Shown one piece after another: positions 1 to 64,000 of a DNA stretch of 64,000 nucleotides. The translations under genes and the position numbers were made by a program. The stretch is from Croceicoccus naphthovorans (GTDB lineage: Bacteria > Pseudomonadota > Alphaproteobacteria > Sphingomonadales > Sphingomonadaceae). The notes under the pieces are model-generated. The model was not told the origin of the DNA and did not search any database. It saw only the letters and a list, made by a program, of their open reading frames with translations. Each line of letters begins with the position of its first letter. Positions within the stretch are counted from its first letter, which is position 1. The stretch is taken from NCBI RefSeq assembly GCF_001028705.1, contig NZ_CP011770.1:933501-997500 (forward strand). Reading direction: 5' to 3'.

Positions 1-197
1 CCGCCGCCGCGCCGATGCTGATTCAGAAGGCCATTGTCGATGGCGATGTCGAGGAAGGGCTGATGGCCACCGGTTTGGTTGCTGGGCGGCTGGTCGATCT
101 GCCGACATGTGCCGAACTGGTCGATCGGATCGTAGGGCAGGCCACCGACCGACTGAACGCCATCACGGGCGGTTCGAATATTCAGGAGACTATGTGA
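1..197 (+). CDS. Nitronate monooxygenase family, C-terminal end (partial)
   Basis: The reading frame is open from the left edge (codons begin at base 3) and stops with TGA at 195-197. About 64 residues are visible. They match the end of FMN-dependent nitronate monooxygenases (2-nitropropane dioxygenases): a GDVEEGLMATG stretch followed by DLPTCAELVDRIVGQA, the conserved last strand and helix. These flavoproteins oxidise alkyl nitronates, although paralogues in catabolic clusters may use other substrates. The stop overlaps the next ATG by one base (TGATG), so it is the upstream member of the acyl-CoA catabolic operon. The FMN site lies outside the window, so activity cannot be judged. Confidence 0.75.
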   Translation, partial: AAAPMLIQKAIVDGDVEEGLMATGLVAGRLVDLPTCAELVDRIVGQATDRLNAITGGSNIQETM

Positions 198-946
198 TGC
201 CGGTACGCTGCACCATCAAGGATCGCATCGCAGAGATCGTTTTCGACCATCCCCCGGTCAACGCGCTGGACAGCGCAGGCTGGAATGCGGTGCCCGACAT
301 CGTGACAGAGGCGGCGCGCAATCCGCAAGTGAACTGCCTGTTGATCCGGGCCGAAGGGCGCGGCTTCTGCGGCGGTGTCGACATCAAGGAGATGCAGGCC
401 CACCCGGACCGGATCGTCGCGCTCAATCGCGGCAACTATCGCACGTTCAAGGCGATCCGCGATGCCGAGGTGCCGGTCGTTTGCGCCGTGCACGGCTTTG
501 TGATCGGCAGCGGTATCGGCGTTTGCGGTGCATCCGATACGTTGATCGCATCCGAAGATGCGTACTTCTCTCTGCCGGAAGTCGACCGGGGGGCGATGGG
601 CGGGGCGAGCCACCTGTTGCGCATGTTCCCGCTGCACAAGGTCCGCGCCGCCTTCTTCACCGGCGGTATTATCCCGGCGCAGGAGGCCTATCGGCTGGGC
701 GCGGTGGAACAGGTTGTCCCTCGCGAGGAACTGGAGGCGGCGGCGCGGGCGTTTTGCGCGCGCATCGCCAGCAAGAGCCGCAAGGCTCTGGTTACCGCGA
801 AGGAAGCGCTGAACGGGTTGGAGCCGCGCGACGTCGACCAAGGCTATCGCTGGGAACAGGGCTTTACGCTGGAGATGTACCTGCACCCCGATAGCCAGAC
901 CGCACGCGATGCCTTTGTAGAAACCAAGGACGCGGCGAAATACTGA
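197..946 (+). CDS. Enoyl-CoA hydratase/isomerase (crotonase fold)
   Basis: A 249-residue crotonase-superfamily protein of usual length. The start is the ATG at 197, which overlaps the previous stop. An oxyanion-hole segment (GFCGGVD, about 57-62) and a second glycine loop (GSGIGVCG, about 104-111) are visible. The second loop lacks the glutamate that hydratases carry in GGGxE, while the later Glu in LPEVD (about 128) is present. One of the two hydratase glutamates therefore appears lost, which could mean an isomerase, hydrolase or ring-cleaving activity rather than simple hydration. The TGA overlaps the next ATG (ATGA), indicating translational coupling to the following acyl-CoA dehydrogenase. 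Confidence 0.85.
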   Translation: MPVRCTIKDRIAEIVFDHPPVNALDSAGWNAVPDIVTEAARNPQVNCLLIRAEGRGFCGGVDIKEMQAHPDRIVALNRGNYRTFKAIRDAEVPVVCAVHGFVIGSGIGVCGASDTLIASEDAYFSLPEVDRGAMGGASHLLRMFPLHKVRAAFFTGGIIPAQEAYRLGAVEQVVPREELEAAARAFCARIASKSRKALVTAKEALNGLEPRDVDQGYRWEQGFTLEMYLHPDSQTARDAFVETKDAAKY

Positions 947-2100
947 TGGACTTGCGCTACACCCCCGAACAGGACGCTTTCCGCGCTGAAGTACGTGCGT
1001 GGCTGGCGAATAACGTACCGTCCGAACCCCTAGAGCATTACGATGCGAGTGCCGAAGGTTTCGAAGCCCATCGCCGGTGGGAGTCCACCTTGAAGCAAGG
1101 TGACTGGGGCATGGTCACTTGGCCACGTGAATATGGCGGGCGCGGGCTGGACCTGATCCAGTGGCTGATTTTCGAAGAAGAATACTACCGCGCCAAGGCA
1201 CCGGGTCGGGTCAACCAGAACGGCATCTTCCTGCTGGGCCCGACATTGATGGAATTCGGCACCGATGAGCAGAAGCAGCGGTTTCTGCCCCCGATGGCCA
1301 GCGGCGCGGAAATATGGGCGCAGGCATGGTCCGAACCGATGGCGGGCAGCGATCTGGCCGGCGTACGCGCCACCGCGACGCGCGACGGTGACGACTATAT
1401 CCTCAACGGGCACAAGATATGGTCCAGCCGCGCAGTCTTCGCCGACTGGGCCTTCGGCCTGTTCCGCGCGCCGGGCAGCGAGCGGCATCAGGGGATGAGC
1501 CTGATCTTCTTCCCCCTTGATGCCCCCGGCGTGACCCGCAACGCGATCCGCAAGATCAACGGACACGTCGGGTTTGCCGAGATTTTCCTGGAGGATGTGC
1601 GCGTGCCCGCGTTCAACCGGTTGGGTGACGAGGGGCAGGGTTGGCACGTCTGTATGGCGACTGCCGGGTTCGAACGCGGCCTGATGCTGCGCAGTCCCGC
1701 ACGCTATCAGGTCGCGGCGGCGGAGCTGGCGAAGCTTTGGGAGTCGCGGAAGGCCGAACTCGACACCGATCCGGCGCTGGAGGCGGAGGTCGTTCGCGCC
1801 TTCATGAATGCCGAGGCTTATGCACTAAGCATCTATCAGACCGCCTCAGCTTTGATGGCGGGGGCGACGATCGGGCCAGAGGCGTCGACAAACAAGATAT
1901 TCTGGTCGGAACTAGACATCCACTTGCACCGGACCGCCTTGGCTCTGCTGGGCCCGCAGGCGGAGTTGTTGAGCGAACCGGGCGCGCACGACTGGATCGA
2001 CGACTACATATTCGCGTTGGCCGGGCCGATCTATGCCGGATCGAACGAGATCCAGCGCAATATCATTGCCGAGCGGATGCTTGGCCTGCCGCGCAAGTAG
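946..2100 (+). CDS. Acyl-CoA dehydrogenase, first subunit of a pair
   Basis: A 384-residue FAD-dependent acyl-CoA dehydrogenase. It has the usual helical N-domain (YTPEQDAFRAEVRAWL at the start), the middle beta-domain motif SEPMAGSDLAG (about residues 130) and a C-terminal GSNEIQRNIIAERMLGL. It should remove two hydrogens from CoA thioesters and pass electrons to ETF. A second, shorter acyl-CoA dehydrogenase follows after 9 bases. Such adjacent pairs in actinobacterial and proteobacterial steroid side-chain degradation form alpha2beta2 heterotetramers (ChsE1/ChsE2 type). Heteromer formation here is inferred from the pairing only. Confidence 0.9.
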   Translation: MDLRYTPEQDAFRAEVRAWLANNVPSEPLEHYDASAEGFEAHRRWESTLKQGDWGMVTWPREYGGRGLDLIQWLIFEEEYYRAKAPGRVNQNGIFLLGPTLMEFGTDEQKQRFLPPMASGAEIWAQAWSEPMAGSDLAGVRATATRDGDDYILNGHKIWSSRAVFADWAFGLFRAPGSERHQGMSLIFFPLDAPGVTRNAIRKINGHVGFAEIFLEDVRVPAFNRLGDEGQGWHVCMATAGFERGLMLRSPARYQVAAAELAKLWESRKAELDTDPALEAEVVRAFMNAEAYALSIYQTASALMAGATIGPEASTNKIFWSELDIHLHRTALALLGPQAELLSEPGAHDWIDDYIFALAGPIYAGSNEIQRNIIAERMLGLPRK

Positions 2101-2109
2101 GAGGCAGGT

Positions 2110-3141
2110 ATGGACTTCACGCTTAACGACGAACAGCGCATGTTTTCCGAAACGGCACGACAGCTGTTCGCCAATACCTGCACGCCCGAAGACTGGCGTC
2201 GCCAGATGGAAAGCGGTTCGCCGATCGAGGCGGATCGCTGGGCGGCGATTGCGGAAACCGGGCTGACAGGCGTGCTGCTGCCCGAAGACGCTGGCGGGCT
2301 TGGTCTGACCGAACTCGATTTCGCGATGATCGCCGAGGCGGCGGGCTATTACGCCTTGCCCGATCCGCTGATCGAAAGCGCCGGGATCGCGGCGCCGTTG
2401 CTGGCTGCGGCGATGCCGGATGCGAAAGTTTTGTCCGACCCTTCGGCAATTGTGGCGATCGCGCATCCGATCAACCCGTTGGTTTCCGATGCGGAAGCGG
2501 CGCAGGTCATCGTGGCCACGAAAGACGGCGACAGTTGGCTGGTTGAACGCGACGATGCGCGGCTGACAAGGCGGCAGAGCATCGACCCGTTCCGTCACCT
2601 CTACAGCCTCGATTTCGATACTTTGAAGGCCGTGCAGTTGCCCGAAACGGACTGGGATATTGCGCTGGACAGGGGCGCACTGTTCGCTGCGGCGCAAGGG
2701 CTGGGCTTGGCGCAGCGGGCCGTCGATCTGGCGGTTGAATATGCGAAACAGCGGCAGCAGTTCGGCAAGCCCATCGGCACGTATCAGGCGGTGAAGCACC
2801 ACCTTGCCAGCGCGCAGGTCGCCATCGAGTTCGCCCGGCCGGTCGTGCTGGCCGCGGCGGCAGATTTTGCGGCGGGCGACAGGCATTCGCGGGCGCGGAT
2901 CAGCCACGCCAAGATCGTTGCGCTGGAGGCCGCGGACGCGGCGGCGCGGACGTCAATTCAGGTCCATGGCGCGATGGGATATTCGTGGGAAGTGGACGTG
3001 CACCTGTTCCTGAAACGCGCGCTGGCGCTGACCAATTCGTGGGGCACGCCGGTCTTTCACCGCAGGCGGATCATGGCGCGGATAAAATCTGAGCCGTTGG
3101 GGCCGGACCGAACCTTCGCGCGGGATGGCGTGGAAGCTTGA
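2110..3141 (+). CDS. Acyl-CoA dehydrogenase, second subunit of a pair
   Basis: A 343-residue acyl-CoA dehydrogenase, shorter than the usual 380-400. An AGGAGG-like ribosome site sits just before the ATG. The N-domain (FTLNDEQRMF) and the C-terminal FAD-contact segment (QVHGAMGYSWEVDVHLFLKR) are clear, but the middle domain is compressed and divergent. Short, divergent partners are typical of the non-catalytic or half-site chain in heteromeric FadE complexes, so this probably assembles with the 384-residue protein just upstream. Both lie in the operon that begins before the window. Confidence 0.88.
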   Translation: MDFTLNDEQRMFSETARQLFANTCTPEDWRRQMESGSPIEADRWAAIAETGLTGVLLPEDAGGLGLTELDFAMIAEAAGYYALPDPLIESAGIAAPLLAAAMPDAKVLSDPSAIVAIAHPINPLVSDAEAAQVIVATKDGDSWLVERDDARLTRRQSIDPFRHLYSLDFDTLKAVQLPETDWDIALDRGALFAAAQGLGLAQRAVDLAVEYAKQRQQFGKPIGTYQAVKHHLASAQVAIEFARPVVLAAAADFAAGDRHSRARISHAKIVALEAADAAARTSIQVHGAMGYSWEVDVHLFLKRALALTNSWGTPVFHRRRIMARIKSEPLGPDRTFARDGVEA

Positions 3142-3250
3142 TCCTTCGAAAAGCGGTGTAAATGCCGCCTCATCATCGCATCGATAAGGCTTCGGCAATC
3201 GACGCACAGATCACGCGCGCCTAGCGTGGTACCTTACCGCGAAACAGAAA

Positions 3251-5044
3251 GTGACGATCCAGCCGCCGATGAACGATATCCTGATCGATAGAGATGAGCT
3301 TGATTTTCTTCTGTGGGATTGGTTGGGTCTTCAAGACGTGCTCGACCGATCGGGCAGCGAGGTCGACCGCGAAGCCGCAGACGCGATCCTGGCCATGTCG
3401 CACAAGTTGGCTCGCGATTCCTTCCTGCCACTCTTCAAACTGACCGACGCGAACGAGCCAGTGCTGGAGGCTGGCGAGGTTCGGGCCCTTCCGCAAATCG
3501 GTGAGGCTTTGCGCGAATATGCCTCGCTCGGCCTGTTCGCCGCCGGTTTTTCCGAGGATCACGGCGGGTTGGGCATGCCCACCCTGCTGTCCAGCGGATC
3601 GCTGCTACAGTTCTTTGCCGCCAGCCTTGCAGTATCGGCTTATCCGATGCTGACCGTGGCGAATGCGCGCCTGCTGACTACCTTTGGCAGTGCCGCGCAG
3701 ATCGAAACATTCGCCATGCCGCAAATCGCGGGCGAATGGTTCGGCACGATGTGCCTTTCCGAACCGCAGGCCGGTTCGAACCTTGCCGACGTAGCCACTC
3801 GCGCGATGCCGGATGGAGAAGATGGGTTGGGTGCGCGCTATCGCCTGTTCGGTAACAAGATGTGGATTTCGGGCGGGGATCACGATCTGGCTGGCAACAT
3901 CGTGCATCTCGTGCTGGCGAAAATACCCGGCGACGATGGACAGGTCGGCGCCGATACGCGCGGCATTTCTCTGTTCGTCGTTCCGAAATTCCTGCCCGAT
4001 GGAGCGCGCAACGACATCGTCGTGACTGGCCTCAATCACAAGCTGGGCTATCGCGGCACAACCAATTGCGTGCTTGCCATCGGGGAAAGCGGCTCGCCGG
4101 TGGCTGGGGGCGATGGTGCGCTTGGCTGGTTGGTCGGTGAGCCGGGACAGGGCCTGCCGCAAATGTTCCAGATGATGAACGAGGCGCGGCTGAATGTCGG
4201 CATGGGCGCTGCGGCGGCCGGCTATCGCAGCTATCGCCATGCCAGCATCTATGCCCGCGAACGTTTGCAGGGCAGCCCGATCGGCGCGGTTGCTAAAACT
4301 TCGGGGCCGATCATTCGCCACCCGGACGTTCGCGATATGCTGATGGCCGCAAAATGCTATGGCGAGGGGGCGCTGGCGCTGGTGCTCTATTGCGCGCGTC
4401 TGGTCGATACGGCGAAGCACGATCCCGCCGATGATGCGCTGCTTTCCTTGCTGACGCCGGTTGCCAAGACGTGGCCATCGGAATGGGGTCTAGCGGCGAA
4501 CGACATCGCGATCCAGATTCACGGGGGATATGGCTATACTCGCGACTTTGATGTCGAGCAGTTGTGGCGCGACAACCGTTTAAACCCGATCCACGAAGGC
4601 ACGACCGGCATTCAGGCGCAGGACCTTGTCGGGCGCAAGATCCGCAAGGACAAGGCGGGGGCATTCGATCGGTTGGGCGACCTGATCGCTGCAACCGTCG
4701 CGGCATCGGTCGATACGGCGATGGCGGCGCAAGGCGCGCAGCTTGGGGAGACATGGGACAGGATCGCGGCGGCGGTGGCGCAGTTGCGCGAATGCGACGC
4801 GGCGGCGGCCAACGAAAATGCCACCGGCTTCCTTCGCGCGTTCGGGCACGTCGTTGTTGCGTGGCAATGGCTGGACCGCGCGTTGCTATGCGTCGATGCC
4901 GCTGCGGAGGACCGGGTGCGCGCGGCGAAGCCTTGGGCCTGTCGCTACTTTTTCGAACGCGAACTGCCGCGGATCGGCGCATGGCTCGGGCCGATAGAGG
5001 GCGAAAGCCGATTGCTCAGCCAGATGAACGAAGATTACCTTTAG
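3251..5044 (+). CDS. Long-form acyl-CoA dehydrogenase (DmdC/AcdA type)
   Basis: A 597-residue acyl-CoA dehydrogenase of the long family that has an extra C-terminal helical domain after the core (about residues 450-590). Core motifs are LSEPQAGSNLADV, MWISGGDHDL and QIHGGYGYTRDFDVEQLWRDNR. The last is the classic C-terminal signature of 3-methylmercaptopropionyl-CoA dehydrogenase (DmdC) and related FadE5-like enzymes. The start may be the GTG at 3251 or the ATG at 3269; neither has a strong ribosome site. It is separated from the preceding pair by 109 bases and followed within 14 bases by an SDR, so it probably begins a second transcription unit. The substrate cannot be told from sequence. 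Confidence 0.88.
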   Translation: MTIQPPMNDILIDRDELDFLLWDWLGLQDVLDRSGSEVDREAADAILAMSHKLARDSFLPLFKLTDANEPVLEAGEVRALPQIGEALREYASLGLFAAGFSEDHGGLGMPTLLSSGSLLQFFAASLAVSAYPMLTVANARLLTTFGSAAQIETFAMPQIAGEWFGTMCLSEPQAGSNLADVATRAMPDGEDGLGARYRLFGNKMWISGGDHDLAGNIVHLVLAKIPGDDGQVGADTRGISLFVVPKFLPDGARNDIVVTGLNHKLGYRGTTNCVLAIGESGSPVAGGDGALGWLVGEPGQGLPQMFQMMNEARLNVGMGAAAAGYRSYRHASIYARERLQGSPIGAVAKTSGPIIRHPDVRDMLMAAKCYGEGALALVLYCARLVDTAKHDPADDALLSLLTPVAKTWPSEWGLAANDIAIQIHGGYGYTRDFDVEQLWRDNRLNPIHEGTTGIQAQDLVGRKIRKDKAGAFDRLGDLIAATVAASVDTAMAAQGAQLGETWDRIAAAVAQLRECDAAAANENATGFLRAFGHVVVAWQWLDRALLCVDAAAEDRVRAAKPWACRYFFERELPRIGAWLGPIEGESRLLSQMNEDYL

Positions 5045-5057
5045 GACATTGAAAACA

Positions 5058-5987
5058 ATGAAAATCGATCTGACAGGACAGGTTGCCATCGTCACCGGCG
5101 CAGGGGGCGGTCTGGGGCGTGAATATGCGCTGCTATTGGCGCGGCGCGGTGCGAAGGTCGTGGTCAACGACCTTGGTGGCGGACGCGATGGGCGCGGCGG
5201 CGGCAATGCGATGGCCGATGCCGTGGTTGCGCAAATAGAAGCCGCTGGCGGGACCGCGATGGCGAACGGCGCAAACGTCACCGACTTCGATCAGGTGCGC
5301 GAGATGGTTGCCAAGGCAAAGGAAGCGTGGGGGCGGGTCGATATCCTCGTCAACAATGCGGGCATCTTGCGCGACCGCACATTCGCAAAACTGGATCTCG
5401 ACGATTTCCGCGCGGTTCTGGAAGTCCACCTGATGGGCTCTACCAACTGCACCAAGGCGGTTTGGGACACGATGCGAGAGCAGGCCTATGGCCGCATCGT
5501 CCTGACCACGTCGTCATCGGGCCTCTACGGCAATTTCGGTCAGTCGCATTACGGTGCGGCAAAGTTGGGGCTGGTCGGCCTGATGAACACGCTCCGGCTG
5601 GAAGGTGCGAAATATGGCGTGCGCATCAACTGTCTCGCCCCGTCGGCGGCCACGCGGATGACCGAGGACATCATGGACGAAGCGACGTTCGAAGCGTTAT
5701 CGCCCGCCAGTGTCGCGCCCGGCGTATTGGCGCTCTGTTCGCAGCAGGCGCCCGACGGCATCGTCATGTGCGCAGGGGCAGGCAGTTTTGAGCGTGCCTA
5801 TATCACGCTGACCAAGGGCGTGTTCGTGGGGTCGGGCGAGGATGCGGCGGAGCGGTTGCTGGCGCAGTTCGATACAATGTCCGACCGTGACGGCGAAGTC
5901 GTTCCCGCTGCCGGGCCGGAACAGTCGATATATGAGGCGAAGGTGTTTCAGGCTGCGGCCAAGGAAAGGCTTCCCGCCGATGGCTGA
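5058..5987 (+). CDS. SDR-family 3-hydroxyacyl-CoA dehydrogenase (MFE-2/HSD17B4 type)
   Basis: A 309-residue short-chain dehydrogenase. It has a TGAGGGLG nucleotide-binding loop near the N terminus, NNAG in the middle, a Ser in TTSSSG and the YGAAK catalytic Tyr/Lys. The length beyond 250 residues and the C-terminal extension resemble the dehydrogenase part of peroxisomal multifunctional enzyme type 2, which oxidises (3R)-hydroxyacyl-CoA, including sterol side-chain intermediates. The ATG at 5058 is preferred over an in-frame TTG at 5049. The gene ends inside the next one (8-base overlap), so it is coupled to the APH-like kinase. Confidence 0.85.
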   Translation: MKIDLTGQVAIVTGAGGGLGREYALLLARRGAKVVVNDLGGGRDGRGGGNAMADAVVAQIEAAGGTAMANGANVTDFDQVREMVAKAKEAWGRVDILVNNAGILRDRTFAKLDLDDFRAVLEVHLMGSTNCTKAVWDTMREQAYGRIVLTTSSSGLYGNFGQSHYGAAKLGLVGLMNTLRLEGAKYGVRINCLAPSAATRMTEDIMDEATFEALSPASVAPGVLALCSQQAPDGIVMCAGAGSFERAYITLTKGVFVGSGEDAAERLLAQFDTMSDRDGEVVPAAGPEQSIYEAKVFQAAAKERLPADG

Positions 5988-7035
5988 GCAGGATCGCGGC
6001 GCGGCGGAAATCCGCGAGGGGTTCGCGTTCGATCAGGCGCGACTGGAAACCTGGATGCGCGAAAATGTCGACGGGTTCGCCGGTCTGCGCGGCGTTCAGC
6101 AGTTCAGTGGGGGGCAATCGAACCCGACGTACCTGCTGCTGGGGCAGGAACGCGACTATGTTCTGCGTCGCAAACCGCCGGGCCCGCTGCTGAAAGGGGC
6201 GCACGCGATCGAGCGCGAATTCCGCCTGATCAGCGCGCTACACCCGTCGGGTTTTCCGGTACCGCAACCGCGTGGACTTTGCGAAGATGCGGATGTCATC
6301 GGCACCGCGTTTTACATCATGGACCACGTGAAAGGTCGCAATTTCTGGAACACCGCGTTCCCGGAAGTGCCGCGTGAGGATCGGGCCGCCTATTTCGATG
6401 CCATGAATGCGACGATTGCGCAGTTGCATACCATCGATCCCGTTTCGGTGGGTTTGGGCGATTACGGCAAGGCGGGCAATTACTTCGAACGCCAAATCGG
6501 CCGCTGGTCGCGCCAGTATCTTGGCGACGAAGAGGCGGGGCGGGTGCCGGCGCTGGATGCCCTGATCGAATGGCTGCCCGCGAATATTCCGCCGGGTGAC
6601 GATACGTCGATCGTTCACGGCGACTTTCGCTGCGACAACCTGTTGTTCCATCCGACCGAGCCGCGCGTTGTCGCGGTGCTGGATTGGGAGCTTTCGACCC
6701 TTGGCCACCCGCTCGCCGATTTCGCCTACCACCTGATGGTCTATCGCATGCCGCCGGGCTTTTCGACCGGCCTGCTGGGCATCGATCTGCAAGCGGAAGG
6801 GATCCCCAGCGAGGCGGACTACATCGCCGCCTATTGCCGCAGGACGGGGCGCGACCGGATCGATCGGCTCGATTTCTATCTGGCGTTCAGCCTGTTTCGG
6901 CTGGCCGCGATTATCCACGGCATCAAGGGGCGGATGTTGCGCGGCAACGCCAGTTCTCCCGATGCGGCGAAGGCGGTTGCTCAGCTGGATTCGGTTGCCG
7001 AACTGGCCCTGGCGCAGATCGGCACCAGCGCCTGA
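5980..7035 (+). CDS. APH-like phosphotransferase (ACAD10/11 kinase-domain homologue)
   Basis: A 351-residue protein with the aminoglycoside-phosphotransferase/choline-kinase fold: HGDFRCDN (213-220) is the catalytic loop and DWE (235-237) the metal-binding motif. An N-terminal FSGGQSNPT loop is also present. This subgroup corresponds to the N-terminal kinase domain of mammalian ACAD10/ACAD11, where it phosphorylates the 4-hydroxyl of 4-hydroxyacyl-CoAs before elimination by the dehydrogenase domain. The neighbouring SDR and the ACAD at 8493-9722 fit a split version of that pathway. It is unlikely to be an antibiotic-resistance kinase. It ends just before a bidirectional terminator. Confidence 0.85.
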   Translation: MAEQDRGAAEIREGFAFDQARLETWMRENVDGFAGLRGVQQFSGGQSNPTYLLLGQERDYVLRRKPPGPLLKGAHAIEREFRLISALHPSGFPVPQPRGLCEDADVIGTAFYIMDHVKGRNFWNTAFPEVPREDRAAYFDAMNATIAQLHTIDPVSVGLGDYGKAGNYFERQIGRWSRQYLGDEEAGRVPALDALIEWLPANIPPGDDTSIVHGDFRCDNLLFHPTEPRVVAVLDWELSTLGHPLADFAYHLMVYRMPPGFSTGLLGIDLQAEGIPSEADYIAAYCRRTGRDRIDRLDFYLAFSLFRLAAIIHGIKGRMLRGNASSPDAAKAVAQLDSVAELALAQIGTSA

Positions 7036-7055
7036 CGCATCGCACAGGTTAAAAG

Positions 7056-7092
7056 AAAAGCGGCCGGTCTCAAGGCGAGATCGACCGCTTTT
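7056..7092. terminator. Bidirectional intrinsic terminator
   Basis: Arms of 16 bases at 7056-7071 and 7077-7092 pair with one mismatch and one wobble around a 5-base loop. The upper strand ends in a T run and the lower strand likewise, because the arms begin with AAAA. It sits between the converging kinase gene (plus) and MFS gene (minus) and can stop both. Confidence 0.85.
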
Positions 7093-7117
7093 TCGTGTGC
7101 CCCGTCGGAGCGCCAGG

Positions 7118-8353
7118 TCAGAGGATAGTCTCCTTATGTCGCGTCAGCACGACCCGGACCAGGAACAGGGCGGATGCCACCACCATAACGCCGCCAACCA
7201 CCACGAAGGCACCGTGAATGCCGAAGGCATGGCGCAGCGGGGCCACGATCAGCGGATTGATGAAGTGGCCCATGAACATGCAGGTCATCTTGAAACCCAC
7301 CGCCGTATTGCGTTGACGGGCGTTCACCCGGTCCAAAAGGCGCGCGAGGAAGAAGGGCGATGTCAGGCCTGCGCCAACCCCTTCGATCAGGGTCCAGAAC
7401 AGGATCATCTCATAGGTATTGGATAACGCGATCCCGATAAACCCGATGCCCATGGCACTGGCCGACAGCACCAGCGTGCCGCGACCCAGCTTGGCGTAGA
7501 TCCACCCGAAGGCCATCGCCGACAGGACCGATACGAATGCCGAAAGGGCCGGAACACGCGAGATCAGGACGGCGCTCTCGATCCCGTTTTCGCGCAGGAG
7601 GAATGGCACCTGAAACGACGGCATTGTGTGCGCCGCGGTCATCAGCATGACGAACAGGAAGATCGGCCAAAGCTGAAACAGCGAGAACCGTTCCGCCGAT
7701 TGCGGGTGATGCGCGATCTTTATCGGCTTGTCGAAGGCGATCAGCGCGATGAACAGCGTGGAGAGCGGGAACAGGAACATCCACGAAGGCGCACGCCAGC
7801 CGTACATGTCGGCCAGCCAACCGGCCAACAACATCGTGCCGACCGTGCCCGACGATCCAACCGCCTGCCGCAACCCGATCAGGCGCGAACGCATTTTGCC
7901 GGTAAACTGCGCGGCAAGGATGCTGGTAATCACGACATCGCTGGCCCCGGCGGTTAGGCCAAGGAAAAAGCGGTTGGCCAGCAGCAGGTAGAAATCATCG
8001 ATGATCAGCTGCGCCAAGCCAGTCAGGCAGCACAGGCCGAGCGACACGAACAGGGTCGACCGCAGGCGGCTTTCCCTGACGATCCAGCCCGCGATAATGC
8101 CCGAAAAAGCGATGCCGACGGGGCCGATCGTGACGAGAATCTGAGCGTTCAGGACATCGTCGCCGCTGCCGCTGAAATAGTCCGAAATCATCGGCAGAAC
8201 GGGGACGACGGTGGTGAAAACCATCGTGGTTTTGACCGCGCCGGTCAGCAGGAAGGCGATGATCAGGTACCGGCGCCATGCCGCAATATCGGGCTCGGGT
8301 GCCGTCGTTACCGCATCGGGTTGTTCCGATCGCGGCGAAGCTGGATCAGCCAT
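7118..8353 (-). CDS. MFS transporter
   Basis: A 411-residue major facilitator superfamily permease with about 12 hydrophobic segments. A GGAGAGAG ribosome site precedes the ATG. The acidic, Pro-rich first 25 residues are cytoplasmic, and the first membrane helix begins near residue 29 (YLIIAFLLTGAV). The loop after the second helix carries the positively charged MFS signature region (GWIVRESRLRST). It shares the minus strand with the upstream acyl-CoA dehydrogenase at 8493-9722, and probably imports the compound or an intermediate broken down by this cluster. Substrate specificity cannot be predicted. Confidence 0.85.
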   Translation of the reverse strand: MADPASPRSEQPDAVTTAPEPDIAAWRRYLIIAFLLTGAVKTTMVFTTVVPVLPMISDYFSGSGDDVLNAQILVTIGPVGIAFSGIIAGWIVRESRLRSTLFVSLGLCCLTGLAQLIIDDFYLLLANRFFLGLTAGASDVVITSILAAQFTGKMRSRLIGLRQAVGSSGTVGTMLLAGWLADMYGWRAPSWMFLFPLSTLFIALIAFDKPIKIAHHPQSAERFSLFQLWPIFLFVMLMTAAHTMPSFQVPFLLRENGIESAVLISRVPALSAFVSVLSAMAFGWIYAKLGRGTLVLSASAMGIGFIGIALSNTYEMILFWTLIEGVGAGLTSPFFLARLLDRVNARQRNTAVGFKMTCMFMGHFINPLIVAPLRHAFGIHGAFVVVGGVMVVASALFLVRVVLTRHKETIL

Positions 8354-8492
8354 GCTCTCTCCACATGATATTGTCGTGGCCGCGTACGGCTGACATTGGA
8401 ACGGTCAGCATGGACCGCTGGCGTGGCCAGTCAAATCCTTGCTTGGCATGTGAGCGATGACCAATTTCGAATGGCTCCGCCCGCCATGTCAT

Positions 8493-9722
8493 TCAGTCCT
8501 TGAAACGCTTGTACTCCAGCCGGGCGATAGCGCGGTTGTGCACTTCGTCGGGGCCGTCGGCAAGCCGCAAGGACCGGGCCAGCGCATAGGCCGCGGCAAG
8601 CGGGAAACCATCGCTGACCCCGCCGCCGCCGTGGGCCTGAATGGCATCGTCGATCACTTTCAGCGCCAGTGCCGGACCTGCCACCTTGATCATCGCGATT
8701 TCGCGTTGGGCCGCTTTGTTGCCGACCTTGTCCATCATGTCCGCCGCCTTCAGGCAGAGCAGCCGCGTCATTTCGATCTGCGTGCGCGCCTCGGCGATGC
8801 GTTGTTCCCAGATCGACTGCTGGGCGATCGGCTTGCCGAACGCGACGCGCGACAGAAGGCGCGGGACCATGTGATCGATCGCCATTTCGGCAAGTCCGAT
8901 GGCGCGCATGCAGTGGTGAATGCGTCCGGGGCCCAATCTGCCCTGCGCAACCTCGAACCCGCGTCCTTCGCCCAGAACCATGTTGGAGACGGGCACGCGG
9001 GCATTGTCGAATGTAACCTCGCAGTGGCCATGCGGAGCATCGTCGTATCCAAAGACGGGCAAGGCGCGTCCGATGGTCACGCCAAGGGTGTCGACGGGAA
9101 CCAGCAACTGGCTGTGCTGGCGATGCCGCTCTGCGTCGGGATTACTGCGACCCAATACGATCATCAGCTTGCAACGCGGGTCGCCCGCGCCCGAAATCCA
9201 CCATTTGCGCCCGTTGACGACATAGTCGTCGCCATCGCGTTCAATCCGCGTTTCGATATTAGTGGCATCGGAACTGGCGACATCGGGCTCGGTCATTGCA
9301 AAGGCAGAGCGGATTTCGCCCGCCATCAAGGGAGCCAGCCATTGCGCCTTCTGTTCCGGCGTGCCGTAGCGATGGAGTACTTCCATATTGCCCGTATCGG
9401 GCGCCGAGCAGTTGAAGACCTCCGAAGCCCAAGGGATGCGTCCCATCTCCTCAGCACAAAGCGCGTAGTCCATGTTGCTAAGGCCCGCGCCGTGGAATTC
9501 GGGCGTGTCATGATCGGGTGAGGGCGGCAGGAACAGGTTCCAAAGCCCCGCCTCTTTCGCCTTGGCCTTCAAGTCCTCGATCACCGGCAGCGCGCGCCAT
9601 CGCGTCTCGCCATCGGCCAGCTCGGCACCATAACGATTTTGGGCTGGAACGACTTCTGCTTGCATGAAGGCGCGCACGCGGTCGCGCCATTCCTGCTGCT
9701 TGGGTGAAAGATCGAAGTCCAT
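8493..9722 (-). CDS. Acyl-CoA dehydrogenase (ACAD11-like core)
   Basis: A 409-residue acyl-CoA dehydrogenase. The frame is open further upstream, but the first 78 residues are low-quality. The ATG at 9722 has GGGAGC just before it and gives the standard N terminus ([12 protein letters not shown]). Motifs seen are [27 protein letters not shown] and [19 protein letters not shown]. The long insert and the [10 protein letters not shown] end are characteristic of the ACAD10/11 dehydrogenase domain. Together with the separate APH-like kinase at 5980-7035 it may do what the fused mammalian proteins do: eliminate a 4-phosphoryl group from 4-phosphoacyl-CoA. It is transcribed away from the flavin reductase at 9922. 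Confidence 0.87.
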
Positions 9723-9921
9723 GCCGCTCCCTTTTTGTCCGTTTGTCTTATGCCGTGGCGTGTGCCGCAGGGCGTGTCGAATACGCAAGGTCGATGGCTG
9801 TGATCGAAATACGGCAATTGCCTGCTGCCGGATAATGTGGGGACTTTGGGGGCGCTCGCCCGATCTCACGCCGGGATCGGTCCGCCGGGCCAACCACTGA
9901 CCTTTTCCGGGAGAAACGAAA

Positions 9922-10425
9922 ATGGACGAAGCCGCGAAGAAAACCGCGCTGCGCATGATTCCCTATGGCATCTATGTGCTGACCGCCAAGGACGCCGACG
10001 GCAAACCTTATGCTTCCACGATCAACTGGGTGACGCAGACTTCGTTCTCGCCGCCGTTGATCGCAATCGCGATGAAGGCGGATTCGGGCAGCTATGCCGC
10101 GCTGAAGACGACCGGATCGGCCGTGCTGAACGTTCTGGGCAAAGGCCAGCAGGGCGCGGCATTCACATTCTTCAAGCCCGCCGAACTGGCCGACGGCAAG
10201 CTTTCGGGAGAGGCGATCCACGATGCCGCCAACGGTGCGCCCGTGATCGAAAGCGCCGCCGCTGCGGTTGAGTGCAAGCTGGTGACGACAGTCGAACAGG
10301 GCGACCATCATGTGATGATCGTGGAAGTTACCGACGCCAAGGTCATGCGCGAGCCTGAAGGCCGCGCAGACGAGGCGGTTCTGGAGATGAAGGACCTTGG
10401 CGAGAAGGTCTTCTACGGCGGCTGA
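9922..10425 (+). CDS. Flavin reductase-like domain protein
   Basis: A 167-residue protein with the FMN-binding split-barrel fold of flavin reductases (HpaC/Flavin_Reduct family). The N-terminal strand pattern [20 protein letters not shown] and the following [16 protein letters not shown] are typical. A GGGAGAAACG ribosome site lies 5' of the ATG. Members supply reduced FMN to two-component monooxygenases or bind flavin or haem directly. A possible partner is the LLM-type flavoenzyme at 31350-32480. It is the first gene of a plus-strand run that continues with a thiolase, a RibBA-like protein, an amidohydrolase and a COQ4-like protein. Confidence 0.82.
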
Positions 10426-10591
10426 TACCTATTGTGCGCGTCGGGCATGGGCGATTTGCGCCCCGGCCCGGCGGCGCGATGCCGGATAGCGACACGCCTG
10501 ATCGTCCAACGGTATTGGGCAGCGCGCCGGGCAGACGATACCAGATCAGAACAAACGGGGCCGCAATCGGGCCGACGAAGTGGAGGATTTC

Positions 10592-11794
10592 TTGCGCGAG
10601 GCACTGATCGTTTCAACGGCACGGACACCCATAGGCAAGGCCTATCGCGGTGCATTCAACGATACGGAGGCACCTCGTCTTGCCGGGCACGCGGTCAGCC
10701 ATGCCGTCTCGCGGGCAGGCATCGATCCGGCGCGTGTCGAGGACGTGATCATGGGCTGCGCCGCTCAGCAGGGGACGCAGGGATACAACATCGGGCGTCT
10801 GGCCGCAGTGGCCGGTGGTTTGCCGGAAAGTGTTGCGGGCATGTCCGTGGACCGCCAGTGCGCGTCGGGCCTTATGGCTATCGCTATCGCGGCCAAACAG
10901 ATCATCGTCGACGGGATGGACTTCGCCATCGGCGGCGGGGTCGAATCGATAAGCCTGACGCAAAACAAGCACAAGAACAGCTATCGCAGCGTCTCGCAGG
11001 CCGTGTTGGAACACAGCCCCGAAATGTACATCCAGATGATCGAGACCGCCGAACTGGTTTCCGAACGCTATGGCGTCAGCCGTGAGGCGCAGGACGCCTA
11101 TGCCGCCCAAAGCCAGCAACGCTATGCCGAGGCGCTGGCAGAGGGCCGCTTTGCCGACGAGATCGTGCCGATGCCGTCGGTAAAGCAGGTGACCGACAAG
11201 GAAACAGGCGAGACTTCCGCCGTCGAAACGCTGCTGGAAAACGATGAAGGCGCGCGGGCCGGGACGACGGCGGAAAGCCTGAGCAAACTGAACCCGGTCT
11301 GGTCGGGCGGCAAACTGGTCCCGCAGGGGCATTTCGTGACTGCAGGCAACGCCAGCCAGCTTTCGGACGGCGCATCGGCATCGCTGCTGGTGGATGCGAA
11401 AGTGGCGGAAGCAGAAGGGCTGACGCCGCTGGGCGCCTATCGCGGAATCGCCGTCGCCGGGTGTCCACCTGAGGAAATGGGCATTGGCCCGATCTATGCC
11501 GTGCCGAAGCTGCTGCAGCAGCATGGCTTGTCGGTCGACGACATTGGCCTGTGGGAATTGAACGAGGCGTTTGCCGCGCAAGTCCTGCCGTGTCGAGACC
11601 GGCTGGGGATCCCGGACGAAAGGCTCAACGTCAGCGGCGGCGGTATCGCCATCGGCCACCCCTTCGGCATGTCGGGCGCGCGGCTGGTCGGTCATGCGCT
11701 GATCGAAGGGAAGCGTCGCGGCGCGCGGTACGTGGTCGTCACGATGTGCGTGGGCGGCGGCATGGGCGCGGCCGGATTGTTTGAGGTGTTGTGA
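10592..11794 (+). CDS. Acetyl-CoA C-acyltransferase (thiolase)
   Basis: A 400-residue degradative-type thiolase with all catalytic parts: nucleophilic Cys90 in DRQCASGL, the NEAFA loop, His356 in [11 protein letters not shown] and Cys386 in TMCVGGG. It should cleave 3-oxoacyl-CoA to acetyl-CoA and a shortened acyl-CoA. The TTG at 10592 is chosen because GGAGG lies at 10582-10586 with 5-base spacing and the product then starts [15 protein letters not shown] like its relatives. A GTG at 10580 in the same frame overlaps that ribosome site and is less likely. The TGA overlaps the ATG of the RibBA-like gene (TGATG). Confidence 0.9.
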
Positions 11795-12930
11795 TGGTGG
11801 AAACGATGGTCAGGCCGGTGGAAACGTCAATCGCGAGTGCCGAGGAAATCATCGACGATGCCCGCAACGGGCGGATGTTCATCCTTGCCGACGATGCTTC
11901 GCCCGAAAACGGTGCGCATCTGGTCATTCCTGCGCAAATGGGTACCCCCGCTGCGGTCAATTTCATGGCGCGTTATGGCAGGGGGCTGGTCTGTCTCGCC
12001 TTGACCCGGCGGCGTTCGGTCGAACTCGGGCTCGATATGCAGGCCCGCGAGGTGCGTGACGACGACAACGCCTATGCCGTGTCGATAGAGGCGGCGACGG
12101 GCGTTTCCACCGGCATTTCGGCGGCGGACCGGGCGCGGACGATCGCTGTCGCCATCGACGGCAACGCCACCGCGGACGATATCGTGACGCCGGGGCACAT
12201 GTTCCCGGTAATTGCCCGTGATGGCGGCGTGCTGGTGCGCGCCGGTGCGGCAGAGGCGGCCGTCGACATTGCGCGGCTTGCGGGCCTTAATCCTTCCGGG
12301 GTTATCTGTGCGATCATGCGTGAGGATGGCAATCTGGCGACACTGGAATGCCTTGGCGGTCTGGCGGCGGAGCATGACCTGCGCGTTGGCACGATCAGCG
12401 ACCTGATCGCCTATCGCCGTCGTTACGATCACCTCGTCAAACGCCGGGCCGAACTCGATTTCGTCAGTCAGTGGGGCGGCGAGTGGAAGGCGATCACCTT
12501 TCAGAACACCGTCAACAACACAGAGGCGATCGCCCTGATCAAAGGTCCGATCGACACCAGTGGCCCAGTGCATGTGCGTATGCATGTGCAAACCCCGTTC
12601 GCCGACGTGCTGGGCGAACTTCGTGAGGGGCATTCCAGCATGATCCAGCGTGCGATGACCCGCATTGGCGAGGTCGGCAGCGGGGTCGTGGTCCTGTTGT
12701 CCTCACCCGCGCCCGATCTTGCCAGCCGCGTGATCGAGGCGCGTCAGACGGGCCGCGAAGACAGCGCCGGGCGCCGCGTGGAACTGCGCGAATACGGAAT
12801 CGGGGCCCAGATCCTGAACGACCTGGGCATCACGCGGATCACGCTGCTGACCAATCGGTCGCACAATCTGGTGGCTCTTGCCGGACACGGGATCGCGATC
12901 GAGGGCGAGGATCCCCTGCCCCTGTCTTGA
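11794..12930 (+). CDS. RibBA-like protein with both active sites degenerate
   Basis: A 378-residue protein with the two-domain layout of RibBA: a DHBP-synthase-like domain (about 10-205) and a GTP-cyclohydrolase-II-like domain (about 215-375). In the first, the canonical DDEDRENEGD metal/catalytic motif reads DDASPENGAH (33-42); the conserved His of RGGHTEA is Ala (RAGAAEA, 149-155) and the catalytic Glu of CEIMxEDG is Ala (CAIMREDG). In the second, the three zinc cysteines of the C-LTGD-C-D-C region are Thr267, Glu278 and His280. Neither reaction of riboflavin synthesis looks possible. RibBX proteins are known to lose only the second activity. The coupled position between a thiolase and an amidohydrolase suggests a new catalytic, binding or regulatory use in this pathway. 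Confidence 0.82.
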   Translation: MVETMVRPVETSIASAEEIIDDARNGRMFILADDASPENGAHLVIPAQMGTPAAVNFMARYGRGLVCLALTRRRSVELGLDMQAREVRDDDNAYAVSIEAATGVSTGISAADRARTIAVAIDGNATADDIVTPGHMFPVIARDGGVLVRAGAAEAAVDIARLAGLNPSGVICAIMREDGNLATLECLGGLAAEHDLRVGTISDLIAYRRRYDHLVKRRAELDFVSQWGGEWKAITFQNTVNNTEAIALIKGPIDTSGPVHVRMHVQTPFADVLGELREGHSSMIQRAMTRIGEVGSGVVVLLSSPAPDLASRVIEARQTGREDSAGRRVELREYGIGAQILNDLGITRITLLTNRSHNLVALAGHGIAIEGEDPLPLS

Positions 12931-12993
12931 CGGGAACAGGATTCCGCTTCATCCTTACAAAGATTGAAAAGTTAGAGTCGGAGAGGTTAATCG

Positions 12994-14733
12994 ATGGAAG
13001 ATATTTTGATCCGTGGCGGCACGATCGTTGACGGCACCGGAGAATCCGCGTTCAAGGGCGATATTCTGGTCCGCAACGGCAAGATCGAAACCATCGCCGA
13101 TAGCATCGAACCCAAGGGCGAAGAACGAGTGTACGATGCGACCGGTTGCGTGGTTTCGCCCGGTTTTATCGAACCGCACACCCACATGGACGCGGTGATG
13201 TGGTGGATGCCCAGCCTCGATCCGCTGCCCGGCTTCGGTGTCACAACTTCGGTCATCGGCAACTGCGGGTTTACGGCTGCGCCCGTTTCCCCCGATCCGA
13301 AGATCCGCGAAGAAATGGTCAATATCTTCACCTTTTTCGAAGAGGTGCCGAAGCAGCCCTTCCTCGACCGGTTGCCTTGGGACTGGAGCACCTGGCCCGA
13401 GTATCGCCATTCGATGGAGAAGAATTCCCCCGCGTCGACCAACATCGCCGCCTATGTCGGCCACATCGCGATCCGGCTTGCCGTGATGGGCATGGATGCG
13501 TGGGAACGCGTCGCGACGCCCGCCGAGGTCGCGAAGATGTGCGATCACCTGCAGAAGGCGATCGATGCCGGCGCGCTGGGCATGTCTTCGAACCTGATGG
13601 ACCATGACAGCAAGGACCGCCCGGTCCCCAGCCTTGTCGCCGACGATGCCGAATGGAGCGCGTTGATCGGCGTTCTGGCCGACAATCCGGGTAGCCAGCT
13701 TCAGGTTATCCTCGACACCTTCTTCCACCTGAAGGCCCCCGAACAAATGGAGCGCCTTGGCAATCTGTGCCGCGGGCGCGGCGTGCGCGTGCAGCTGGCA
13801 GGCGCGGGCGGCCTGCTCCGTTTCCAGGACGATATCCGCGACAAGATGTGGAAAATCACCGAGCGGCAGCGTGAGGAAGACCTCGACTTTTGGCCCAGCT
13901 TTGCGCACGTGCCGCCGACGACGGCGCTGAATTTCTTCAGCAGCTCCTCGTTCGCGCAGGCCAACGAATATGTCTGGCACGATGTCATTCAGGCCAAGAC
14001 CGAAGAGGAAAAGCTGGCACTGCTGCGCGACCCCGATTTCCGCGAACGCGCCCGCGACAGCTGGGATAACAAGGCATTCAAGCAGTCTTTGGTCTGCAAC
14101 CCGCAGTCGATGCTTCTGCTCGAGTCCGAGAACGGCACCGGGCCGCTGGGCCTCTCGCTCAAGGAGCTGGCTGAACAGCGCGGCGTGCATCCGTCCGATG
14201 CGCTGGCGGACTGGGTTCTCGACAACGGTATCAATTCCATCGTCAACCGTACGCCGCACGCGATGGCGCATGACCAGACCGTGGAAATGCTCAAGACCGA
14301 CAAGACCGTCGGATCGATTTCGGACGCGGGCGCGCATGGCCAGATGCTGTGCGGCGGTGGCGAGAATATCCTGCTGCTGACCGAGTTTCTCGACCGCAAG
14401 GACCTGACGCTGGAAGAGGCGGTCTATGCGCTGACCGGCAAGCAGGCGCTGCACTTCAACTTTGTCGATCGGGGCGTGTTGAAGGAAGGGCTGGCCGCCG
14501 ATATCGCCGTGTTCAACCTTGACGAGATCGAACCGCGCGACCTGAAGCGCGTGCACGATGTGCCCGATGGCAAGGGCGGCATGACCTGGCGTTTCAGCCG
14601 CGATGCCGCGCCGATGCGCCTGACGCTGGTCAACGGCGTGCCCACTTTCGACAAGGGTGCCTATACCGGCGAATGTCCGGGCAAGTTCGTCAGCCCGGAA
14701 ATCCGCCAATCGGCACAGACCGAGGCGGCCTGA
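12994..14733 (+). CDS. Amidohydrolase of the D-aminoacylase (N-acyl-D-amino-acid deacylase) family
   Basis: A 579-residue amidohydrolase-superfamily enzyme. The N-terminal strand sandwich (DILIRGGTIVDGTG) is followed by PGFIEPHTHMD, giving metal ligands His62 and His64. Later motifs include GNCGFT (about 90), a long middle insertion, and SDAGAHGQ, which carries the distal Asp. The family hydrolyses C-N bonds of N-acyl amino acids or cyclic amides, but in sphingomonads many members sit in catabolic clusters with unknown ring or amide substrates. It lies 63 bases after the RibBA-like gene and 41 bases before the COQ4-like gene, in the same direction. No signal peptide is seen, so it is cytoplasmic. 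Confidence 0.88.
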   Translation: MEDILIRGGTIVDGTGESAFKGDILVRNGKIETIADSIEPKGEERVYDATGCVVSPGFIEPHTHMDAVMWWMPSLDPLPGFGVTTSVIGNCGFTAAPVSPDPKIREEMVNIFTFFEEVPKQPFLDRLPWDWSTWPEYRHSMEKNSPASTNIAAYVGHIAIRLAVMGMDAWERVATPAEVAKMCDHLQKAIDAGALGMSSNLMDHDSKDRPVPSLVADDAEWSALIGVLADNPGSQLQVILDTFFHLKAPEQMERLGNLCRGRGVRVQLAGAGGLLRFQDDIRDKMWKITERQREEDLDFWPSFAHVPPTTALNFFSSSSFAQANEYVWHDVIQAKTEEEKLALLRDPDFRERARDSWDNKAFKQSLVCNPQSMLLLESENGTGPLGLSLKELAEQRGVHPSDALADWVLDNGINSIVNRTPHAMAHDQTVEMLKTDKTVGSISDAGAHGQMLCGGGENILLLTEFLDRKDLTLEEAVYALTGKQALHFNFVDRGVLKEGLAADIAVFNLDEIEPRDLKRVHDVPDGKGGMTWRFSRDAAPMRLTLVNGVPTFDKGAYTGECPGKFVSPEIRQSAQTEAA

Positions 14734-14774
14734 TCGGGAATGCCCGACGCGGGCGAGGAGAGGAGAGCCGAGGC

Positions 14775-15650
14775 ATGACAAAGAACAAGGAAGAACTGCC
14801 CTACCTGATGCGGGCCTATGAACCGGTGAAGACCGAGAGCAGCCTGCTCGTCAGTTCGTCACCCTATCTGAACGATTACCGCATCCGTGAATGGGTGACG
14901 AGCCAGTGCCTGCGCCGCAATGGCAAGGACAATGCCCAGACATACGGCATTCCCATGCTGATTTCGGCAATGCGCGAAGTGCAGCCGCACGACCGTATCG
15001 ACGAATTGTTCAACGAGGCCCGGCGCGACTGGCCCGAGTTGGACAAGTGGCTGGACGAACGCTGGCTGTCGACGCTGCGGCGCGACGATATGGCTTCGTG
15101 TCCGGAAGGGTCGATCGGCGGCATCTGGTACAAGCAGCTGGCGTCGGCGAACATGGAAGTCGACATCATCGAAGGGTTCGAACCGCGCAGCAGTTTCGAA
15201 TACTTCTTCATGCGCGGCGTCCAAACGCATGACTTCATGCACATCCTTGCCGGGGGCGGGTTCAACTTCATCGGCGAGATCATTCCCGCCTATCTGAAGT
15301 ACGGTAACCTGTTCCGCCATCTCGACCCCGAACTGGCCGGATTGCTGAATGCGCAGAACACCTTGCTGACCGGCCCGATGTTCATCCGTGGCCCGTTGCA
15401 TTATCCGCAATTGTTCATGCGGATGTGGGATCTGGCCAATTACGCGATGGACGTGGGCCGCAATTCCGACCCGCTGTTCCTTCCGCGGTACGAGGATTGG
15501 CTGGACCTACCGCTGGAGGAAGCGCGCAAGAAGTTCGGCGTGCGCGGGGCGCGGACCATCGACACCACGCGCGAATCCGCGTTCTGGGACGAGACGGTCG
15601 ATACGTGGCAAGAAGACGAGACGATGGAAGAGGCTGTCGCAGCCGAATAG
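14775..15650 (+). CDS. COQ4-family protein
   Basis: A 291-residue protein with the COQ4 signature HDxxHx11E intact: His152, Asp153, His156 and Glu168, flanked by QTHDFMHILAGG and FIGEI. In eukaryotes and some bacteria COQ4 binds a metal through this motif and is required for ubiquinone synthesis, where it has been linked to oxidative decarboxylation of the C1 position of the ring. A copy inside a CoA-ester/amidohydrolase operon suggests similar chemistry on a catabolic intermediate, but this is inference. The ATG at 14775 follows a GAGG-rich stretch. A hairpin terminator follows about 25 bases after the stop. A housekeeping ubiquinone role cannot be excluded. Confidence 0.85.
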   Translation: MTKNKEELPYLMRAYEPVKTESSLLVSSSPYLNDYRIREWVTSQCLRRNGKDNAQTYGIPMLISAMREVQPHDRIDELFNEARRDWPELDKWLDERWLSTLRRDDMASCPEGSIGGIWYKQLASANMEVDIIEGFEPRSSFEYFFMRGVQTHDFMHILAGGGFNFIGEIIPAYLKYGNLFRHLDPELAGLLNAQNTLLTGPMFIRGPLHYPQLFMRMWDLANYAMDVGRNSDPLFLPRYEDWLDLPLEEARKKFGVRGARTIDTTRESAFWDETVDTWQEDETMEEAVAAE

Positions 15651-15674
15651 GCATGCGGCCGATATCGAATAGGT

Positions 15675-15703
15675 GGCGCGTCCGGGTTGCCGGGCGCGCC
15701 CCT
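15675..15703. terminator. Hairpin terminator between converging genes
   Basis: GC-rich 11-base arms at 15675-15685 and 15690-15700 pair with one T-G wobble around a GTTG loop and are followed by CCTTTCGCGTTTT. It lies between the COQ4-like gene (plus) and the DapA-like gene (minus). Confidence 0.65.
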
Positions 15704-15711
15704 TTCGCGTT

Positions 15712-16641
15712 TTACCAGCCCTCGATCTCGGCGATGTTGCAGTCCTTTACGACCGCCATTGCGCGTTCGATCGCGTCCTTTTCGGCGGGCAGGCGCGGCG
15801 GCCGCGGATAGCCGCCGGGAAGTCCGAACTCACCCAGAACCGCCTTCGTAACCCGAATGCCGCCGTTGCCGTAAAGCGCCATGAAGAGGCGGAGCAGCGC
15901 GCCCCAGCGGTCGAGATAGAGCGCGTTGTCGCCAGCCCGTGCGGCATCGATCACGCTGCGGCAAAGTCTGGGCGCAAGGTTGGCTTCCGATGATAGGAAA
16001 CCCTGACCGCCCAGCGCCATCGCCATGGGGGCCTGATGCGGCCCGCCGACGCAGATGTCGATCCGGTCGCCCAGTGCGTCGATCAGGCTGCGCAGGTAAT
16101 TCGGATCCTGATGGCTGATGTTCAGACCGATCAGCTGGCTGTGATTTTCGAACAGGTCCACGATCACGTTGGCGGGAATGACATAGCCTACCGATTGATG
16201 CGTAGAGAGCACCAGCGGCATCGACGAATTGCGCAGCACTTCGCTGAAATAGGTCGATAGCTCGGTCGGAGTAGGTACGTGCCCGTGCCCGACATCCAGC
16301 GAATATATCTGTGCGGCGTCGACGCCCTTGGCCTCTGCCATATTGAGGAATTCGATCATCTGCCGCGCGGTTCGCGGCTCCACGCCCATCGCGCGGATCG
16401 GGGCCTTGCCCTTCAGTGTGCCGACCGCATGTTCGATCAGCATCGCGGTTTCGTCGAACGACATGGTGTAACCTTCGCCGCTGCCGCCACCACCGACATA
16501 GACGCCAACCCCGGCCTCTCCGATCCGGGTCAGGTGTGCTGCGAATGCATCGAGGTCGATTGAGCCATCTTCACGAAAAGGTGTGATGCTGATCGCGAAA
16601 GTCTGCAGCCGCGACAGGCGGTTTTCGGATGCCATTTGCAC
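15712..16641 (-). CDS. DapA-fold (DHDPS/NAL family) protein lacking the Schiff-base lysine
   Basis: A 309-residue TIM-barrel protein that aligns along its length with dihydrodipicolinate synthase/N-acetylneuraminate lyase. The GTP start at 16641 is a GTG supported by GGAAGGAA 5-6 bases upstream; an ATG two codons in is the alternative. The N-terminal TPFREDGSID and the GGSGEGYTMS loop are family-like. However, the lysine of the IVGIKEA strand is Asn174 (LIGLNIS), the catalytic Tyr of YNVP is Ser146 (LSTHQ), and the first Thr of TTGE is not conserved. A class I aldolase mechanism therefore looks impossible. It may act as a metal-dependent or non-covalent hydratase/aldolase. The divergent GntR gene is a likely regulator. 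Confidence 0.83.
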   Translation of the reverse strand: MQMASENRLSRLQTFAISITPFREDGSIDLDAFAAHLTRIGEAGVGVYVGGGGSGEGYTMSFDETAMLIEHAVGTLKGKAPIRAMGVEPRTARQMIEFLNMAEAKGVDAAQIYSLDVGHGHVPTPTELSTYFSEVLRNSSMPLVLSTHQSVGYVIPANVIVDLFENHSQLIGLNISHQDPNYLRSLIDALGDRIDICVGGPHQAPMAMALGGQGFLSSEANLAPRLCRSVIDAARAGDNALYLDRWGALLRLFMALYGNGGIRVTKAVLGEFGLPGGYPRPPRLPAEKDAIERAMAVVKDCNIAEIEGW

Positions 16642-16775
16642 AGGGTTCCTTCCAATGTCGTTATGATTGTATCAGTGTATTTTCTTGCAAAGATGTTTCA
16701 TGCGCCTAAGCAACGCGGTCTGGTTCGTCTTGCGATACAGGCGGGCGCCGTGAAATTCGGGGATTTGTTTGTTCG
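16642..16775. promoter_or_regulatory. Divergent promoter region of DapA-like and GntR genes
   Basis: These 134 bases separate two genes transcribed away from each other, so they must carry both promoters and probably the operator of the GntR/FadR-type protein. The stretch around 16660-16690 is AT-rich relative to the surroundings. No clean TNGTNNNACNA palindrome could be identified by eye. Confidence 0.4.
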
Positions 16776-17558
16776 ATGAGTGATGCCAGGAAACGTCGTT
16801 TGCGCCAGCCGCGCGTGGCCGAAATCGTGGCCAACGATCTGCGCGCCCGCATCCTTGGTGGCGACCTTTCCGACGGCGATCAGCTGCCTAAACAGGACGA
16901 GCTGATGAACGAATTCGGCGTCAGTCCGCCGGCCATTCGCGAAGCGTTTCGTATTCTGGAGACCGAGGGGCTGATCACCGTTCTGCGCGGCAATGTCGGG
17001 GGCGCGATCGTGCACCTGCCGCAGTCGGACAACGCTGCCTACATGCTCGGCCTTGTCCTGCAATCGCGGCAAGTTCCCCTCCTTGACCTGATAGAGGCGA
17101 TGCGCAGGCTGGAACCTGCCTGCGCGGCCCAAGCTGCTTTGCGTAGTGATCGTGAAAGCACCGTGCTTCCGAAACTTCGCAAGAACATCGATGACAGTTT
17201 CGCCGCCATCGACGATCCGAACACCTTCATAGCGTTGGCCCGCAACTTCCATACAGAACTAGTCAGCGAATGCGGCAATGCCACAATGGCATTGGTTGTC
17301 GGCGCGCTGGAACGACTGTGGTCGGCACAGGTGGGCAAACTGGCGCTGGCCAGGGCTGAGCACGGCACTTTCGCGGACCGTTCGGTTCGCCTTTCGCTGG
17401 CGCGCGAGCATGAGCGAATCTACCGCGCCATCGAAGACGGCGATGCCCAGTCCGCCGAACGGGCGATCCTTGAACACTACGCCGACGGTGGCGGAGAGCG
17501 GAAGCACGGGTTCGACACCTCGCTGACGGTGCGGGCATCGATGGACCAGCGGACCTGA
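16776..17558 (+). CDS. GntR-family transcriptional regulator (FadR/FCD type)
   Basis: A 260-residue regulator. The winged-helix domain (about 12-80) contains LPKQDELMNEFGVSPPAIREAFRILETEGLI, here named by its positions 37-68, which is the classic GntR helix-turn-helix. The C-terminal all-helical FCD domain (about 95-235) has the metal/effector histidines expected in ARNFHTELV and in the REHERIYRAI helix. FCD regulators bind organic acids or acyl-CoA and usually repress a nearby catabolic operon. It is divergent from the DapA-like gene and so probably controls it together with neighbouring genes. It converges on the nitroreductase gene with a 40-base gap. Confidence 0.88.
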   Translation: MSDARKRRLRQPRVAEIVANDLRARILGGDLSDGDQLPKQDELMNEFGVSPPAIREAFRILETEGLITVLRGNVGGAIVHLPQSDNAAYMLGLVLQSRQVPLLDLIEAMRRLEPACAAQAALRSDRESTVLPKLRKNIDDSFAAIDDPNTFIALARNFHTELVSECGNATMALVVGALERLWSAQVGKLALARAEHGTFADRSVRLSLAREHERIYRAIEDGDAQSAERAILEHYADGGGERKHGFDTSLTVRASMDQRT

Positions 17559-17598
17559 TCCAATCGCGACCGCACCGCTGGTTGAAGCCTGCTTTAAG

Positions 17599-18195
17599 TC
17601 AGATTTCCAACCTGCTGACCACGCGGTCTTGGGTTGTGCGATCACGCTCTGTCGCGCGTTCGGCGATGGTGCCGATCAGGACGACGCCGGCCACTTTTTC
17701 ACCGGGTGCAAGGTTCAGCAATTCCGTCGCGCGCGGATCATAGGCGTGCCACCCGGTCAGCCAGTTTGCGCCATATCCCAGCACGGCCGCTCCGTTCAGA
17801 AGGTTCATCGTCAGTGCACCGGCGGACAGTTCCTGCTCCCACTCGGGCACCTTGTGGCCCGGTGTGGGTGAGGAAATCACCGCTGCGATCAGCGGGGCCG
17901 AGGCCAGCTTGCGCGTGGAGATGCGGGACTTCGCGGCGTCTTCGCGGGTCTCTGCCAAGGTGAGAAGCTGTTCGATCCAGCGGGCTTTGCTCTCACCTTC
18001 GATCAATATGATTCGCCACGGCGCAAGCCGCCCGTGGTCGGGAACGCGCAGGGCGATCGTCAGCAGCCGATCCAGTTCCGCCTCGCTCGGTCCAGGGGCC
18101 ACCAGCATGTCCGGCATGGTCGAGCGGCGCGTTTCGAGTACCGTCGCCAAATCGGACCCCGAAACCGGGGCCTGCTGCATTTCCTGCGATGTCAT
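17599..18195 (-). CDS. Nitroreductase family protein (YdjA-like)
   Basis: A 198-residue FMN-dependent nitroreductase-fold protein of the short YdjA/TdsD-like type. The N-terminal LETRRST flavin-phosphate contact, RVPDHGRLAPWRI and the GYGANWLTGW segment near the middle are conserved family features. Such enzymes reduce nitro groups, quinones or enones with NAD(P)H; the in vivo substrate is unknown. It is divergent from the TonB receptor at 18313 with a shared 117-base control region. The start is the ATG at 18195. Confidence 0.83.
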   Translation of the reverse strand: MTSQEMQQAPVSGSDLATVLETRRSTMPDMLVAPGPSEAELDRLLTIALRVPDHGRLAPWRIILIEGESKARWIEQLLTLAETREDAAKSRISTRKLASAPLIAAVISSPTPGHKVPEWEQELSAGALTMNLLNGAAVLGYGANWLTGWHAYDPRATELLNLAPGEKVAGVVLIGTIAERATERDRTTQDRVVSRLEI

Positions 18196-18243
18196 ACTTG
18201 TTCCTAAGCCTTACTGAAAAGAGAACGGCGACACGCTTGTGCC

Positions 18244-18260
18244 TACTATCTTTAATAGTA
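18244..18260. promoter_or_regulatory. Candidate operator palindrome in a divergent region
   Basis: TACTATCTTTAATAGTA is a perfect 6-base inverted repeat with a 5-base spacer. It lies in the 117-base gap between the nitroreductase (minus) and TonB receptor (plus) genes. An AT-rich palindrome placed this way in GC-rich DNA is a plausible repressor site, but no cognate regulator is identified. Confidence 0.4.
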
Positions 18261-18312
18261 TTGTCGGCATTCACGAAATACCAGACCAAAAAGTGGTTGG
18301 GAGGAGAGGACG

Positions 18313-20631
18313 ATGAAACTGGGAAAAGCCTGGGCCAAGGTCGCAGCAAACAAGACGGTCGTTTCGATTTCCGCAGTCGCCGCATGTCTTGCCTGCGCTG
18401 GGACGGCGCAGGCGCAGGACGCGGTCGGCTCGGACGATGACGCGGCGGCGGAAACGCGCTCCAGCCGTGGATTTGAGCAAATTATCGTAACCGCCCGCCG
18501 CCGTGCGGAAAGCGTGCAGGATACCCCGCTGGCGGTCAGCGCGATCTCTGCCGACGATGTCGAAGGGCTCAACATCACTCGCCTCGAAGGTCTGGAGCAG
18601 ATGGCACCTTCGCTGCGCGTTTCGACCGCAAGCGGCAGCGGCAATGCCCCGGCCATTTTCATTCGCGGCATCGGCACGATCACCACGGCGCTTTATGCCG
18701 AACCGGCGGTCGGCGTTTACATCGATGGCGTCTATTCCCCGCGCGGCGCGGTCAACACGTTCGACCTGCCCGATGTCGAGGGCATCCAGGTCCTGCGCGG
18801 CCCGCAAGGTACGCTGTTCGGACGCAATACGACGGGCGGCGCAATCATCCTGACCACCAAGGGCCCGACCGCCGATCCCGGCGCGTCGATGCGCTTTTCC
18901 TATGGCACCGATAACGAAATCGTTGCCTCGTCCATCCTGCAGACCGGCGACATCGGCGGCACCGACTTCGGCCTGAAGCTGAGCGGACAAGTCCACACGC
19001 GTGACGGCTGGGTCGAAACGCCGGGATTTTCGCAGTCCAAATGGGGCGGAGCGTTGGAGGCCTATACCTTCGGCGCGGCGCTGGGAGGTGATATTTCCTC
19101 GGTCCTGAATTTCGACGGTCGCGTGCGTTACAACAAGGTTTCGTCGTACAACGGGTGGGAGCCGCTGGGCGGTTCTGCCAACGGTGTGGCGTACTATACT
19201 GGCGGTGAGGATCGCGGCGGGCCGCCGTTCGTAATCGGCGGCGGCGCGGACGACCTGACCTATCGCGATCCGCGTGCGGGCGATGGCAGGGCAACCGCGA
19301 AGTCGTGGATCGCATCGGGCACGCTGACCGCAAGCCTGAGCCACGCGCTGACGCTGAAGTCGATCACCGGCGGCATCTGGCTGGACCAGCAGTTCCGTGC
19401 CAACCTTGGCGGCGGTTATACCATCGGTCCGGTCATCAACCCGGTCGTGCCGGGGCAGATGGAATTCGTCTCTCCGCATACGACAACTGCGAACCCCGGC
19501 CGTGCGCGTCAGTTCACGCAGGAATTTCAGGCGCTGGGCGACATCGGTACGTTCAACTACGTTGTCGGCCTCTATTACTTCCGCGAAAAGACAGAAGAAG
19601 GCCTGACGACAATCATCAACTTCCCGGTTTCCGCCGGGGCGGCGATCCGTCTGGATACCGACAAGGGCTATGAAATCCTGTCGAAGTCCTACGCCGCCTA
19701 TGGCCAGGTCGGTTGGAAGCCTGAATTCGCCGATGGCAACCTCGAGGTCACTGGCGGCCTGCGCTATACCGAGGACAAGAAGACCCTCGATTCCTTTGTC
19801 ACCGGCGGCGCGGTGCAGGATGAAAAGAACACGTGGGACAACTGGGGGTGGAGCACTTCGGTCAGCTATAAGGTTACGCCCGACACCATGCTCTATGGCC
19901 GGGCCAGCTCGGCCTATCGTTCGGGCGGCTATAATGGCCCTACCGTCGGTGCGCCGCCGTTCGGGCCTGAAACCGCGACCACCTATGAACTCGGCTTCAA
20001 GGCCGACCTGTTCGACCGGATGGTTCGGTTCAACGGCGCGGTGTTCCAGACCGATTACAGCGACTTGCAGGTCAACGCGTATAACCCGCAGACCTTTGCG
20101 AATGCCATCACCAATGCGGGCAAGGCGCGATATCGCGGATTCGAGCTCGAGGCTGCCCTTCGGCTCGGCGGTTTCCAGCTGGACGGCAACGTCGGCCATG
20201 TTGATCCCGAGTACCAGGAGTACGAATACCTAATCGGCGGAACGGTAGAGGATGTCTCTGATTCGGCAAAATTCCCCTACGTCTCTTCGTGGACCTACCG
20301 CATCGGTGCGCAATACGAACTCCTGACAGGTAATGACGGAACCCTGACGTTTCGCACCGACTATTCCGGAAAGAGTAGCCCCTACGGTTATTCCGTTCCC
20401 GCGGCATCACCGAACTACCTCGTTGTCGAAAGGCTCGGATCGGACGAAAACCTCAGCGCACGGGCAACTTGGCGCGGGAATGTTCGCGGAGCGGGCATGT
20501 TTTTCCAGGTGTTCGGCGAGAACCTGACCGACAAGCGCGCGCTGACATTTGCGACAGATTTCAATTCGATCGTGTCGGGCGTTTACAGCCGTGGGCGTCG
20601 TTATGGCTTCACCGTCGGCGTGGATTTCTGA
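18313..20631 (+). CDS. TonB-dependent receptor (catabolic type)
   Basis: A 772-residue outer-membrane receptor. A signal peptide ends near GTAQA (about 34). The plug domain starts with a TonB-box-like IIVTARRRAES and includes GVYIDGVYSPRG and LRGPQGTLFGRNTTGGAI, which is the standard plug signature. The rest is a 22-strand barrel ending in a terminal Phe (VGVDF), as expected for outer-membrane insertion. This subfamily is strongly expanded in sphingomonads and usually imports large hydrophobic or oligomeric carbon sources rather than iron. Its location within the CoA-ester cluster suggests that it brings in the growth substrate. A GGGAGGAGAG ribosome site precedes the ATG. Confidence 0.92.
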   Translation: MKLGKAWAKVAANKTVVSISAVAACLACAGTAQAQDAVGSDDDAAAETRSSRGFEQIIVTARRRAESVQDTPLAVSAISADDVEGLNITRLEGLEQMAPSLRVSTASGSGNAPAIFIRGIGTITTALYAEPAVGVYIDGVYSPRGAVNTFDLPDVEGIQVLRGPQGTLFGRNTTGGAIILTTKGPTADPGASMRFSYGTDNEIVASSILQTGDIGGTDFGLKLSGQVHTRDGWVETPGFSQSKWGGALEAYTFGAALGGDISSVLNFDGRVRYNKVSSYNGWEPLGGSANGVAYYTGGEDRGGPPFVIGGGADDLTYRDPRAGDGRATAKSWIASGTLTASLSHALTLKSITGGIWLDQQFRANLGGGYTIGPVINPVVPGQMEFVSPHTTTANPGRARQFTQEFQALGDIGTFNYVVGLYYFREKTEEGLTTIINFPVSAGAAIRLDTDKGYEILSKSYAAYGQVGWKPEFADGNLEVTGGLRYTEDKKTLDSFVTGGAVQDEKNTWDNWGWSTSVSYKVTPDTMLYGRASSAYRSGGYNGPTVGAPPFGPETATTYELGFKADLFDRMVRFNGAVFQTDYSDLQVNAYNPQTFANAITNAGKARYRGFELEAALRLGGFQLDGNVGHVDPEYQEYEYLIGGTVEDVSDSAKFPYVSSWTYRIGAQYELLTGNDGTLTFRTDYSGKSSPYGYSVPAASPNYLVVERLGSDENLSARATWRGNVRGAGMFFQVFGENLTDKRALTFATDFNSIVSGVYSRGRRYGFTVGVDF

Positions 20632-20700
20632 CCCTGCACCCCGTTGACTCAAGGGTAGAATCGTCTATCCTATAAAAGATATAAAAGTAGGAGATAGAAA

Positions 20701-21849
20701 GTGCCTCTAGGAAGCTCGCGCCTGATTTCGGCGGATAGCCATTTCAACGAACCCGGCGACCTGTTCACGAAACGCGTTCCGGAGAAGTTCAAGGATCGCG
20801 CCCCGCGCATGGAAAGTTTCGAAGAAGGCGACGGCTGGGTCTTCGAAGGGCTGGAAGGCCCGCGCAATTTCGGCTGGAACGCCTGTGCCGGGCTTCAGCC
20901 CGAAGAGATGAAAGCGTGGATGCGTTTTGACGACATGCGCAAGGGCGGCTGGGACCCGGCCGAACGCGTAAAGGAGCAGGACCGCGACGGCGTAACCGCC
21001 GAGGTCATGTACCCGACCCCATCGATCCAGGCTGCGATCGCGCTGGTCGAGGATCCCGAATTCCACCTCGCGCTGGTACGTGCCTACAACGATTGGGTCT
21101 CGGAATACGTCGCCTATGATCCGACCCGTTTCTGCGGTCTGGTCCTTCTGCCCAACCGCAACGGCGCAAAGGCCGCGGTCGAGGAAATGAACCGCGTTCT
21201 GGGTCGCCCCGGCATGCGTGCCGTGATGGCGCAGGCTTATCCGAACGGCTCTGCCGTGATGAGCGAGGAGGAGGACTACCTCTGGGGTGCGATTCACGAA
21301 CGTGATGTCAGCTTCAACATCCACGTCGCGCTGGGCATCTACAAGCCGAGCCCGCACAAGGCGAAGCTGCCTGGTTACGGTCGTTTCTTCGACGCGCCGA
21401 ACCGCTGCATCGAGTTCATCTTCAACGGCGTTTTCGATCGCTATCCCAACCTGAAGGTTGCCTTTGCCGAAGTCGATTTCGGCTGGGTTCCCTATGTGAA
21501 GGAGCAGATCGACAACAACTATCAGCGCCTTGAGAAGGTCAACAAGTTCGGCCTGCAGCGTCTGCCCAGCGAATACATCGATGAGCATTTCTACTTCGGT
21601 TACATGACCGACAGTTTCGGGCTGAATAACCTGGATTCGATGAACCCGGATCGTGTGCTGTGGTCGACCGACTATCCGCACATCAGCGCAGACTATCCCT
21701 ATTCGTGGCGCGTGATCCAGTCTTCGATGTCGGGCATTCCGGCAGAGACGAAGGCCAAGATCCTGCACGGCAATGCCGCGAAGCTGTATGGCTTTGAGGA
21801 TGCCGAAGCGGCGCAGACTGCCAAGCCAGCAGTTGCGGCGGCTGCGTGA
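20701..21849 (+). CDS. Amidohydrolase family 2 metal-dependent hydrolase/decarboxylase
   Basis: A 382-residue TIM-barrel enzyme of the amidohydrolase-2 (COG2159) family, which includes ACMS decarboxylase, LigW-like decarboxylases and other ring-acid enzymes. Metal-ligand motifs are SADSHFNEP (Asp12, His14, Glu17), the mid-barrel NIHVALG histidine and the distal Asp in WSTDYPH. The start is GTG at 20701 with AGGAG about 9 bases upstream. It follows the TonB receptor after 69 bases, so co-transcription is possible. The C terminus ends in an Ala-rich tail. It may hydrolyse or decarboxylate a cyclic intermediate. A strong hairpin follows the stop. Confidence 0.87.
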   Translation: MPLGSSRLISADSHFNEPGDLFTKRVPEKFKDRAPRMESFEEGDGWVFEGLEGPRNFGWNACAGLQPEEMKAWMRFDDMRKGGWDPAERVKEQDRDGVTAEVMYPTPSIQAAIALVEDPEFHLALVRAYNDWVSEYVAYDPTRFCGLVLLPNRNGAKAAVEEMNRVLGRPGMRAVMAQAYPNGSAVMSEEEDYLWGAIHERDVSFNIHVALGIYKPSPHKAKLPGYGRFFDAPNRCIEFIFNGVFDRYPNLKVAFAEVDFGWVPYVKEQIDNNYQRLEKVNKFGLQRLPSEYIDEHFYFGYMTDSFGLNNLDSMNPDRVLWSTDYPHISADYPYSWRVIQSSMSGIPAETKAKILHGNAAKLYGFEDAEAAQTAKPAVAAAA

Positions 21850-21861
21850 ACTCTCCATGGC

Positions 21862-21892
21862 ATGCGGCGGGCATCACGGATGTCCGCCGCAT
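21862..21892. terminator. Strong hairpin downstream of the amidohydrolase
   Basis: ATGCGGCGG at 21862-21870 pairs perfectly with 21884-21892, and the inner CATC/GATG bases extend the stem to about 14 pairs with one G-T wobble and a 3-base ACG loop. No T run follows, so it may act as a mRNA-stabilising 3' end or a factor-dependent stop rather than an intrinsic terminator. Confidence 0.55.
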
Positions 21893-21911
21893 ACCGCCTT
21901 GCGGATTGAAT

Positions 21912-22226
21912 ATGGTGAGGCAGGGCAGGCGCAGTTTCGACGACGTCAGGCTGCGCGATCAGGTGTTGAACGAAGTTAGCACCGACCCCCATCCTGACAG
22001 GGCAGAGGCCGCGCGCTTGGCCGTTGCCGAATGGGCGGGCGACCCTGACGCCGATCTTGTCGAATGCGCCCATGAATCCGCTTCGGACGAGATCGAGGCC
22101 GCGTTCTCGGGCTATGTCTACGCCCGCATCCTCGACGGCAGTCGCAAGGTTTTTGTGCGCGTTAACTGGGGCGACCGGCAGGCCGGTTCGCACGGTTGGG
22201 CAACGGTCTCGGCCGTGCTCGGCTGA
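21912..22226 (+). CDS. Hypothetical protein, about 104 residues
   Basis: An unrecognised small protein, probably cytoplasmic and acidic, with no signal peptide or membrane helix. It contains a helical first half (VRLRDQVLNEVS, AEAARLAVAEWAG) and a strand-rich second half (YVYARILDGSRKVFVRVNWG). The frame is open back to a GTG at 21846 that overlaps the amidohydrolase stop, but the strong hairpin at 21862-21892 lies in that part, so the ATG at 21912 is preferred. Codon use looks ordinary for the genome, which favours a real gene. No function is assigned. Confidence 0.5.
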   Translation: MVRQGRRSFDDVRLRDQVLNEVSTDPHPDRAEAARLAVAEWAGDPDADLVECAHESASDEIEAAFSGYVYARILDGSRKVFVRVNWGDRQAGSHGWATVSAVLG

Positions 22227-22297
22227 ATGCGGCGCCTCGCAGCGGGCCGATACCAATAGGCCGCAGCAGGCTTGCCGCCATGGCATCGTCGCCTTGG

Positions 22298-22327
22298 TTG
22301 ACGGCCGTCAAACTGTTAAAGATAACA
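22298..22327 (+). promoter_or_regulatory. Promoter with two overlapping palindromes upstream of the ligase operon
   Basis: TTGACGGCCGTCAA at 22298-22311 is a perfect 14-base palindrome whose first half doubles as a consensus-like -35 (TTGACG). Seventeen bases later GATAAC (22321-22326) can serve as -10, and it lies inside a second inverted repeat TGTTAaagaTAACA (22314-22327). The arrangement is what a repressor operator over a promoter would look like. It is 58-87 bases upstream of the AMP-ligase ATG and would drive the operon 22385-30566. Confidence 0.5.
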
Positions 22328-22384
22328 AAAACGGGTTTCTGGGCGACGAGGAATGATCGTGATCCATCGGCAAGACATGATCGC

Positions 22385-24019
22385 ATGACGGATAAAGCCG
22401 CCTCTTTGCGCGCCGACCCCGCAGCTGCCGCGCGCTACAGGCAAAGCGGGGCCTGGGCGGACGATACGGTTTCCGGCCTAGTCGCGCGCCATGCGGTCGA
22501 AAAGCCGGACGCTGCGGCGTTTATCTTGCCGGAATCGCGGTATTCCTGGCGCCAATATCACCGTGCCGCCAATCGCATTGCCAGTATGCTAGCCAGCCTC
22601 GATTGCCCGAAAGATTCGCGGGTCGCTGTTGTGCTGCCCGATGGTGCGGCGGTTCATGCCGCCCTTGTTGGGATTGAGCGGACAGGGCTGGTCGCGGTTG
22701 GCATCGGCAGCCGGGCTGGCAAGGCGGAAATCGCTCACTTGCTGAAAAAGACCGAAGCGCGCGTGCTTATCGCGCATGAGGTCATGCGCGGCGGAACGCT
22801 GACTCAGCTGGCCAGCGATCTGTCGGACATGGGCGTTGCGGATTTGCAGACCCTGGCCGTTCCCGATCTGGCCGAGCAGCCGGATTGGTGCGACGGTGCC
22901 GGATCAGACCTTGTGGCGACCACTCAGGACGACCCCGACCGGCTGTTCCTGATCAATTCGACATCGGGCACGACGGGCATGCCCAAGTGCGTGATGCATA
23001 CGCAGAACCGCTGGTTCTACTTTCACAAGCTGGCCGCAGAGGCGGGAGATTTTGCCAAGGACGAGGTATTCCTTGGCGCGGTCCCGGCACCCTTCGGATT
23101 CGGCCTCTGGACATCGCATTTTTCACCGGTTGCGCTTGGCGCGCCGACGGTGCTGTTGCCCAAGTTCGATGCGGCGCTGGCGCTCGAAATGATCGAGCGG
23201 GAGCGGGTGACCGTGCTCTGCTGCGTCAGCACGCAGTTCATCATGATGCTGAACACGCAGGATGTCGGCGCGCGCGATCTGTCGTCGCTGCGCAGCATGT
23301 TCACCGGTGGTGAAGCCGTGCCCTATCACCGCGCCGCCGAGTTCGAGGAAGTGACCGGCGCGCACGTGCTCCAGTTCTACGGGTCGAACGAAACCGGCGC
23401 GCTGAGCCGGACGACCCACCGCGACACGCGCGAACGCCGCCTGAAAACGGCAGGCCGCGTGATCGAAGAGATGGAGGTCCGGCTTTTCGACCCTGCGATC
23501 GGTCAGGATATCGGATCCGACGATGGATCGGGCCGGGGCCAACCCGGATGTCGCGGGCCGGCGACATGCCTTGGGTACTGGAACGATGTAGAGGCCAATG
23601 CGCGGCTGTTCACGGACGATGGCTGGATGTTGATGGGCGACATCGTCGAGATCGACGACGAAGGCTATCTGAGCGTCGTCGGCAGAACCTCGGAATTCAT
23701 CATCCGCGGCGGCAAGAACCTGTCCGCCCCGGCGATTGAGGCTGAGGTTGCGACCCATCCCGGCGTCGCGATCTGCGCCGCCGTTGCTGTGCCCGATCCG
23801 GTCTTTGGCGAGCGGGTCTGCATCTTCGTCGAACCGCGCGGCACGAATGCCCCGACGCTGGACGAGATCACCGATCATCTTCAACAGCGCGGCGTCAGTC
23901 GGGAATGGTTTCCCGAATATTTCGTCGTGATGGACGAACTGCCCCGATCCTCCGGCAGCAAGGTCGCCAAGGGCGAACTGGCCGAAGAAGCGAAGCGGCG
24001 TTGGGCGATACCGGCATGA
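22385..24019 (+). CDS. AMP-dependent acyl-CoA synthetase/ligase
   Basis: A 544-residue class I adenylate-forming enzyme. Visible motifs are the ATP loop NSTSGTTGMPK, the QFYGSNETGA adenine-binding segment, the MGDIVEIDDEG hinge region and a C-terminal lysine in GSKVAKGEL. It should activate a free carboxylic acid to its CoA thioester, probably the entry step for the operon. The ATG at 22385 gives a normal N terminus (MTDKAASLRADPAAAARY). An 11-codon frame at 22353 ends on this ATG (ATGA) and could couple translation, but its ribosome site is weak. The gene overlaps the next by 4 bases. Confidence 0.9.
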   Translation: MTDKAASLRADPAAAARYRQSGAWADDTVSGLVARHAVEKPDAAAFILPESRYSWRQYHRAANRIASMLASLDCPKDSRVAVVLPDGAAVHAALVGIERTGLVAVGIGSRAGKAEIAHLLKKTEARVLIAHEVMRGGTLTQLASDLSDMGVADLQTLAVPDLAEQPDWCDGAGSDLVATTQDDPDRLFLINSTSGTTGMPKCVMHTQNRWFYFHKLAAEAGDFAKDEVFLGAVPAPFGFGLWTSHFSPVALGAPTVLLPKFDAALALEMIERERVTVLCCVSTQFIMMLNTQDVGARDLSSLRSMFTGGEAVPYHRAAEFEEVTGAHVLQFYGSNETGALSRTTHRDTRERRLKTAGRVIEEMEVRLFDPAIGQDIGSDDGSGRGQPGCRGPATCLGYWNDVEANARLFTDDGWMLMGDIVEIDDEGYLSVVGRTSEFIIRGGKNLSAPAIEAEVATHPGVAICAAVAVPDPVFGERVCIFVEPRGTNAPTLDEITDHLQQRGVSREWFPEYFVVMDELPRSSGSKVAKGELAEEAKRRWAIPA

Positions 24020-24819
24020 CGTACCAGAACATCGAATTCGCCGTCGACGGCGCAACGGCCCGGGTCACGTTGGCTCGTCCGGACAAGCTCAATCCGCTCG
24101 ACTGGTCCACGGTCAAGGAACTGAAGGCAGTCGTGGCCGAGATCGACGCGATGTCCGAAGTTCGCTTCGTGATCCTGACCGGCGCGGGCCGCAGCTTTTC
24201 CGCCGGGGGCGACCTTGACGGGTATATCCGCCTTTATGCAAATCCGGACGAATTCGCGGCATTCCTTGAAGACTTCTTCGCGATGCTGACGGGTATAGAG
24301 CAATCGTCCGCGATCTGGATCGCCGCCGTCAACGGCGTGACCGTCGCGGGTGGGCTGGAGCTGTTGCTGGCGTGCGACCTTGCGATCATGGGCAGCAGCG
24401 CGCAGATCGGCGACGGCCACCTGAATTTCGGACAGTTGCCGGGCGCTGGCGGTTCGCAACGCCTGCCCCGGGCGATAGGCCTGTTGCGGGCCAAGCACTT
24501 GATGCTGACCGGCGAACTGCTCGACGCCGAAACGTGTGAGCGCTGGGGGCTGGTTACGCGCGTGATCGCTGACGATGCCCTGATCGCCGCGGCGGAGGAA
24601 CTGGTCGCAGGTATGATGGGCAAAAGCCCGGTCGGTCTGCAGGACATGAAACGCCTCGCCAACATGACGCTCGACACTCCGTACAGCCAAGGGCTGCGCG
24701 ACGAGATCGCCTTTGTCCATCGCTATGCGACGACCGAACCGGATGCGACCGAAGGCCTGATGGCCTTCAAGGAAAAGCGCGAACCCCGTTTCGGCAAGCC
24801 CAAACCCCAGGAGCCATAA
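24016..24819 (+). CDS. Enoyl-CoA hydratase/isomerase (crotonase fold)
   Basis: A 267-residue crotonase-family enzyme, starting at an ATG that overlaps the ligase stop (ATGA). The oxyanion loop FSAGGDLDG (61-69) and AGGLELLLACD with Glu115 are conserved. The second hydratase glutamate, normally in PEIxLG, is replaced: the segment reads IGDGHLNFGQLPGAGG, with His135 there. So, as in the other crotonase of this window, only one of two glutamates remains, here the opposite one. It may hydrate an unusual substrate or act as an isomerase or retro-Claisen hydrolase. It is coupled to the thiolase-like gene (1-base overlap). Confidence 0.87.
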   Translation: MTYQNIEFAVDGATARVTLARPDKLNPLDWSTVKELKAVVAEIDAMSEVRFVILTGAGRSFSAGGDLDGYIRLYANPDEFAAFLEDFFAMLTGIEQSSAIWIAAVNGVTVAGGLELLLACDLAIMGSSAQIGDGHLNFGQLPGAGGSQRLPRAIGLLRAKHLMLTGELLDAETCERWGLVTRVIADDALIAAAEELVAGMMGKSPVGLQDMKRLANMTLDTPYSQGLRDEIAFVHRYATTEPDATEGLMAFKEKREPRFGKPKPQEP

Positions 24820-25976
24820 TGTTCAAGTTACGCGACAAGTACGCGATCGTCGGAATCGGCAACACCGACTATACCAAGGCATCGGGCCGCACCGTGCGCA
24901 GCCTTGCAACCGAGGCCAGCGTGAAGGCCATCCACGATGCCGGTCTGGAAGTGGCCGACATCGATGGCATGGTCAGCTTCAACTTCAACGACAGCGCCCC
25001 CGCGATGGGCGTCGCCACCGAGATGGGGATCGAAGACATTGGCTATGCCGTCGACTATGCGGCCGGCGGCAATGGCGCGAACCTGATCACACTGGCCGCC
25101 TGTGCCGCGATAGAGGCCGGGCTGGCCGAAACCGTTGTGTGCTTTCGCGCGATGAATGGCCGTTCGGGCTTTCGCCTTGGCGGCGGGCGCGACATGGCGG
25201 CTTATGGCGTAACCCAGTTCACCGCGCCGCTGGGCTGGATCACCTATCCGCAGGCGATGGCGATGTGGGCGCGTCGTCACATGATCGATTACGGCACTTC
25301 GCCCGAACACTGGGCCGAAATCGCCACGACGTTCCGTGACAACGCCATCCGCAATCCGCGCGCGATGCAACGCACGCCGATGACGAAGGACGATTACTTC
25401 AATTCTCGCCAAATCGTCGATCCGTTCCGCATGTACGACATCTGCCTTGAAAGCGACGGCGCCTGCGCGGTGGTCATCACCTCTGCAGAACGGGCGAAGG
25501 ATCTAAAGCACAAGCCGGTCTATATCATGGGCGGCGCCTATGGCGGCGGGCCCAGCCAAGGCGACGACCTGTTCGACGCGATCCGCTGGCCCAGTCATTC
25601 GCACAACTGCTTCAAATATATCGCCGACGACTTGTGGAACAGCGCGGGCGTCGGGCCGGAAGACGTCGATGTGGCGCAAATCTACGACTGCTTCACCTAT
25701 TCGGTGCTGATGGCTCTCGAAGGGCTGGGCTTCTGCAAGGAGGGCGAGGGCGGTCCGTTCGTCATGGGCGGGCGTATCGCCAAGGGTGGCGAGCTGCCGC
25801 TTAACACCGCCGGGGGGCTGTTGTCCGAGGCCTACATTCACGGGTTCAACCACGTGCTTGAAGCGGTGGAGCAATTGCGCGGCGATGCCGGCGACCGTCA
25901 GGTCGAAAACGCAAAAATCTGCCTGACGACCGCGGGCGCGATGACCTGTGGCAGCGCCATGGTGCTGAGGAACTGA
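24819..25976 (+). CDS. Thiolase-fold protein without the nucleophilic cysteine (Ltp/SCP2-type aldolase candidate)
   Basis: A 385-residue thiolase-superfamily protein of the lipid-transfer-protein (Ltp, SCP2-thiolase) class. At the position where true thiolases carry Cys-Ala-Ser-Gly, the sequence reads DYAAGGNGAN, so the acylation nucleophile is missing. The Tyr-rich IYDCFTYSVLMALE and the NTAGGLLSEAYIHG segment resemble Ltp2, which acts with a DUF35 partner as a retro-aldolase removing propionyl-CoA from steroid side chains. The DUF35 gene follows after one base, as in ltp2-chsH2 pairs. The predicted role is C-C cleavage of a beta-hydroxyacyl-CoA. This is inferred from family and context. Confidence 0.85.
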   Translation: MFKLRDKYAIVGIGNTDYTKASGRTVRSLATEASVKAIHDAGLEVADIDGMVSFNFNDSAPAMGVATEMGIEDIGYAVDYAAGGNGANLITLAACAAIEAGLAETVVCFRAMNGRSGFRLGGGRDMAAYGVTQFTAPLGWITYPQAMAMWARRHMIDYGTSPEHWAEIATTFRDNAIRNPRAMQRTPMTKDDYFNSRQIVDPFRMYDICLESDGACAVVITSAERAKDLKHKPVYIMGGAYGGGPSQGDDLFDAIRWPSHSHNCFKYIADDLWNSAGVGPEDVDVAQIYDCFTYSVLMALEGLGFCKEGEGGPFVMGGRIAKGGELPLNTAGGLLSEAYIHGFNHVLEAVEQLRGDAGDRQVENAKICLTTAGAMTCGSAMVLRN

Positions 25977-25977
25977 C

Positions 25978-26403
25978 ATGAACACATCTGCCGATAGCTA
26001 CGCCGGTCCGGTCCCGGGCCCCGATCCCGAAACCCAGCCGTTCTGGGATGCGATGAATCAGGGCAAGTTGATGGTTCAGCGCTGCCCCGACAGTGGGCAG
26101 TACCTGTTCCCACCAACGACGTTCTGCCCCGGATCGCTGCAGACACCCGAATGGACCGAGGTCAGCGGACGAGGGCGCGTGTTCAGCTGGATCGTCGTGC
26201 GCCACCCGGTGCCGCGCGATATCTTTGCCGACAAGGTGCCTTACGTCGTTGCGCTGATCGAACTGGACGAAGGTTGCCGCATGACGGGCAACATCATCGG
26301 GTGCGAGCCTGAGGACGTGCGCGCCGATATGGCGGTAGAGATCGCCTTCAACCGCGTGGCTGAGGGCATTACCCTTCCGGCGTTCCGGCCCGTGGCGGAT
26401 TGA
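25978..26403 (+). CDS. DUF35 OB-fold protein, partner of the thiolase-fold enzyme
   Basis: A 141-residue Zn-ribbon plus OB-fold protein (DUF35/ChsH2-like). The rubredoxin-like N-terminal part normally has CxxC and CPxC pairs; here they read RCPDSGQ and FCPGSLQ, so two of four cysteines are serines and the zinc site is probably weak or absent. The OB-fold part (GRGRVFSWIVVRHPV... MTGNIIG) is normal. DUF35 proteins bind thiolase-fold partners and complete their acyl-CoA site. It starts one base after the upstream stop and ends 4 bases before the PaaK-like gene. Confidence 0.85.
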   Translation: MNTSADSYAGPVPGPDPETQPFWDAMNQGKLMVQRCPDSGQYLFPPTTFCPGSLQTPEWTEVSGRGRVFSWIVVRHPVPRDIFADKVPYVVALIELDEGCRMTGNIIGCEPEDVRADMAVEIAFNRVAEGITLPAFRPVAD

Positions 26404-26407
26404 TTCG

Positions 26408-27811
26408 ATGACCGCGTCCGACCTTGCCGATCCGTTCGCCGCATCGCCCCTTCTGCGCGGATTGCGCGACATGGACCGTGCGCAACTGGAAGCGCTTCAG
26501 CTCTCTCGCGTACAGGCATTGTGCAAGCGGCTTTATGCCAAAAGCGCATTCTATCGCGAACGGATGGATGCGGGCGGATTGGCGGGGGGAGAGGTCGACA
26601 GCCTCGACCGCTTTACCAAGGCGATGCCGACGTCGAACAAAGCCGATTTCCTTGCCGACCAGAAGGCGCACCCGCCGTTCGGTACAAGACTGGGCGTGGA
26701 TCGCGACAAGGCGGTGCATATCAGCATGACCAGCGGCACATCGGGGCAAGGTCAGGAAATCTATGGCCGCACCCAGCGCGATGTGCACATGCTGGGCTAT
26801 CTCCACGCCCTGCCGTGGTACATGGCGGGCCTGCGCAAGGGCGATACCGCGCTGAATTGCGTTCCCGCAGGCGGGATGACGACCGGTGGCTGGGGGCCGG
26901 GCGAGGCACTGCGGATCATGGGCGCGACGGGCTTTCACGTCGGCGGCAACATGTCGACCGAGAAGAAGATCGACCTGATGCTGGGCCTTGGCGGGGTGAA
27001 TTTCATCTACGCCTCCACCAACTACATGCATACACTGACAGAGGCGTTGCTGGCGCGCGGCATCGTCCCGCGTGAGGCTTTTCCCGACATGCACGGGGTG
27101 TTCATCGCGGCAGAAGGCTATCCCTTGGAATGGGCGGCCAAGATCGAGGAGCACTGGGGCTGCCGCCTGCAGGAAGGGTATGGCAGCACGCAGTTGAACG
27201 GATTTGGCGGATCGACCGGATCGGCGGGGGTGTTCCGTGGCGATGGACGTGGCCTCATCCGACTGTTCGAATGGGAATCGATGGTCGAAATCGTCGATCC
27301 CGAAACGCTGCTGCCGGTCGCTCCGGGCGAAACGGGTGAGATGGTCGTTACCAACCTTACGGTCGAGGGCAGTCCCGTCGTCCGGTTCCGCACCGGCGAT
27401 GCCGCGCGCTTCATCCCGTGGCAGGATGCCGGAGGAGGCGTTTGGAACGCCATCGAATGCGGCACGATCGGCCGGTTCGACGACATGATGAAGATCCGCG
27501 GAAACAACGTCTGGCCATCGATGATCGACGCTGCGGTCTTCGCGCATCAGGAAGTGGGCGAATACAAAGGGCGCCTCTTTACCGGCCCCGGCGGCAAGAC
27601 CGAGATAGAGGTTCGCGTGGCCATCGCCGAACACCACGCCGATCTTTGCGCGGAAGACCGCCAAAAGCTGTTGGGGAGTGTGCGCGAGGCGATCAAGGGC
27701 CGCACAAACGTCTGGATGACGGTGGTCGAGGCTCCGCGCAGCGAGTTCACCGATTTCGCTTATAAAGCACGCCGCTGGTCCGACGAGCGGCAGGAGGGGT
27801 ACCAGCTTTGA
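26408..27811 (+). CDS. Phenylacetate-CoA ligase-like adenylate-forming enzyme
   Basis: A 467-residue member of the PaaK-like branch of adenylate-forming enzymes. Family features are the YAKSAFYRERM helix near residue 45, the ATP loop SMTSGTSGQGQEIYGRTQRD, the GYGSTQLNG segment and the RTGDAARF motif, followed by a small C-terminal domain. It should make a CoA thioester from an aromatic or alicyclic acid. A second ligase in the same operon as the one at 22385 suggests that two different acids, or an acid released after ring opening, must be activated. It overlaps the following small gene by 4 bases (TTGA). Confidence 0.87.
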   Translation: MTASDLADPFAASPLLRGLRDMDRAQLEALQLSRVQALCKRLYAKSAFYRERMDAGGLAGGEVDSLDRFTKAMPTSNKADFLADQKAHPPFGTRLGVDRDKAVHISMTSGTSGQGQEIYGRTQRDVHMLGYLHALPWYMAGLRKGDTALNCVPAGGMTTGGWGPGEALRIMGATGFHVGGNMSTEKKIDLMLGLGGVNFIYASTNYMHTLTEALLARGIVPREAFPDMHGVFIAAEGYPLEWAAKIEEHWGCRLQEGYGSTQLNGFGGSTGSAGVFRGDGRGLIRLFEWESMVEIVDPETLLPVAPGETGEMVVTNLTVEGSPVVRFRTGDAARFIPWQDAGGGVWNAIECGTIGRFDDMMKIRGNNVWPSMIDAAVFAHQEVGEYKGRLFTGPGGKTEIEVRVAIAEHHADLCAEDRQKLLGSVREAIKGRTNVWMTVVEAPRSEFTDFAYKARRWSDERQEGYQL

Positions 27812-27975
27812 CACAGGCCGAAGCAACGCAGGACGAAGGCGCGGTTCTGGCGCAGATGCAGACGCTGGCGCGGCAACTGGCGCAGAGCGACGATGCGCTG
27901 ATGGGCGGTCAGTACGAATACCTGCTGGCTCGTATCGAGGCGCTGATCGAAATTCGCGGCGGCATCGCGTCGTGA
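27808..27975 (+). CDS. Small 55-residue protein embedded in the operon
   Basis: A 55-codon frame with a TTG start overlapping the upstream stop (TTGA) and a TGA that overlaps the GTG of the next SDR (GTGA). GGAGG lies about 12 bases before the start. The product is acidic and mostly helical: an N-terminal QAEATQDEGAVLAQMQTLAR stretch, then a short turn (SDDALMGGQ) and a second helix YLLARIEALIEIRG with heptad-like spacing of Leu/Ile. No signal, membrane segment or metal motif is seen. It could be an accessory subunit of the PaaK-like ligase or of the SDR. No family is recognised; the precise fit between two overlapped genes argues that it is real. Confidence 0.7.
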   Translation: MTQAEATQDEGAVLAQMQTLARQLAQSDDALMGGQYEYLLARIEALIEIRGGIAS

Positions 27976-28742
27976 CATCTCTGGACCGGTTTTCGCTGGA
28001 AGGGCAGGTCGCGGTCGTCACTGGTGGCGGTGGCGGCCTTGGCTCTGCCGGGGCGCAGGCGATGGCAGAGGCGGGCGCGGACATCGTGCTGATTGCGCGC
28101 AACCGCGCCAAGCTGGAAGAGTCGGCGACGGCGGTCGAAAAGGCGGGGCGGCGTGCGCTGATCCTGCAAGCCGACGTTACCGAGGAAGCCGCGCTGGCCG
28201 ATGCGGCCGTGAAGGCCAAGGCTGCGTTCGGGCGTGTCGACATCCTGTTCAACAATGCCGGGATCACCAATCCGCAGACAGTGCTGGACATCGATCCGGC
28301 AGAATTCGTGCGCATCCAGCAGGTGAACGTGGTCGGTGCCTATCTGTCCCTGCGCGCCTTCGCGCCCGCCATGATCGAGCGGAACTATGGCCGGATCATC
28401 AACATGGGTTCGATACTGTCGGCGCGCGGCATGGCCAATCGCGCCGCCTATTGCGCGTCGAAGGCGGGGTTGGCCAATCTGGGCGCGGCCTGCGCGTTCG
28501 AATTCGGTCCGCATGGGATCACGGTCAACACATTGGCGGCGACGGTGATCGTTACCGACCTTAACCGCGAACTCGTGCGCACCCAGCCCGAGCTTTACGA
28601 CGGCATCGTGCGGCGCACGCCGATCGGGCGATTGGGAGAGGTCGAAGATCTGCTCGGCGCGCTCCTGTTTCTCGCTTCGCCCGGATCGCGGTTCGTGACC
28701 GGGCAAACGCTGTTCGTGGATGGCGGATATACCGCCGGATAA
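27972..28742 (+). CDS. SDR-family oxidoreductase
   Basis: A 256-residue classical short-chain dehydrogenase: TGGGGGLG cofactor loop, NNAG, a catalytic Ser in MGSILSARG and YCASK. Its Ile/Asn-rich C-terminal FVDGGYTAG is typical. Probably NAD-dependent oxidation of a hydroxyl on the CoA-bound intermediate or ring. The GTG start overlaps the stop of the 55-residue gene, so translation is coupled. Another SDR follows after 14 bases. Confidence 0.87.
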   Translation: MTSLDRFSLEGQVAVVTGGGGGLGSAGAQAMAEAGADIVLIARNRAKLEESATAVEKAGRRALILQADVTEEAALADAAVKAKAAFGRVDILFNNAGITNPQTVLDIDPAEFVRIQQVNVVGAYLSLRAFAPAMIERNYGRIINMGSILSARGMANRAAYCASKAGLANLGAACAFEFGPHGITVNTLAATVIVTDLNRELVRTQPELYDGIVRRTPIGRLGEVEDLLGALLFLASPGSRFVTGQTLFVDGGYTAG

Positions 28743-28756
28743 TCAGAAAGTTCATT

Positions 28757-29539
28757 GTGACGACACAACTCAAATCCCTGTTCTCGCTCGAAGGCAAAAC
28801 CGCGCTGATAACCGGCGGGTCGCGCGGTCTCGGTTTTCAGATTGCAGAGGCGCTGGGCGAATATGGCGCCAAGGTCATCGTTACCGCGCGCAAGCAGGGC
28901 GAACTGGATGAGGCGGTCGCAACGCTGACCGAACGCGGCATCGACGCAGAGGCGATTGCCGCCGACGTTTCCGATGTCAGCGAGCCCGAACGCATCGGCG
29001 CCCAGATCGAGGCAGAGGGTGGTCGAGTCGATATCCTGGTCAACAACGCCGGTACGTCGTGGGGTTCGAAGACAGAGGAAATGCCCATCAAGGGATGGGA
29101 CAAGGTGATGGCCATAAACCTGACCGCGCCGTTCCTCCTCTCGCAGCAAATCGCCAAGCGCTTCATGCTGCCCGGCGGATGGGGGCGTATTATCAACGTG
29201 GCGTCGGTAGAGGGCATGATGGGGCACCACCCCGACATGATCGGGACCATCGCCTATAATGCCAGCAAGGGCGGGGTGATCAATTTTACCCGCGCGCTGG
29301 CCGCCGAATGGGCCGCGCGCGGAATCACCGTGAATGCGATTGCGCCGGGGTACTTTCCGTCGAAGCTTACCGATTACACGCTCGACAAACATGGCGACCA
29401 CCTGATCCGCACCACACCCAGCGGGCGTCTGGGCAATGACGACGATCTGAAGGGTGCGGCTCTGTTGTTCGCCAGCGACGCCGGCGCGCATATCAACGGT
29501 CAGGTTCTGGCCGTTGACGGAGGCGCGTCGATCATCTGA
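28757..29539 (+). CDS. SDR-family oxidoreductase
   Basis: A 260-residue classical SDR. The cofactor loop is TGGSRGLG, followed by ARKQGEL (an Arg after the second strand, favouring NADP(H)), NNAG, the Ser in NVASVEG and YNASK. It resembles gluconate 5-dehydrogenase/3-oxoacyl reductase-like SDRs. It has a GTG start at 28757 without a clear ribosome site, so expression may depend on reading through from the previous gene. It precedes the Rieske oxygenase by 19 bases. Confidence 0.87.
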   Translation: MTTQLKSLFSLEGKTALITGGSRGLGFQIAEALGEYGAKVIVTARKQGELDEAVATLTERGIDAEAIAADVSDVSEPERIGAQIEAEGGRVDILVNNAGTSWGSKTEEMPIKGWDKVMAINLTAPFLLSQQIAKRFMLPGGWGRIINVASVEGMMGHHPDMIGTIAYNASKGGVINFTRALAAEWAARGITVNAIAPGYFPSKLTDYTLDKHGDHLIRTTPSGRLGNDDDLKGAALLFASDAGAHINGQVLAVDGGASII

Positions 29540-29558
29540 TTTCTTTTGGAGAGGTGCC

Positions 29559-30566
29559 GTGAACACAATAAGCAAATTCGGTACGCGCTATCCCTTCCAC
29601 CCCTTTCCCACGGGGTGGTTTGCCGTTGGCTTTGTCGACGAACTGGCCGCCGGCGATATTCGGCCCCTGCGCTATTTCGACCGCGACCTCGTGCTGTTCC
29701 GGACAGAGAGCGGCAAGGCGGTCGTCACCGATGCGCATTGCCCACATCTTGGCGCACATCTGGGTTACGAAAGCTGGGTAGAGGGAGAGACGATCGTCTG
29801 CCCGTTCCACCAGTGGCGCTATGGTGTGGATGGGGCCTGCAAGTCGGTTCCTTTCGCGAAATCGATCCCGCCACGTGCGAAAGTGAATGTCTGGCCGACG
29901 GTAGAGCGCGGCAACATGATCCTGATCTGGCACGATCTTGCGGGGCGCGACCCGTTCTTTGACCTGCCCGATTGCGACGAGACGGGCCGTGTAGAGGGCA
30001 CCGGGTTTCATAAATTGCATGACGATTTCGGGTCGCCGCATCCGCAAGACGTTTTCGAAAACGGCGTGGACTTTGCGCATTTTCCCGGCGTCCATTCGAC
30101 GGGCCAGGCCGTCTCCGACGGTCCGATTGAGGCCGACGGACACCGCTTCTACAGCCCGGTCCGCATCCTGCCACCGGATTACGACGGGCCGACCGATATT
30201 AAGACAGTAGGCTCCACGGTCGAAAGCGAAGTGTTGGGCGGCGGGTTTTCGCGCGTGGAAAGCCGCACGCCGCACGCGCCGGGACTGACCACGATCTATT
30301 ACGTCTCGGTCACGCCGGTTTCAGCGGAACTCAGCCACTATTGGGTTCGGCAGACGATCCTGCGCGATCCCGATTGTACGCTGACCGACGATCAGGTCAT
30401 GGCTTTTGCCGATCTGGCTGCCAGGCATGGCGAGGCAGAGCAGTGGAGCGATGGCAAGATCTGGCCGCACAAGGCCTATGTCGAGAAGCCGCTACTGGGT
30501 GCCGCCGATGGGCCGATCCTGAAATACCGCGACTGGTACGCCCAGTACCATCCGGAAGTCGCCTGA
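29559..30566 (+). CDS. Rieske non-heme iron oxygenase, KshA-like
   Basis: A 335-residue oxygenase. The Rieske [2Fe-2S] cluster ligands are Cys61/His63 and Cys81/His84 (CPHLGAHLG and CPFHQW). The mononuclear iron site is NGVDFAHFPGVH, with His174 and His179. The size and the ADFAHF-type motif match 3-ketosteroid 9-alpha-hydroxylase oxygenase (KshA) and related single-chain oxygenases. The GTG at 29559 is chosen because GGAGAGG lies 4 bases upstream. A cognate ferredoxin reductase (KshB) is not in the window. It is the last gene of the operon and ends 10 bases before a converging SDR. The substrate is uncertain; steroid or terpenoid is plausible. Confidence 0.87.
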   Translation: MNTISKFGTRYPFHPFPTGWFAVGFVDELAAGDIRPLRYFDRDLVLFRTESGKAVVTDAHCPHLGAHLGYESWVEGETIVCPFHQWRYGVDGACKSVPFAKSIPPRAKVNVWPTVERGNMILIWHDLAGRDPFFDLPDCDETGRVEGTGFHKLHDDFGSPHPQDVFENGVDFAHFPGVHSTGQAVSDGPIEADGHRFYSPVRILPPDYDGPTDIKTVGSTVESEVLGGGFSRVESRTPHAPGLTTIYYVSVTPVSAELSHYWVRQTILRDPDCTLTDDQVMAFADLAARHGEAEQWSDGKIWPHKAYVEKPLLGAADGPILKYRDWYAQYHPEVA

Positions 30567-30576
30567 CGGTCGCGGA

Positions 30577-31353
30577 TCAGGCCGACTTCATTCGCACGAT
30601 CGTCGCGGCGAAGTGATCGGCGGCCTGATCCACGAAATCGGGATGCGTCAGGATGTAGGGCCGGTTCATCAACGCGCCGGAAAAGGCAATCTCGGCAGCT
30701 TCATCGGTTGTGATCGATCCGGGCGAGGCCTGATGACCGGGATCGCTATGGTCGAAGATTGCAGTGCTGACCGGACCGGGCATCAGCATGGAAACACCGA
30801 TCGGGGCCGGGCCCGCCTCCATATCCGCGCGTAGTCCGTCGGCAATGGGCCAGAGAGCGTGCTTTGTCGCGCAATAGGCGGTCAGGTGCGGATAGCTGAA
30901 CATCGCGCCGGTCGACGCGGTGATGACAATCTGCGCGGGCATCATTGCGGCGCGCATGATCGGCACGAATGACTGCACGGTCTGCACCGTACCGACGACG
31001 TTGACGTCGAACAGGGCACGCAACTGCGCCGGTGGCAATTCCGCGATGCTGCCCTGCCGCAATATGCCCGCATTGGCGAACAGCGTTGCGATCGGCGGGC
31101 ATTGTTCAGACACCCGCAACGCGAAGGCATCGTTGGCCACCGGGTTCGTCACGTCCACCGGTCGGGCCAGGCAAACCGCGCCAGCTTGCTCGACCAATGC
31201 CGCAGTTTCCGCCAGTTGCGCTTCGTTCACGTCGCAGATCGCCACCGCCATTCCCCGCCGTGCAGCGGCAATGGCAAGGCCGCGCCCGATGCCCGACCCG
31301 GCACCGGTTACAACGGCGGTGTTTCCGGACAGCGTCAGGTCCGGGCGGCTCAC
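30577..31353 (-). CDS. SDR-family oxidoreductase
   Basis: A 258-residue SDR with TGAGSGIGRG, a NAG motif changed to FANAG, the catalytic Ser in TASTGAM and YCATK. It starts at a GTG that overlaps the stop of the LLM flavoenzyme gene (GTGA), so the two form a coupled pair transcribed toward the Rieske gene. The C-terminal third (LTHPDFVDQAADHFAATI) is longer and less conserved than in the other SDRs here. Confidence 0.85.
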   Translation of the reverse strand: MSRPDLTLSGNTAVVTGAGSGIGRGLAIAAARRGMAVAICDVNEAQLAETAALVEQAGAVCLARPVDVTNPVANDAFALRVSEQCPPIATLFANAGILRQGSIAELPPAQLRALFDVNVVGTVQTVQSFVPIMRAAMMPAQIVITASTGAMFSYPHLTAYCATKHALWPIADGLRADMEAGPAPIGVSMLMPGPVSTAIFDHSDPGHQASPGSITTDEAAEIAFSGALMNRPYILTHPDFVDQAADHFAATIVRMKSA

Positions 31354-32480
31354 CGGAAATGCGGGATGACGTGCGTGCCGATCTTGCGCAGCGTTTCCAT
31401 CTGCGCCCAGTGCGGCACTGTGCCCATGTTGGTCATGAACAGGATTTCGTCCGCACCTGCATCGGCCAGTTGCTGCACGTAATCGATGCAGTCCTCTACG
31501 GTGCCATAGGCGTTCTGGGCGGAAAGGATGCCCGAACTGGGCTTGCGATCGCCTTCCCGTTCTTTCAGATCCATCGTCAGCGTTTCAGACGCCAGCTTCG
31601 TCGTGATGATGGTGTTGGTGCCTTCCTCGACCAGTTCATCGCCCCAGGTGTCGGGATCGGGGCAGGGGCCTCCGCCGTACCAGTAGTTGAGCGACTCATA
31701 GAAGTAGCGCTGGCCGCGAAGACCGATCTTGCGTGCCTCTTTCGCATCGTCGAGCACGATGGCCGGGCATAGCGCCGCCAGGTGCTGGATCGGGCGATAG
31801 CCGACCTGATCGCGCACATCGCGGCCTTCCCATGCGTCGCGATAGATCTTGTTCTTCTTGGCAACCTCTTCCGGTCCGCCGAAGCCAAGCACCAGTGCAC
31901 CCAGGCCGCGCTCTCCCGCGCGGGCCAGCGTATCGAGGTTGGTGCAGGCCATGTACATCGGCGGATGCGGGCTCTGGAACGGCTTGGGGTGGATCGGCCG
32001 CGGCGGGATCGTCAGGTGCGGGCCGTTGTGCTCCACCTCATCCTCCACGAACATGCGCGGGATCAGGTACATCGCCTCGTCGATGATGGGCTGAAGCTCT
32101 TTCAGGTCGTAACCGTACGCTCCGGCTTCCTGCTGGCTGCCGCCCTTGCCGACGCCGAAATGTAGGCGTCCTTTCGACAAGATATCAAGTGTTGCCACAC
32201 GTTCCGCCACCTTGATCGGATGGTTCATCGCCGGCATCAGGCAAACGACGCCATGGCCGATGCCGATGCGCGATGTTTGGCCTGCAAGAAAAGCAAGGAA
32301 GGTTTCGGGCGCGGACATATGCGCATAGTGGGTGAGCGAAGTGTGTTCGACGCTCCAAACCACGTCAAAACCAAGCTTTTCGGCCAGCAGGGCCTGCTCC
32401 ATCAGCTCATTGAAGACCTGCACTTCGCCACGGGGCGAGGCGTCCACGATTTGTGCTTCGAATATCAGCGAGAAACGCAA
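31350..32480 (-). CDS. LLM-class flavin-dependent oxidoreductase (bacterial luciferase family)
   Basis: A 376-residue luciferase-like TIM-barrel flavoenzyme. The N-terminal FSLIFEAQIVD strand, the LGFDVVWSVEHTS segment (about 45) and GRLHFGVGKG are family hallmarks. The frame is open further upstream, but the TTG at 32480 is preferred because GGAGG lies 5 bases before it and the product then starts MRFSLIFEAQ. Members use FMNH2 or F420H2 for monooxygenation or Baeyer-Villiger reactions. The flavin reductase at 9922 could supply FMNH2. It is divergent from a LysR gene, which probably controls it. Confidence 0.88.
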   Translation of the reverse strand: MRFSLIFEAQIVDASPRGEVQVFNELMEQALLAEKLGFDVVWSVEHTSLTHYAHMSAPETFLAFLAGQTSRIGIGHGVVCLMPAMNHPIKVAERVATLDILSKGRLHFGVGKGGSQQEAGAYGYDLKELQPIIDEAMYLIPRMFVEDEVEHNGPHLTIPPRPIHPKPFQSPHPPMYMACTNLDTLARAGERGLGALVLGFGGPEEVAKKNKIYRDAWEGRDVRDQVGYRPIQHLAALCPAIVLDDAKEARKIGLRGQRYFYESLNYWYGGGPCPDPDTWGDELVEEGTNTIITTKLASETLTMDLKEREGDRKPSSGILSAQNAYGTVEDCIDYVQQLADAGADEILFMTNMGTVPHWAQMETLRKIGTHVIPHFR

Positions 32481-32563
32481 TTGAACCTCCAGTCGGTGTC
32501 TGCCTTGACCGTCGGCTGGATTGGGGCTGGTTTCAAATGCCCTTTGCGTGCCATATTGTTGAC
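32481..32563. promoter_or_regulatory. Divergent control region of LLM flavoenzyme and LysR genes
   Basis: These 83 bases separate the TTG start of the flavoenzyme (minus) from the probable ATG of the LysR gene (plus). LysR proteins usually bind and regulate exactly such divergent gaps. A T-N11-A box could not be assigned with confidence. Confidence 0.45.
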
Positions 32564-33568
32564 ATGGCAGCATCGCTCTCAAGTACATCCGTCCCGCGCG
32601 AGGTCGCTACACTGCGGACTCTGCGGATCGCAAAGCACTTTCCGTTCTTCCTTGTCGTGGCAGAGGAGCAGAACCTGCACCGCGCCGCCGAACGGCTGAA
32701 TATCGCGCAATCGGCGTTATCGCGGCGCATCGCCGATCTTGAAAAAGAGCTGGGCGACGTAAAGCTGTTCGAACGGCAGGCGCGCGGGGTGGAGATTACG
32801 CCCGCCGGACGCTTGCTGGCGCGCGACGTGCGCGAAATCCTCTATGATATAGAGGAGACGAGTCGCCGCGTTGCTCGCCTGGCCAATGGCGATATGGGCA
32901 CGTTGCGCCTTGCATTCTCGGAACCGATGATCCGCCGCCGCCTTTTGCCAAGCGCGATCAAGAAATTCCGTACCGCCTATCCCGACGTCGAATTGAAAGC
33001 CTTTCCGCTGACGTCGGAGGCGCAGCGTCAGAAGATCCGCGGCGGCGAAGTCGATATCGGTTTCGTGATCGAAGAAGCGAACGATGCCGAGGAATTCAAC
33101 GTCCTGCGCGTGGGGATGGACAAGTTCATGCTGGTCCTGCCGGTCGATCATCCTCTGACGGCGAAGGAGACGGTGTCGATCCGCGATCTTGAGGACGAGC
33201 AATTGATCTTCCCGGCGCGTAACCTGTCGCCGCGCCTGTTCGACCGGATCGTCTCGGCGTTCGACGTGAACAATGTCTCGCCGATCATTTCGGTAGAGGT
33301 CAGCGCGGTCGACATCGCCTATGGCCTTGTCGCCGCAGGGATGGGGCTGGCCATCGTGACGGCGGTTGCCGTGTCGAGCGCGCCCGACGACGTCACTTTC
33401 CGCGAACTGGTCGATCTTGACCTGCCGCTTCAGCTGACGATGATTTCCCGCAAATCGAGCGAGGATGCGCTCCTCGCCAACTTTGCCGCGATTGTGGAAG
33501 AGGGGCTGGACGGCAGGGTATCGAGCGATGATGCCGACCAGCCGGTGCCGATCGGATCTGAAGCCTAG
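32564..33568 (+). CDS. LysR-family transcriptional regulator
   Basis: A 334-residue LTTR with the N-terminal winged helix (EEQNLHRAAERLNIAQSALS, then RRIADLEKELGDVKLFER) and the two-lobed effector domain (GTLRLAFSE at about 110 onward). The first 25 residues are longer than usual; the ATG at 32564 is a compromise and an upstream ATG at 32537 remains possible. LTTRs sense small aromatic or acid inducers. The divergent LLM/SDR pair is the natural target. Confidence 0.87.
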   Translation: MAASLSSTSVPREVATLRTLRIAKHFPFFLVVAEEQNLHRAAERLNIAQSALSRRIADLEKELGDVKLFERQARGVEITPAGRLLARDVREILYDIEETSRRVARLANGDMGTLRLAFSEPMIRRRLLPSAIKKFRTAYPDVELKAFPLTSEAQRQKIRGGEVDIGFVIEEANDAEEFNVLRVGMDKFMLVLPVDHPLTAKETVSIRDLEDEQLIFPARNLSPRLFDRIVSAFDVNNVSPIISVEVSAVDIAYGLVAAGMGLAIVTAVAVSSAPDDVTFRELVDLDLPLQLTMISRKSSEDALLANFAAIVEEGLDGRVSSDDADQPVPIGSEA

Positions 33569-33591
33569 GTTGAAGCGATAACGCGCGGAAT

Positions 33592-34272
33592 TCAGGTTCC
33601 GCGCGATACCGGGACGAGGGCACCGGTGATCGACCGGGCCGCGTCGGAGGCGAGGAAGGCGATCACTTCGGCGACGGCTTCGGGCTTTACCCATTCGGAG
33701 AAATCGGCATCGGGCATGTCGGCGCGGTTCGTCGGCGTGTCGATGATGCTGGGCAACACGGCGTTGACGGTAACGCTGGTGTCCGCAAGTTCGGCGGCCA
33801 GCGCTTCGGTCAGGCGGTGAACGCCCGCCTTTGAAGCGGCATAGGATGCCATGCCCGCATCGGCCTTGATCGCGCCGCCCGCGCCGATGTTGACAATGCG
33901 CCCGGCTGGCGATGCCTTTAGGGCAGAGAGCGCGAGTTTGGTGATCGTCGCGTTCGACAGCAGGTTCATCGTGTGCATCTTCGCGAAAGTATCCAGCGAC
34001 CCGCCCTCGATCGTTTCCCATGCGAAACCGCCAGCAACGTTCACCAGAACATCGATGCCGCCGTGCTTCTTCACGACCTTGTCCAGTGCCGAAGATGTCG
34101 CATCGGCGTCGGTCAGGTCGATGCCGCCGATGTCCAGAAAGCCGTCGATCGGATGCTTCGCCTGTGCCGCCATGTCGATCCGCGCGACCCGGTCGCCCGC
34201 CGCCGCGAATTCCTTTGCGACCGCTTCGCCAAGAACGCCGAAACCGCCTGTTACGATTATTGAACGCGCCAT
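33592..34272 (-). CDS. SDR-family oxidoreductase
   Basis: A 226-residue, short classical SDR: TGGFGVLG, VNVAGG (in place of NNAG), the Ser in NIGAGGA and YAASK. The first strand lacks the usual extra N-terminal residues. It resembles quinonoid dihydropteridine reductase-like SDRs in size. It converges on the LysR gene and is otherwise alone; an unrelated TetR remnant lies upstream on the other strand. The role is unknown. Confidence 0.83.
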   Translation of the reverse strand: MARSIIVTGGFGVLGEAVAKEFAAAGDRVARIDMAAQAKHPIDGFLDIGGIDLTDADATSSALDKVVKKHGGIDVLVNVAGGFAWETIEGGSLDTFAKMHTMNLLSNATITKLALSALKASPAGRIVNIGAGGAIKADAGMASYAASKAGVHRLTEALAAELADTSVTVNAVLPSIIDTPTNRADMPDADFSEWVKPEAVAEVIAFLASDAARSITGALVPVSRGT

Positions 34273-34415
34273 ACCTATCCTGATTACTGTTAAGTCTTGC
34301 TTTTAGCCCTTTACCAGACCGACCGCACAGAGCCGAAAGCCGAATGCTGTCATGCCCGATTTCGCTCGCCACTGAACCGATGGGTGCACTGCCACCATAG
34401 CCTGATCGGTATGGA

Positions 34416-34718
34416 ATGCACGGCCGTCAACACGAAAGCAGGGGGCGCGTGCGGGAATTCGATCCCGACGCGGCGCTTGCCGCCGCGCTGCGCGTGTTCT
34501 GGCAACAGGGGTACTCCGGGAGTTCGATGGCCATTTTGACAGAGGCGATGGGCATTACCGAGATATACGCGCTGCATACAACCAACGGTTCATGGGATCC
34601 GGTGGCCGGGATCGTCAGCGCGTCATTGCCTGGCTTCGACCGTGTCTTGGGCGAAGTCCGCACGACTGAGGGGGTGCTGAATAGCGAAACCAGCATCCTG
34701 CTGCGATCTTTGCAGTGA
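34416..34718 (+). pseudogene. TetR-family regulator remnant
   Basis: A 100-residue frame whose N-terminal half is a TetR DNA-binding domain: RGRVREFDPDAALAAALRVF, then WQQGYSGSSMAILTEAMGIT. Directly after this the expected helix (SLYAAFGxKE) is garbled into EIYALHTTNGSWDPVAG. The remaining 30 residues cannot make the usual 120-residue ligand domain. An internal deletion is the simplest explanation. The two bases before the CopB-like stop show that the genes converge. It might still make a short DNA-binding protein. Confidence 0.55.
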
Positions 34719-34721
34719 TCT

Positions 34722-35444
34722 TCAGAACGCCGAGGACAAGCCGAAGGTGACGGTAGTGGTATAGGGTTGCTCTGCCGCATCGCGAAGTTCGGCAGCGACG
34801 GTGCCAAATGCTCTTCCGTGAATTATGCCGGCATAGAGCGTCCATACATCGCCGACCGCATATCCGGCGCGCAATGCGGCCTCGATAGCTTCCGGCCCCG
34901 TGCCCATCGCGAATTCGCTGCCGTCGGGGGACCAGTTCACTTCGACTTTGGGCTGGACGCTTACCTTTGGCGACAATGCGAACGTGCCGACCAACTCGGT
35001 TCGGGCAAGGACATCGCCATTCTCGGTCAGGTTCAGAAGAATTTCGCTCTGCAAACCAAGCGGCAGGGCGAAGCCAGCGCCGAGCATTGCCATCGCCAGA
35101 TCGTCGCCCGGTGCGATGTCGAACCGGCTGCCGAAGATCAGGTCGATACCGCCGGCGACGCTGCGGAAATAGCGTGCCTGAAATTCGCCCACAGCAGGGT
35201 CGCCGTTGGCCGGAACTTCGGCTGCTGCCTTCAATTGCAAACCGTCACGATCGTTGGCGCGCGTTATGCTGCCGTCGATCAGCGCGAAATCGGGTTCGTG
35301 CGCGACCGCCCGCCATTCGGCATAGTCTAAAGAAAAGGCCACGTTTGTCGCGCCATCCTCAGCCCGGGCAGGGAATGCCAGCGCGAGCAGGGCAATGCCC
35401 ATCGAAATCGATGCGGCGGATCGCGTCTTGGTCCAGTCTTTCAA
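34722..35444 (-). CDS. CopB-like outer-membrane protein
   Basis: A 240-residue exported beta-barrel-like protein. The TTG at 35444 is preferred because AAGGTG lies 5 bases upstream and a signal peptide follows at once (MKDWTKTRS... LLALAFPARA). The mature part alternates strands with conserved-looking LDYAEWR, AVGEFQARYFRSVAG and GIDLIFGSRFDI. It ends in a C-terminal Phe (GLSSAF). The pattern matches the C-terminal domain of copper-resistance protein B, but without its usual Met/His-rich N-terminal region, so copper binding is doubtful. It is divergent from the PepSY gene. Confidence 0.6.
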   Translation of the reverse strand: MKDWTKTRSAASISMGIALLALAFPARAEDGATNVAFSLDYAEWRAVAHEPDFALIDGSITRANDRDGLQLKAAAEVPANGDPAVGEFQARYFRSVAGGIDLIFGSRFDIAPGDDLAMAMLGAGFALPLGLQSEILLNLTENGDVLARTELVGTFALSPKVSVQPKVEVNWSPDGSEFAMGTGPEAIEAALRAGYAVGDVWTLYAGIIHGRAFGTVAAELRDAAEQPYTTTVTFGLSSAF

Positions 35445-35629
35445 AGCGGCACCTTGTTCTAGAGTATGCCGCCTGATGATGGCCCGGTGGTTGGCGGGTC
35501 CGCTATCGCGCATAGGTCGGAAGTCCCGCCGATCAGGCCACAATTGTAACAGCTGCGCTGGCCCAAGGGCATTCCAAGTTGGCCCGATTTCAGCAGCGGG
35601 TCTGGTCCGGATCGGCCAGACGAGGTGGC

Positions 35630-36709
35630 ATGACAGACCCTCGCTCTTCGCGCCGCTCCGCCCCCAAACTGGCCCTGCGCTATCACCGCCGGATCAGCGT
35701 GGCCCTGCTGGCATTCTGGTTGGTACAGGCGCTCACCGGCATGATCATGGTGTTCCATTGGGAGCTGGACGATGCGCTGCTGCCGGGGGTGGAGCGTTCG
35801 CTGGATCTTCTCGCAATGGAACGCAGCATCGACGAACTCGCGCCGGAAGGGTCGGGCAAGACGGTCGGTTCCGTCTGGGAAAGCGGCGGGGTTGCGAACC
35901 GGTTCGATCTCTATCTCGACGGCCCTGATGGTTCGTCGCTCGTGCGGGTCGACGGCGCGGGCAATGTTCTTCGCACGCGCGCGGATGCAGAGATGGTTGC
36001 CGATGGCGGCTGGATTTCCACGTTGAAGTCGGTCCATCACAACCTGCTGGCCGGGGAGATCGGCGACTGGATCGTCGGAATCAGCGGGTTGTTCCTGTTC
36101 ACCAATCTGATTCTTGGTCTGATCGCGGCTTGGCCTCGTGCCGGAACTTGGCGGCGCGCGCTACTGCCTGTGGCAGGCAAGGGCGCGAAGGTTGCGCAAA
36201 CGTACGCGTGGCACCGCGCCGTCGGCTTGTGGGGCGTGCTGCCCGGACTCGCTCTCGCTGGCAGCGGTGTGTTGCTGGTGTTCGCGGACACCGTCGAAGC
36301 GATTGTCCAGCCTCCATCCATCGCCGCGCCCGATCTGTCGGGCGAGGGCGATGTCGGGTTTGCAGCAGCCGTCGGTTCCGCCTTGAACGAGTTCCCGCGT
36401 GCGCGAGTTTCTGGGGTCAGCATGCCGTCCGAAGATGGCGGAGCCTATCGCATCCGCCTGTTGCAGGATAGCGAGACACGCGGCGTCTATGGCACGACCA
36501 CTCTTTTCGTGCGGGCATCGGATGGCGCGATCGTTGCGCGGCAGGATGCCCTGAACGACGGCCCATCGCGCAGCTTTGTCGATGGGTTGTTCCCGTTCCA
36601 CACCGGCCATGCAGGCGGTACGCTGGGCCGGATGCTGGTGCTGGCCGCCGGGCTGTGGCTGGTGGTGATGATCGCCCTTGGCCTCCTGCTGTGGCAACGG
36701 CGGCGATAG
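35630..36709 (+). CDS. PepSY-domain membrane protein
   Basis: A 359-residue inner-membrane protein of the PepSY-associated TM family (PiuB/iron-uptake type). Four hydrophobic segments are seen, near 25-45, 150-172, 200-222 and 330-352, with periplasmic PepSY-like parts between. The HHNLLAGEIGDWIVGISG and the later LFPFHTGHAGG segments carry the conserved histidines of the family. Members reduce or handle iron in the periplasm and often sit beside siderophore receptors, as here (144 bases upstream of one). The ATG at 35630 follows GAGGTGG. Confidence 0.82.
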   Translation: MTDPRSSRRSAPKLALRYHRRISVALLAFWLVQALTGMIMVFHWELDDALLPGVERSLDLLAMERSIDELAPEGSGKTVGSVWESGGVANRFDLYLDGPDGSSLVRVDGAGNVLRTRADAEMVADGGWISTLKSVHHNLLAGEIGDWIVGISGLFLFTNLILGLIAAWPRAGTWRRALLPVAGKGAKVAQTYAWHRAVGLWGVLPGLALAGSGVLLVFADTVEAIVQPPSIAAPDLSGEGDVGFAAAVGSALNEFPRARVSGVSMPSEDGGAYRIRLLQDSETRGVYGTTTLFVRASDGAIVARQDALNDGPSRSFVDGLFPFHTGHAGGTLGRMLVLAAGLWLVVMIALGLLLWQRRR

Positions 36710-36852
36710 CCCGCGGGGCTCGCAATTCCGCGGATTGGCCCATAACAGCAAACAGCTGACCCAATACGCGTTGTGGGCCGCGCTTGCCTGTCATACCCAA
36801 TAGATGGAACATGGGAGAGGCGAAACAATCGTCGAGATCATCAGGGGGTCAA

Positions 36853-39054
36853 ATGACACGTTTCCGTACCACCGCCGCAATTCGTACCGTCCTTCTGACC
36901 GGTGCTATCGCCGTCTTGCCCGCCGCCCCGGCGCTGGCGCAGGATACCGAAAGCAACGCGTCCTCCACGCCGAACCAGACGGTGCGGACCGAAGTCGACG
37001 GGCAAAGCGTCATCATCGTCGAGGCATCTCGATACGTCCCTTCTGCAGAGGGTGAGACCGCGACCAAGTCCGATATTCCTCTGATCGAGACGCCGCAGTC
37101 GGTGTCGGTCATCACGCGCGACCAGATCGACCTTTTGAACTTCATCGATGCCCAGCAGGCCGTGCGCTATGTCGCGGGCGTTTCGGGCGAAAACTATGGC
37201 CCGGACCTGCGCTTCGATTTCATTCAGGTGCGCGGGTTTACGCCAAAGCAGTTCATCGATGGCCTGGCCACCCCGGTCACGACCACGATCTTCTCGAACG
37301 GTGTCGATCTTTATGCGTTCGAATCGCTCGACATTCTGAAGGGCCCGGCCTCGGTCCTTTACGGCAGCGCCCCTCCGGGAGGCATTTACAATCAGCGCAG
37401 CCGCCGTCCGAGTTCCGAGTTCGGCGGTGAAGTCTCGGTGAAGTACGGCGAAGACGATTACAAGCAGATCGCGATGACCGCGACCGGCGCGGCGAGCAGC
37501 ATGATCGACGGGCGCATCACCTTCCTCGCCCGCGATCGCGGCGCGACGCGCGACGGCGTAGATGCACAGCGCATTCTTTTCGCTCCGTCGCTGACCGTGC
37601 ACCTTGGCCCGGACACCGAATTCACGCCGATGTTCTATTACCAGTATGACGAGGTGAACGGCGACACCAACGGCTTGCTGCCGGCGCAGGGGACGCTGCT
37701 CGACAATCCGAATGGTGAGATCGACCGCGGTACCAATCTGGGCGAGCCGGACATCAACAAGTACCGCCGCGATCAGTACGGCGTGGGCTTTGAATTCGCG
37801 CATGATTTCAGCGAGAATGTCGGGCTGGACGTGAACCTCAAGTATTCGGAATACGACGAGGATCATACCGTCATCTACGGTTCGGGCCTTGCCGAAGACC
37901 TGCGCACTGTCTTCCGCTCCAGCTTTCCCTATGTCGAAGACGTGGAAAGCCTTGCCGTCGATACGCGCCTGAACGCCAAGCTGTTCACTGGCGGGATCGA
38001 ACATACGTTTCTGGTCGGCGTCGACTATCGCGATGTGACCAACTTCGCCGGATACGGCTTCGCCTCGGCAGACCCGATCGACTTGTATGACCCCGTCTAT
38101 AACGAACTGGATTATACGCCCACGCCGATAACGACGCTCTACAACGATCAGAAGCTGAAGCAGACCGGCATCTATGCGCAGGATCAGCTGCGCATGGGCA
38201 ATTTCTATCTGCTGGCATCGGGCCGTTACGATTGGGTCGATACCGACTATCGCGCGCCCTTTGTCGGCATCGATGCGGACACGCCGTTCCTGAATGAGAA
38301 GCAGGGCAAGTTCACTTATCGCATCGGTGCCAACTATGTCAGCGAAAGCGGCATCGCGCCTTACATCAGCTATGCGACCTCTTTCGAACCGCTGCTGGGT
38401 ACCGATTTCGTAACCGAAGAGGCGTTCAATCCGTCCGAGGGCGAGCAGATCGAGGCGGGCATCAAGTTCGACGGTCGCGCATTCGGCGACGACGTCAAGA
38501 TTTTCGCCACGGCGGCGGTCTTCGACATTACGCAGAAGAACGTCGTGACAACGGGTGGCGGCACGCTGCCCATGTTCGGTACGCAAAGCGGCGAAGTGGA
38601 AGTGCAGGGCGGCGAGATCGAGGTCGTGGCCCGTATCCGCAACCAGCTCTCGATAAACGGCTCGTACAGCTACACGGACTCCGAGATCAAGGAAAGCAAC
38701 GTCGAGGATGAGATCGGCGAGCCGCTTCCGGTCACGCCGAAGCACAAGGTGTCGCTGCTGGTCGATTATACGTTCCAGGTAGGCGCTCTGGCCGGTCTCG
38801 GTTTCGGTGTGGGTGGGCGCTACACCAGCTCCAGCGCGGGTAGCCTTCCGGGCTTCTTCAACCCGATCGTGCTCGATAGCGAAGATCCGGTGCTGTTCGA
38901 CGCCATCGTGCACTATGACACGCCGGGCTGGCGCTTTGCGATCAACGGCTCGAACGTCTTCGACAAGAAGTACGTGGCCCGCTGTGCATCGTTTACCAAC
39001 TGCACCTTCGGCGCGAGCCGTCAGGTGATCGGGACGATTACCCGCAAGTTTTGA
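36853..39054 (+). CDS. TonB-dependent siderophore receptor
   Basis: A 733-residue outer-membrane receptor of the ferrichrome/ferrioxamine-type class. The signal peptide ends at APALA (about 30). The plug has LIETPQSVSVITRDQI and FESLDILKGPASVLYGSAPPGG, the hallmark of TonB-siderophor receptors. The barrel ends in IGTITRKF with terminal Phe. AGGGGGT lies 4 bases before the ATG at 36853. The preceding PepSY protein fits iron release after uptake. A perfect 16-base hairpin terminator follows. Confidence 0.92.
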   Translation: MTRFRTTAAIRTVLLTGAIAVLPAAPALAQDTESNASSTPNQTVRTEVDGQSVIIVEASRYVPSAEGETATKSDIPLIETPQSVSVITRDQIDLLNFIDAQQAVRYVAGVSGENYGPDLRFDFIQVRGFTPKQFIDGLATPVTTTIFSNGVDLYAFESLDILKGPASVLYGSAPPGGIYNQRSRRPSSEFGGEVSVKYGEDDYKQIAMTATGAASSMIDGRITFLARDRGATRDGVDAQRILFAPSLTVHLGPDTEFTPMFYYQYDEVNGDTNGLLPAQGTLLDNPNGEIDRGTNLGEPDINKYRRDQYGVGFEFAHDFSENVGLDVNLKYSEYDEDHTVIYGSGLAEDLRTVFRSSFPYVEDVESLAVDTRLNAKLFTGGIEHTFLVGVDYRDVTNFAGYGFASADPIDLYDPVYNELDYTPTPITTLYNDQKLKQTGIYAQDQLRMGNFYLLASGRYDWVDTDYRAPFVGIDADTPFLNEKQGKFTYRIGANYVSESGIAPYISYATSFEPLLGTDFVTEEAFNPSEGEQIEAGIKFDGRAFGDDVKIFATAAVFDITQKNVVTTGGGTLPMFGTQSGEVEVQGGEIEVVARIRNQLSINGSYSYTDSEIKESNVEDEIGEPLPVTPKHKVSLLVDYTFQVGALAGLGFGVGGRYTSSSAGSLPGFFNPIVLDSEDPVLFDAIVHYDTPGWRFAINGSNVFDKKYVARCASFTNCTFGASRQVIGTITRKF

Positions 39055-39120
39055 TCGAAACGGACCGGCGCGCGCCAATCCATCTGCGCGCCGCATCGTG
39101 CCCGGACAGGTGCGAATAGG

Positions 39121-39161
39121 AAAACGGCAGGATCTTTCCCCCCAGAAGATCCTGCCGTTTT
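39121..39161. terminator. Strong bidirectional intrinsic terminator
   Basis: A perfect 16-base inverted repeat (39121-39136 and 39146-39161) with a 9-base C-rich loop. It begins with AAAA and ends with TTTTT, so it terminates both the siderophore receptor (plus) and the small exported protein operon (minus). Confidence 0.9.
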
Positions 39162-39176
39162 TCGTGTCTAGCGGAG

Positions 39177-39608
39177 CTAGTTCGCCGCTTTCGCCAGATA
39201 GTCGGCGGCGCTGATCGGGCCGGTGGCGAACGTGTCGCTGTGTTCGGCGATCATGGACCTGAACGAGAAGAAAAAGTCCGGTCCGGACGGCAGGCCCATC
39301 TCCTCCCACGCGGCGTCCAGTGCAGGGCCTTTGCCTTCCGGTGTCTTGGCAGGCTGGATCAACATGAAGTCCCAGCTCGCCCCGTCACGGTGAACGTAGA
39401 GCTGGCGCGGCGGGAGCCCGGCGCGGGCATTGACCTCGTCGTACTTCGCAATGGTTTCGAGGAATTCGCGATGCTTGCCCGGTGCGATGCGATAGATTTC
39501 GACCAACACATCGGTCGTTTTCGGCACCGCATCCGGGTCTTCGTGCGCCTGTGCGGTGATCGGGGCGAGTGCCATGGCGGCAGCGGCGGTCAACAGGCGC
39601 AAGGTCAT
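39177..39608 (-). CDS. Small exported protein of unknown function
   Basis: A 143-residue secreted protein: signal peptide (MTLRLLTAAAAMALAPITAQA, cut near residue 21), then a roughly 120-residue domain with VLVEIYRIAPGKHREFLETI and RQLYVHRDGASWDFMLIQP. The strand-helix pattern looks like a dimeric alpha/beta-barrel (EthD/ABM-like), but this is a guess. It is the last gene of the amidohydrolase operon, 5 bases after the large amidohydrolase, so it probably acts with those periplasmic enzymes. Confidence 0.75.
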   Translation of the reverse strand: MTLRLLTAAAAMALAPITAQAHEDPDAVPKTTDVLVEIYRIAPGKHREFLETIAKYDEVNARAGLPPRQLYVHRDGASWDFMLIQPAKTPEGKGPALDAAWEEMGLPSGPDFFFSFRSMIAEHSDTFATGPISAADYLAKAAN

Positions 39609-39613
39609 CGTAT

Positions 39614-42600
39614 CTACTCCCGGTCAGTGGGGGGTGCACATGGGTCCGCCGTGGCGGGCGGAATGTCGTCGCAATACCAGCGGCGGGGCAGCGGTTTCTG
39701 CATCGGCCAGATCTCGTCCATCGTCTCGCCGTCGCGCAGGCGTCCTGCCTGCATCACCGCATCGATGGCCAGGGTGTTGCGGATGTCGTTAGTGGGATCG
39801 CGATCCAGAATGACCAGATCGGCGATCTTGCCCGGTTCAATAGAGCCAAGGTCCCCTTCTCGCCCGATGGCGCGGGCCGATCCGATGGTGGCGGCGTGCA
39901 GCACTTCTGCCGGGGTCATGCCGCCGATGACGTGGCCTTCCATTTCCCAATGAAAGCCAAGCCCCGGCACTTCGCCATGCGATCCGATGCCGACCAGCCC
40001 CCCGCGCCGCATCAGCCGCGCAGCACTCTCGCCGACGATCGGGAAGAAATAGGCGTCTAGCGGGCGATAAGTGCGGTTGCGCATCTTCATGTCGACGATA
40101 AAGCGCGGGGCAAAGCGGTTGAGCTTCGGATCGTCGGCCGGCGCGTCGCGGACGATGAAATAGTCCTGCCCCTGCGGCCCGCCGTTGCCGATCATCAGCG
40201 TGGTCGTATAGCCGACCCCGGTCTGCGTCATCAGGGACAGCACATCGTCGCGTAGCGGCTCGGCGGGCAGGGCGTGTTCGTGCCCGGCATAGCCGTCGAT
40301 GATCTGAGTCAGGTCCAGTTTCATCGCCAGCGCGCCCTCTGTCGTAGGGTATAGGCCAAGCTCTGCCGCGGCCTGCGCGATCCACTGGCGCACGCGGCGG
40401 TTGCCGGTGCGGTACATCTTGATGTTGCCGATGCGATAGTGATCGCGATAGCGGCGCAGCACCGCCTTGACCTGGTCGTAGGACGTGAAATCGTTGAACG
40501 AGAAGATCGCGGGACCCGTCGAAGGGATGCGCGAACCGATCATCTTGCCAGCCTCGATCGCGTCTTCATAGGCCAGCATATCGATGGTCAGCGTCGACGG
40601 GTCGAAGGATGTCGTGACGCCATAGGCAAGATTGGCAAGCGGGCCCCAGCTTTCGAAATCGAGCACTTGCCGCCGCACGTCGGCAACGTGGACGTGGGTT
40701 TCGATAAAGCCGGGGACGATCCACTTGCCGCTGACATCGCGGACTGTCGCGCCCGCCGGGATGGCAAAGCTTCCGCGTGGGCCGACCGCGACGATCCGGC
40801 CATCGGTGACGAGCAGGTCGGCGTTTTCGACCGGTGCTGCGGCCATCGTCAGGACTGTCGCGCCGCGCAGGACGATCGAACCATCCGCCCGGATACCGCG
40901 TGGCAACGTGACCTTGGCGCGGAACGCCTCACCTGCGACATCAGGCACATCGCCTGCCTTGCCATGGGCCAAGGCAATTCCGGGGCGCGGACGTTCGTAC
41001 CAAGTCGATCCCAGCGCCCAGCCGATGGTCTGGCCGTCCGCCGACCATTGCATGAAGTCTGCGCCCTCGTCGGTCAGGCGGCGGTGCATCAGGGTGGGGT
41101 CGGACAAGTCGATGTCGGTCCCCGTTTCGGGTAGCACGATCAGGCTGAGCTGCTGCGCATGACGGACCAGCGCCTCGCGGCCGTCGGGGCTGATGCGAAT
41201 GTCGTCCGCCTGTGCGCGCCCTTCCGCAAAGTACCAGCCGGGGCCTTGCACGCCGACGACCTTCTCAGCCTCGCCACCTGCAAGCGGCACGCGGTAGACA
41301 CCGTCGTAACGGTTGACGAGCACCGTACCGTCCGTCGCATCGAAATGTGGGGTGCCGCCGATGGAACCATTATCCACATCGCGCGCCGCCCCGCCCGCGA
41401 CGGGCATCGCGACCAGCGTGGCATCGCGCGTCGCGCCGAATTCCATATAGCTGTGCATGCGGGAGTCGTTGCTGGATCGCATGGCCAGCACTTGTGTCCC
41501 GTCGGGCGTGAATACGGGGGCGGTGTAGAACCCGGCTACATTCGATACGCGTCGATCCTGTCCCGAACCGAGGTTGCGCAGCCAGACATGCCCGGATTCG
41601 CGGGCGGTCCAACGCACGTAGGCCAGCGATGCGCCATCGGGCGACCAACTGGGCTGAAAACCCTCTCCGATTGCGACCGGCACGGCACCATCGCGCAGGT
41701 CCATCACATAGAGCGACCCGACCGCCGAAAACGCCAGCTTCGTCCCATCGGGCGATCGCGCCGGATCCTGGATAAGACGCGCTTCCAACGGCCCATCCTC
41801 CATTCGCGTGACGTGGCGGGTAGAGGGGCCGATCCCGATCTCTGACTCTACGTGGAATGGGATGTCGCGGGCCTTGCCGGTGTCAACGTCGATGCTGGCC
41901 AGCTTTCCGCCGGTGTTCACGATCAGCGCCTTGCCGTCGGGCGTAAAGCTGTGCCGGGGCAGCAGGTCGCGCCACGGCGTCGCCTGCAACTGGTCGTGCT
42001 GAACCGGATAGGACAGCCAGCGCGATTCCCCGGTCTGCGTATCGAGCAGCTTCAGCCCGCTTTCGCCCCGATCGCGCACGCCATATGCGATCAGGCGACC
42101 GTCCGGCGATACGGCAGGGCGGAACGCGGTGCCCAGCACGAGATCGGGTCGCGGGCTGCGCGGGGCCGAGACCAGCGTTTCCTCTGTGCCGCTGAAAAGA
42201 TCGCGGCGGATAATCGTCCATTCCGGGACGTCGCCGCGATCGCCGCCCAGATTGCCCGCGAAATAGAGATAGCGTCCGTCTGGCGAGGGAACCGCGCCCA
42301 GCGTGCTGCGCCATTGGTCGCGTGGCTGGTCGGGGCTGGATTTGATCGGTACGACGATATCGCCCGCGCCAGTCCGAGCGTCGAATTTCCAGAGTTCGAA
42401 CGCGACGCGGTCTGCGTGATAGCGCGAGGCGTAGATGCTCCTCCCGTCGGCCGACCACACCGGTGAAGTGAACACCGTGTTGCCGTCGTAAAGCGTCACC
42501 TGTCTCGGGTGACGGCCGTCGGCGCCGGCGACCCAGATGTTCTCAGCCCCCGAACGGTCGCTGACGAAGACGATGCGCTTGCCGTCGGGCGAAAACACCG

Positions 42601-42919
42601 GCTGTGAATCGAAAGCCATGCCGGTCAGGATCGGTCGAGCCTTGCCGCCCTTGCGGTCCAGCAGGTAGATATCGCCCAACATTTCGAAGACGATGGTCCT
42701 GCCATCCGGCGATATGTCGGGCGAGAGCCACGTGCCTTCGCGCACGTCGATCCTGGCGCTGCGGGCAGGCTGCATCGGTAGTGTCTGGCCCCGCTGCCCC
42801 ATTGCATCGACACTGCCTGCCGCGACCGTACCTTCCGGTGCCGGAACGTCGCCGGGATGGGCGAGGGCGGGCGTCGCGGCGATCAGTGCCAGCGTCGAGA
42901 TGAAGCACCGTGCGATCAT
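39614..42919 (-). CDS. Exported amidohydrolase fused to a TolB-like beta-propeller
   Basis: A 1101-residue secreted protein. After a signal peptide (ends ATPALA, about 20) the first two thirds consist of WD40/PD40-like repeats (SPDGRTIVF, SPDGKRIVF, SPDGRYLYF, SPDGTKLAF, SPDGASLAY, each with the SPDG turn), forming one or two propellers. The last third is an amidohydrolase domain with PGFIETHVHVAD, metal ligands in HVH, and a GSHGEVPGLG distal segment. Such proteins are annotated as prolidase-like or Tol-Pal-type amidohydrolases; they may act on peptides or cyclic dipeptides. The ATG overlaps the upstream stop by 4 bases. Confidence 0.88.
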   Translation of the reverse strand: MIARCFISTLALIAATPALAHPGDVPAPEGTVAAGSVDAMGQRGQTLPMQPARSARIDVREGTWLSPDISPDGRTIVFEMLGDIYLLDRKGGKARPILTGMAFDSQPVFSPDGKRIVFVSDRSGAENIWVAGADGRHPRQVTLYDGNTVFTSPVWSADGRSIYASRYHADRVAFELWKFDARTGAGDIVVPIKSSPDQPRDQWRSTLGAVPSPDGRYLYFAGNLGGDRGDVPEWTIIRRDLFSGTEETLVSAPRSPRPDLVLGTAFRPAVSPDGRLIAYGVRDRGESGLKLLDTQTGESRWLSYPVQHDQLQATPWRDLLPRHSFTPDGKALIVNTGGKLASIDVDTGKARDIPFHVESEIGIGPSTRHVTRMEDGPLEARLIQDPARSPDGTKLAFSAVGSLYVMDLRDGAVPVAIGEGFQPSWSPDGASLAYVRWTARESGHVWLRNLGSGQDRRVSNVAGFYTAPVFTPDGTQVLAMRSSNDSRMHSYMEFGATRDATLVAMPVAGGAARDVDNGSIGGTPHFDATDGTVLVNRYDGVYRVPLAGGEAEKVVGVQGPGWYFAEGRAQADDIRISPDGREALVRHAQQLSLIVLPETGTDIDLSDPTLMHRRLTDEGADFMQWSADGQTIGWALGSTWYERPRPGIALAHGKAGDVPDVAGEAFRAKVTLPRGIRADGSIVLRGATVLTMAAAPVENADLLVTDGRIVAVGPRGSFAIPAGATVRDVSGKWIVPGFIETHVHVADVRRQVLDFESWGPLANLAYGVTTSFDPSTLTIDMLAYEDAIEAGKMIGSRIPSTGPAIFSFNDFTSYDQVKAVLRRYRDHYRIGNIKMYRTGNRRVRQWIAQAAAELGLYPTTEGALAMKLDLTQIIDGYAGHEHALPAEPLRDDVLSLMTQTGVGYTTTLMIGNGGPQGQDYFIVRDAPADDPKLNRFAPRFIVDMKMRNRTYRPLDAYFFPIVGESAARLMRRGGLVGIGSHGEVPGLGFHWEMEGHVIGGMTPAEVLHAATIGSARAIGREGDLGSIEPGKIADLVILDRDPTNDIRNTLAIDAVMQAGRLRDGETMDEIWPMQKPLPRRWYCDDIPPATADPCAPPTDRE

Positions 42920-44091
42920 CGATAGGCGGGCGGTAGCGGGTCGTTCATGCGCGAAGGATGATAGCGATCGCGTAGCATGGTGCGCCGTGTGACGGGAGAA
43001 ACCTCCTTGCCCGCGATAATCACTTGATCGGCGGCACTGGCCGGTTCGAGCGGATCGCCGTCCCAAATCACCAGATCGGCGGGTGCCCCGGCGACGAGGC
43101 CTTGCGCCTCGTTTCCGGTCCAGACCAGCGAGGGTCCGGTGGTGATGGCCCGCAATGCCTCGGCCCGCGACAGGCCATTCGCGGCGACCAATCCGGCCCC
43201 TTCGCGCAAAGCGGTGCCGACGTTGTACGACAGATAGACCGTCAGGCCGGAGACCATGAACGCCATGCGCACCCCGGCGCGGGAAAGGATCGCTGCGTTG
43301 TCGCGGCGCGAGGCGATGGAATCGTAGGTAAAGGGCAGGTCGTCCAGCGGATCGACAATGACCGCAACCTTGCTGCTGGCCAGTTCATCGGCGACCCGCC
43401 ATGCCTCTGCCCCGCCCATGACGACGACGCGAATGCCAAATTCGCGCGACAGGGCGATGGCCTGCAGGATGTCACTTTCGCGGTTTGCTTTGATCGCCAG
43501 CGGAATGCGTCCTGCAACGACTGCGTTCAGGTCGGCGTCGGAGGTGTCGTTCAGCGCGTCGCGGATCGCCGCCCAAGCTGCGCTGCGCGATCCGTTGCCT
43601 TGGTCGGCAGCGGGCACGGCAAACACCGCAGCCACGGGCGTTTCGACCGGGTCGGCACCGGGCTTCAGATAGAGCATGGCTCCGGAGCCGGAGATCGCGC
43701 CCGATCCGGTCGATGGGAAGACCATCGCATGGGCCACGCCAAGCGCGCGGGCGTCCTGAATGGTCAGGGCATTGGGATCGACCGCGCGCGATACGTTCAG
43801 CGCGCCGCTTGTGACCGCGCTATCCTCACCGCCGATCCCGACGATGCCGATCTGCGTAGCGGCTGCCGAAAGCGCGGGCGTGACAGGGCGCCCTGCCACG
43901 TCGATCACGCGGGCATCGGCGGGGACGGGGCCTTTCGCGCTGACCGAAGCGATCCTGCCGTTCGACACGACGATCGTCGCATCCTGCACCTCATGCGCGC
44001 CATCCATCACGTGTGCATGGGTGATCGCGATCGTCTCGGCATGGGCGAGGGGGGCGACGAAGAGCGCCGCTATGGCCAGCAGTAGCCGCAT
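42916..44091 (-). CDS. Exported amidohydrolase-family protein lacking the HxH motif
   Basis: A 391-residue protein with a signal peptide (RLLLAIAALFVAPLAHA) and an amidohydrolase fold of the COG1228 type. At the place of the metal-binding PGLIDxHxH it reads TPALSAAATQIG, so both metal histidines are missing. The C-terminal APADLVIWDGDPLEP is typical of the family. It is sandwiched between two intact amidohydrolases and overlaps both. A structural or substrate-binding partner of one of them seems more likely than a hydrolase. The ATG at 44091 overlaps the upstream TGA; a GTG one codon before is also possible. Confidence 0.82.
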   Translation of the reverse strand: MRLLLAIAALFVAPLAHAETIAITHAHVMDGAHEVQDATIVVSNGRIASVSAKGPVPADARVIDVAGRPVTPALSAAATQIGIVGIGGEDSAVTSGALNVSRAVDPNALTIQDARALGVAHAMVFPSTGSGAISGSGAMLYLKPGADPVETPVAAVFAVPAADQGNGSRSAAWAAIRDALNDTSDADLNAVVAGRIPLAIKANRESDILQAIALSREFGIRVVVMGGAEAWRVADELASSKVAVIVDPLDDLPFTYDSIASRRDNAAILSRAGVRMAFMVSGLTVYLSYNVGTALREGAGLVAANGLSRAEALRAITTGPSLVWTGNEAQGLVAGAPADLVIWDGDPLEPASAADQVIIAGKEVSPVTRRTMLRDRYHPSRMNDPLPPAYR

Positions 44092-45434
44092 CACATGCCC
44101 TCCCGCTGAGGCTGGCCAAGTTCGAAATCGGACAGCGGCTGGCGGTCCGGGTCGTTACGATCGAACGCCACCGCGCCGTCGATGAAGACGAGATCGGGCT
44201 TGGAAAAAACGCTGAACGGATCGCCGGACCAGACGACGATATCCGCGTTCATGCCCTTGGCGATGGTGCCGATTCGGTCCTCCAAGCCCAGTGACCGCGC
44301 CGCGTTAGATGTGATCCAGCGGATCGCCTTTTCGGGGGGAATGTCAATTCCGGCTCGGCGCCCCGAGGCAGCGGCCTTGGCGGTCTCCACATTCAGCAGT
44401 CCACCGAGCAGAGGAATGTCCGAATGCATCACGACGCAGGCCCCTGCCGCTTCCAGAAACGCGGCATTCTCGGCGATACCGTCCTCGGCCTCGCGCTTGA
44501 AGCCCCACCAGTCGGGCCAGACTGCCGAGCAAATACCCTCGCGCGCCAGCAGCGGTGCGATCTTGTAGGCCTCCGTCGCATGGTGAACGGTGCCCAGCTT
44601 GATGCCATGTTTTTTCAGGACCGCGATCCAAGTCGCGATGTCGTCCGCGCGATAGCAATGCAGGTGGACCGGGATGCGGCCTTCGATAGCACCGGCAATG
44701 GTCGCTTCCTTGGGGTGCTGACCCGCGTCGCCATCACTGTCGAGGAAGGCCTGCCCCTCGCGCAGATACTGCTCCAGCCCGGCGATCTGACCCTGACGGC
44801 TGGTTGGAAAACTATCCTCGTTCACCGAATTCCCTCCGCAAGCCATCTTCAGGCCCTGCGGCGCATTGGGAAACTTCATCTGCGCTACGGTCGGCATCGG
44901 GATCGTGTGGACGACGACCGAACGGCCCGAGATCAGCACGCTCGACCCCGGCAGGATCTGCGCGGTCGTCACGCCGGAGGCGAGGGCGTAGCCGAACGCC
45001 GGGTCGGACGACCGGACCGCGTGTTCGACCCAGGCATCCGCTCCGTTGGTAGAGCTGGCCTCGGTCACGTCGGACCAGTCGCTCGGCCCGCCTTGGGGCA
45101 TCAGGTAGGTGCCGTAGTGGGTGTGAACGTCGATAAGGCCGGGCGTGATCCACTTGCCCGTGGCGTCGATCCGTTTCGCATCGCCGACCTGCAGATCGCT
45201 GCCCACCGCAACGATCCTGCCGTCACGCATCAGCACGTCGCCAACATGCTTGCCGCCTGCGCCGTCAAGGATGGTCGCGCCGACCAGCACCGTATCCTGC
45301 CGAGGCAGCGGGCGATATTCGCTGGGCATGGCATCGGGCATCGGCTGCGGGCGGACGCGTTCCGCCTGTGCGGGCGTGAACGCTGTGGTGGCAACGATGG
45401 CCAGCGCGGCGCAGACCGAGCGAAAATGCCTCAT
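44091..45434 (-). CDS. Exported amidohydrolase (imidazolonepropionase/prolidase-like)
   Basis: A 447-residue secreted amidohydrolase: signal peptide (ALAIVATTAFTPAQA), then PGLIDVHTHYG with the metal HxH, VHLHCYRADD with the third histidine, a TVHHATEAY segment and VMHSDIPL, which carries the distal Asp. It has the same architecture as the next two proteins, and together they form an overlapping trio in one operon. Probable substrates are peptides, cyclic dipeptides or N-acyl amino acids in the periplasm. The 4-base ATGA overlap with the PaiB gene shows coupling. Confidence 0.88.
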   Translation of the reverse strand: MRHFRSVCAALAIVATTAFTPAQAERVRPQPMPDAMPSEYRPLPRQDTVLVGATILDGAGGKHVGDVLMRDGRIVAVGSDLQVGDAKRIDATGKWITPGLIDVHTHYGTYLMPQGGPSDWSDVTEASSTNGADAWVEHAVRSSDPAFGYALASGVTTAQILPGSSVLISGRSVVVHTIPMPTVAQMKFPNAPQGLKMACGGNSVNEDSFPTSRQGQIAGLEQYLREGQAFLDSDGDAGQHPKEATIAGAIEGRIPVHLHCYRADDIATWIAVLKKHGIKLGTVHHATEAYKIAPLLAREGICSAVWPDWWGFKREAEDGIAENAAFLEAAGACVVMHSDIPLLGGLLNVETAKAAASGRRAGIDIPPEKAIRWITSNAARSLGLEDRIGTIAKGMNADIVVWSGDPFSVFSKPDLVFIDGAVAFDRNDPDRQPLSDFELGQPQREGM

Positions 45435-46018
45435 GGTCGGGCGCGTTCCTTCATCCAGCTCGTCAAATCGCGGTTCTCATGCTTGGCGACGATTTCGGCC
45501 AGAACGTCGGGCCGCTCGTCCTGTCCCAGCTTGAAGGTTGGGCGAACTTCGCGGACGTGGGCGCGAAAGGCGATGATCTGCGACAGCATGTTCTCATACC
45601 TGTCGCCTAGCTGGTCCGGCGTCCAGTGCGGCTTATCGCTGCCTTCCAGATGATCGAGCAGGCGATCGACTGAGCTGGCAGTCTCAGCCTCGACGAATTC
45701 GACCTCTGCCACGAACCGCACTGCCGCATAGTTCCACGTCGGCCCCCAGTTCGGTTCGGACACATGGCGGTTGGAGATATAGCCCGACGGACCGTTGAAC
45801 AGGATCAGCGCCAGCGGATCGTCGCGCAAGTCCGCGACGATCAGGTTGCGCCTGCCGCAATGGCCGAAGAGCGACGCGATCGTGCCGTCCTCGGCGTGCT
45901 CCGCGATTAGCGGCAAGGGCGCGGAATTAAAGTTCCGGGTAACCAACCAGGCCAGCGGATAGTCGCGGACAAGGCGGTCGATGTCGCTTTGGCTGCAATC
46001 GGTGAACGGGGCGAACAT
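45431..46018 (-). CDS. PaiB-like FMN-binding negative regulator family protein
   Basis: A 195-residue FMN-binding split-barrel protein of the PaiB family. The N terminus MFAPF, the LPLIAEH and the FLFNGPxGYIS-like LILFNGPSGYIS and the WNYAAV segment are typical. PaiB was described in Bacillus as a negative regulator of degradative enzymes, but its biochemical role may be enzymatic. Here it begins just after the esterase stop and overlaps the first amidohydrolase by 4 bases. Confidence 0.83.
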   Translation of the reverse strand: MFAPFTDCSQSDIDRLVRDYPLAWLVTRNFNSAPLPLIAEHAEDGTIASLFGHCGRRNLIVADLRDDPLALILFNGPSGYISNRHVSEPNWGPTWNYAAVRFVAEVEFVEAETASSVDRLLDHLEGSDKPHWTPDQLGDRYENMLSQIIAFRAHVREVRPTFKLGQDERPDVLAEIVAKHENRDLTSWMKERARP

Positions 46019-46025
46019 CCGGTCG

Positions 46026-46985
46026 CTATACCACGCCCAGCGCGGAGCGCAGCCACTTTGCCTGATCGTCCAGTGCCCGGCTGGCAAGCGGAGCGATCGA
46101 CATTGCCTCTAGGAAGCTATGCGTGGCGGTTTCATACTCCACAGCTTCTACCGCAACGCCCACGTCGGCCAGTTTTTCGGCCAGCGTGTGATTGCAATCG
46201 CGTAGGATATCAAGCTTCGCAATCGCCATGAACGCGGGCGGAAGGTCGTGCAGGTCTCCCAATGTCGGCACCGCCAACGGGTCGGACTTTTGCGAGGGAT
46301 CGGCCAGATAGTCGTCCCAGAACGCATCCATCTCGTCGACGGTCAGGCAATAGTTCGGCCCGTCATAGCGGGCATAGCTGGGGGTATGATCCGGCGCGAA
46401 GGCACCGTAATTCAGCACCATGCCCTGAAGCTGGGGAAGGCCAAGTTCGCGCAATTTCAGGCAGGTCGAAACGGCAAGATTGCCCCCTGCGGAATCGCCC
46501 CCAACCGCAATGCGCGCCGGGTCGATGCCAAGATCGTCGGCGTTCTCACGCATCCAGCCGATGGCCGAGACGGCCTCGTTCAAAGCCGCCGGGAATTTTG
46601 CTTCGGGCGACAGGCTATAGTCGATACCGACAACAACGATCCCCGCGCGCGAAGCGTATTCGCGCATCAGCCGGTCGTGCGTGTCGATACTGAACAGCGC
46701 CCAGCCGCCGCCATGAATATAGAGCATCGCCGGCAGGCTTGCCGCGTCGGTCGGGCGATGTACGCGCAGGCGGACGCCCACGACATCGTAGTCCTGCGTT
46801 TCGGCCATGCGCGGCCCGCCGCTGCGCCACGGTTCGCGCACGCGTTCGGCAATGGCGCGCCGTTCGGGCATGGACAGCGGCGTTTCGGGCAAAAGCGCAT
46901 CGTATCCGGCGTTGATGCCGTTCACGAATTCACGGATCTTCGGATCGACGTCGTCCTGCACGTCCCCGGTATGCAACTCGCTCAT
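46026..46985 (-). CDS. Alpha/beta hydrolase (hormone-sensitive lipase family)
   Basis: A 319-residue esterase of the HSL family: HGGGW oxyanion motif, GGDSAGG nucleophile elbow with the catalytic Ser, an Asp near LDILRD and the His in TATHSF. It has no signal peptide. The ATG at 46985 has GGAGGGCA directly upstream and is preferred to an upstream ATG at 47027. It is the first gene of the minus-strand operon (46985 to 39177) and is divergent from the AraC gene. It may hydrolyse an ester or amide made available by the amidohydrolases. Confidence 0.88.
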   Translation of the reverse strand: MSELHTGDVQDDVDPKIREFVNGINAGYDALLPETPLSMPERRAIAERVREPWRSGGPRMAETQDYDVVGVRLRVHRPTDAASLPAMLYIHGGGWALFSIDTHDRLMREYASRAGIVVVGIDYSLSPEAKFPAALNEAVSAIGWMRENADDLGIDPARIAVGGDSAGGNLAVSTCLKLRELGLPQLQGMVLNYGAFAPDHTPSYARYDGPNYCLTVDEMDAFWDDYLADPSQKSDPLAVPTLGDLHDLPPAFMAIAKLDILRDCNHTLAEKLADVGVAVEAVEYETATHSFLEAMSIAPLASRALDDQAKWLRSALGVV

Positions 46986-47180
46986 CTGCCCTCCAACAAT
47001 GCCTCGCGCGTCGTTGCGGCGATGCATGATCTGGACGATCCCTAGCCGGGCAAGCGCCTGACATCTCTATGAAGCGGGTCAATGATCGTACGAATAGGGC
47101 CGCACCTTGCACTGGCACTTGCATAGCGGGCCGATTTGGCCCCTATTATCGATTGTCGCATGAATCGATTGGAAGGGGCC
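46986..47180. promoter_or_regulatory. Divergent promoter region of esterase operon and AraC gene
   Basis: These 195 bases separate the ATG at 46985 (minus) and the ATG at 47181 (plus, with GGAAGGGGCC just upstream). They should hold the promoters of the amidohydrolase operon and of its probable regulator. No clean operator repeat was found by eye. Confidence 0.4.
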
Positions 47181-47939
47181 ATGAAACACAGTTTCGACGT
47201 ACTCGGCATCGATCGCCCGGTTGTGGCGCTTCAGGACGAATACTCGGCCGGTTTCACCGATCCGATGCATTGCCACGATCATGTGCAGATACTCTTCGCC
47301 TCTGCTGGCGTGATGTCTGTGACGACGCGGGAAACCAGCTTCGTGATCCCTCCGCAGCGGGCCGTCTGGCTGCCCGCCGGGGTCATGCACGAGGTATCGT
47401 GCCGTGGTCCGGTATCGCTGCGCACGCTATACTTGCGCGATCATCCTACGGTTGAGGACGATGCATGCCGTGTGTTCGAGGTGTCGAACTTTTTGAAGGC
47501 GATCATCCTCGAAATTTCCAGCTTCGATCCGCTCTACGACACGTCAGGTCGGGAGGGGGAGATCATCCGGCTTTTGCTCAACGAAGTCGACCGGATGCCC
47601 AACGCCCCATACTGCGTGACGATGCCGTCCGATCCGCGGTTGCTTCGCGTGTGTAACGAGATCATCGCCGATCCGTCCGACCCGCGCGACATCGACGACT
47701 GGGCGAAACTGGCCGCGATGGGGCGCCGCACGTTTACCCGTGCATTCAAGCAGGAAACCGGCATGGGTCTCGCCGTATGGCGCCAACAGGTCCGATTGAT
47801 GGAGGCGCTCTCGATGCTCGCATCCGGCCAGTCCGTCACGCAAGTCGCGTTTGAGGTCGGCTATGACAGCCCCAGCGGGTTCAGCGCGATGTTCCGCCGC
47901 GCTTTCGGCGTGCCGCCCAGCCAGTACCTTGTGAACTAA
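47181..47939 (+). CDS. AraC-family transcriptional regulator
   Basis: A 252-residue regulator. An N-terminal cupin effector domain has the metal-like HCHDHVQILFASAG at about 30 and PPQRAVWLPAGVMHEV. The C-terminal double helix-turn-helix is complete: MGRRTFTRAFKQETG, then VTQVAFEVGYDSPSGFSAMF. The ATG at 47181 is chosen because of the GGAAGGGGCC ribosome site. This cupin/AraC type often regulates the adjacent export or catabolic operon, here the divergent esterase-amidohydrolase genes. Confidence 0.88.
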   Translation: MKHSFDVLGIDRPVVALQDEYSAGFTDPMHCHDHVQILFASAGVMSVTTRETSFVIPPQRAVWLPAGVMHEVSCRGPVSLRTLYLRDHPTVEDDACRVFEVSNFLKAIILEISSFDPLYDTSGREGEIIRLLLNEVDRMPNAPYCVTMPSDPRLLRVCNEIIADPSDPRDIDDWAKLAAMGRRTFTRAFKQETGMGLAVWRQQVRLMEALSMLASGQSVTQVAFEVGYDSPSGFSAMFRRAFGVPPSQYLVN

Positions 47940-47943
47940 GCCC

Positions 47944-49488
47944 TTACGATCCGGCGGGGGCCTGCTCAGCTTCTCGCGCAATCTTCCGCAGGCGCGAGTT
48001 ATGCCAGCCGTATTGGCGATAGAGCAGGAAGCCGAGCGCGAAGTAGATGCCCAGCACGATGGCAGGCAGGGGCTGACCCTCGGCGGCCTTCAGCCCGATG
48101 TCGATCACGACCGGTCCGACCATCGTCAGGCAGAACACCAGCGCCAGAACCGGAACCGTGCCGATCCACACGCCCTTGATCCAGATACCGCCCAGCGGCA
48201 CCCGGAACGGGCGTTCGAGATCCGGTTCGTTGGTGCGCAGCCACATCACGGTGATCGCAACGATGGAGAAAGCGCACGCTGTGCCGAGGCTGACCAGATC
48301 GCCCAGGATCGTGATGGGCAAAGTTGCCGCCGCGATGGCAGTGATGATCGCGACGAAGACTGTGCCCAGATGCGGCGTCATCCATTCGGTATGGACCGAG
48401 GAAAACAGGCGCGGCAGCAGCCCGTCCTGCGACATCGCGAAACAGATGCGCGTGTGGCCATACGTATTGACCAAGAGCACCGACATCAGCCCCAATACCG
48501 CGCCCAGCTTGATCACCAACGTGAAGGCCGGCATCCCGATCTGGTCGACGGCCAGCGCGATCGGATCGGGCACGCCAAGCTGTTGATACGGCACCAACCC
48601 CGTCAGGACCAAGCCAACCGCCATGTAAAGGATCGTGCAGACGATCAACGCGCCGATGATGCCGATGGGCATATCACGCTGCGGATTGCGCGCCTCCAGC
48701 GCGGCAGTCGAGATCGTTTCGAAGCCGAGGTAGGCGAAGAACAGGATCGATGCGCCGCGAAAAATCCCGGCCTCGCCATAGGTGAAGCCGCCCTGGCTTT
48801 CAGGGATGAAGGGGAACCAGTTGTCGGGCACGACATAGAACGCGCCAACCCCGACGAACAGGATCAGGACCGAAATCTTGATCACCACTATGATCGCGTT
48901 GACCCGCGCCGATTCCGACACGCCCCGGACCAGCACGAGGGCAACCAGCGCCACGCAAACCGCCGCGACGAGGTTGATGCCGTTGCCGCTGGAAAATTCC
49001 AGCCCGCCGGTGCCCACGGTGCTGGTGATCCACGGCGTGCGCAGCGCCTCTGGAATGATCACCCCAAAGTCGGACAGCAGGCTGGACAGATAGCCCGAAA
49101 GCCCCGCAGCCAGCGCGGATCCGGCCAGCCCGTATTCCAGCATAAGCAGCCAGCCGATGGTCCATGCCGCCACTTCGCCAAGGCTGGCGTAAGTATAGCT
49201 GTAGGACGAGCCTGAGACCGGCAGGGTCGAGGCCAGTTCGGCATAGCAAAGCCCGGTAAACCCGCAGGCCAGCCCCGCCAGAACGAACGACAGCAAAACC
49301 GCAGGCCCGGCATAGTTCGCCGCCGCCGCGCCGGTCATCACATAGATGCCCGCGCCGACGATGCAGCCGATGCCCAGCAGAACGAGTTGAACCGGACCAA
49401 GCGACCGTTTCAGGCCGTTGCTCTGGATGTCGACGTGAATGTCGGCCAGCGATTTGCGAATGCGCGGTCCGCCTGAACCCTTTGCCAT
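47944..49488 (-). CDS. APC-family amino acid permease
   Basis: A 514-residue inner-membrane transporter with about 12-14 helices. GIGCIVGAGIYVMTGAAA near residue 40 is the first-helix unwound signature of the APC superfamily, and the EYGLAGSALAAG segment is typical of the cationic amino acid transporter subgroup. It likely imports amino acids released by the exported amidohydrolases. It converges on the AraC gene with 4 bases between. Confidence 0.9.
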   Translation of the reverse strand: MAKGSGGPRIRKSLADIHVDIQSNGLKRSLGPVQLVLLGIGCIVGAGIYVMTGAAAANYAGPAVLLSFVLAGLACGFTGLCYAELASTLPVSGSSYSYTYASLGEVAAWTIGWLLMLEYGLAGSALAAGLSGYLSSLLSDFGVIIPEALRTPWITSTVGTGGLEFSSGNGINLVAAVCVALVALVLVRGVSESARVNAIIVVIKISVLILFVGVGAFYVVPDNWFPFIPESQGGFTYGEAGIFRGASILFFAYLGFETISTAALEARNPQRDMPIGIIGALIVCTILYMAVGLVLTGLVPYQQLGVPDPIALAVDQIGMPAFTLVIKLGAVLGLMSVLLVNTYGHTRICFAMSQDGLLPRLFSSVHTEWMTPHLGTVFVAIITAIAAATLPITILGDLVSLGTACAFSIVAITVMWLRTNEPDLERPFRVPLGGIWIKGVWIGTVPVLALVFCLTMVGPVVIDIGLKAAEGQPLPAIVLGIYFALGFLLYRQYGWHNSRLRKIAREAEQAPAGS

Positions 49489-49596
49489 GTCTTCGCCCCC
49501 TGCCGTTGCGATAATCGCAGGAGCGTAACGGGCAAATCCGGCCCGAACCCCTTCGATCAGGCCAGACTCGCCGCCGCTTTGGCCAATGACGACAGG

Positions 49597-51771
49597 TTAA
49601 TCGAGCGTAGGCAGGTCCGACAGGTACTTGTCGAGCGTGAGCGGATAGTCGCGCACCCGAATTCCGGTGGCGTTGTAGATCGCGTTCGCAATAGCCGCGC
49701 CGGGGCCACAGATGCCAAGCTCGCCCACCCCCTTTGCTTTCAGCGGGCCCACCACCTCGTCCAGCGTATCGAGGAAAATCACGTCCTGCTGCGGCGTATC
49801 CGCGTGGACTGGCACTTCATATCCGGCAAGGTCGTGGTTGATGAACAATCCGTGGCGTTTGTCGACGACCAGTTCTTCCATCAGCGCCATGCCCACCGAC
49901 ATCACCATTGCCCCGATGACTTGGCTGCGCGCCGAAAGCGGGTTCAGGATGCGCCCGGCATCGCAGACCGAGAGCATACGGCGCAGGCGTGTTTCGCCGG
50001 TATAGGCATCGACCGCGACTTCGCAGAAATGCGCGGCATAGGTGCCAACGTCATGGTCCTTTTGTGACGAACCGAAGCTGGCGCTGTCTTCCGCGCTGAG
50101 ATGGCCCGCGTCGGCAAGATCGAACCGCTTGTTGTCCGCGATGATCTTTCCGTCGGCAAAGGTCGCGGTGTCGCCATTGAAGCCAAGCTTGTCGCCCACC
50201 TGCCGCCGCAAGTTGACGCAGGCGGCATAGACCCCGGCGGTCGAGCTGGATGCGCCCCATTGCCCGCCCGAACCAGCGGAGGCGGAAAAGTCGGAATCGC
50301 CCAGCTCGACCGTAACCGCAGAGAGGGGCACGCCCATCGTCTCTGCCGCGGTCTGGGCGATGATCGTGTAGCTGCCGGTGCCGATGTCGGTCATGTCGGT
50401 CTCGACCACGATACGACCGTCCAGCAATTTGACCCGCGCAGCCGATTCTGTTGTCGGGCTCCCGCGATAGCCGGCGGCAACGCCCATGCCGATCAGCCAG
50501 CGCCCTTCGCGCCGGGTTGCCGGTGCGGCGCGCTTTGACCAGCCGAACCGCTCTGCCCCCTTGCGCAGGCAGCGGACGAGGTTGCGGTCGGAGAACGGCT
50601 TTTCGGGATTGCCGGGCACGGCATCCGGTTCGTTCAGGATGCGCAATTCGATCGGGCACATGTCCAGCGCGATGGCAAGTTCGTCCATCGCCACTTCAAG
50701 CCCAAGGTGGCCCGGCGCTTCGCCCGGCGCGCGCATGGCGTTGCCTTCGGGCAGGTCCAGCCGCGCGCAATATTCGGCGATCAGGCGGTTGTCGCCCGCG
50801 TAGAGTTTCTTTGTCTGCGCGGTGGCAGCTTCGCCGTCGCCGCCTTTGACGTTGTACGACCAGTTCTCGTGCGCGATCGCGGTAATCTTGCCGTTGCTCT
50901 CCGCCCCGATGCGCAGGCGCTGGATCGTACCCTGACGATGGGTCGTGTTGTTGGCGATCATCGGGCGTTGCAGCGCGATCTTGACCGGGCGACCGGCGGC
51001 CTTAGCGCCAAGCGCGGCTAGCACTGCATCGGCGCGAACCCACAGCTTTCCGCCGAAGCCGCCACCGACGTAGGGCGAATCCAGGCGCACGTTCGCCGCA
51101 TCGATGCCGAGGATTTTCGCAATGGCGGTCTTGCTCCACGCGATCATCTGGTTCGCTGTCCAGAGCGTAAGCTTATCACCCTCCCACGCCGCGATGGTCG
51201 CGTGCGGTTCCATCATCGCATGGGTTTCGGCCGGGGTCGTGTATGTGGAGTCGATCTGGACGGGCGCCTTGGGAAAAGCCGCGTCGAAGTCGCCAAAGGT
51301 TTCCGGATCGTCGGACAGTACTGCGCCTGTCTTCGCGGCGGGAAAGTCGAACGCCCCGTCGCCGGTTTCATACTCGGTACGAATCAGCGCGGCGGCCGCT
51401 CGGGCCTGTTCGAACGTTTCGGCCACGACACAGGCGATGGCCTGGTGGTAGTGCGTGATTTCGTGCCCGCCGAACAGCGGGGCATAACACATCATGCCTT
51501 TGCCGAGCGGCTCTACGTCCGGCGAGGTGACGATGGCGATGACGCCGGGCGCTGCCTTCGCCTCCGACACGTCCATCGACGCGATTCGACCTTTGGCGAT
51601 GCCAGAACCTACGACCCAGCCATAGGCCTGATTTTCGGCGACGTCGTGCCGTTCGAAGGCATAGGGGGCCAGTCCGCTTACTTTCAGCGGCCCGTCGATG
51701 CGCGGGGTGGATTTGCCGACGACCTTGGCTTGGTCGAACAGGTTGGTTCCGGCAGGTGCGTTGAACTCCAT
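49597..51771 (-). CDS. Molybdenum hydroxylase large subunit (PaoC/XdhB-like)
   Basis: A 724-residue molybdopterin-binding subunit of the xanthine oxidase family. It has the N-terminal VGKSTPRIDGPLKVSG lead, YVGGGFGGK (cofactor binding), the RAPGEAPGH segment and the catalytic Glu in GVGELGICG near the C terminus. With the two genes upstream it forms an aldehyde/hydroxylase complex of PaoABC type. There is no Tat signal, as expected for the large subunit. It lies 5 bases after the FAD subunit gene. Confidence 0.92.
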   Translation of the reverse strand: MEFNAPAGTNLFDQAKVVGKSTPRIDGPLKVSGLAPYAFERHDVAENQAYGWVVGSGIAKGRIASMDVSEAKAAPGVIAIVTSPDVEPLGKGMMCYAPLFGGHEITHYHQAIACVVAETFEQARAAAALIRTEYETGDGAFDFPAAKTGAVLSDDPETFGDFDAAFPKAPVQIDSTYTTPAETHAMMEPHATIAAWEGDKLTLWTANQMIAWSKTAIAKILGIDAANVRLDSPYVGGGFGGKLWVRADAVLAALGAKAAGRPVKIALQRPMIANNTTHRQGTIQRLRIGAESNGKITAIAHENWSYNVKGGDGEAATAQTKKLYAGDNRLIAEYCARLDLPEGNAMRAPGEAPGHLGLEVAMDELAIALDMCPIELRILNEPDAVPGNPEKPFSDRNLVRCLRKGAERFGWSKRAAPATRREGRWLIGMGVAAGYRGSPTTESAARVKLLDGRIVVETDMTDIGTGSYTIIAQTAAETMGVPLSAVTVELGDSDFSASAGSGGQWGASSSTAGVYAACVNLRRQVGDKLGFNGDTATFADGKIIADNKRFDLADAGHLSAEDSASFGSSQKDHDVGTYAAHFCEVAVDAYTGETRLRRMLSVCDAGRILNPLSARSQVIGAMVMSVGMALMEELVVDKRHGLFINHDLAGYEVPVHADTPQQDVIFLDTLDEVVGPLKAKGVGELGICGPGAAIANAIYNATGIRVRDYPLTLDKYLSDLPTLD

Positions 51772-51776
51772 GTCGA

Positions 51777-52727
51777 TCAGCCCTTCGCCTCTGCGATCAC
51801 CCCGGCCAGCGTCCGCTCGGCAAGGGTGATCTTGTACTGGTTTTCCGCGGTCGGCTTGGCGCCCGCGAAGGCGCGTTCGACCACGGCCTTTGCGCCCTCG
51901 GGCAGCAGCGCCTCTGCTTCTTCCACGCGCCAGGGTTTGGCCGCGACCCCGCCGAACGCGACGCGGCCCTTGCCTTCATTGCCGATTACCGCGGCGACCG
52001 AGACCAGCGCAAACGCATAGGAACTGCGGTCGCGGACCTTGTGATAGAAATGCCGCCCACCGATCGACCTGGGCAATGTGACCGCCGTGATCAACTCGCC
52101 ATCTTGCAGGACATTGTCTCGCCACGGTTCATCGCCGGGCAGGCGGTGGAAGTCGGCAATAGCGATGCTGCGCCTAGAGCCGTCGGGCTGAACCGTCTCG
52201 ACCGTCGCGTCCAGCACGCGCAGCGCAACCGCCATGTCGCCGGGATAGGTCGCGATGCACAGGTCCGACGTGCCGATTACCGCCAGTTGCCGCGAAAACC
52301 CCTCCGCCGCGCCGCAGCCGGTTCCGGGCGCGCGTTTGTTGCAGGGCATGTTCGGGTCGTAGAAATAGGGACAGCGCGTGCGTTGTAGCAGGTTGCCCGC
52401 CGTCGTCGCCTTGTTACGCAATTGGCCCGATGCCCCGGCGACAATCGCGCGCGTCAGCACCGCGTAATCGCGCCGGATGCGCGAATCGGCGGCAAGCGCG
52501 GTATTGGAAACCAGCGCCCCGATCCGCACGCCGCCATCGTCGGTATCCTCAATCCGGTCGAGGGCGAGGTCCTGCACGTCGACAAGATGAGTCGGCGTTT
52601 CGATCTGCAATTTCATCAGGTCGAGCAGATTGGTCCCGCCCGCGATGAATTTCGCGCCTTCGTTCCCGCCAACCGCCGCTGCCGCCTGTTCGGGGGAGGT
52701 CGCGCGTTCGTAGGTAAAGGCCTTCAT
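51777..52727 (-). CDS. Molybdenum hydroxylase FAD subunit with extra 4Fe-4S motif (PaoB-like)
   Basis: A 316-residue FAD-binding subunit: [13 protein letters not shown] (FAD pyrophosphate loop) and [16 protein letters not shown]. Four cysteines at 119, 129, 138 and 157 (TRCPYF, MPCN, TGCGA, SDLCI) match the PaoB-type insertion that binds a [4Fe-4S] cluster, absent from most xanthine oxidase FAD subunits. The ATG at 52727 overlaps the stop of the 2Fe-2S gene by 4 bases. Confidence 0.9.
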
Positions 52728-53266
52728 GCCACATCCCCCGCTTCGGCGGCTTCGGCCATCGCGTCGTGGATATTGGCATAGGCCCCACAACGGCACAGGT
52801 TGCCGCTCATACGCTCGGCCATCTCGGCGCGGGTGGTGGGGACATCGGTGGTGAGATCATCGGTGACATAACTGGGCACACCGGCTTCGATCTCTTTCAG
52901 GACTGTCACCGCAGAGCAGATCTGCCCCGGCGTGCAATAGCCGCACTGATACCCGTCATGCTTGACGAACGCGGCCTGCATCGGGTGCAGGTTGTCCGGG
53001 CTGCCAATGCCTTCGATGGTCGTGACTTCGTCGCCCGAATGCTGGACAGCCAGAGAGAGGCAGGAATTGATCCGCTCTCTATTCACGATCACCGTGCAGG
53101 CCCCGCACTGGCCGTGATCACAACCCTTCTTCGTACCCGTCAGTCGCAGATGTTCGCGCAGGGCGTCCAGCAGGGTCGTGCGCGTATCCAGATCCAGCGA
53201 CACGTCCGCTCCGTTGACCGTCAGGTCGATGCGCATGCGGTTTGTCTGGGGCGAAGATGATGGCAT
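52724..53266 (-). CDS. Molybdenum hydroxylase 2Fe-2S subunit (PaoA-like)
   Basis: A 180-residue ferredoxin subunit. The N-terminal plant-type cluster is [11 protein letters not shown] with a later Cys in NSCL, and the second cluster is in [10 protein letters not shown] and GNLCRCG. E. coli PaoA carries a Tat signal and is periplasmic; here there is none, so this complex is probably cytoplasmic. The start may be the ATG at 53266 or at 53236 (MRIDLTVNG); no ribosome site is decisive. First gene of the three-gene operon. Confidence 0.88.
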
Positions 53267-53426
53267 CGGTTCTGGCGTCCTGTGGCAAGTGCACGGCAAA
53301 GGGCAATACGCCCGTTCGGTGCCGGGCGTGCTTGGGCAGCGGGTTATCTAGCCCACGGATCATTGCAATGCACAATCGCCTTTATCGATCCGACCGTTCG
53401 CCAGAGCGGATCGCGTGCGGGACCGA

Positions 53427-54761
53427 TCAAGCCGCTTTCAGCGCGGTCCAGCTATCCGGCATACGGATCGCAAACGTCATCGCCGGGCTAAAGGCGTTTA
53501 CGAAGAACGTGCGACCGTCCGGCGAGAAGCAAGCCCCGGCCAGTTCGGTCTGCAGGCGCAGGCGACCGATGGGATAGGCGGTGCCGTCGGGTGCGATGCC
53601 GCGCAAGTGGTTATCGACGACGTCGGTGTATTGGTCCTCGCAAACGACAAGGTGCCCGTTCGGTGCAACGGTCAGGTTGTCGCCATAGTTGAACTGCGTC
53701 TCGCTGGCGGATTCGAAGAACAGATCCAGCTGGTCCGCCGCTCCGTTCAGGCCGGGGGTCAGGCGGAAGATCTGGCCAAGGCCCGCCGCGCCGCCCGAGG
53801 TAGCGCAGAAATAGACCTCGCCATCGCCCATGTGGATGCCTTCGCCGCGCGCGAAGATTGCCGCGCCCTTGCGTGCAGCCTGAAAGCGCAGGTCGTCTTC
53901 CGGGCTTTCGGGATTGTCGAGGTCGATCCATTTCAGGCTGCACACCCCATTGGGCATGCCGTCGCTTTCGGGCCAGTTGCGCGTGTCGCAGGGGCCGGTG
54001 GCAAGCGCTGCGGCCTGCAACCTGCCGCCACGTCCCAGCTTGCCACGTACGGTCGGGACGAAGCGATAGAGCACGCTCTCGTCGCGATCTTCGGTCATGT
54101 AGACGATGCCGGTGCGCGGATCGACCGCCGCGGCTTCGTGCCGGAAACGTCCCATCGCCTTCAGCGGAACGGGATCGACCATGCCGGCCGCCTCTGCCGG
54201 GACTTCGAAGACCCAGCCGTGATCCTTGCCAGCATCCTCTCCGGGCCGGGTCACGTCTTCCTCGCAGGTCAGCCAGCTGCCCCAGGGCGTCGTGCCTCCC
54301 GCGCAGTTGCGAATCGTGCCGGCCAGCGAGCGGTGCTGACGGCGGACTTCCAGCGTATCGGGATCGAGGACAAGCGTCGTCGTCCCGCCGGGGACCGCTT
54401 CGCCGCCGGGCGTATGGTCATAGGCGCTGAGCAGCGGACCGCCGGGCAGGTCACCAACCTTCAGCTCGTGATTGCGGACCAGCGCCAGCGACCGGTCGGC
54501 CAGCGCGAAGCAGCCCATGCCGTCGGCCTTGTCGGGCACGATCAGCCCGTCGTTCATCGTGTCGCCAAGCCGCGAGACGATCCGATAGGACATGCCCAGT
54601 GGCAGATCGAGAATCCCTGCCGGATCCGGCACCAACGCGCCAAGCGGAGAGGGCGCCGTGCCCGCCATGGCCAGCGACCGTGCGGTGCATCCACTGGCCA
54701 GAAGCGCGGCAAAGGCACCGGCGGTCGAGCCGAGGAAACGGCGGCGCGAGGTGGCTGTCAT
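53427..54761 (-). CDS. PhoX/DUF839-family Tat-exported protein
   Basis: A 444-residue protein of the PhoX-like DUF839 family. The N terminus SRRRFLGS followed by a hydrophobic stretch and a Cys (LLASGC) is a Tat signal, possibly with lipobox. In the mature part CEED, RFRHEAAAVDPRTGIVYMTED and CEDQ are the conserved calcium/iron-site segments of PhoX phosphatases. It is shorter than classical PhoX (about 600). It begins 2 bases after the phytase stop, so the two are co-translated, and it likely removes phosphate from the phytase products. Confidence 0.85.
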   Translation of the reverse strand: MTATSRRRFLGSTAGAFAALLASGCTARSLAMAGTAPSPLGALVPDPAGILDLPLGMSYRIVSRLGDTMNDGLIVPDKADGMGCFALADRSLALVRNHELKVGDLPGGPLLSAYDHTPGGEAVPGGTTTLVLDPDTLEVRRQHRSLAGTIRNCAGGTTPWGSWLTCEEDVTRPGEDAGKDHGWVFEVPAEAAGMVDPVPLKAMGRFRHEAAAVDPRTGIVYMTEDRDESVLYRFVPTVRGKLGRGGRLQAAALATGPCDTRNWPESDGMPNGVCSLKWIDLDNPESPEDDLRFQAARKGAAIFARGEGIHMGDGEVYFCATSGGAAGLGQIFRLTPGLNGAADQLDLFFESASETQFNYGDNLTVAPNGHLVVCEDQYTDVVDNHLRGIAPDGTAYPIGRLRLQTELAGACFSPDGRTFFVNAFSPAMTFAIRMPDSWTALKAA

Positions 54762-54763
54762 GT

Positions 54764-55789
54764 CTATCGGTCCAGTTCCAGCGCCGCGATGATCTCGTCC
54801 CAGCGCACCATCTTGAAATTCTGCGCGCCTCCGGCGTTCACGCCGTCCTGCGCGAGGAAAATGCCATTGGGGAAATCGGGGCCGAAGTTGCCTGACTTAG
54901 CTTCGATCCCGTCGGTTTCGTCGGTCGCGCCATAGTCACCGGCGACTATGCGAAAGCGTCCGGCATATTCGATTCCGGGCAGGCGATAGACCGCGTAGGC
55001 GCTGTCGCCCTGGCTCGACGCGATCAGCCATCCACCGGTCTCACCTTGCGGCACAAGGGCAAGGCCCTCGACGTCGGCGATCAGCTCCGCGTTATCGATG
55101 GGTGCGACGATCTCGCCCGTCGCCGTTCCGGCGGGGAACCGCCATATGCCCGCGTTCTCTTCGCCGATGTACAACGTACCGTCGCGCGGATCGACGACGC
55201 AGCCTTCGGGCTGGCTCGGCACCGCCATCTTGCGTAGGGGCGTGGATGAGGGCGTGCCGAGGTCGAGCGCGAACTCGGCAATCGTGCCGTCCTTCAACAC
55301 CGAATAGGCGAGCAGCGCCTCGTCGGTCTGGTGCAGACAGAACCCATAGCCTTCGCCCGAGCCGCCCGGCACGGTACCAATCGCCGTCAGCTTGCCTGCG
55401 GCGGACAGGCGGTAGAGCCGGATCGCGGCGTTGATCGGATCGCCCCGGTCGCTCGCCGCAACAATCGCGCCGTTCTCACCCAGATCGACCATGTCGACAT
55501 TGTTCAGCAGCCCGTCCGGCGCGAAGTCCAGCACCGCGCCATCCATGCCATAGACGTAGAGCCCGGCCTTCTTGTCCGTCCCGACGATCAGGCTTTTCGC
55601 CGGATCGACCGGGTTGCGCCAGATCGCCGGATCGTCGGCGGCGTCGGCATTGGCGGTGCCGACAGGCGCAGTCTCTCCCCGCGCCACGACTTTCGCCGTC
55701 GGCAGGGGCGAAACGACCGGCGCGGTGGCACAGCCGCCCGCGCCGAAACACAAGACGGCCGTACCGAACATCAGGAAGGACAGGCGCAT
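54764..55789 (-). CDS. Beta-propeller phytase (3-phytase)
   Basis: A 341-residue exported enzyme. Signal peptide with a lipobox-like FGAGGC (about 15-20), so probably a lipoprotein. The mature part shows DADDPAIWRNPVDPAKSLIVGTDKK, shown by position near 50-75, then YGMDG, GSGEGYGFC and the repeated strand pattern of beta-propeller phytases; the DDPA/E segment binds calcium. It dephosphorylates inositol hexakisphosphate. The ATG overlaps the receptor's stop by one base (TGATG). Confidence 0.9.
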   Translation of the reverse strand: MRLSFLMFGTAVLCFGAGGCATAPVVSPLPTAKVVARGETAPVGTANADAADDPAIWRNPVDPAKSLIVGTDKKAGLYVYGMDGAVLDFAPDGLLNNVDMVDLGENGAIVAASDRGDPINAAIRLYRLSAAGKLTAIGTVPGGSGEGYGFCLHQTDEALLAYSVLKDGTIAEFALDLGTPSSTPLRKMAVPSQPEGCVVDPRDGTLYIGEENAGIWRFPAGTATGEIVAPIDNAELIADVEGLALVPQGETGGWLIASSQGDSAYAVYRLPGIEYAGRFRIVAGDYGATDETDGIEAKSGNFGPDFPNGIFLAQDGVNAGGAQNFKMVRWDEIIAALELDR

Positions 55790-58629
55790 CAGAACACCAC
55801 CCGCGCGCCGAACTTCACGGTGTAGTCGTATTCCTCGTACTGCAGCAGATTCCGCTGCCCGTTGTAGTTGTTGTATGCAAAGTACTTGGCGTTGTTGATG
55901 TTGACCCACTCGCCATAAAGCTGGACCATGTCGGTCAGCTGGAACTTGGCGCTGAAATCCAGCTGGAAGTGATCGTCGACATAGCGGTCTTCCTCCGCCT
56001 CGCCGCTGATTTCATCCAGGTATTTGTCGCGGTACGTACCCGACAGGCGCAGCGAGAGCGGTCCCTTTTCGTATCCCAGCACCGCGTTCAAGGTGTGTTT
56101 CGATGTTGAGGGCAGGGTAATCTTGCGCAGGTCGTCGATGTCGCCATCGTTCGGCACCATGCCGGTAGCGTCGGTGTAGGTATAATTCGCCTGCACCAGC
56201 AGTCCGTCGAGCGGCGCGGGCAGCATCGACAGCGACTGCGAAACGCTCAGCTCCGCACCGAAAATTTCGGCACTTGGTCCGTTGATCGGGATTTCGGCTT
56301 CGGTGAAATCGACGCCGAGGAAAGAACCGTCCTCGACCGCCGTGTCGACGATGTAGTTCTTGATGTCCTTGTAGAACACGGCCGCACTGATGGCGCCGGT
56401 GCGCGACATGTAGTATTCGAACGACGCGTCGAGGTTCCATGCCTCGTACGGATCGAGATCGGGGTTGCCGAACACGGCTTCGTTATCTTCGTCGATCTCG
56501 AAACGCGGAGCCAGCTTCGACAGCTTGGGCCGCACGATGCTGCGATACCCGGCAAGGCGGACCAGCATGTCGGGCTGAAGCTCGTACCGCAGGTTCAGGC
56601 TTGGCAGCCAGTGGCCGTAGTCCTTCTGGTAGGCGACCGGCGCGATGACGACCATGTCGTCCTCTGCCGTGCCGCCGCCGGGCAGGTCCTGACCTTCTTC
56701 AAAAAGGTTGACCTGATTGCCCAGAAGGTCGGTCTTGGTATCTTCGTACCGCACCCCGCCGATGGCGCGCAGCGGCCCGCTTTCCCAAGTGGCCATGACG
56801 TATCCGGCCATCACGTCTTCATCGGCGCGATAATCCTCGATCGCGGAGTCGAATACGCTGTCGATTTCCTGATATTCGAACGAGTCGAAGTTCTCGGTGA
56901 AGAACAGGCGCGAACCGTTGAAATCCGCCACTGGCGAGATGCGGATGATGTCATAGGTCTGAAAGCCCAAGACGTCGTCCAGCGTGTAGTCGCCATCACC
57001 GTCCCATTCGTAGAACTCGACGGTCTTGTCGTATGTCTTCTTGCGCCAACGACCCTTGGCACCGGCCTGAAGCGTCAGGCTGGCATTGCCGAGGAACATT
57101 TCCTTGCCGAAGTCGAGCTTCGCAGCCCACTCCTCGTCCTGCGAATCCGATAGGGCGACGTATTCGATATCCTTCAGCTCATAAGCCGACGGCTCATAGA
57201 AATTGAAGTCGTTGCCCGAGGTTGCGTAGAGCGGCACGCGCGGATCGGCGTAATCGACATCGACGATCAGGCCTTCGCCTTCGAACTCATGCTCGAACTG
57301 CGTGGGGTCCAGCGATCCGTTTTCCTTTTCGGTCGATTTGGCATAGCTGGCGGAATATTCGGCGAAGAAGCCGCTATCCAGTTCGGTCTCACCACCAAAG
57401 GTGACGGACCGGATGCGCTGGCGTTCGAAGCGGTCCTTGATGTCGCGCTCTACGGTCAGCTTTCCTTCGTCTTCATCACCATCGTAGGTGTCGGCAAAAG
57501 TGACGGTGCTGCCGCTTCCCGCAATGTCGACGGCGTCGCTGAAATCGAAGGTGGTGCGGCGACGATATTCCTGATCGTCGAACTGGCTCCACAGACCCTT
57601 TACATAAAGCTTGGTCGTATCGCCGACGCGCAGGTCGAGGCCGAGTGTCGCGCTGATGCGTTCGCGTTCGACGTCATAGTCGCGGTACTGCAGTTCCTCG
57701 GCATAGTTGACGCCGTCGATGTCTTCCCAGTCGTCCGCCTCGATATTGTCGGTTTCGAACTTGCGCTGATAATACGAAACGCCGCCCGACACGCCGATGT
57801 TGTCCGACAGGCGCGAGGCGAAATCGACGCTGCCCTTGGGGGTCAGCTCGTTGGCCTTTTTGTTGTAGCTGCCCTCGATCTTGGCGGTCAGCAGGTCCTT
57901 TTTACGGTCGAAGGCGCTGGTCGTTTCAATCTCGACGCTGGCGCCGATGGTGTCGGCATCCATGTCGGGGGTGAGCGACTTTTTCACCTCGATGGATTCG
58001 ATGATGTCGCTGCTGATCACGTCAAGCGCGACCGAGCGGACGTCACTTTCCGGCGCAGGCAGGCGCACGCCGTTCAGCGAGGTGGCGTTCAGTTCTGGGT
58101 CGAGCCCGCGAACCGAAACGAAGCGGCCTTCGCCCTGATCGTTCAGGACGTTGATGCCCGGCAGGCGGCGCAGCGATTCCGCGACGTTCTGGTCAGGGAA
58201 CTGGCCGATGGAGTCGCGGCTGAGCACGTCGCTGATCGTGTCGGAAGCGCGCTTGCGCGACAGCGAGCTGGACAGATTGGCGCGCTGGCCAAGCACGAGG
58301 ATGTCGCCGTTCAGACCAGAAAGCACGAAGTCGGCATCGACCGGACCGCTGGCGGGGACGGTTACAGAAGCTTGCCTAGTGGCCGCGCCGATATAGCTGG
58401 CGCGAAGCGTATAGGTGCCAGCGGGAACGTCGACGAAGCGATAATCGCCATCGCTGCCCGTATTTGCGGTGCGATCCAGTTCGACGATCCGCACCTGCAC
58501 CGCGCGAAGCCCGGCGGTGCCGCTTTCGTCGATAACGGTGCCTTCGATTTCCCCTGCCAGCGCGGGCATTGCCTGACCCAACGCGATGACCCCCATTGCA
58601 GCCCCGAGGAGCCAGCGTGACGAACCCAT
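55789..58629 (-). CDS. TonB-dependent receptor with carboxypeptidase-like regulatory domain
   Basis: A 946-residue outer-membrane receptor. After a signal peptide (ALGQAMPALA) comes a CarboxypepD_reg-like domain (about 25-108), then the plug (SIGQFPDQNVAESLRRLPGI and FVSVRGLDPELNATSLNG) and a 22-strand barrel ending KFGARVVF. The family is the TonB-Xanth-Caul type expanded in sphingomonads and Caulobacter. Being in one operon with the phytase and the PhoX-like protein, it probably imports inositol phosphates or other phosphate esters. GGAGG lies 7 bases before the ATG. Confidence 0.92.
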   Translation of the reverse strand: MGSSRWLLGAAMGVIALGQAMPALAGEIEGTVIDESGTAGLRAVQVRIVELDRTANTGSDGDYRFVDVPAGTYTLRASYIGAATRQASVTVPASGPVDADFVLSGLNGDILVLGQRANLSSSLSRKRASDTISDVLSRDSIGQFPDQNVAESLRRLPGINVLNDQGEGRFVSVRGLDPELNATSLNGVRLPAPESDVRSVALDVISSDIIESIEVKKSLTPDMDADTIGASVEIETTSAFDRKKDLLTAKIEGSYNKKANELTPKGSVDFASRLSDNIGVSGGVSYYQRKFETDNIEADDWEDIDGVNYAEELQYRDYDVERERISATLGLDLRVGDTTKLYVKGLWSQFDDQEYRRRTTFDFSDAVDIAGSGSTVTFADTYDGDEDEGKLTVERDIKDRFERQRIRSVTFGGETELDSGFFAEYSASYAKSTEKENGSLDPTQFEHEFEGEGLIVDVDYADPRVPLYATSGNDFNFYEPSAYELKDIEYVALSDSQDEEWAAKLDFGKEMFLGNASLTLQAGAKGRWRKKTYDKTVEFYEWDGDGDYTLDDVLGFQTYDIIRISPVADFNGSRLFFTENFDSFEYQEIDSVFDSAIEDYRADEDVMAGYVMATWESGPLRAIGGVRYEDTKTDLLGNQVNLFEEGQDLPGGGTAEDDMVVIAPVAYQKDYGHWLPSLNLRYELQPDMLVRLAGYRSIVRPKLSKLAPRFEIDEDNEAVFGNPDLDPYEAWNLDASFEYYMSRTGAISAAVFYKDIKNYIVDTAVEDGSFLGVDFTEAEIPINGPSAEIFGAELSVSQSLSMLPAPLDGLLVQANYTYTDATGMVPNDGDIDDLRKITLPSTSKHTLNAVLGYEKGPLSLRLSGTYRDKYLDEISGEAEEDRYVDDHFQLDFSAKFQLTDMVQLYGEWVNINNAKYFAYNNYNGQRNLLQYEEYDYTVKFGARVVF

Positions 58630-58856
58630 ATTTGAACCTCCGATTGTGTTTCGAAGGCGGCGGGTAGGGATCGATTCTTACGCGTTCACGACGGAATGAA
58701 GACGCTTCGATGGCGGTTGGGCGACTTTCGTCATTTGATTGCAACGTGCTGGCCATGACGGCTTCGCCGATCGGCAACCACAGTGCCTTGTTCCGGCCAG
58801 GCACAAAATTTTTTTTACCGAAATGGAGCGATCAGGATGCAAGGATTTCTGCGGGA
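58630..58856. other. Intergenic region upstream of the phytase operon, up to the insertion sequence
   Basis: These 227 bases must contain the promoter of the minus-strand phytase operon. It includes an A/T run near 58808-58817. A Pho-box-like repeat was looked for and not convincingly seen. No open frame of interest is present. Confidence 0.4.
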
Positions 58857-60527
58857 CTGGACTGTTAACCCGTCTTATTCACGGGGTTGGCTACGAAGGG
58901 TTGGCGGGAGTGGCATAAGCCTCTGATCTGAATTAGGAACTGGGTGTCTACACCGGCCCTGCTGCAGGGCAGAAAATGCCACAGGCCACACCCGCCATGA
59001 ACGACGATATCGCAAGCCCCTTCCGATTCCCAGCGGTCGACCGCAAGAAAGTCACAGCCGCGTTCGACGGTGGTCGGCTCACTTCGGACGGCGGCGTTCT
59101 GTTGCTGTCGCAGGCCGAGCGCGCGATGGGTATCTGCCAGCGGCTTGCGACTTGCATTGCCGATCCGCGCGATCCTGCGCGGGTGATCCATCGCCTCGAC
59201 GACATCCTGCGTGCCCGCGTGTTCGCGATCGCCTGCGGCTATGAGGATGCCGACGATCTCGATGCCCTGCGCGACGATCCGGGCTTCCGCCTGGCCCTGG
59301 GCAAGCTGCCGGGATCGGGCGCGGGGCTGGCCAGCCAACCGACGATGAGCCGGTGGGAGAATGCACCGATCACGCGCGAGTTGGCGAAGATGCTGGCCGC
59401 GATGATCGACATCTACTGCGCCAGCTATCCGGCCCCGCCGGCGGCGGTGACGCTGGATATCGATGATACCTGCGATGTCGTCCATGGCTATCAGCAGTTG
59501 TCGTTCTGGAATGGTCATCATGGCGAGCGTTGCTTCCTGCCGATCCATGTCTACGACACCGCCACTGGCCGGCCGGTGGCGATGCTGCTGCGCACCGGCA
59601 AGACACCGTCTGGTGTTGAAGCTGCCGGTCACATCCGGCGCCTCGTGCGCCACATCCGCCGGCAATGGCCCGAAACGCACATCACCATCCGCGGCGACGG
59701 GCACTATGGGCGGCCCGAGGTCATGGCCGTCTGCGAGGGTTGCGGCGTCGACTACGTGTTCGGCCTGCCGACCAACGCCGTGCTACGCGCCGATCCCGAA
59801 ATCGTCGTTGCCGCCGATGCCTGTGCGGTCAAACGCGCTCAGCGCCAGTACCCGGTCCTGCGCACCTATGCCGAGACCCGCTACGGGGCCAAAAGCTGGA
59901 AGTGCCAGCGCCGCGTCGTCGCCCGGATCGAGGCCAGTACGATGGGCATGGACATCCGCTATGTCGTCACTTCGCTGACCGAAGGCTCGGCCGAGCACAT
60001 CTATGATACGCTCTACTGCGCGCGCGGTCAGGCCGAAAACCTGATCAAGCTGCACAAGACCCAGCTGGCCAGCGATCGCACCTCGTGCCGCTCTCCCAAC
60101 GCCAATCAGATGCGCCTCATCCTGCACACCGCCGCATACTGGCTCCTGTGGCGCATTCAGCAGGAAATCCCCAAGGCAGCCTCGCTCGCGACCGCCGAGT
60201 TCGCAACGTTGCGCCTCAGGCTGCTCAAGGTCGCTGCCCGCGTCATTGAGAGCGCCACTCGCATCCGTGTCGCCTTCGCGTCAGCCTGTCCCGATGCCTC
60301 CGTTTTGAAAGCCATCGCCACCAATCTCAGGCCTGCACCTACTTAGGCGGTGCGGCTGTGCCGCCGAACTCCGAGCTCCATTCCATCAACCTCGAAAAGC
60401 CCATTGATCCTGACGCGGTGAAAAATGCCGTCGAAGACGCTCGCCCGGACTACGCCGCCAACGTCAGATCAAGGCCCATCCACTTCGCTGCTGCGGCCTC
60501 ATGAATAAACCGGGTTAAAAAGTCCAG
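58857..60527 (+). mobile_element. IS1380-family insertion sequence
   Basis: A transposase gene flanked by imperfect terminal inverted repeats. The left end has CTGGACT (58857-58863) then TTAACCCG and TTATTCA; the right end read in reverse has CTGGACT, TTAACCCG and TTTATTCA, ending near 60527. The two are one base different in spacing. The element would be about 1.67 kb, normal for the family. No matching target duplication is seen outside either end, so the exact ends remain unsure or the copy has been rearranged. Confidence 0.72.
58976..60346 (+). CDS. IS1380-family transposase
   Basis: A 456-residue DDE transposase (DDE_Tnp_1-like). The N-terminal LTSDGGVLLLSQAER is typical of the family, as is LDIDDTCDVVHGYQQ (first Asp), RGDGHYGRPEVM (second Asp) and the RGQAENLIKLHKTQL helix, which carries the Glu. 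It appears full-length and undisrupted, so the element may be active. A short unrelated stretch of about 180 bases separates the stop from the right terminal repeat. Confidence 0.9.
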   Translation: MPQATPAMNDDIASPFRFPAVDRKKVTAAFDGGRLTSDGGVLLLSQAERAMGICQRLATCIADPRDPARVIHRLDDILRARVFAIACGYEDADDLDALRDDPGFRLALGKLPGSGAGLASQPTMSRWENAPITRELAKMLAAMIDIYCASYPAPPAAVTLDIDDTCDVVHGYQQLSFWNGHHGERCFLPIHVYDTATGRPVAMLLRTGKTPSGVEAAGHIRRLVRHIRRQWPETHITIRGDGHYGRPEVMAVCEGCGVDYVFGLPTNAVLRADPEIVVAADACAVKRAQRQYPVLRTYAETRYGAKSWKCQRRVVARIEASTMGMDIRYVVTSLTEGSAEHIYDTLYCARGQAENLIKLHKTQLASDRTSCRSPNANQMRLILHTAAYWLLWRIQQEIPKAASLATAEFATLRLRLLKVAARVIESATRIRVAFASACPDASVLKAIATNLRPAPT

Positions 60528-61088
60528 AAGCTACCCTCAGAGGCCACCGTATGAGACTTTGGCGGGCTTTATTTTGGAACAAAATCAATAGAGAAGGTTT
60601 GTAGGCGGATAAGCCAGTGGGGGGAGCATATCGTGCTCCAGGCCTTATCTGTGCCACAAGTTGGGGAATTGGGTTGCGCATACTGCATAACTTGCAGGCT
60701 ACTAGAAATCGAAAGGCGGCAACTGCGTCGTCTGTCGAAAGTGTGCCCGGTAGTGTGTCTGCCAGACATTCCACACATCAACTTTATCAATGGCTGCAAC
60801 GCATTTCTTCACGAAATACGAAGCCTTTGTCTGTGCCATGCGAAGTTGAGCAGGATCGTGATGATACCGATCACACCGATCTTGTTGAGCAGCGCTACAA
60901 GACGGGAGTTATGCTTTAGGAATTTGGAGAAGCGCGACCAAAATATTCGCGCACAAAGGTATTGGATGCCACCGTCTTTGTGAGGTCCGGGGGATTTAGC
61001 AAAGATCTGAATCAGATAGTCCGCTTTTGCGGAGTGTTTTCGTGCGCCGTCGCCCGGCGCGTTCAAGTTTTGAATAGAGGGAAGCAAC
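60528..61088. other. Lower-GC region without a confident gene, upstream of the giant repeat protein
   Basis: About 560 bases that are clearly richer in A/T than their neighbours. A few short frames exist on both strands (for example a Cys-rich 116-codon frame at 60633-60983) but none has a recognisable motif, ribosome site or codon pattern like the genome. The region probably holds the promoter of the repeat protein and debris from the insertion. The last bases before the ATG at 61089 (GAGGGAAGC) form its ribosome site. Confidence 0.5.
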
Positions 61089-64000
61089 ATGTCAGTCACC
61101 AAGCAGAATGTTCGCACGCGTGAGTTCGGCGTCGTCCGTGGCGGCCGCGTAACCAAGCTCAACGGCCGCGACGCGACCTATTGCCCGATCACCGGCCGCC
61201 TGTTCGCGGGCGGTTCTTCCTTGGCCATCGCCGCGGCGGTGGCTTTTGCGATTCCGGGCGTGATGGGCGGCGCATCGTCCGCGCACGCACAGGCGGTTTG
61301 CGGCAGCCCATCGGGCATTCCCGGTGAACTCATCTGTAATGGCACGTCGATGGACGCGCAGGTGATTGACGATGCCGGTTCGGTCGACATCGATCTGGAT
61401 GCAACGACATCGGTCGACACGACCGAAAGCGGCGGTGACGCTTTCACCATCACTTCGGGTGGCGATATTTCGTTTACGCAGGCGGCCGATGGCCTTGCCA
61501 TCATCGGCGCCGATAGCGGTATCGACGCGACAGCCCTCGACGGCGCGGTCGATATTACCACCACCGGCGCTGTCACGGGTATTGCAGGTGACGGTATCGC
61601 CGCATTTGGCGGTAACGGGGACGTGACCGTCGTTTCGGGCGACGTATCCGGCGGCGATGACGGTATTAATGCCTCCAGCTCATACGGAACGACTTCGGTA
61701 ACTTCGACCGGCATGGTCATGGGTGAAGCTGGCGATGGCATCGATGCGAGCACGAACTTCGGCGGCGACCTGATTGTGAACGCGGTCGACGTTTCCGGTG
61801 GCATCAATGGCATCGACGCGTCCGCATACCAGTCGGGCAATATCGCAATTACCACCACCGGCGACGTTACCGGCACCAACGGCGCGGGCATTGACGTAGA
61901 TGCCACGTACAGCGGCGCGACCACCATCGAGGTCAATAACGTCACCGGCGAGACCGGGATCGACGTAAACAACTTTGACTCTGGTGCTGTTTCGATCACC
62001 TCGACCGGCACGGTAACGGGCACGGACGGGGACGGGATCAGCGTCTACGGCGATTACTCTGCAACCGGCGGCGTGACGGTCGACGTTGCCGATGTCAACG
62101 CGACCGAAACCGGCATTGATGTCGGCGGGTATGGCGCGGGCGACATCGCGATCAGTTCGAGTGGCACAATCACTGCCGGGGGAGCAGGCGTTCGCGCGAG
62201 TGGCAATGAGAATACAGGCACGATTACGATCGACCTTGTCGATGTCGATGCCGGGGGAACCGGTATCATTGGTGCGCAGGAAGGAACCGGTGACGTAGCG
62301 ATCACGTCCACGGGCACGATTGTCGCCGGCACCGACGGTATCGTTTTCGATATGGACAGTGGTTCGACGGGCGATCTGACGGTTGATGTCGCGTCGGTAG
62401 AGGCAGGATCCAACGGGATCGTTGTCGACAACTACGGCTCAGGCGACATGACCGTCATGGCCAGCGGCGCGATCAGCGCAGCCGATGGCGTCGGCGTCGA
62501 AGCCAACAATCGAACCGCAACCGCAGGCGACATTAACATCGATGTTGCCAGCGTTACGGCAAGCGGTGAAGGCATCTTGGTCGACAACGACGGCGTCGGC
62601 GCGACGAACATCGCAGCCTCTGGCGCGATCGACGCAGGCGCCGATGGCGTGAATGCGCGCGACAACGTCAATGCTGGCGCGATGACGGTGAACGTGGCTT
62701 CCATAGACGCGGGCGCAAACGGGGTCGATGTGATCCACGACGGTTCGGGCGACCTGACCGTTACGGCCAGCGGCGATATCGTGGCCGGGGAGTCCGGTGT
62801 GCTGGCTCAGCAGAATTCCGATGGAAATCTGACGGTCGATGTGGCCGGTGTGGATGCAGGTGCAACCGGCATCTCCGCGATCAACACGGGCGTGGGCGCC
62901 ATTGACGTCGATGCAAGCGGTCCGATCACGGCCGGGCTCGACGGCGTGTATGCCGTCGGTTCGGCGATGGGAACGGATATCGATGTCGCTGTGACCGATG
63001 TCGATGCCGGCCAAAGGGGTGTTTATGTCGCCAACAGCGGCACCGGGTCGAGCAACGTCACAGCGACCGGCACGGTTGCCGCGGACGGCGAGGTAGGCAT
63101 TCTCGTCCAGAATGCCGTCACTGCTACGGATATTTCGATTGAGGCTGCCGATGTTACCGGCGGCATCGGGATTGCCGCTGTCAATTTCGGAACCGGCACT
63201 ACTTCCGTCGTTTCGACGGGCTCGGTTACGGGCTTCGACGGCGGCGGCATCGCGGTGCAGGCGGTCAACGGCACCGACGTGAACGTTGACGCTGTCGATG
63301 TTACCGGCACGATCTATGGCATCGGCGTAATCAACAACGGATCGGGCAGCACCTCTGTCACGTCGACTGGCCTTGTGACCGCGACCGGCGAAGACGGTAT
63401 TGGCGGCACCGGCGTAAACGTCATGAACGGCGTCGGGGCTACCGACATTGACGTCGATCTTGCCGATGTGGACGCAAACGGCCTTGGCATGATGGTGACC
63501 AACAACGGCACCGGCTCCACCATGGTGAGCAGCAGCGGGACGATCACCGCTGCCACTTCGGGCGGTGTCTGGGTCGAAAATGGCGCGATGGCCACCGATG
63601 TGACGGTCGACGTGAACAATGTCGATGCCGACCAGACCGCAGTGGCGGTCACCAATTACGGGACGGGCGACGTATCGGTCTCGGCCACCGGGATGGTCGA
63701 GAGCGAAAGCGGCTATGGCGTCAACGTCTATAACGATACGACAGGCGGCAGCCTGACGATCGATGTGGCCGATGTTTCTTCGGATAACGACGCCATTCGC
63801 GCTCGCAACCTCGGTTCGGGCGATGTCGACATTACCAGCACGGGTACGCTCGTTTCGACCGACGGGCGTGGCATCGATGCGGAAAATTCGCTTAACGGTG
63901 GCAACCTGACCATCGCGGCGAATGTCGTGACGGGTGAAGATGGCGGCATCTTCGCTACGAACAACGGTGACGGTGCCTTGACCATCTCCGCCTCCGGCGA
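61089..64000 (+). CDS. Giant repeat-rich autotransporter-like surface protein (partial)
   Basis: Open from the ATG at 61089 to the window end; at least 970 codons. A long N-terminal signal region of about 67 residues (a charged first 35, then LAIAAAVAFAIPGVMGG and a cut after SSAHA) is the extended type found on large autotransporters. Only two cysteines follow soon after (AVCGSPSG, LICNGTS). The passenger is almost entirely Gly, Ala, Thr, Val, Asp and Asn in alternating turns of two kinds, xLTVDVAxVxAG and xxVTASGxIxAxDG, giving a period near 50 residues. It should form a long beta-helix. The C-terminal barrel, if present, lies outside. Probable adhesin/biofilm role. Confidence 0.82.
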   Translation, partial: MSVTKQNVRTREFGVVRGGRVTKLNGRDATYCPITGRLFAGGSSLAIAAAVAFAIPGVMGGASSAHAQAVCGSPSGIPGELICNGTSMDAQVIDDAGSVDIDLDATTSVDTTESGGDAFTITSGGDISFTQAADGLAIIGADSGIDATALDGAVDITTTGAVTGIAGDGIAAFGGNGDVTVVSGDVSGGDDGINASSSYGTTSVTSTGMVMGEAGDGIDASTNFGGDLIVNAVDVSGGINGIDASAYQSGNIAITTTGDVTGTNGAGIDVDATYSGATTIEVNNVTGETGIDVNNFDSGAVSITSTGTVTGTDGDGISVYGDYSATGGVTVDVADVNATETGIDVGGYGAGDIAISSSGTITAGGAGVRASGNENTGTITIDLVDVDAGGTGIIGAQEGTGDVAITSTGTIVAGTDGIVFDMDSGSTGDLTVDVASVEAGSNGIVVDNYGSGDMTVMASGAISAADGVGVEANNRTATAGDINIDVASVTASGEGILVDNDGVGATNIAASGAIDAGADGVNARDNVNAGAMTVNVASIDAGANGVDVIHDGSGDLTVTASGDIVAGESGVLAQQNSDGNLTVDVAGVDAGATGISAINTGVGAIDVDASGPITAGLDGVYAVGSAMGTDIDVAVTDVDAGQRGVYVANSGTGSSNVTATGTVAADGEVGILVQNAVTATDISIEAADVTGGIGIAAVNFGTGTTSVVSTGSVTGFDGGGIAVQAVNGTDVNVDAVDVTGTIYGIGVINNGSGSTSVTSTGLVTATGEDGIGGTGVNVMNGVGATDIDVDLADVDANGLGMMVTNNGTGSTMVSSSGTITAATSGGVWVENGAMATDVTVDVNNVDADQTAVAVTNYGTGDVSVSATGMVESESGYGVNVYNDTTGGSLTIDVADVSSDNDAIRARNLGSGDVDITSTGTLVSTDGRGIDAENSLNGGNLTIAANVVTGEDGGIFATNNGDGALTISASG
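61400..64000 (+). repeat. Degenerate tandem repeat, about 150 bp period
   Basis: Within the giant protein the coding DNA repeats with a period of roughly 150 bases (about 50 residues), each unit made of two half-turns. Examples of conserved half-units are GDLTVDVASVEAG and TVTASGDIVAG. Units are diverged at the DNA level (synonymous changes), which argues for old duplication under selection rather than recent expansion. Confidence 0.75.

Follow-up and report, generated by a model that had tools for sequence, protein, structure and literature searches.

The window analysed here, a stretch of 64,000 nucleotides from Croceicoccus naphthovorans (contig NZ_CP011770.1), carries at positions 11794..12930 of the forward strand a gene for a RibBX-like putative pseudoenzyme, as indicated by its open frame and Pfam matches. 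The open frame spans 11791/11794-12930 (+) and codes for 378 aa counted from an ATG at 11794; this start codon shares one base with the stop codon of the upstream acyl-CoA thiolase gene (10580..11794, +; Pfam Thiolase_N/C) in the string TGATG (11792-11796). The intact codon structure and the overlap with the thiolase stop described in the first-pass annotation were therefore confirmed by a full-length open frame and a single shared base. Residues 1-212 (11794..12429, +; Pfam PF00926) form the RibB (DHBP synthase) half, in which the catalytic site is lost, and residues 213-378 (12430..12930, +; Pfam PF00925) form the zinc-less, GCHII-like X half. The Pfam scores of the protein were 214.7 bits for DHBP_synthase and 120.3 bits for GTP_cyclohydro2, both far over the cut-offs, and its score with the TIGR00506 RibB model was 170.2, under the cut-off of 177.45. 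The closest solved chain both by sequence and by fold was 6MNZ, titled RibBX from A. baumannii.

Upstream of the thiolase gene were identified a flavin reductase gene (9922..10425, +; Pfam Flavin_Reduct, with the HsaB model matched under its cut-off) and a gene for an acyl-CoA dehydrogenase, a FAD enzyme (8493..9722, -). Three conserved neighbours lie downstream: an amidohydrolase (Amidohydro_3; 12994..14733, +; Pfam), a COQ4-like protein (14775..15650, +; a weak Pfam Coq4 match of 30.8 bits) and a DapA-family aldolase or lyase (15712..16635, -; Pfam DHDPS). These are followed by a GntR/FCD regulator (16815..17558, +). The window also contains a KshA-like Rieske oxygenase (29559..30566, +; Pfam KshA_C; best chains 4qdc and 2zyl), a ChsH2-type OB protein, several acyl-CoA dehydrogenases of which one is closest to 6WY8 Tcur3481, and a thiolase-fold protein (24819..25976, +) with 6ok1 'Lipid-transfer protein' as its best PDB chain, which we take to be Ltp2-like from its match to 6OK1. 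The left end of the window (1..167, +) is the 3' end of a nitronate monooxygenase-like gene (G000:C1:932624-933667 in the host genome), a homologue at 66% of a gene of Novosphingobium sp. EMRT-2, and a CoA-transferase alpha-subunit homologue (55%) lies at G000:C1:930037-930912. The EMRT-2 CoA-transferase subunits were closest to 6CON and 6CO6, subunits of a type that we assume to be IpdAB, and the two host homologues are presumably IpdC-like (nitronate monooxygenase) and IpdA-like (alpha subunit). With KshA-, Ltp2- and IpdA/IpdC-like genes present, the cluster resembles those of steroid catabolism and looks like a steroid-type catabolic cluster with a putative steroid substrate. No RibB-like gene was found by term search, with terms that varied from paper to paper, in five papers on steroid degradation by sphingomonads (PMC7793797, PMC6895838, PMC12882949, PMC12175502 and PMC10653915).

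Three motifs of the RibB active site were altered. Residues 33-42 (11890..11919, +) read DDASPENGAH in place of DDEDRENEGD (R37P, E40G and D42H, with E38 kept), residues 149-155 (12238..12258, +) read RAGAAEA instead of RAGHTEA (Ala for both His and Thr, Arg retained), and an Ala codon (12310..12312, +) occupies the place of Glu in CEIMxxDG, giving CAIMREDG (residues 172-179). The alignment bore out the three substitutions that had been proposed for this gene, namely the rewritten DDEDRENEGD motif and the replacement by Ala of the His of RGGHTEA and of the Glu of CEIMxEDG. In the numbering of the enterobacterial RibB 3LQU, which served as the reference for substitutions, the changes were R37P, E40G, D42H, H153A, T154A and E174A, and E38, C66, H136 and R150 were kept; in the window protein the later site residues are numbered C67, H135 and R149 (kept) and A152, A153 and A173 (changed). 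For E174 a functional role in the RibB site was assumed. In ZtDHBPS, the phosphonate of an inhibitor is contacted by R34, R147, T151 and the backbone of H150, the metals are held by E35 and H150, and H133 and D39 contact substrate-like oxygens (PMC12268802). Placed on the window protein by an offset of three from our own alignment, Zt positions 34, 35, 39, 133, 147, 150 and 151 (R, E, D, H, R, H, T) read P, E, H, H, R, A, A, so that four of the seven metal and substrate residues of RibB are lost.

In the alignment to 4i14, the GCHII zinc stretch of the window protein reads VQTPFADVLGELREGH, and the three zinc cysteines of RibA (GTP cyclohydrolase II) are absent, as is characteristic of the X domain of RibBX. 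The same cysteines are missing from the other RibBX of the host (L002) and from the alphaproteobacterial rows displayed, and they are retained in two displayed deltaproteobacterial rows (L043 and L050) and in the RibA-like L003 of the host. The replacement of the zinc cysteines, previously read as part of what sets this protein apart, is thus real but not specific to it, being general and older in this RibBX group; a cysteine loss in the same event as the RibB changes was ruled out, since it is general in the alphaproteobacterial RibBX group. Both the RibB and the GCHII active sites were confirmed by alignment to be incomplete, and the protein is predicted to have no enzymatic activity. The earlier statement that both catalytic centres are erased holds as far as both sites are incomplete, but goes too far for the RibB site, which retains E38, C67, H135 and R149. 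The other RibBX of the host (L002/L183, G000:C1:1397944-1399026) has intact RibB motifs; since the host has this protein and the cysteine-bearing L003, the window gene would be dispensable for riboflavin synthesis as far as the sequence tells.

DDASPENGAH together with RAGAAEA was found in 5 of 188 aligned rows, which represent four distinct proteins, the query being identical to P0001. RibBX rows were extracted from loci by a pattern requiring D[AE]..EN, G[IV]GAQ and TG[IVL]S, which gave RibBX from 67 loci and none from the rest, missed L002 and biased the tally to typical motifs. In the protein database comparison (8000 candidates scored, best 120 listed), P0002, P0003 and P0004, entries from sources marked lgn or jgi, shared 93, 91 and 93% identity with the window protein among the matches listed. 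A sequencing or assembly artefact was ruled out by the identical substitutions in three other database proteins. No further copy with RibB loss was found among the 80 loci retained (best identity 57%), in 396 other genomes of the family (next best 69%, at most four candidates scored per genome) or in 13 further genomes belonging to the genus (best identity 57%).

Orthologues of the amidohydrolase at ≥70% were present in 8 of 397 family genomes, host included. Two more, in G402 (of the genus of G289) and on a plasmid of Novosphingobium sp. EMRT-2, brought the total to 10 records. RibBX lies immediately upstream of the amidohydrolase in nine of these (host, G133, G253, G380, G310, G289, G402, EMRT-2 and G012), and the G084 cluster has neither RibBX nor thiolase. 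The thiolase adjoins RibBX in the host, G133, G253, G380, G310 and EMRT-2; the cluster stretches of G289 and G402 showed no thiolase. The RibB site was intact in all seven fully readable other cluster copies, which amount to about five lineages because EMRT-2 matches G380 at ~99% and G402 closely resembles G289. The G012 copy, cut by the contig end, kept the His and Glu motifs and fell on a long branch outside the accessory clade. Of 22 amidohydrolase loci of more distant relationship, searched over ~1.5 kb of flank, one (G200) had an adjoining RibBX-like fragment, and each of G133, G253, G380, G310 and G289 had at least one additional RibBX match. The accessory RibBX of other sphingomonads (G133, the EMRT-2 plasmid and others) therefore share with the window protein the slot upstream of the amidohydrolase, the clade and 59-68% identity, but differ from it in the intact RibB site. 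A clade with the same substitutions, as had been anticipated, exists in the form of the four proteins, and a clade beside thiolase, amidohydrolase and COQ4 genes exists as well; the cluster as such does not go with the loss, however, as the seven other readable copies show. Their intact RibB indicates that RibBX entered the cluster first and that the loss came later in one lineage.

In a tree of 45 hand-picked rows, the seven intact cluster copies and the four proteins with the loss (the pseudo clade) grouped in one accessory clade (24 rows, support 100/98). The pseudo clade had a support of 100/100 and a stem of 0.88 versus 0.084 for its sister L113. In the RibB-only tree it was set apart from the rest on very long branches that gave it no reliable position, and in the X-only tree it stood beside P0005 (the L113 protein) with a stem of 0.39 versus 0.13. 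Relative-rate counts (window:sister; outgroups L114, L115, L116 and L117) were 45:8, 39:9, 45:7 and 44:5 for RibB and 12:11, 16:6, 20:8 and 17:2 for X, which was faster for three of the four outgroups, far less so than RibB. Among the five neighbour genes compared, only the amidohydrolase was clearly faster (46:20, 44:19, 38:21 and 37:20, about two-fold), an acceleration far below that of RibBX. The counts were 28:18, 23:19 and 24:19 for the thiolase (three outgroups), 15:14, 11:21, 10:16 and 14:14 for COQ4, 24:20, 24:20, 24:21 and 22:16 for DapA, and 15:8, 13:6 and 12:5 for GntR (three outgroups). Decay of the whole cluster was rejected, as there was no sign of it in the rates of these last four genes and the called cluster genes are open frames. 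In line with these counts, and with dS near saturation, the nonsynonymous distance in RibB was 0.284 between the window gene and L114 versus 0.126 between L113 and L114, and in X 0.323 versus 0.285; the dN/dS of the window gene against its sister was 0.16, likewise with dS near saturation.

Invariant positions were defined against hand-picked rows of 17 intact accessory and 8 other RibBX. Changes affected 21 of 113 such positions in RibB and 0 of 25 in X (Fisher p 0.014), X having few invariant positions. All 21 RibB changes were fixed in the four pseudo-clade proteins, and ligand residues were changed in 4 of 7 cases versus 17 of 106 for other invariant RibB positions (p 0.02). Inside the pseudo clade, 6 of the 138 invariant positions differed, compared with 47 of the 228 variable ones (p 6e-6). 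The ratio of RibB to X differences was 0.62-1.47 across the six pairs within this clade, compared to 0.19-1.03 in the listed intact accessory pairs. From these few pairs (six, among four proteins), the additional constraint normally seen on RibB seems to have been partly relaxed, with both halves still held. Full-length frames were present in all four proteins, and the results would fit selection for X, selection inside the clade being judged from protein sequences.

AlphaFold2 was run with the same 44 sequences, taken from the proteins found and giving a shallow alignment, for the window protein and its intact sister P0005. The mean pLDDT was 69.5 for the window protein versus 80.5 for P0005. 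As averages of ten-residue blocks, in which confidence is not stability, the RibB half (blocks 2-21) went from 84 in P0005 to 63 in the window protein and X (blocks 22-38) was about unchanged (80 and 79).

The fusion of a DHBP synthase domain to a GCHII-like domain (Pfam; 6MNZ fold) and the position inside the accessory RibBX clade of the 45-row tree place the window protein in common ancestry with RibBX. The intact RibB active site that RibBX requires was not found, so the protein was filed as a variant derived from RibBX and not as a functional RibBX. It has the same two-domain build, RibB with a zinc-less RibA-like X, as RibBX of A. baumannii (6MNZ) and S. oneidensis; known RibBX retain RibB activity according to PMC10012899, whereas here the RibB site is lost too. 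The duplicated RibBA of Arabidopsis, of which RIBA3 lost DHBPS and RIBA2 lost GCHII (PMC3509567), are alike in each lacking one activity. RIBA2 and RIBA3 nevertheless keep one activity each, while the window protein has neither site complete and its gene lies in a catabolic operon. It would thus be a new RibBX variant in which both halves are non-catalytic, and for which a non-catalytic role is plausible.

Comparison of 15 RibBX loci showed four second copies (L118, L178, L179 and L181) directly 3' of genes resembling those for thiolase, ECH and acyl-CoA dehydrogenase; these copies have intact RibB motifs and lie in a cluster type that differs from that of the window. FadD- and LLM-like matches were found at L171, ECH- and TonB-like matches at L172 and a flavin-reductase-like match at L173, and the remaining eight loci (L174-L177, L180 and L182-L184) had no match to the window genes except RibBX. 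L118 fell outside the accessory clade in the 45-row tree. RibBX seems to have come to lie beside catabolic genes rich in flavoenzymes on more than one occasion, and such repetition would fit a role in flavin supply.

RibBX copies outside the accessory clade frequently had an HTH-like N-terminal extension of ~55-60 aa (ARAAGLHANSLRDC..WNPTAETL). The extension was seen in 14 of the 35 loci displayed (L002/L183, L004, L005, L007, L093, L103, L173-L177, L180, L182 and L184) and in no cluster copy. Pfam HTH models matched it under the cut-off in two of five proteins; a DNA-binding RibBX would merit attention.

The explanation favoured here, to which we give about an even chance, is that an accessory flavin-supply RibBX became a doubly non-catalytic pseudoenzyme that is retained for its X half and/or as a pairing partner of Rib proteins. 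The accessory paralogue, resident in the steroid-type catabolic cluster, would originally have made DHBP, a riboflavin precursor, most likely supplementing flavin for the many flavoenzymes of the cluster. A burst of change would have destroyed the RibB active site in the window lineage, and the protein would have been retained with a conserved X and a RibB domain reduced to a non-catalytic scaffold. It would most likely have no chemistry of its own and would act through X and/or through assembly with the intact RibBX or other Rib proteins of the host; the partner and the flavin role are our suggestion, the proposed effect being that flavin supply is tuned while the operon is on. In PMC10012899, RibX is described as a domain whose function is unknown but which in some way regulates the RibB joined to it, and X of S. 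oneidensis RibBX is stated to affect the RibB domain by an unknown mechanism. RibBA of S. meliloti was reported to interact with lumazine synthases in a two-hybrid assay and to function in flavin secretion (PMC9478397). The S. oneidensis effect and the S. meliloti two-hybrid result provide some precedent for a regulatory or scaffold role. Against the retention of X with a non-catalytic RibB stand the faster rate of X itself for three of four outgroups and its few invariant positions, the two-fold faster amidohydrolase, the G084 cluster that is entirely without RibBX, and the constraint on RibB inside the clade, by which X is perhaps not the sole useful part.

The accelerated change on the stem, the second, intact RibBX of the host and the lack of RibBX in the related G084 cluster would also be expected if the accessory copy was superfluous beside another sufficient one and drifted slowly while being carried in the operon. 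We consider such decay unlikely, though a serious contender, because all four proteins are full-length and share the 21 fixed changes, variation within the clade avoids invariant positions (p 6e-6), no invariant position of X was changed (0 of 25) and the dN/dS to the sister is 0.16, albeit with dS near saturation. A burst of change followed by conservation is also what a new enzyme would leave, with the emptied RibB pocket rebuilt for a pathway substrate such as a CoA ester or a ring intermediate. The gene adjoins pathway enzymes, E38, H135, R149 and C67 are retained, and D42H provides a new histidine, so that E38, His42, C67 and H135 could possibly be working residues. The recruitment as a CoA-ester or ring enzyme put forward in the first-pass annotation was not supported, as no new set of catalytic residues was recognised and, apart from D42H, the changes at the named site residues were to small or non-polar ones (P, G, A, A, A). 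R37P, E40G, H153A, T154A and E174A remove functional groups, the metal-binding His is lost together with part of the phosphate site, the model confidence is lower in the RibB half, and other clusters hold intact copies in the same slot, all of which makes a rebuilt pocket quite improbable.

The two remaining readings fare worse. X or the empty pocket may bind flavin or a nucleotide and signal to the operon as a flavin/GTP sensor, for which the GCHII ancestry of X speaks, and the HTH-like N-terminus frequent outside the accessory clade suggests that the family may have regulatory members; this extension is missing from the accessory copies, however, and we regard a sensor as very unlikely. Still more remote, to the point of being nearly discounted, is a protein that still acts as a DHBP synthase with unusual residues: the Pfam score far over the cut-off and the retained E38, H135, R149 and C67 would agree with it, but the metal-binding His, two of the phosphate contacts, D42, E40 and E174 are gone and the TIGR00506 score (170.2) is under the cut-off of 177.45.

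That the window gene represents a RibBX that lost its enzymatic half by natural change within a steroid operon and persists as a non-catalytic protein is proposed tentatively. If true, RibX would have a selectable role of its own, for example in coordinating the supply of flavin or the assembly of flavoenzymes with the degradation of steroids. A lineage that keeps X without RibB chemistry would allow X to be studied apart from the enzyme. In addition, the cluster points to flavin-precursor genes built into flavoenzyme-rich catabolic operons of sphingomonads. Neither an X kept without RibB chemistry nor flavin-precursor genes in catabolic operons were found in the accessible parts of the literature searched, which included few subscription journals.

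Finally, other genes of the window included a 1101-aa protein with WD40-like PD40 repeats and a fused amidohydrolase domain at 39614-42919 (-) and a transposase gene (Pfam DDE_Tnp_1_4) at 58997-60346 (+). The stretch at 49597-55789 (-) holds a molybdopterin dehydrogenase large subunit (49597-51771), then a PhoX-type phosphatase (53427-54761) and a phytase (54764-55789).
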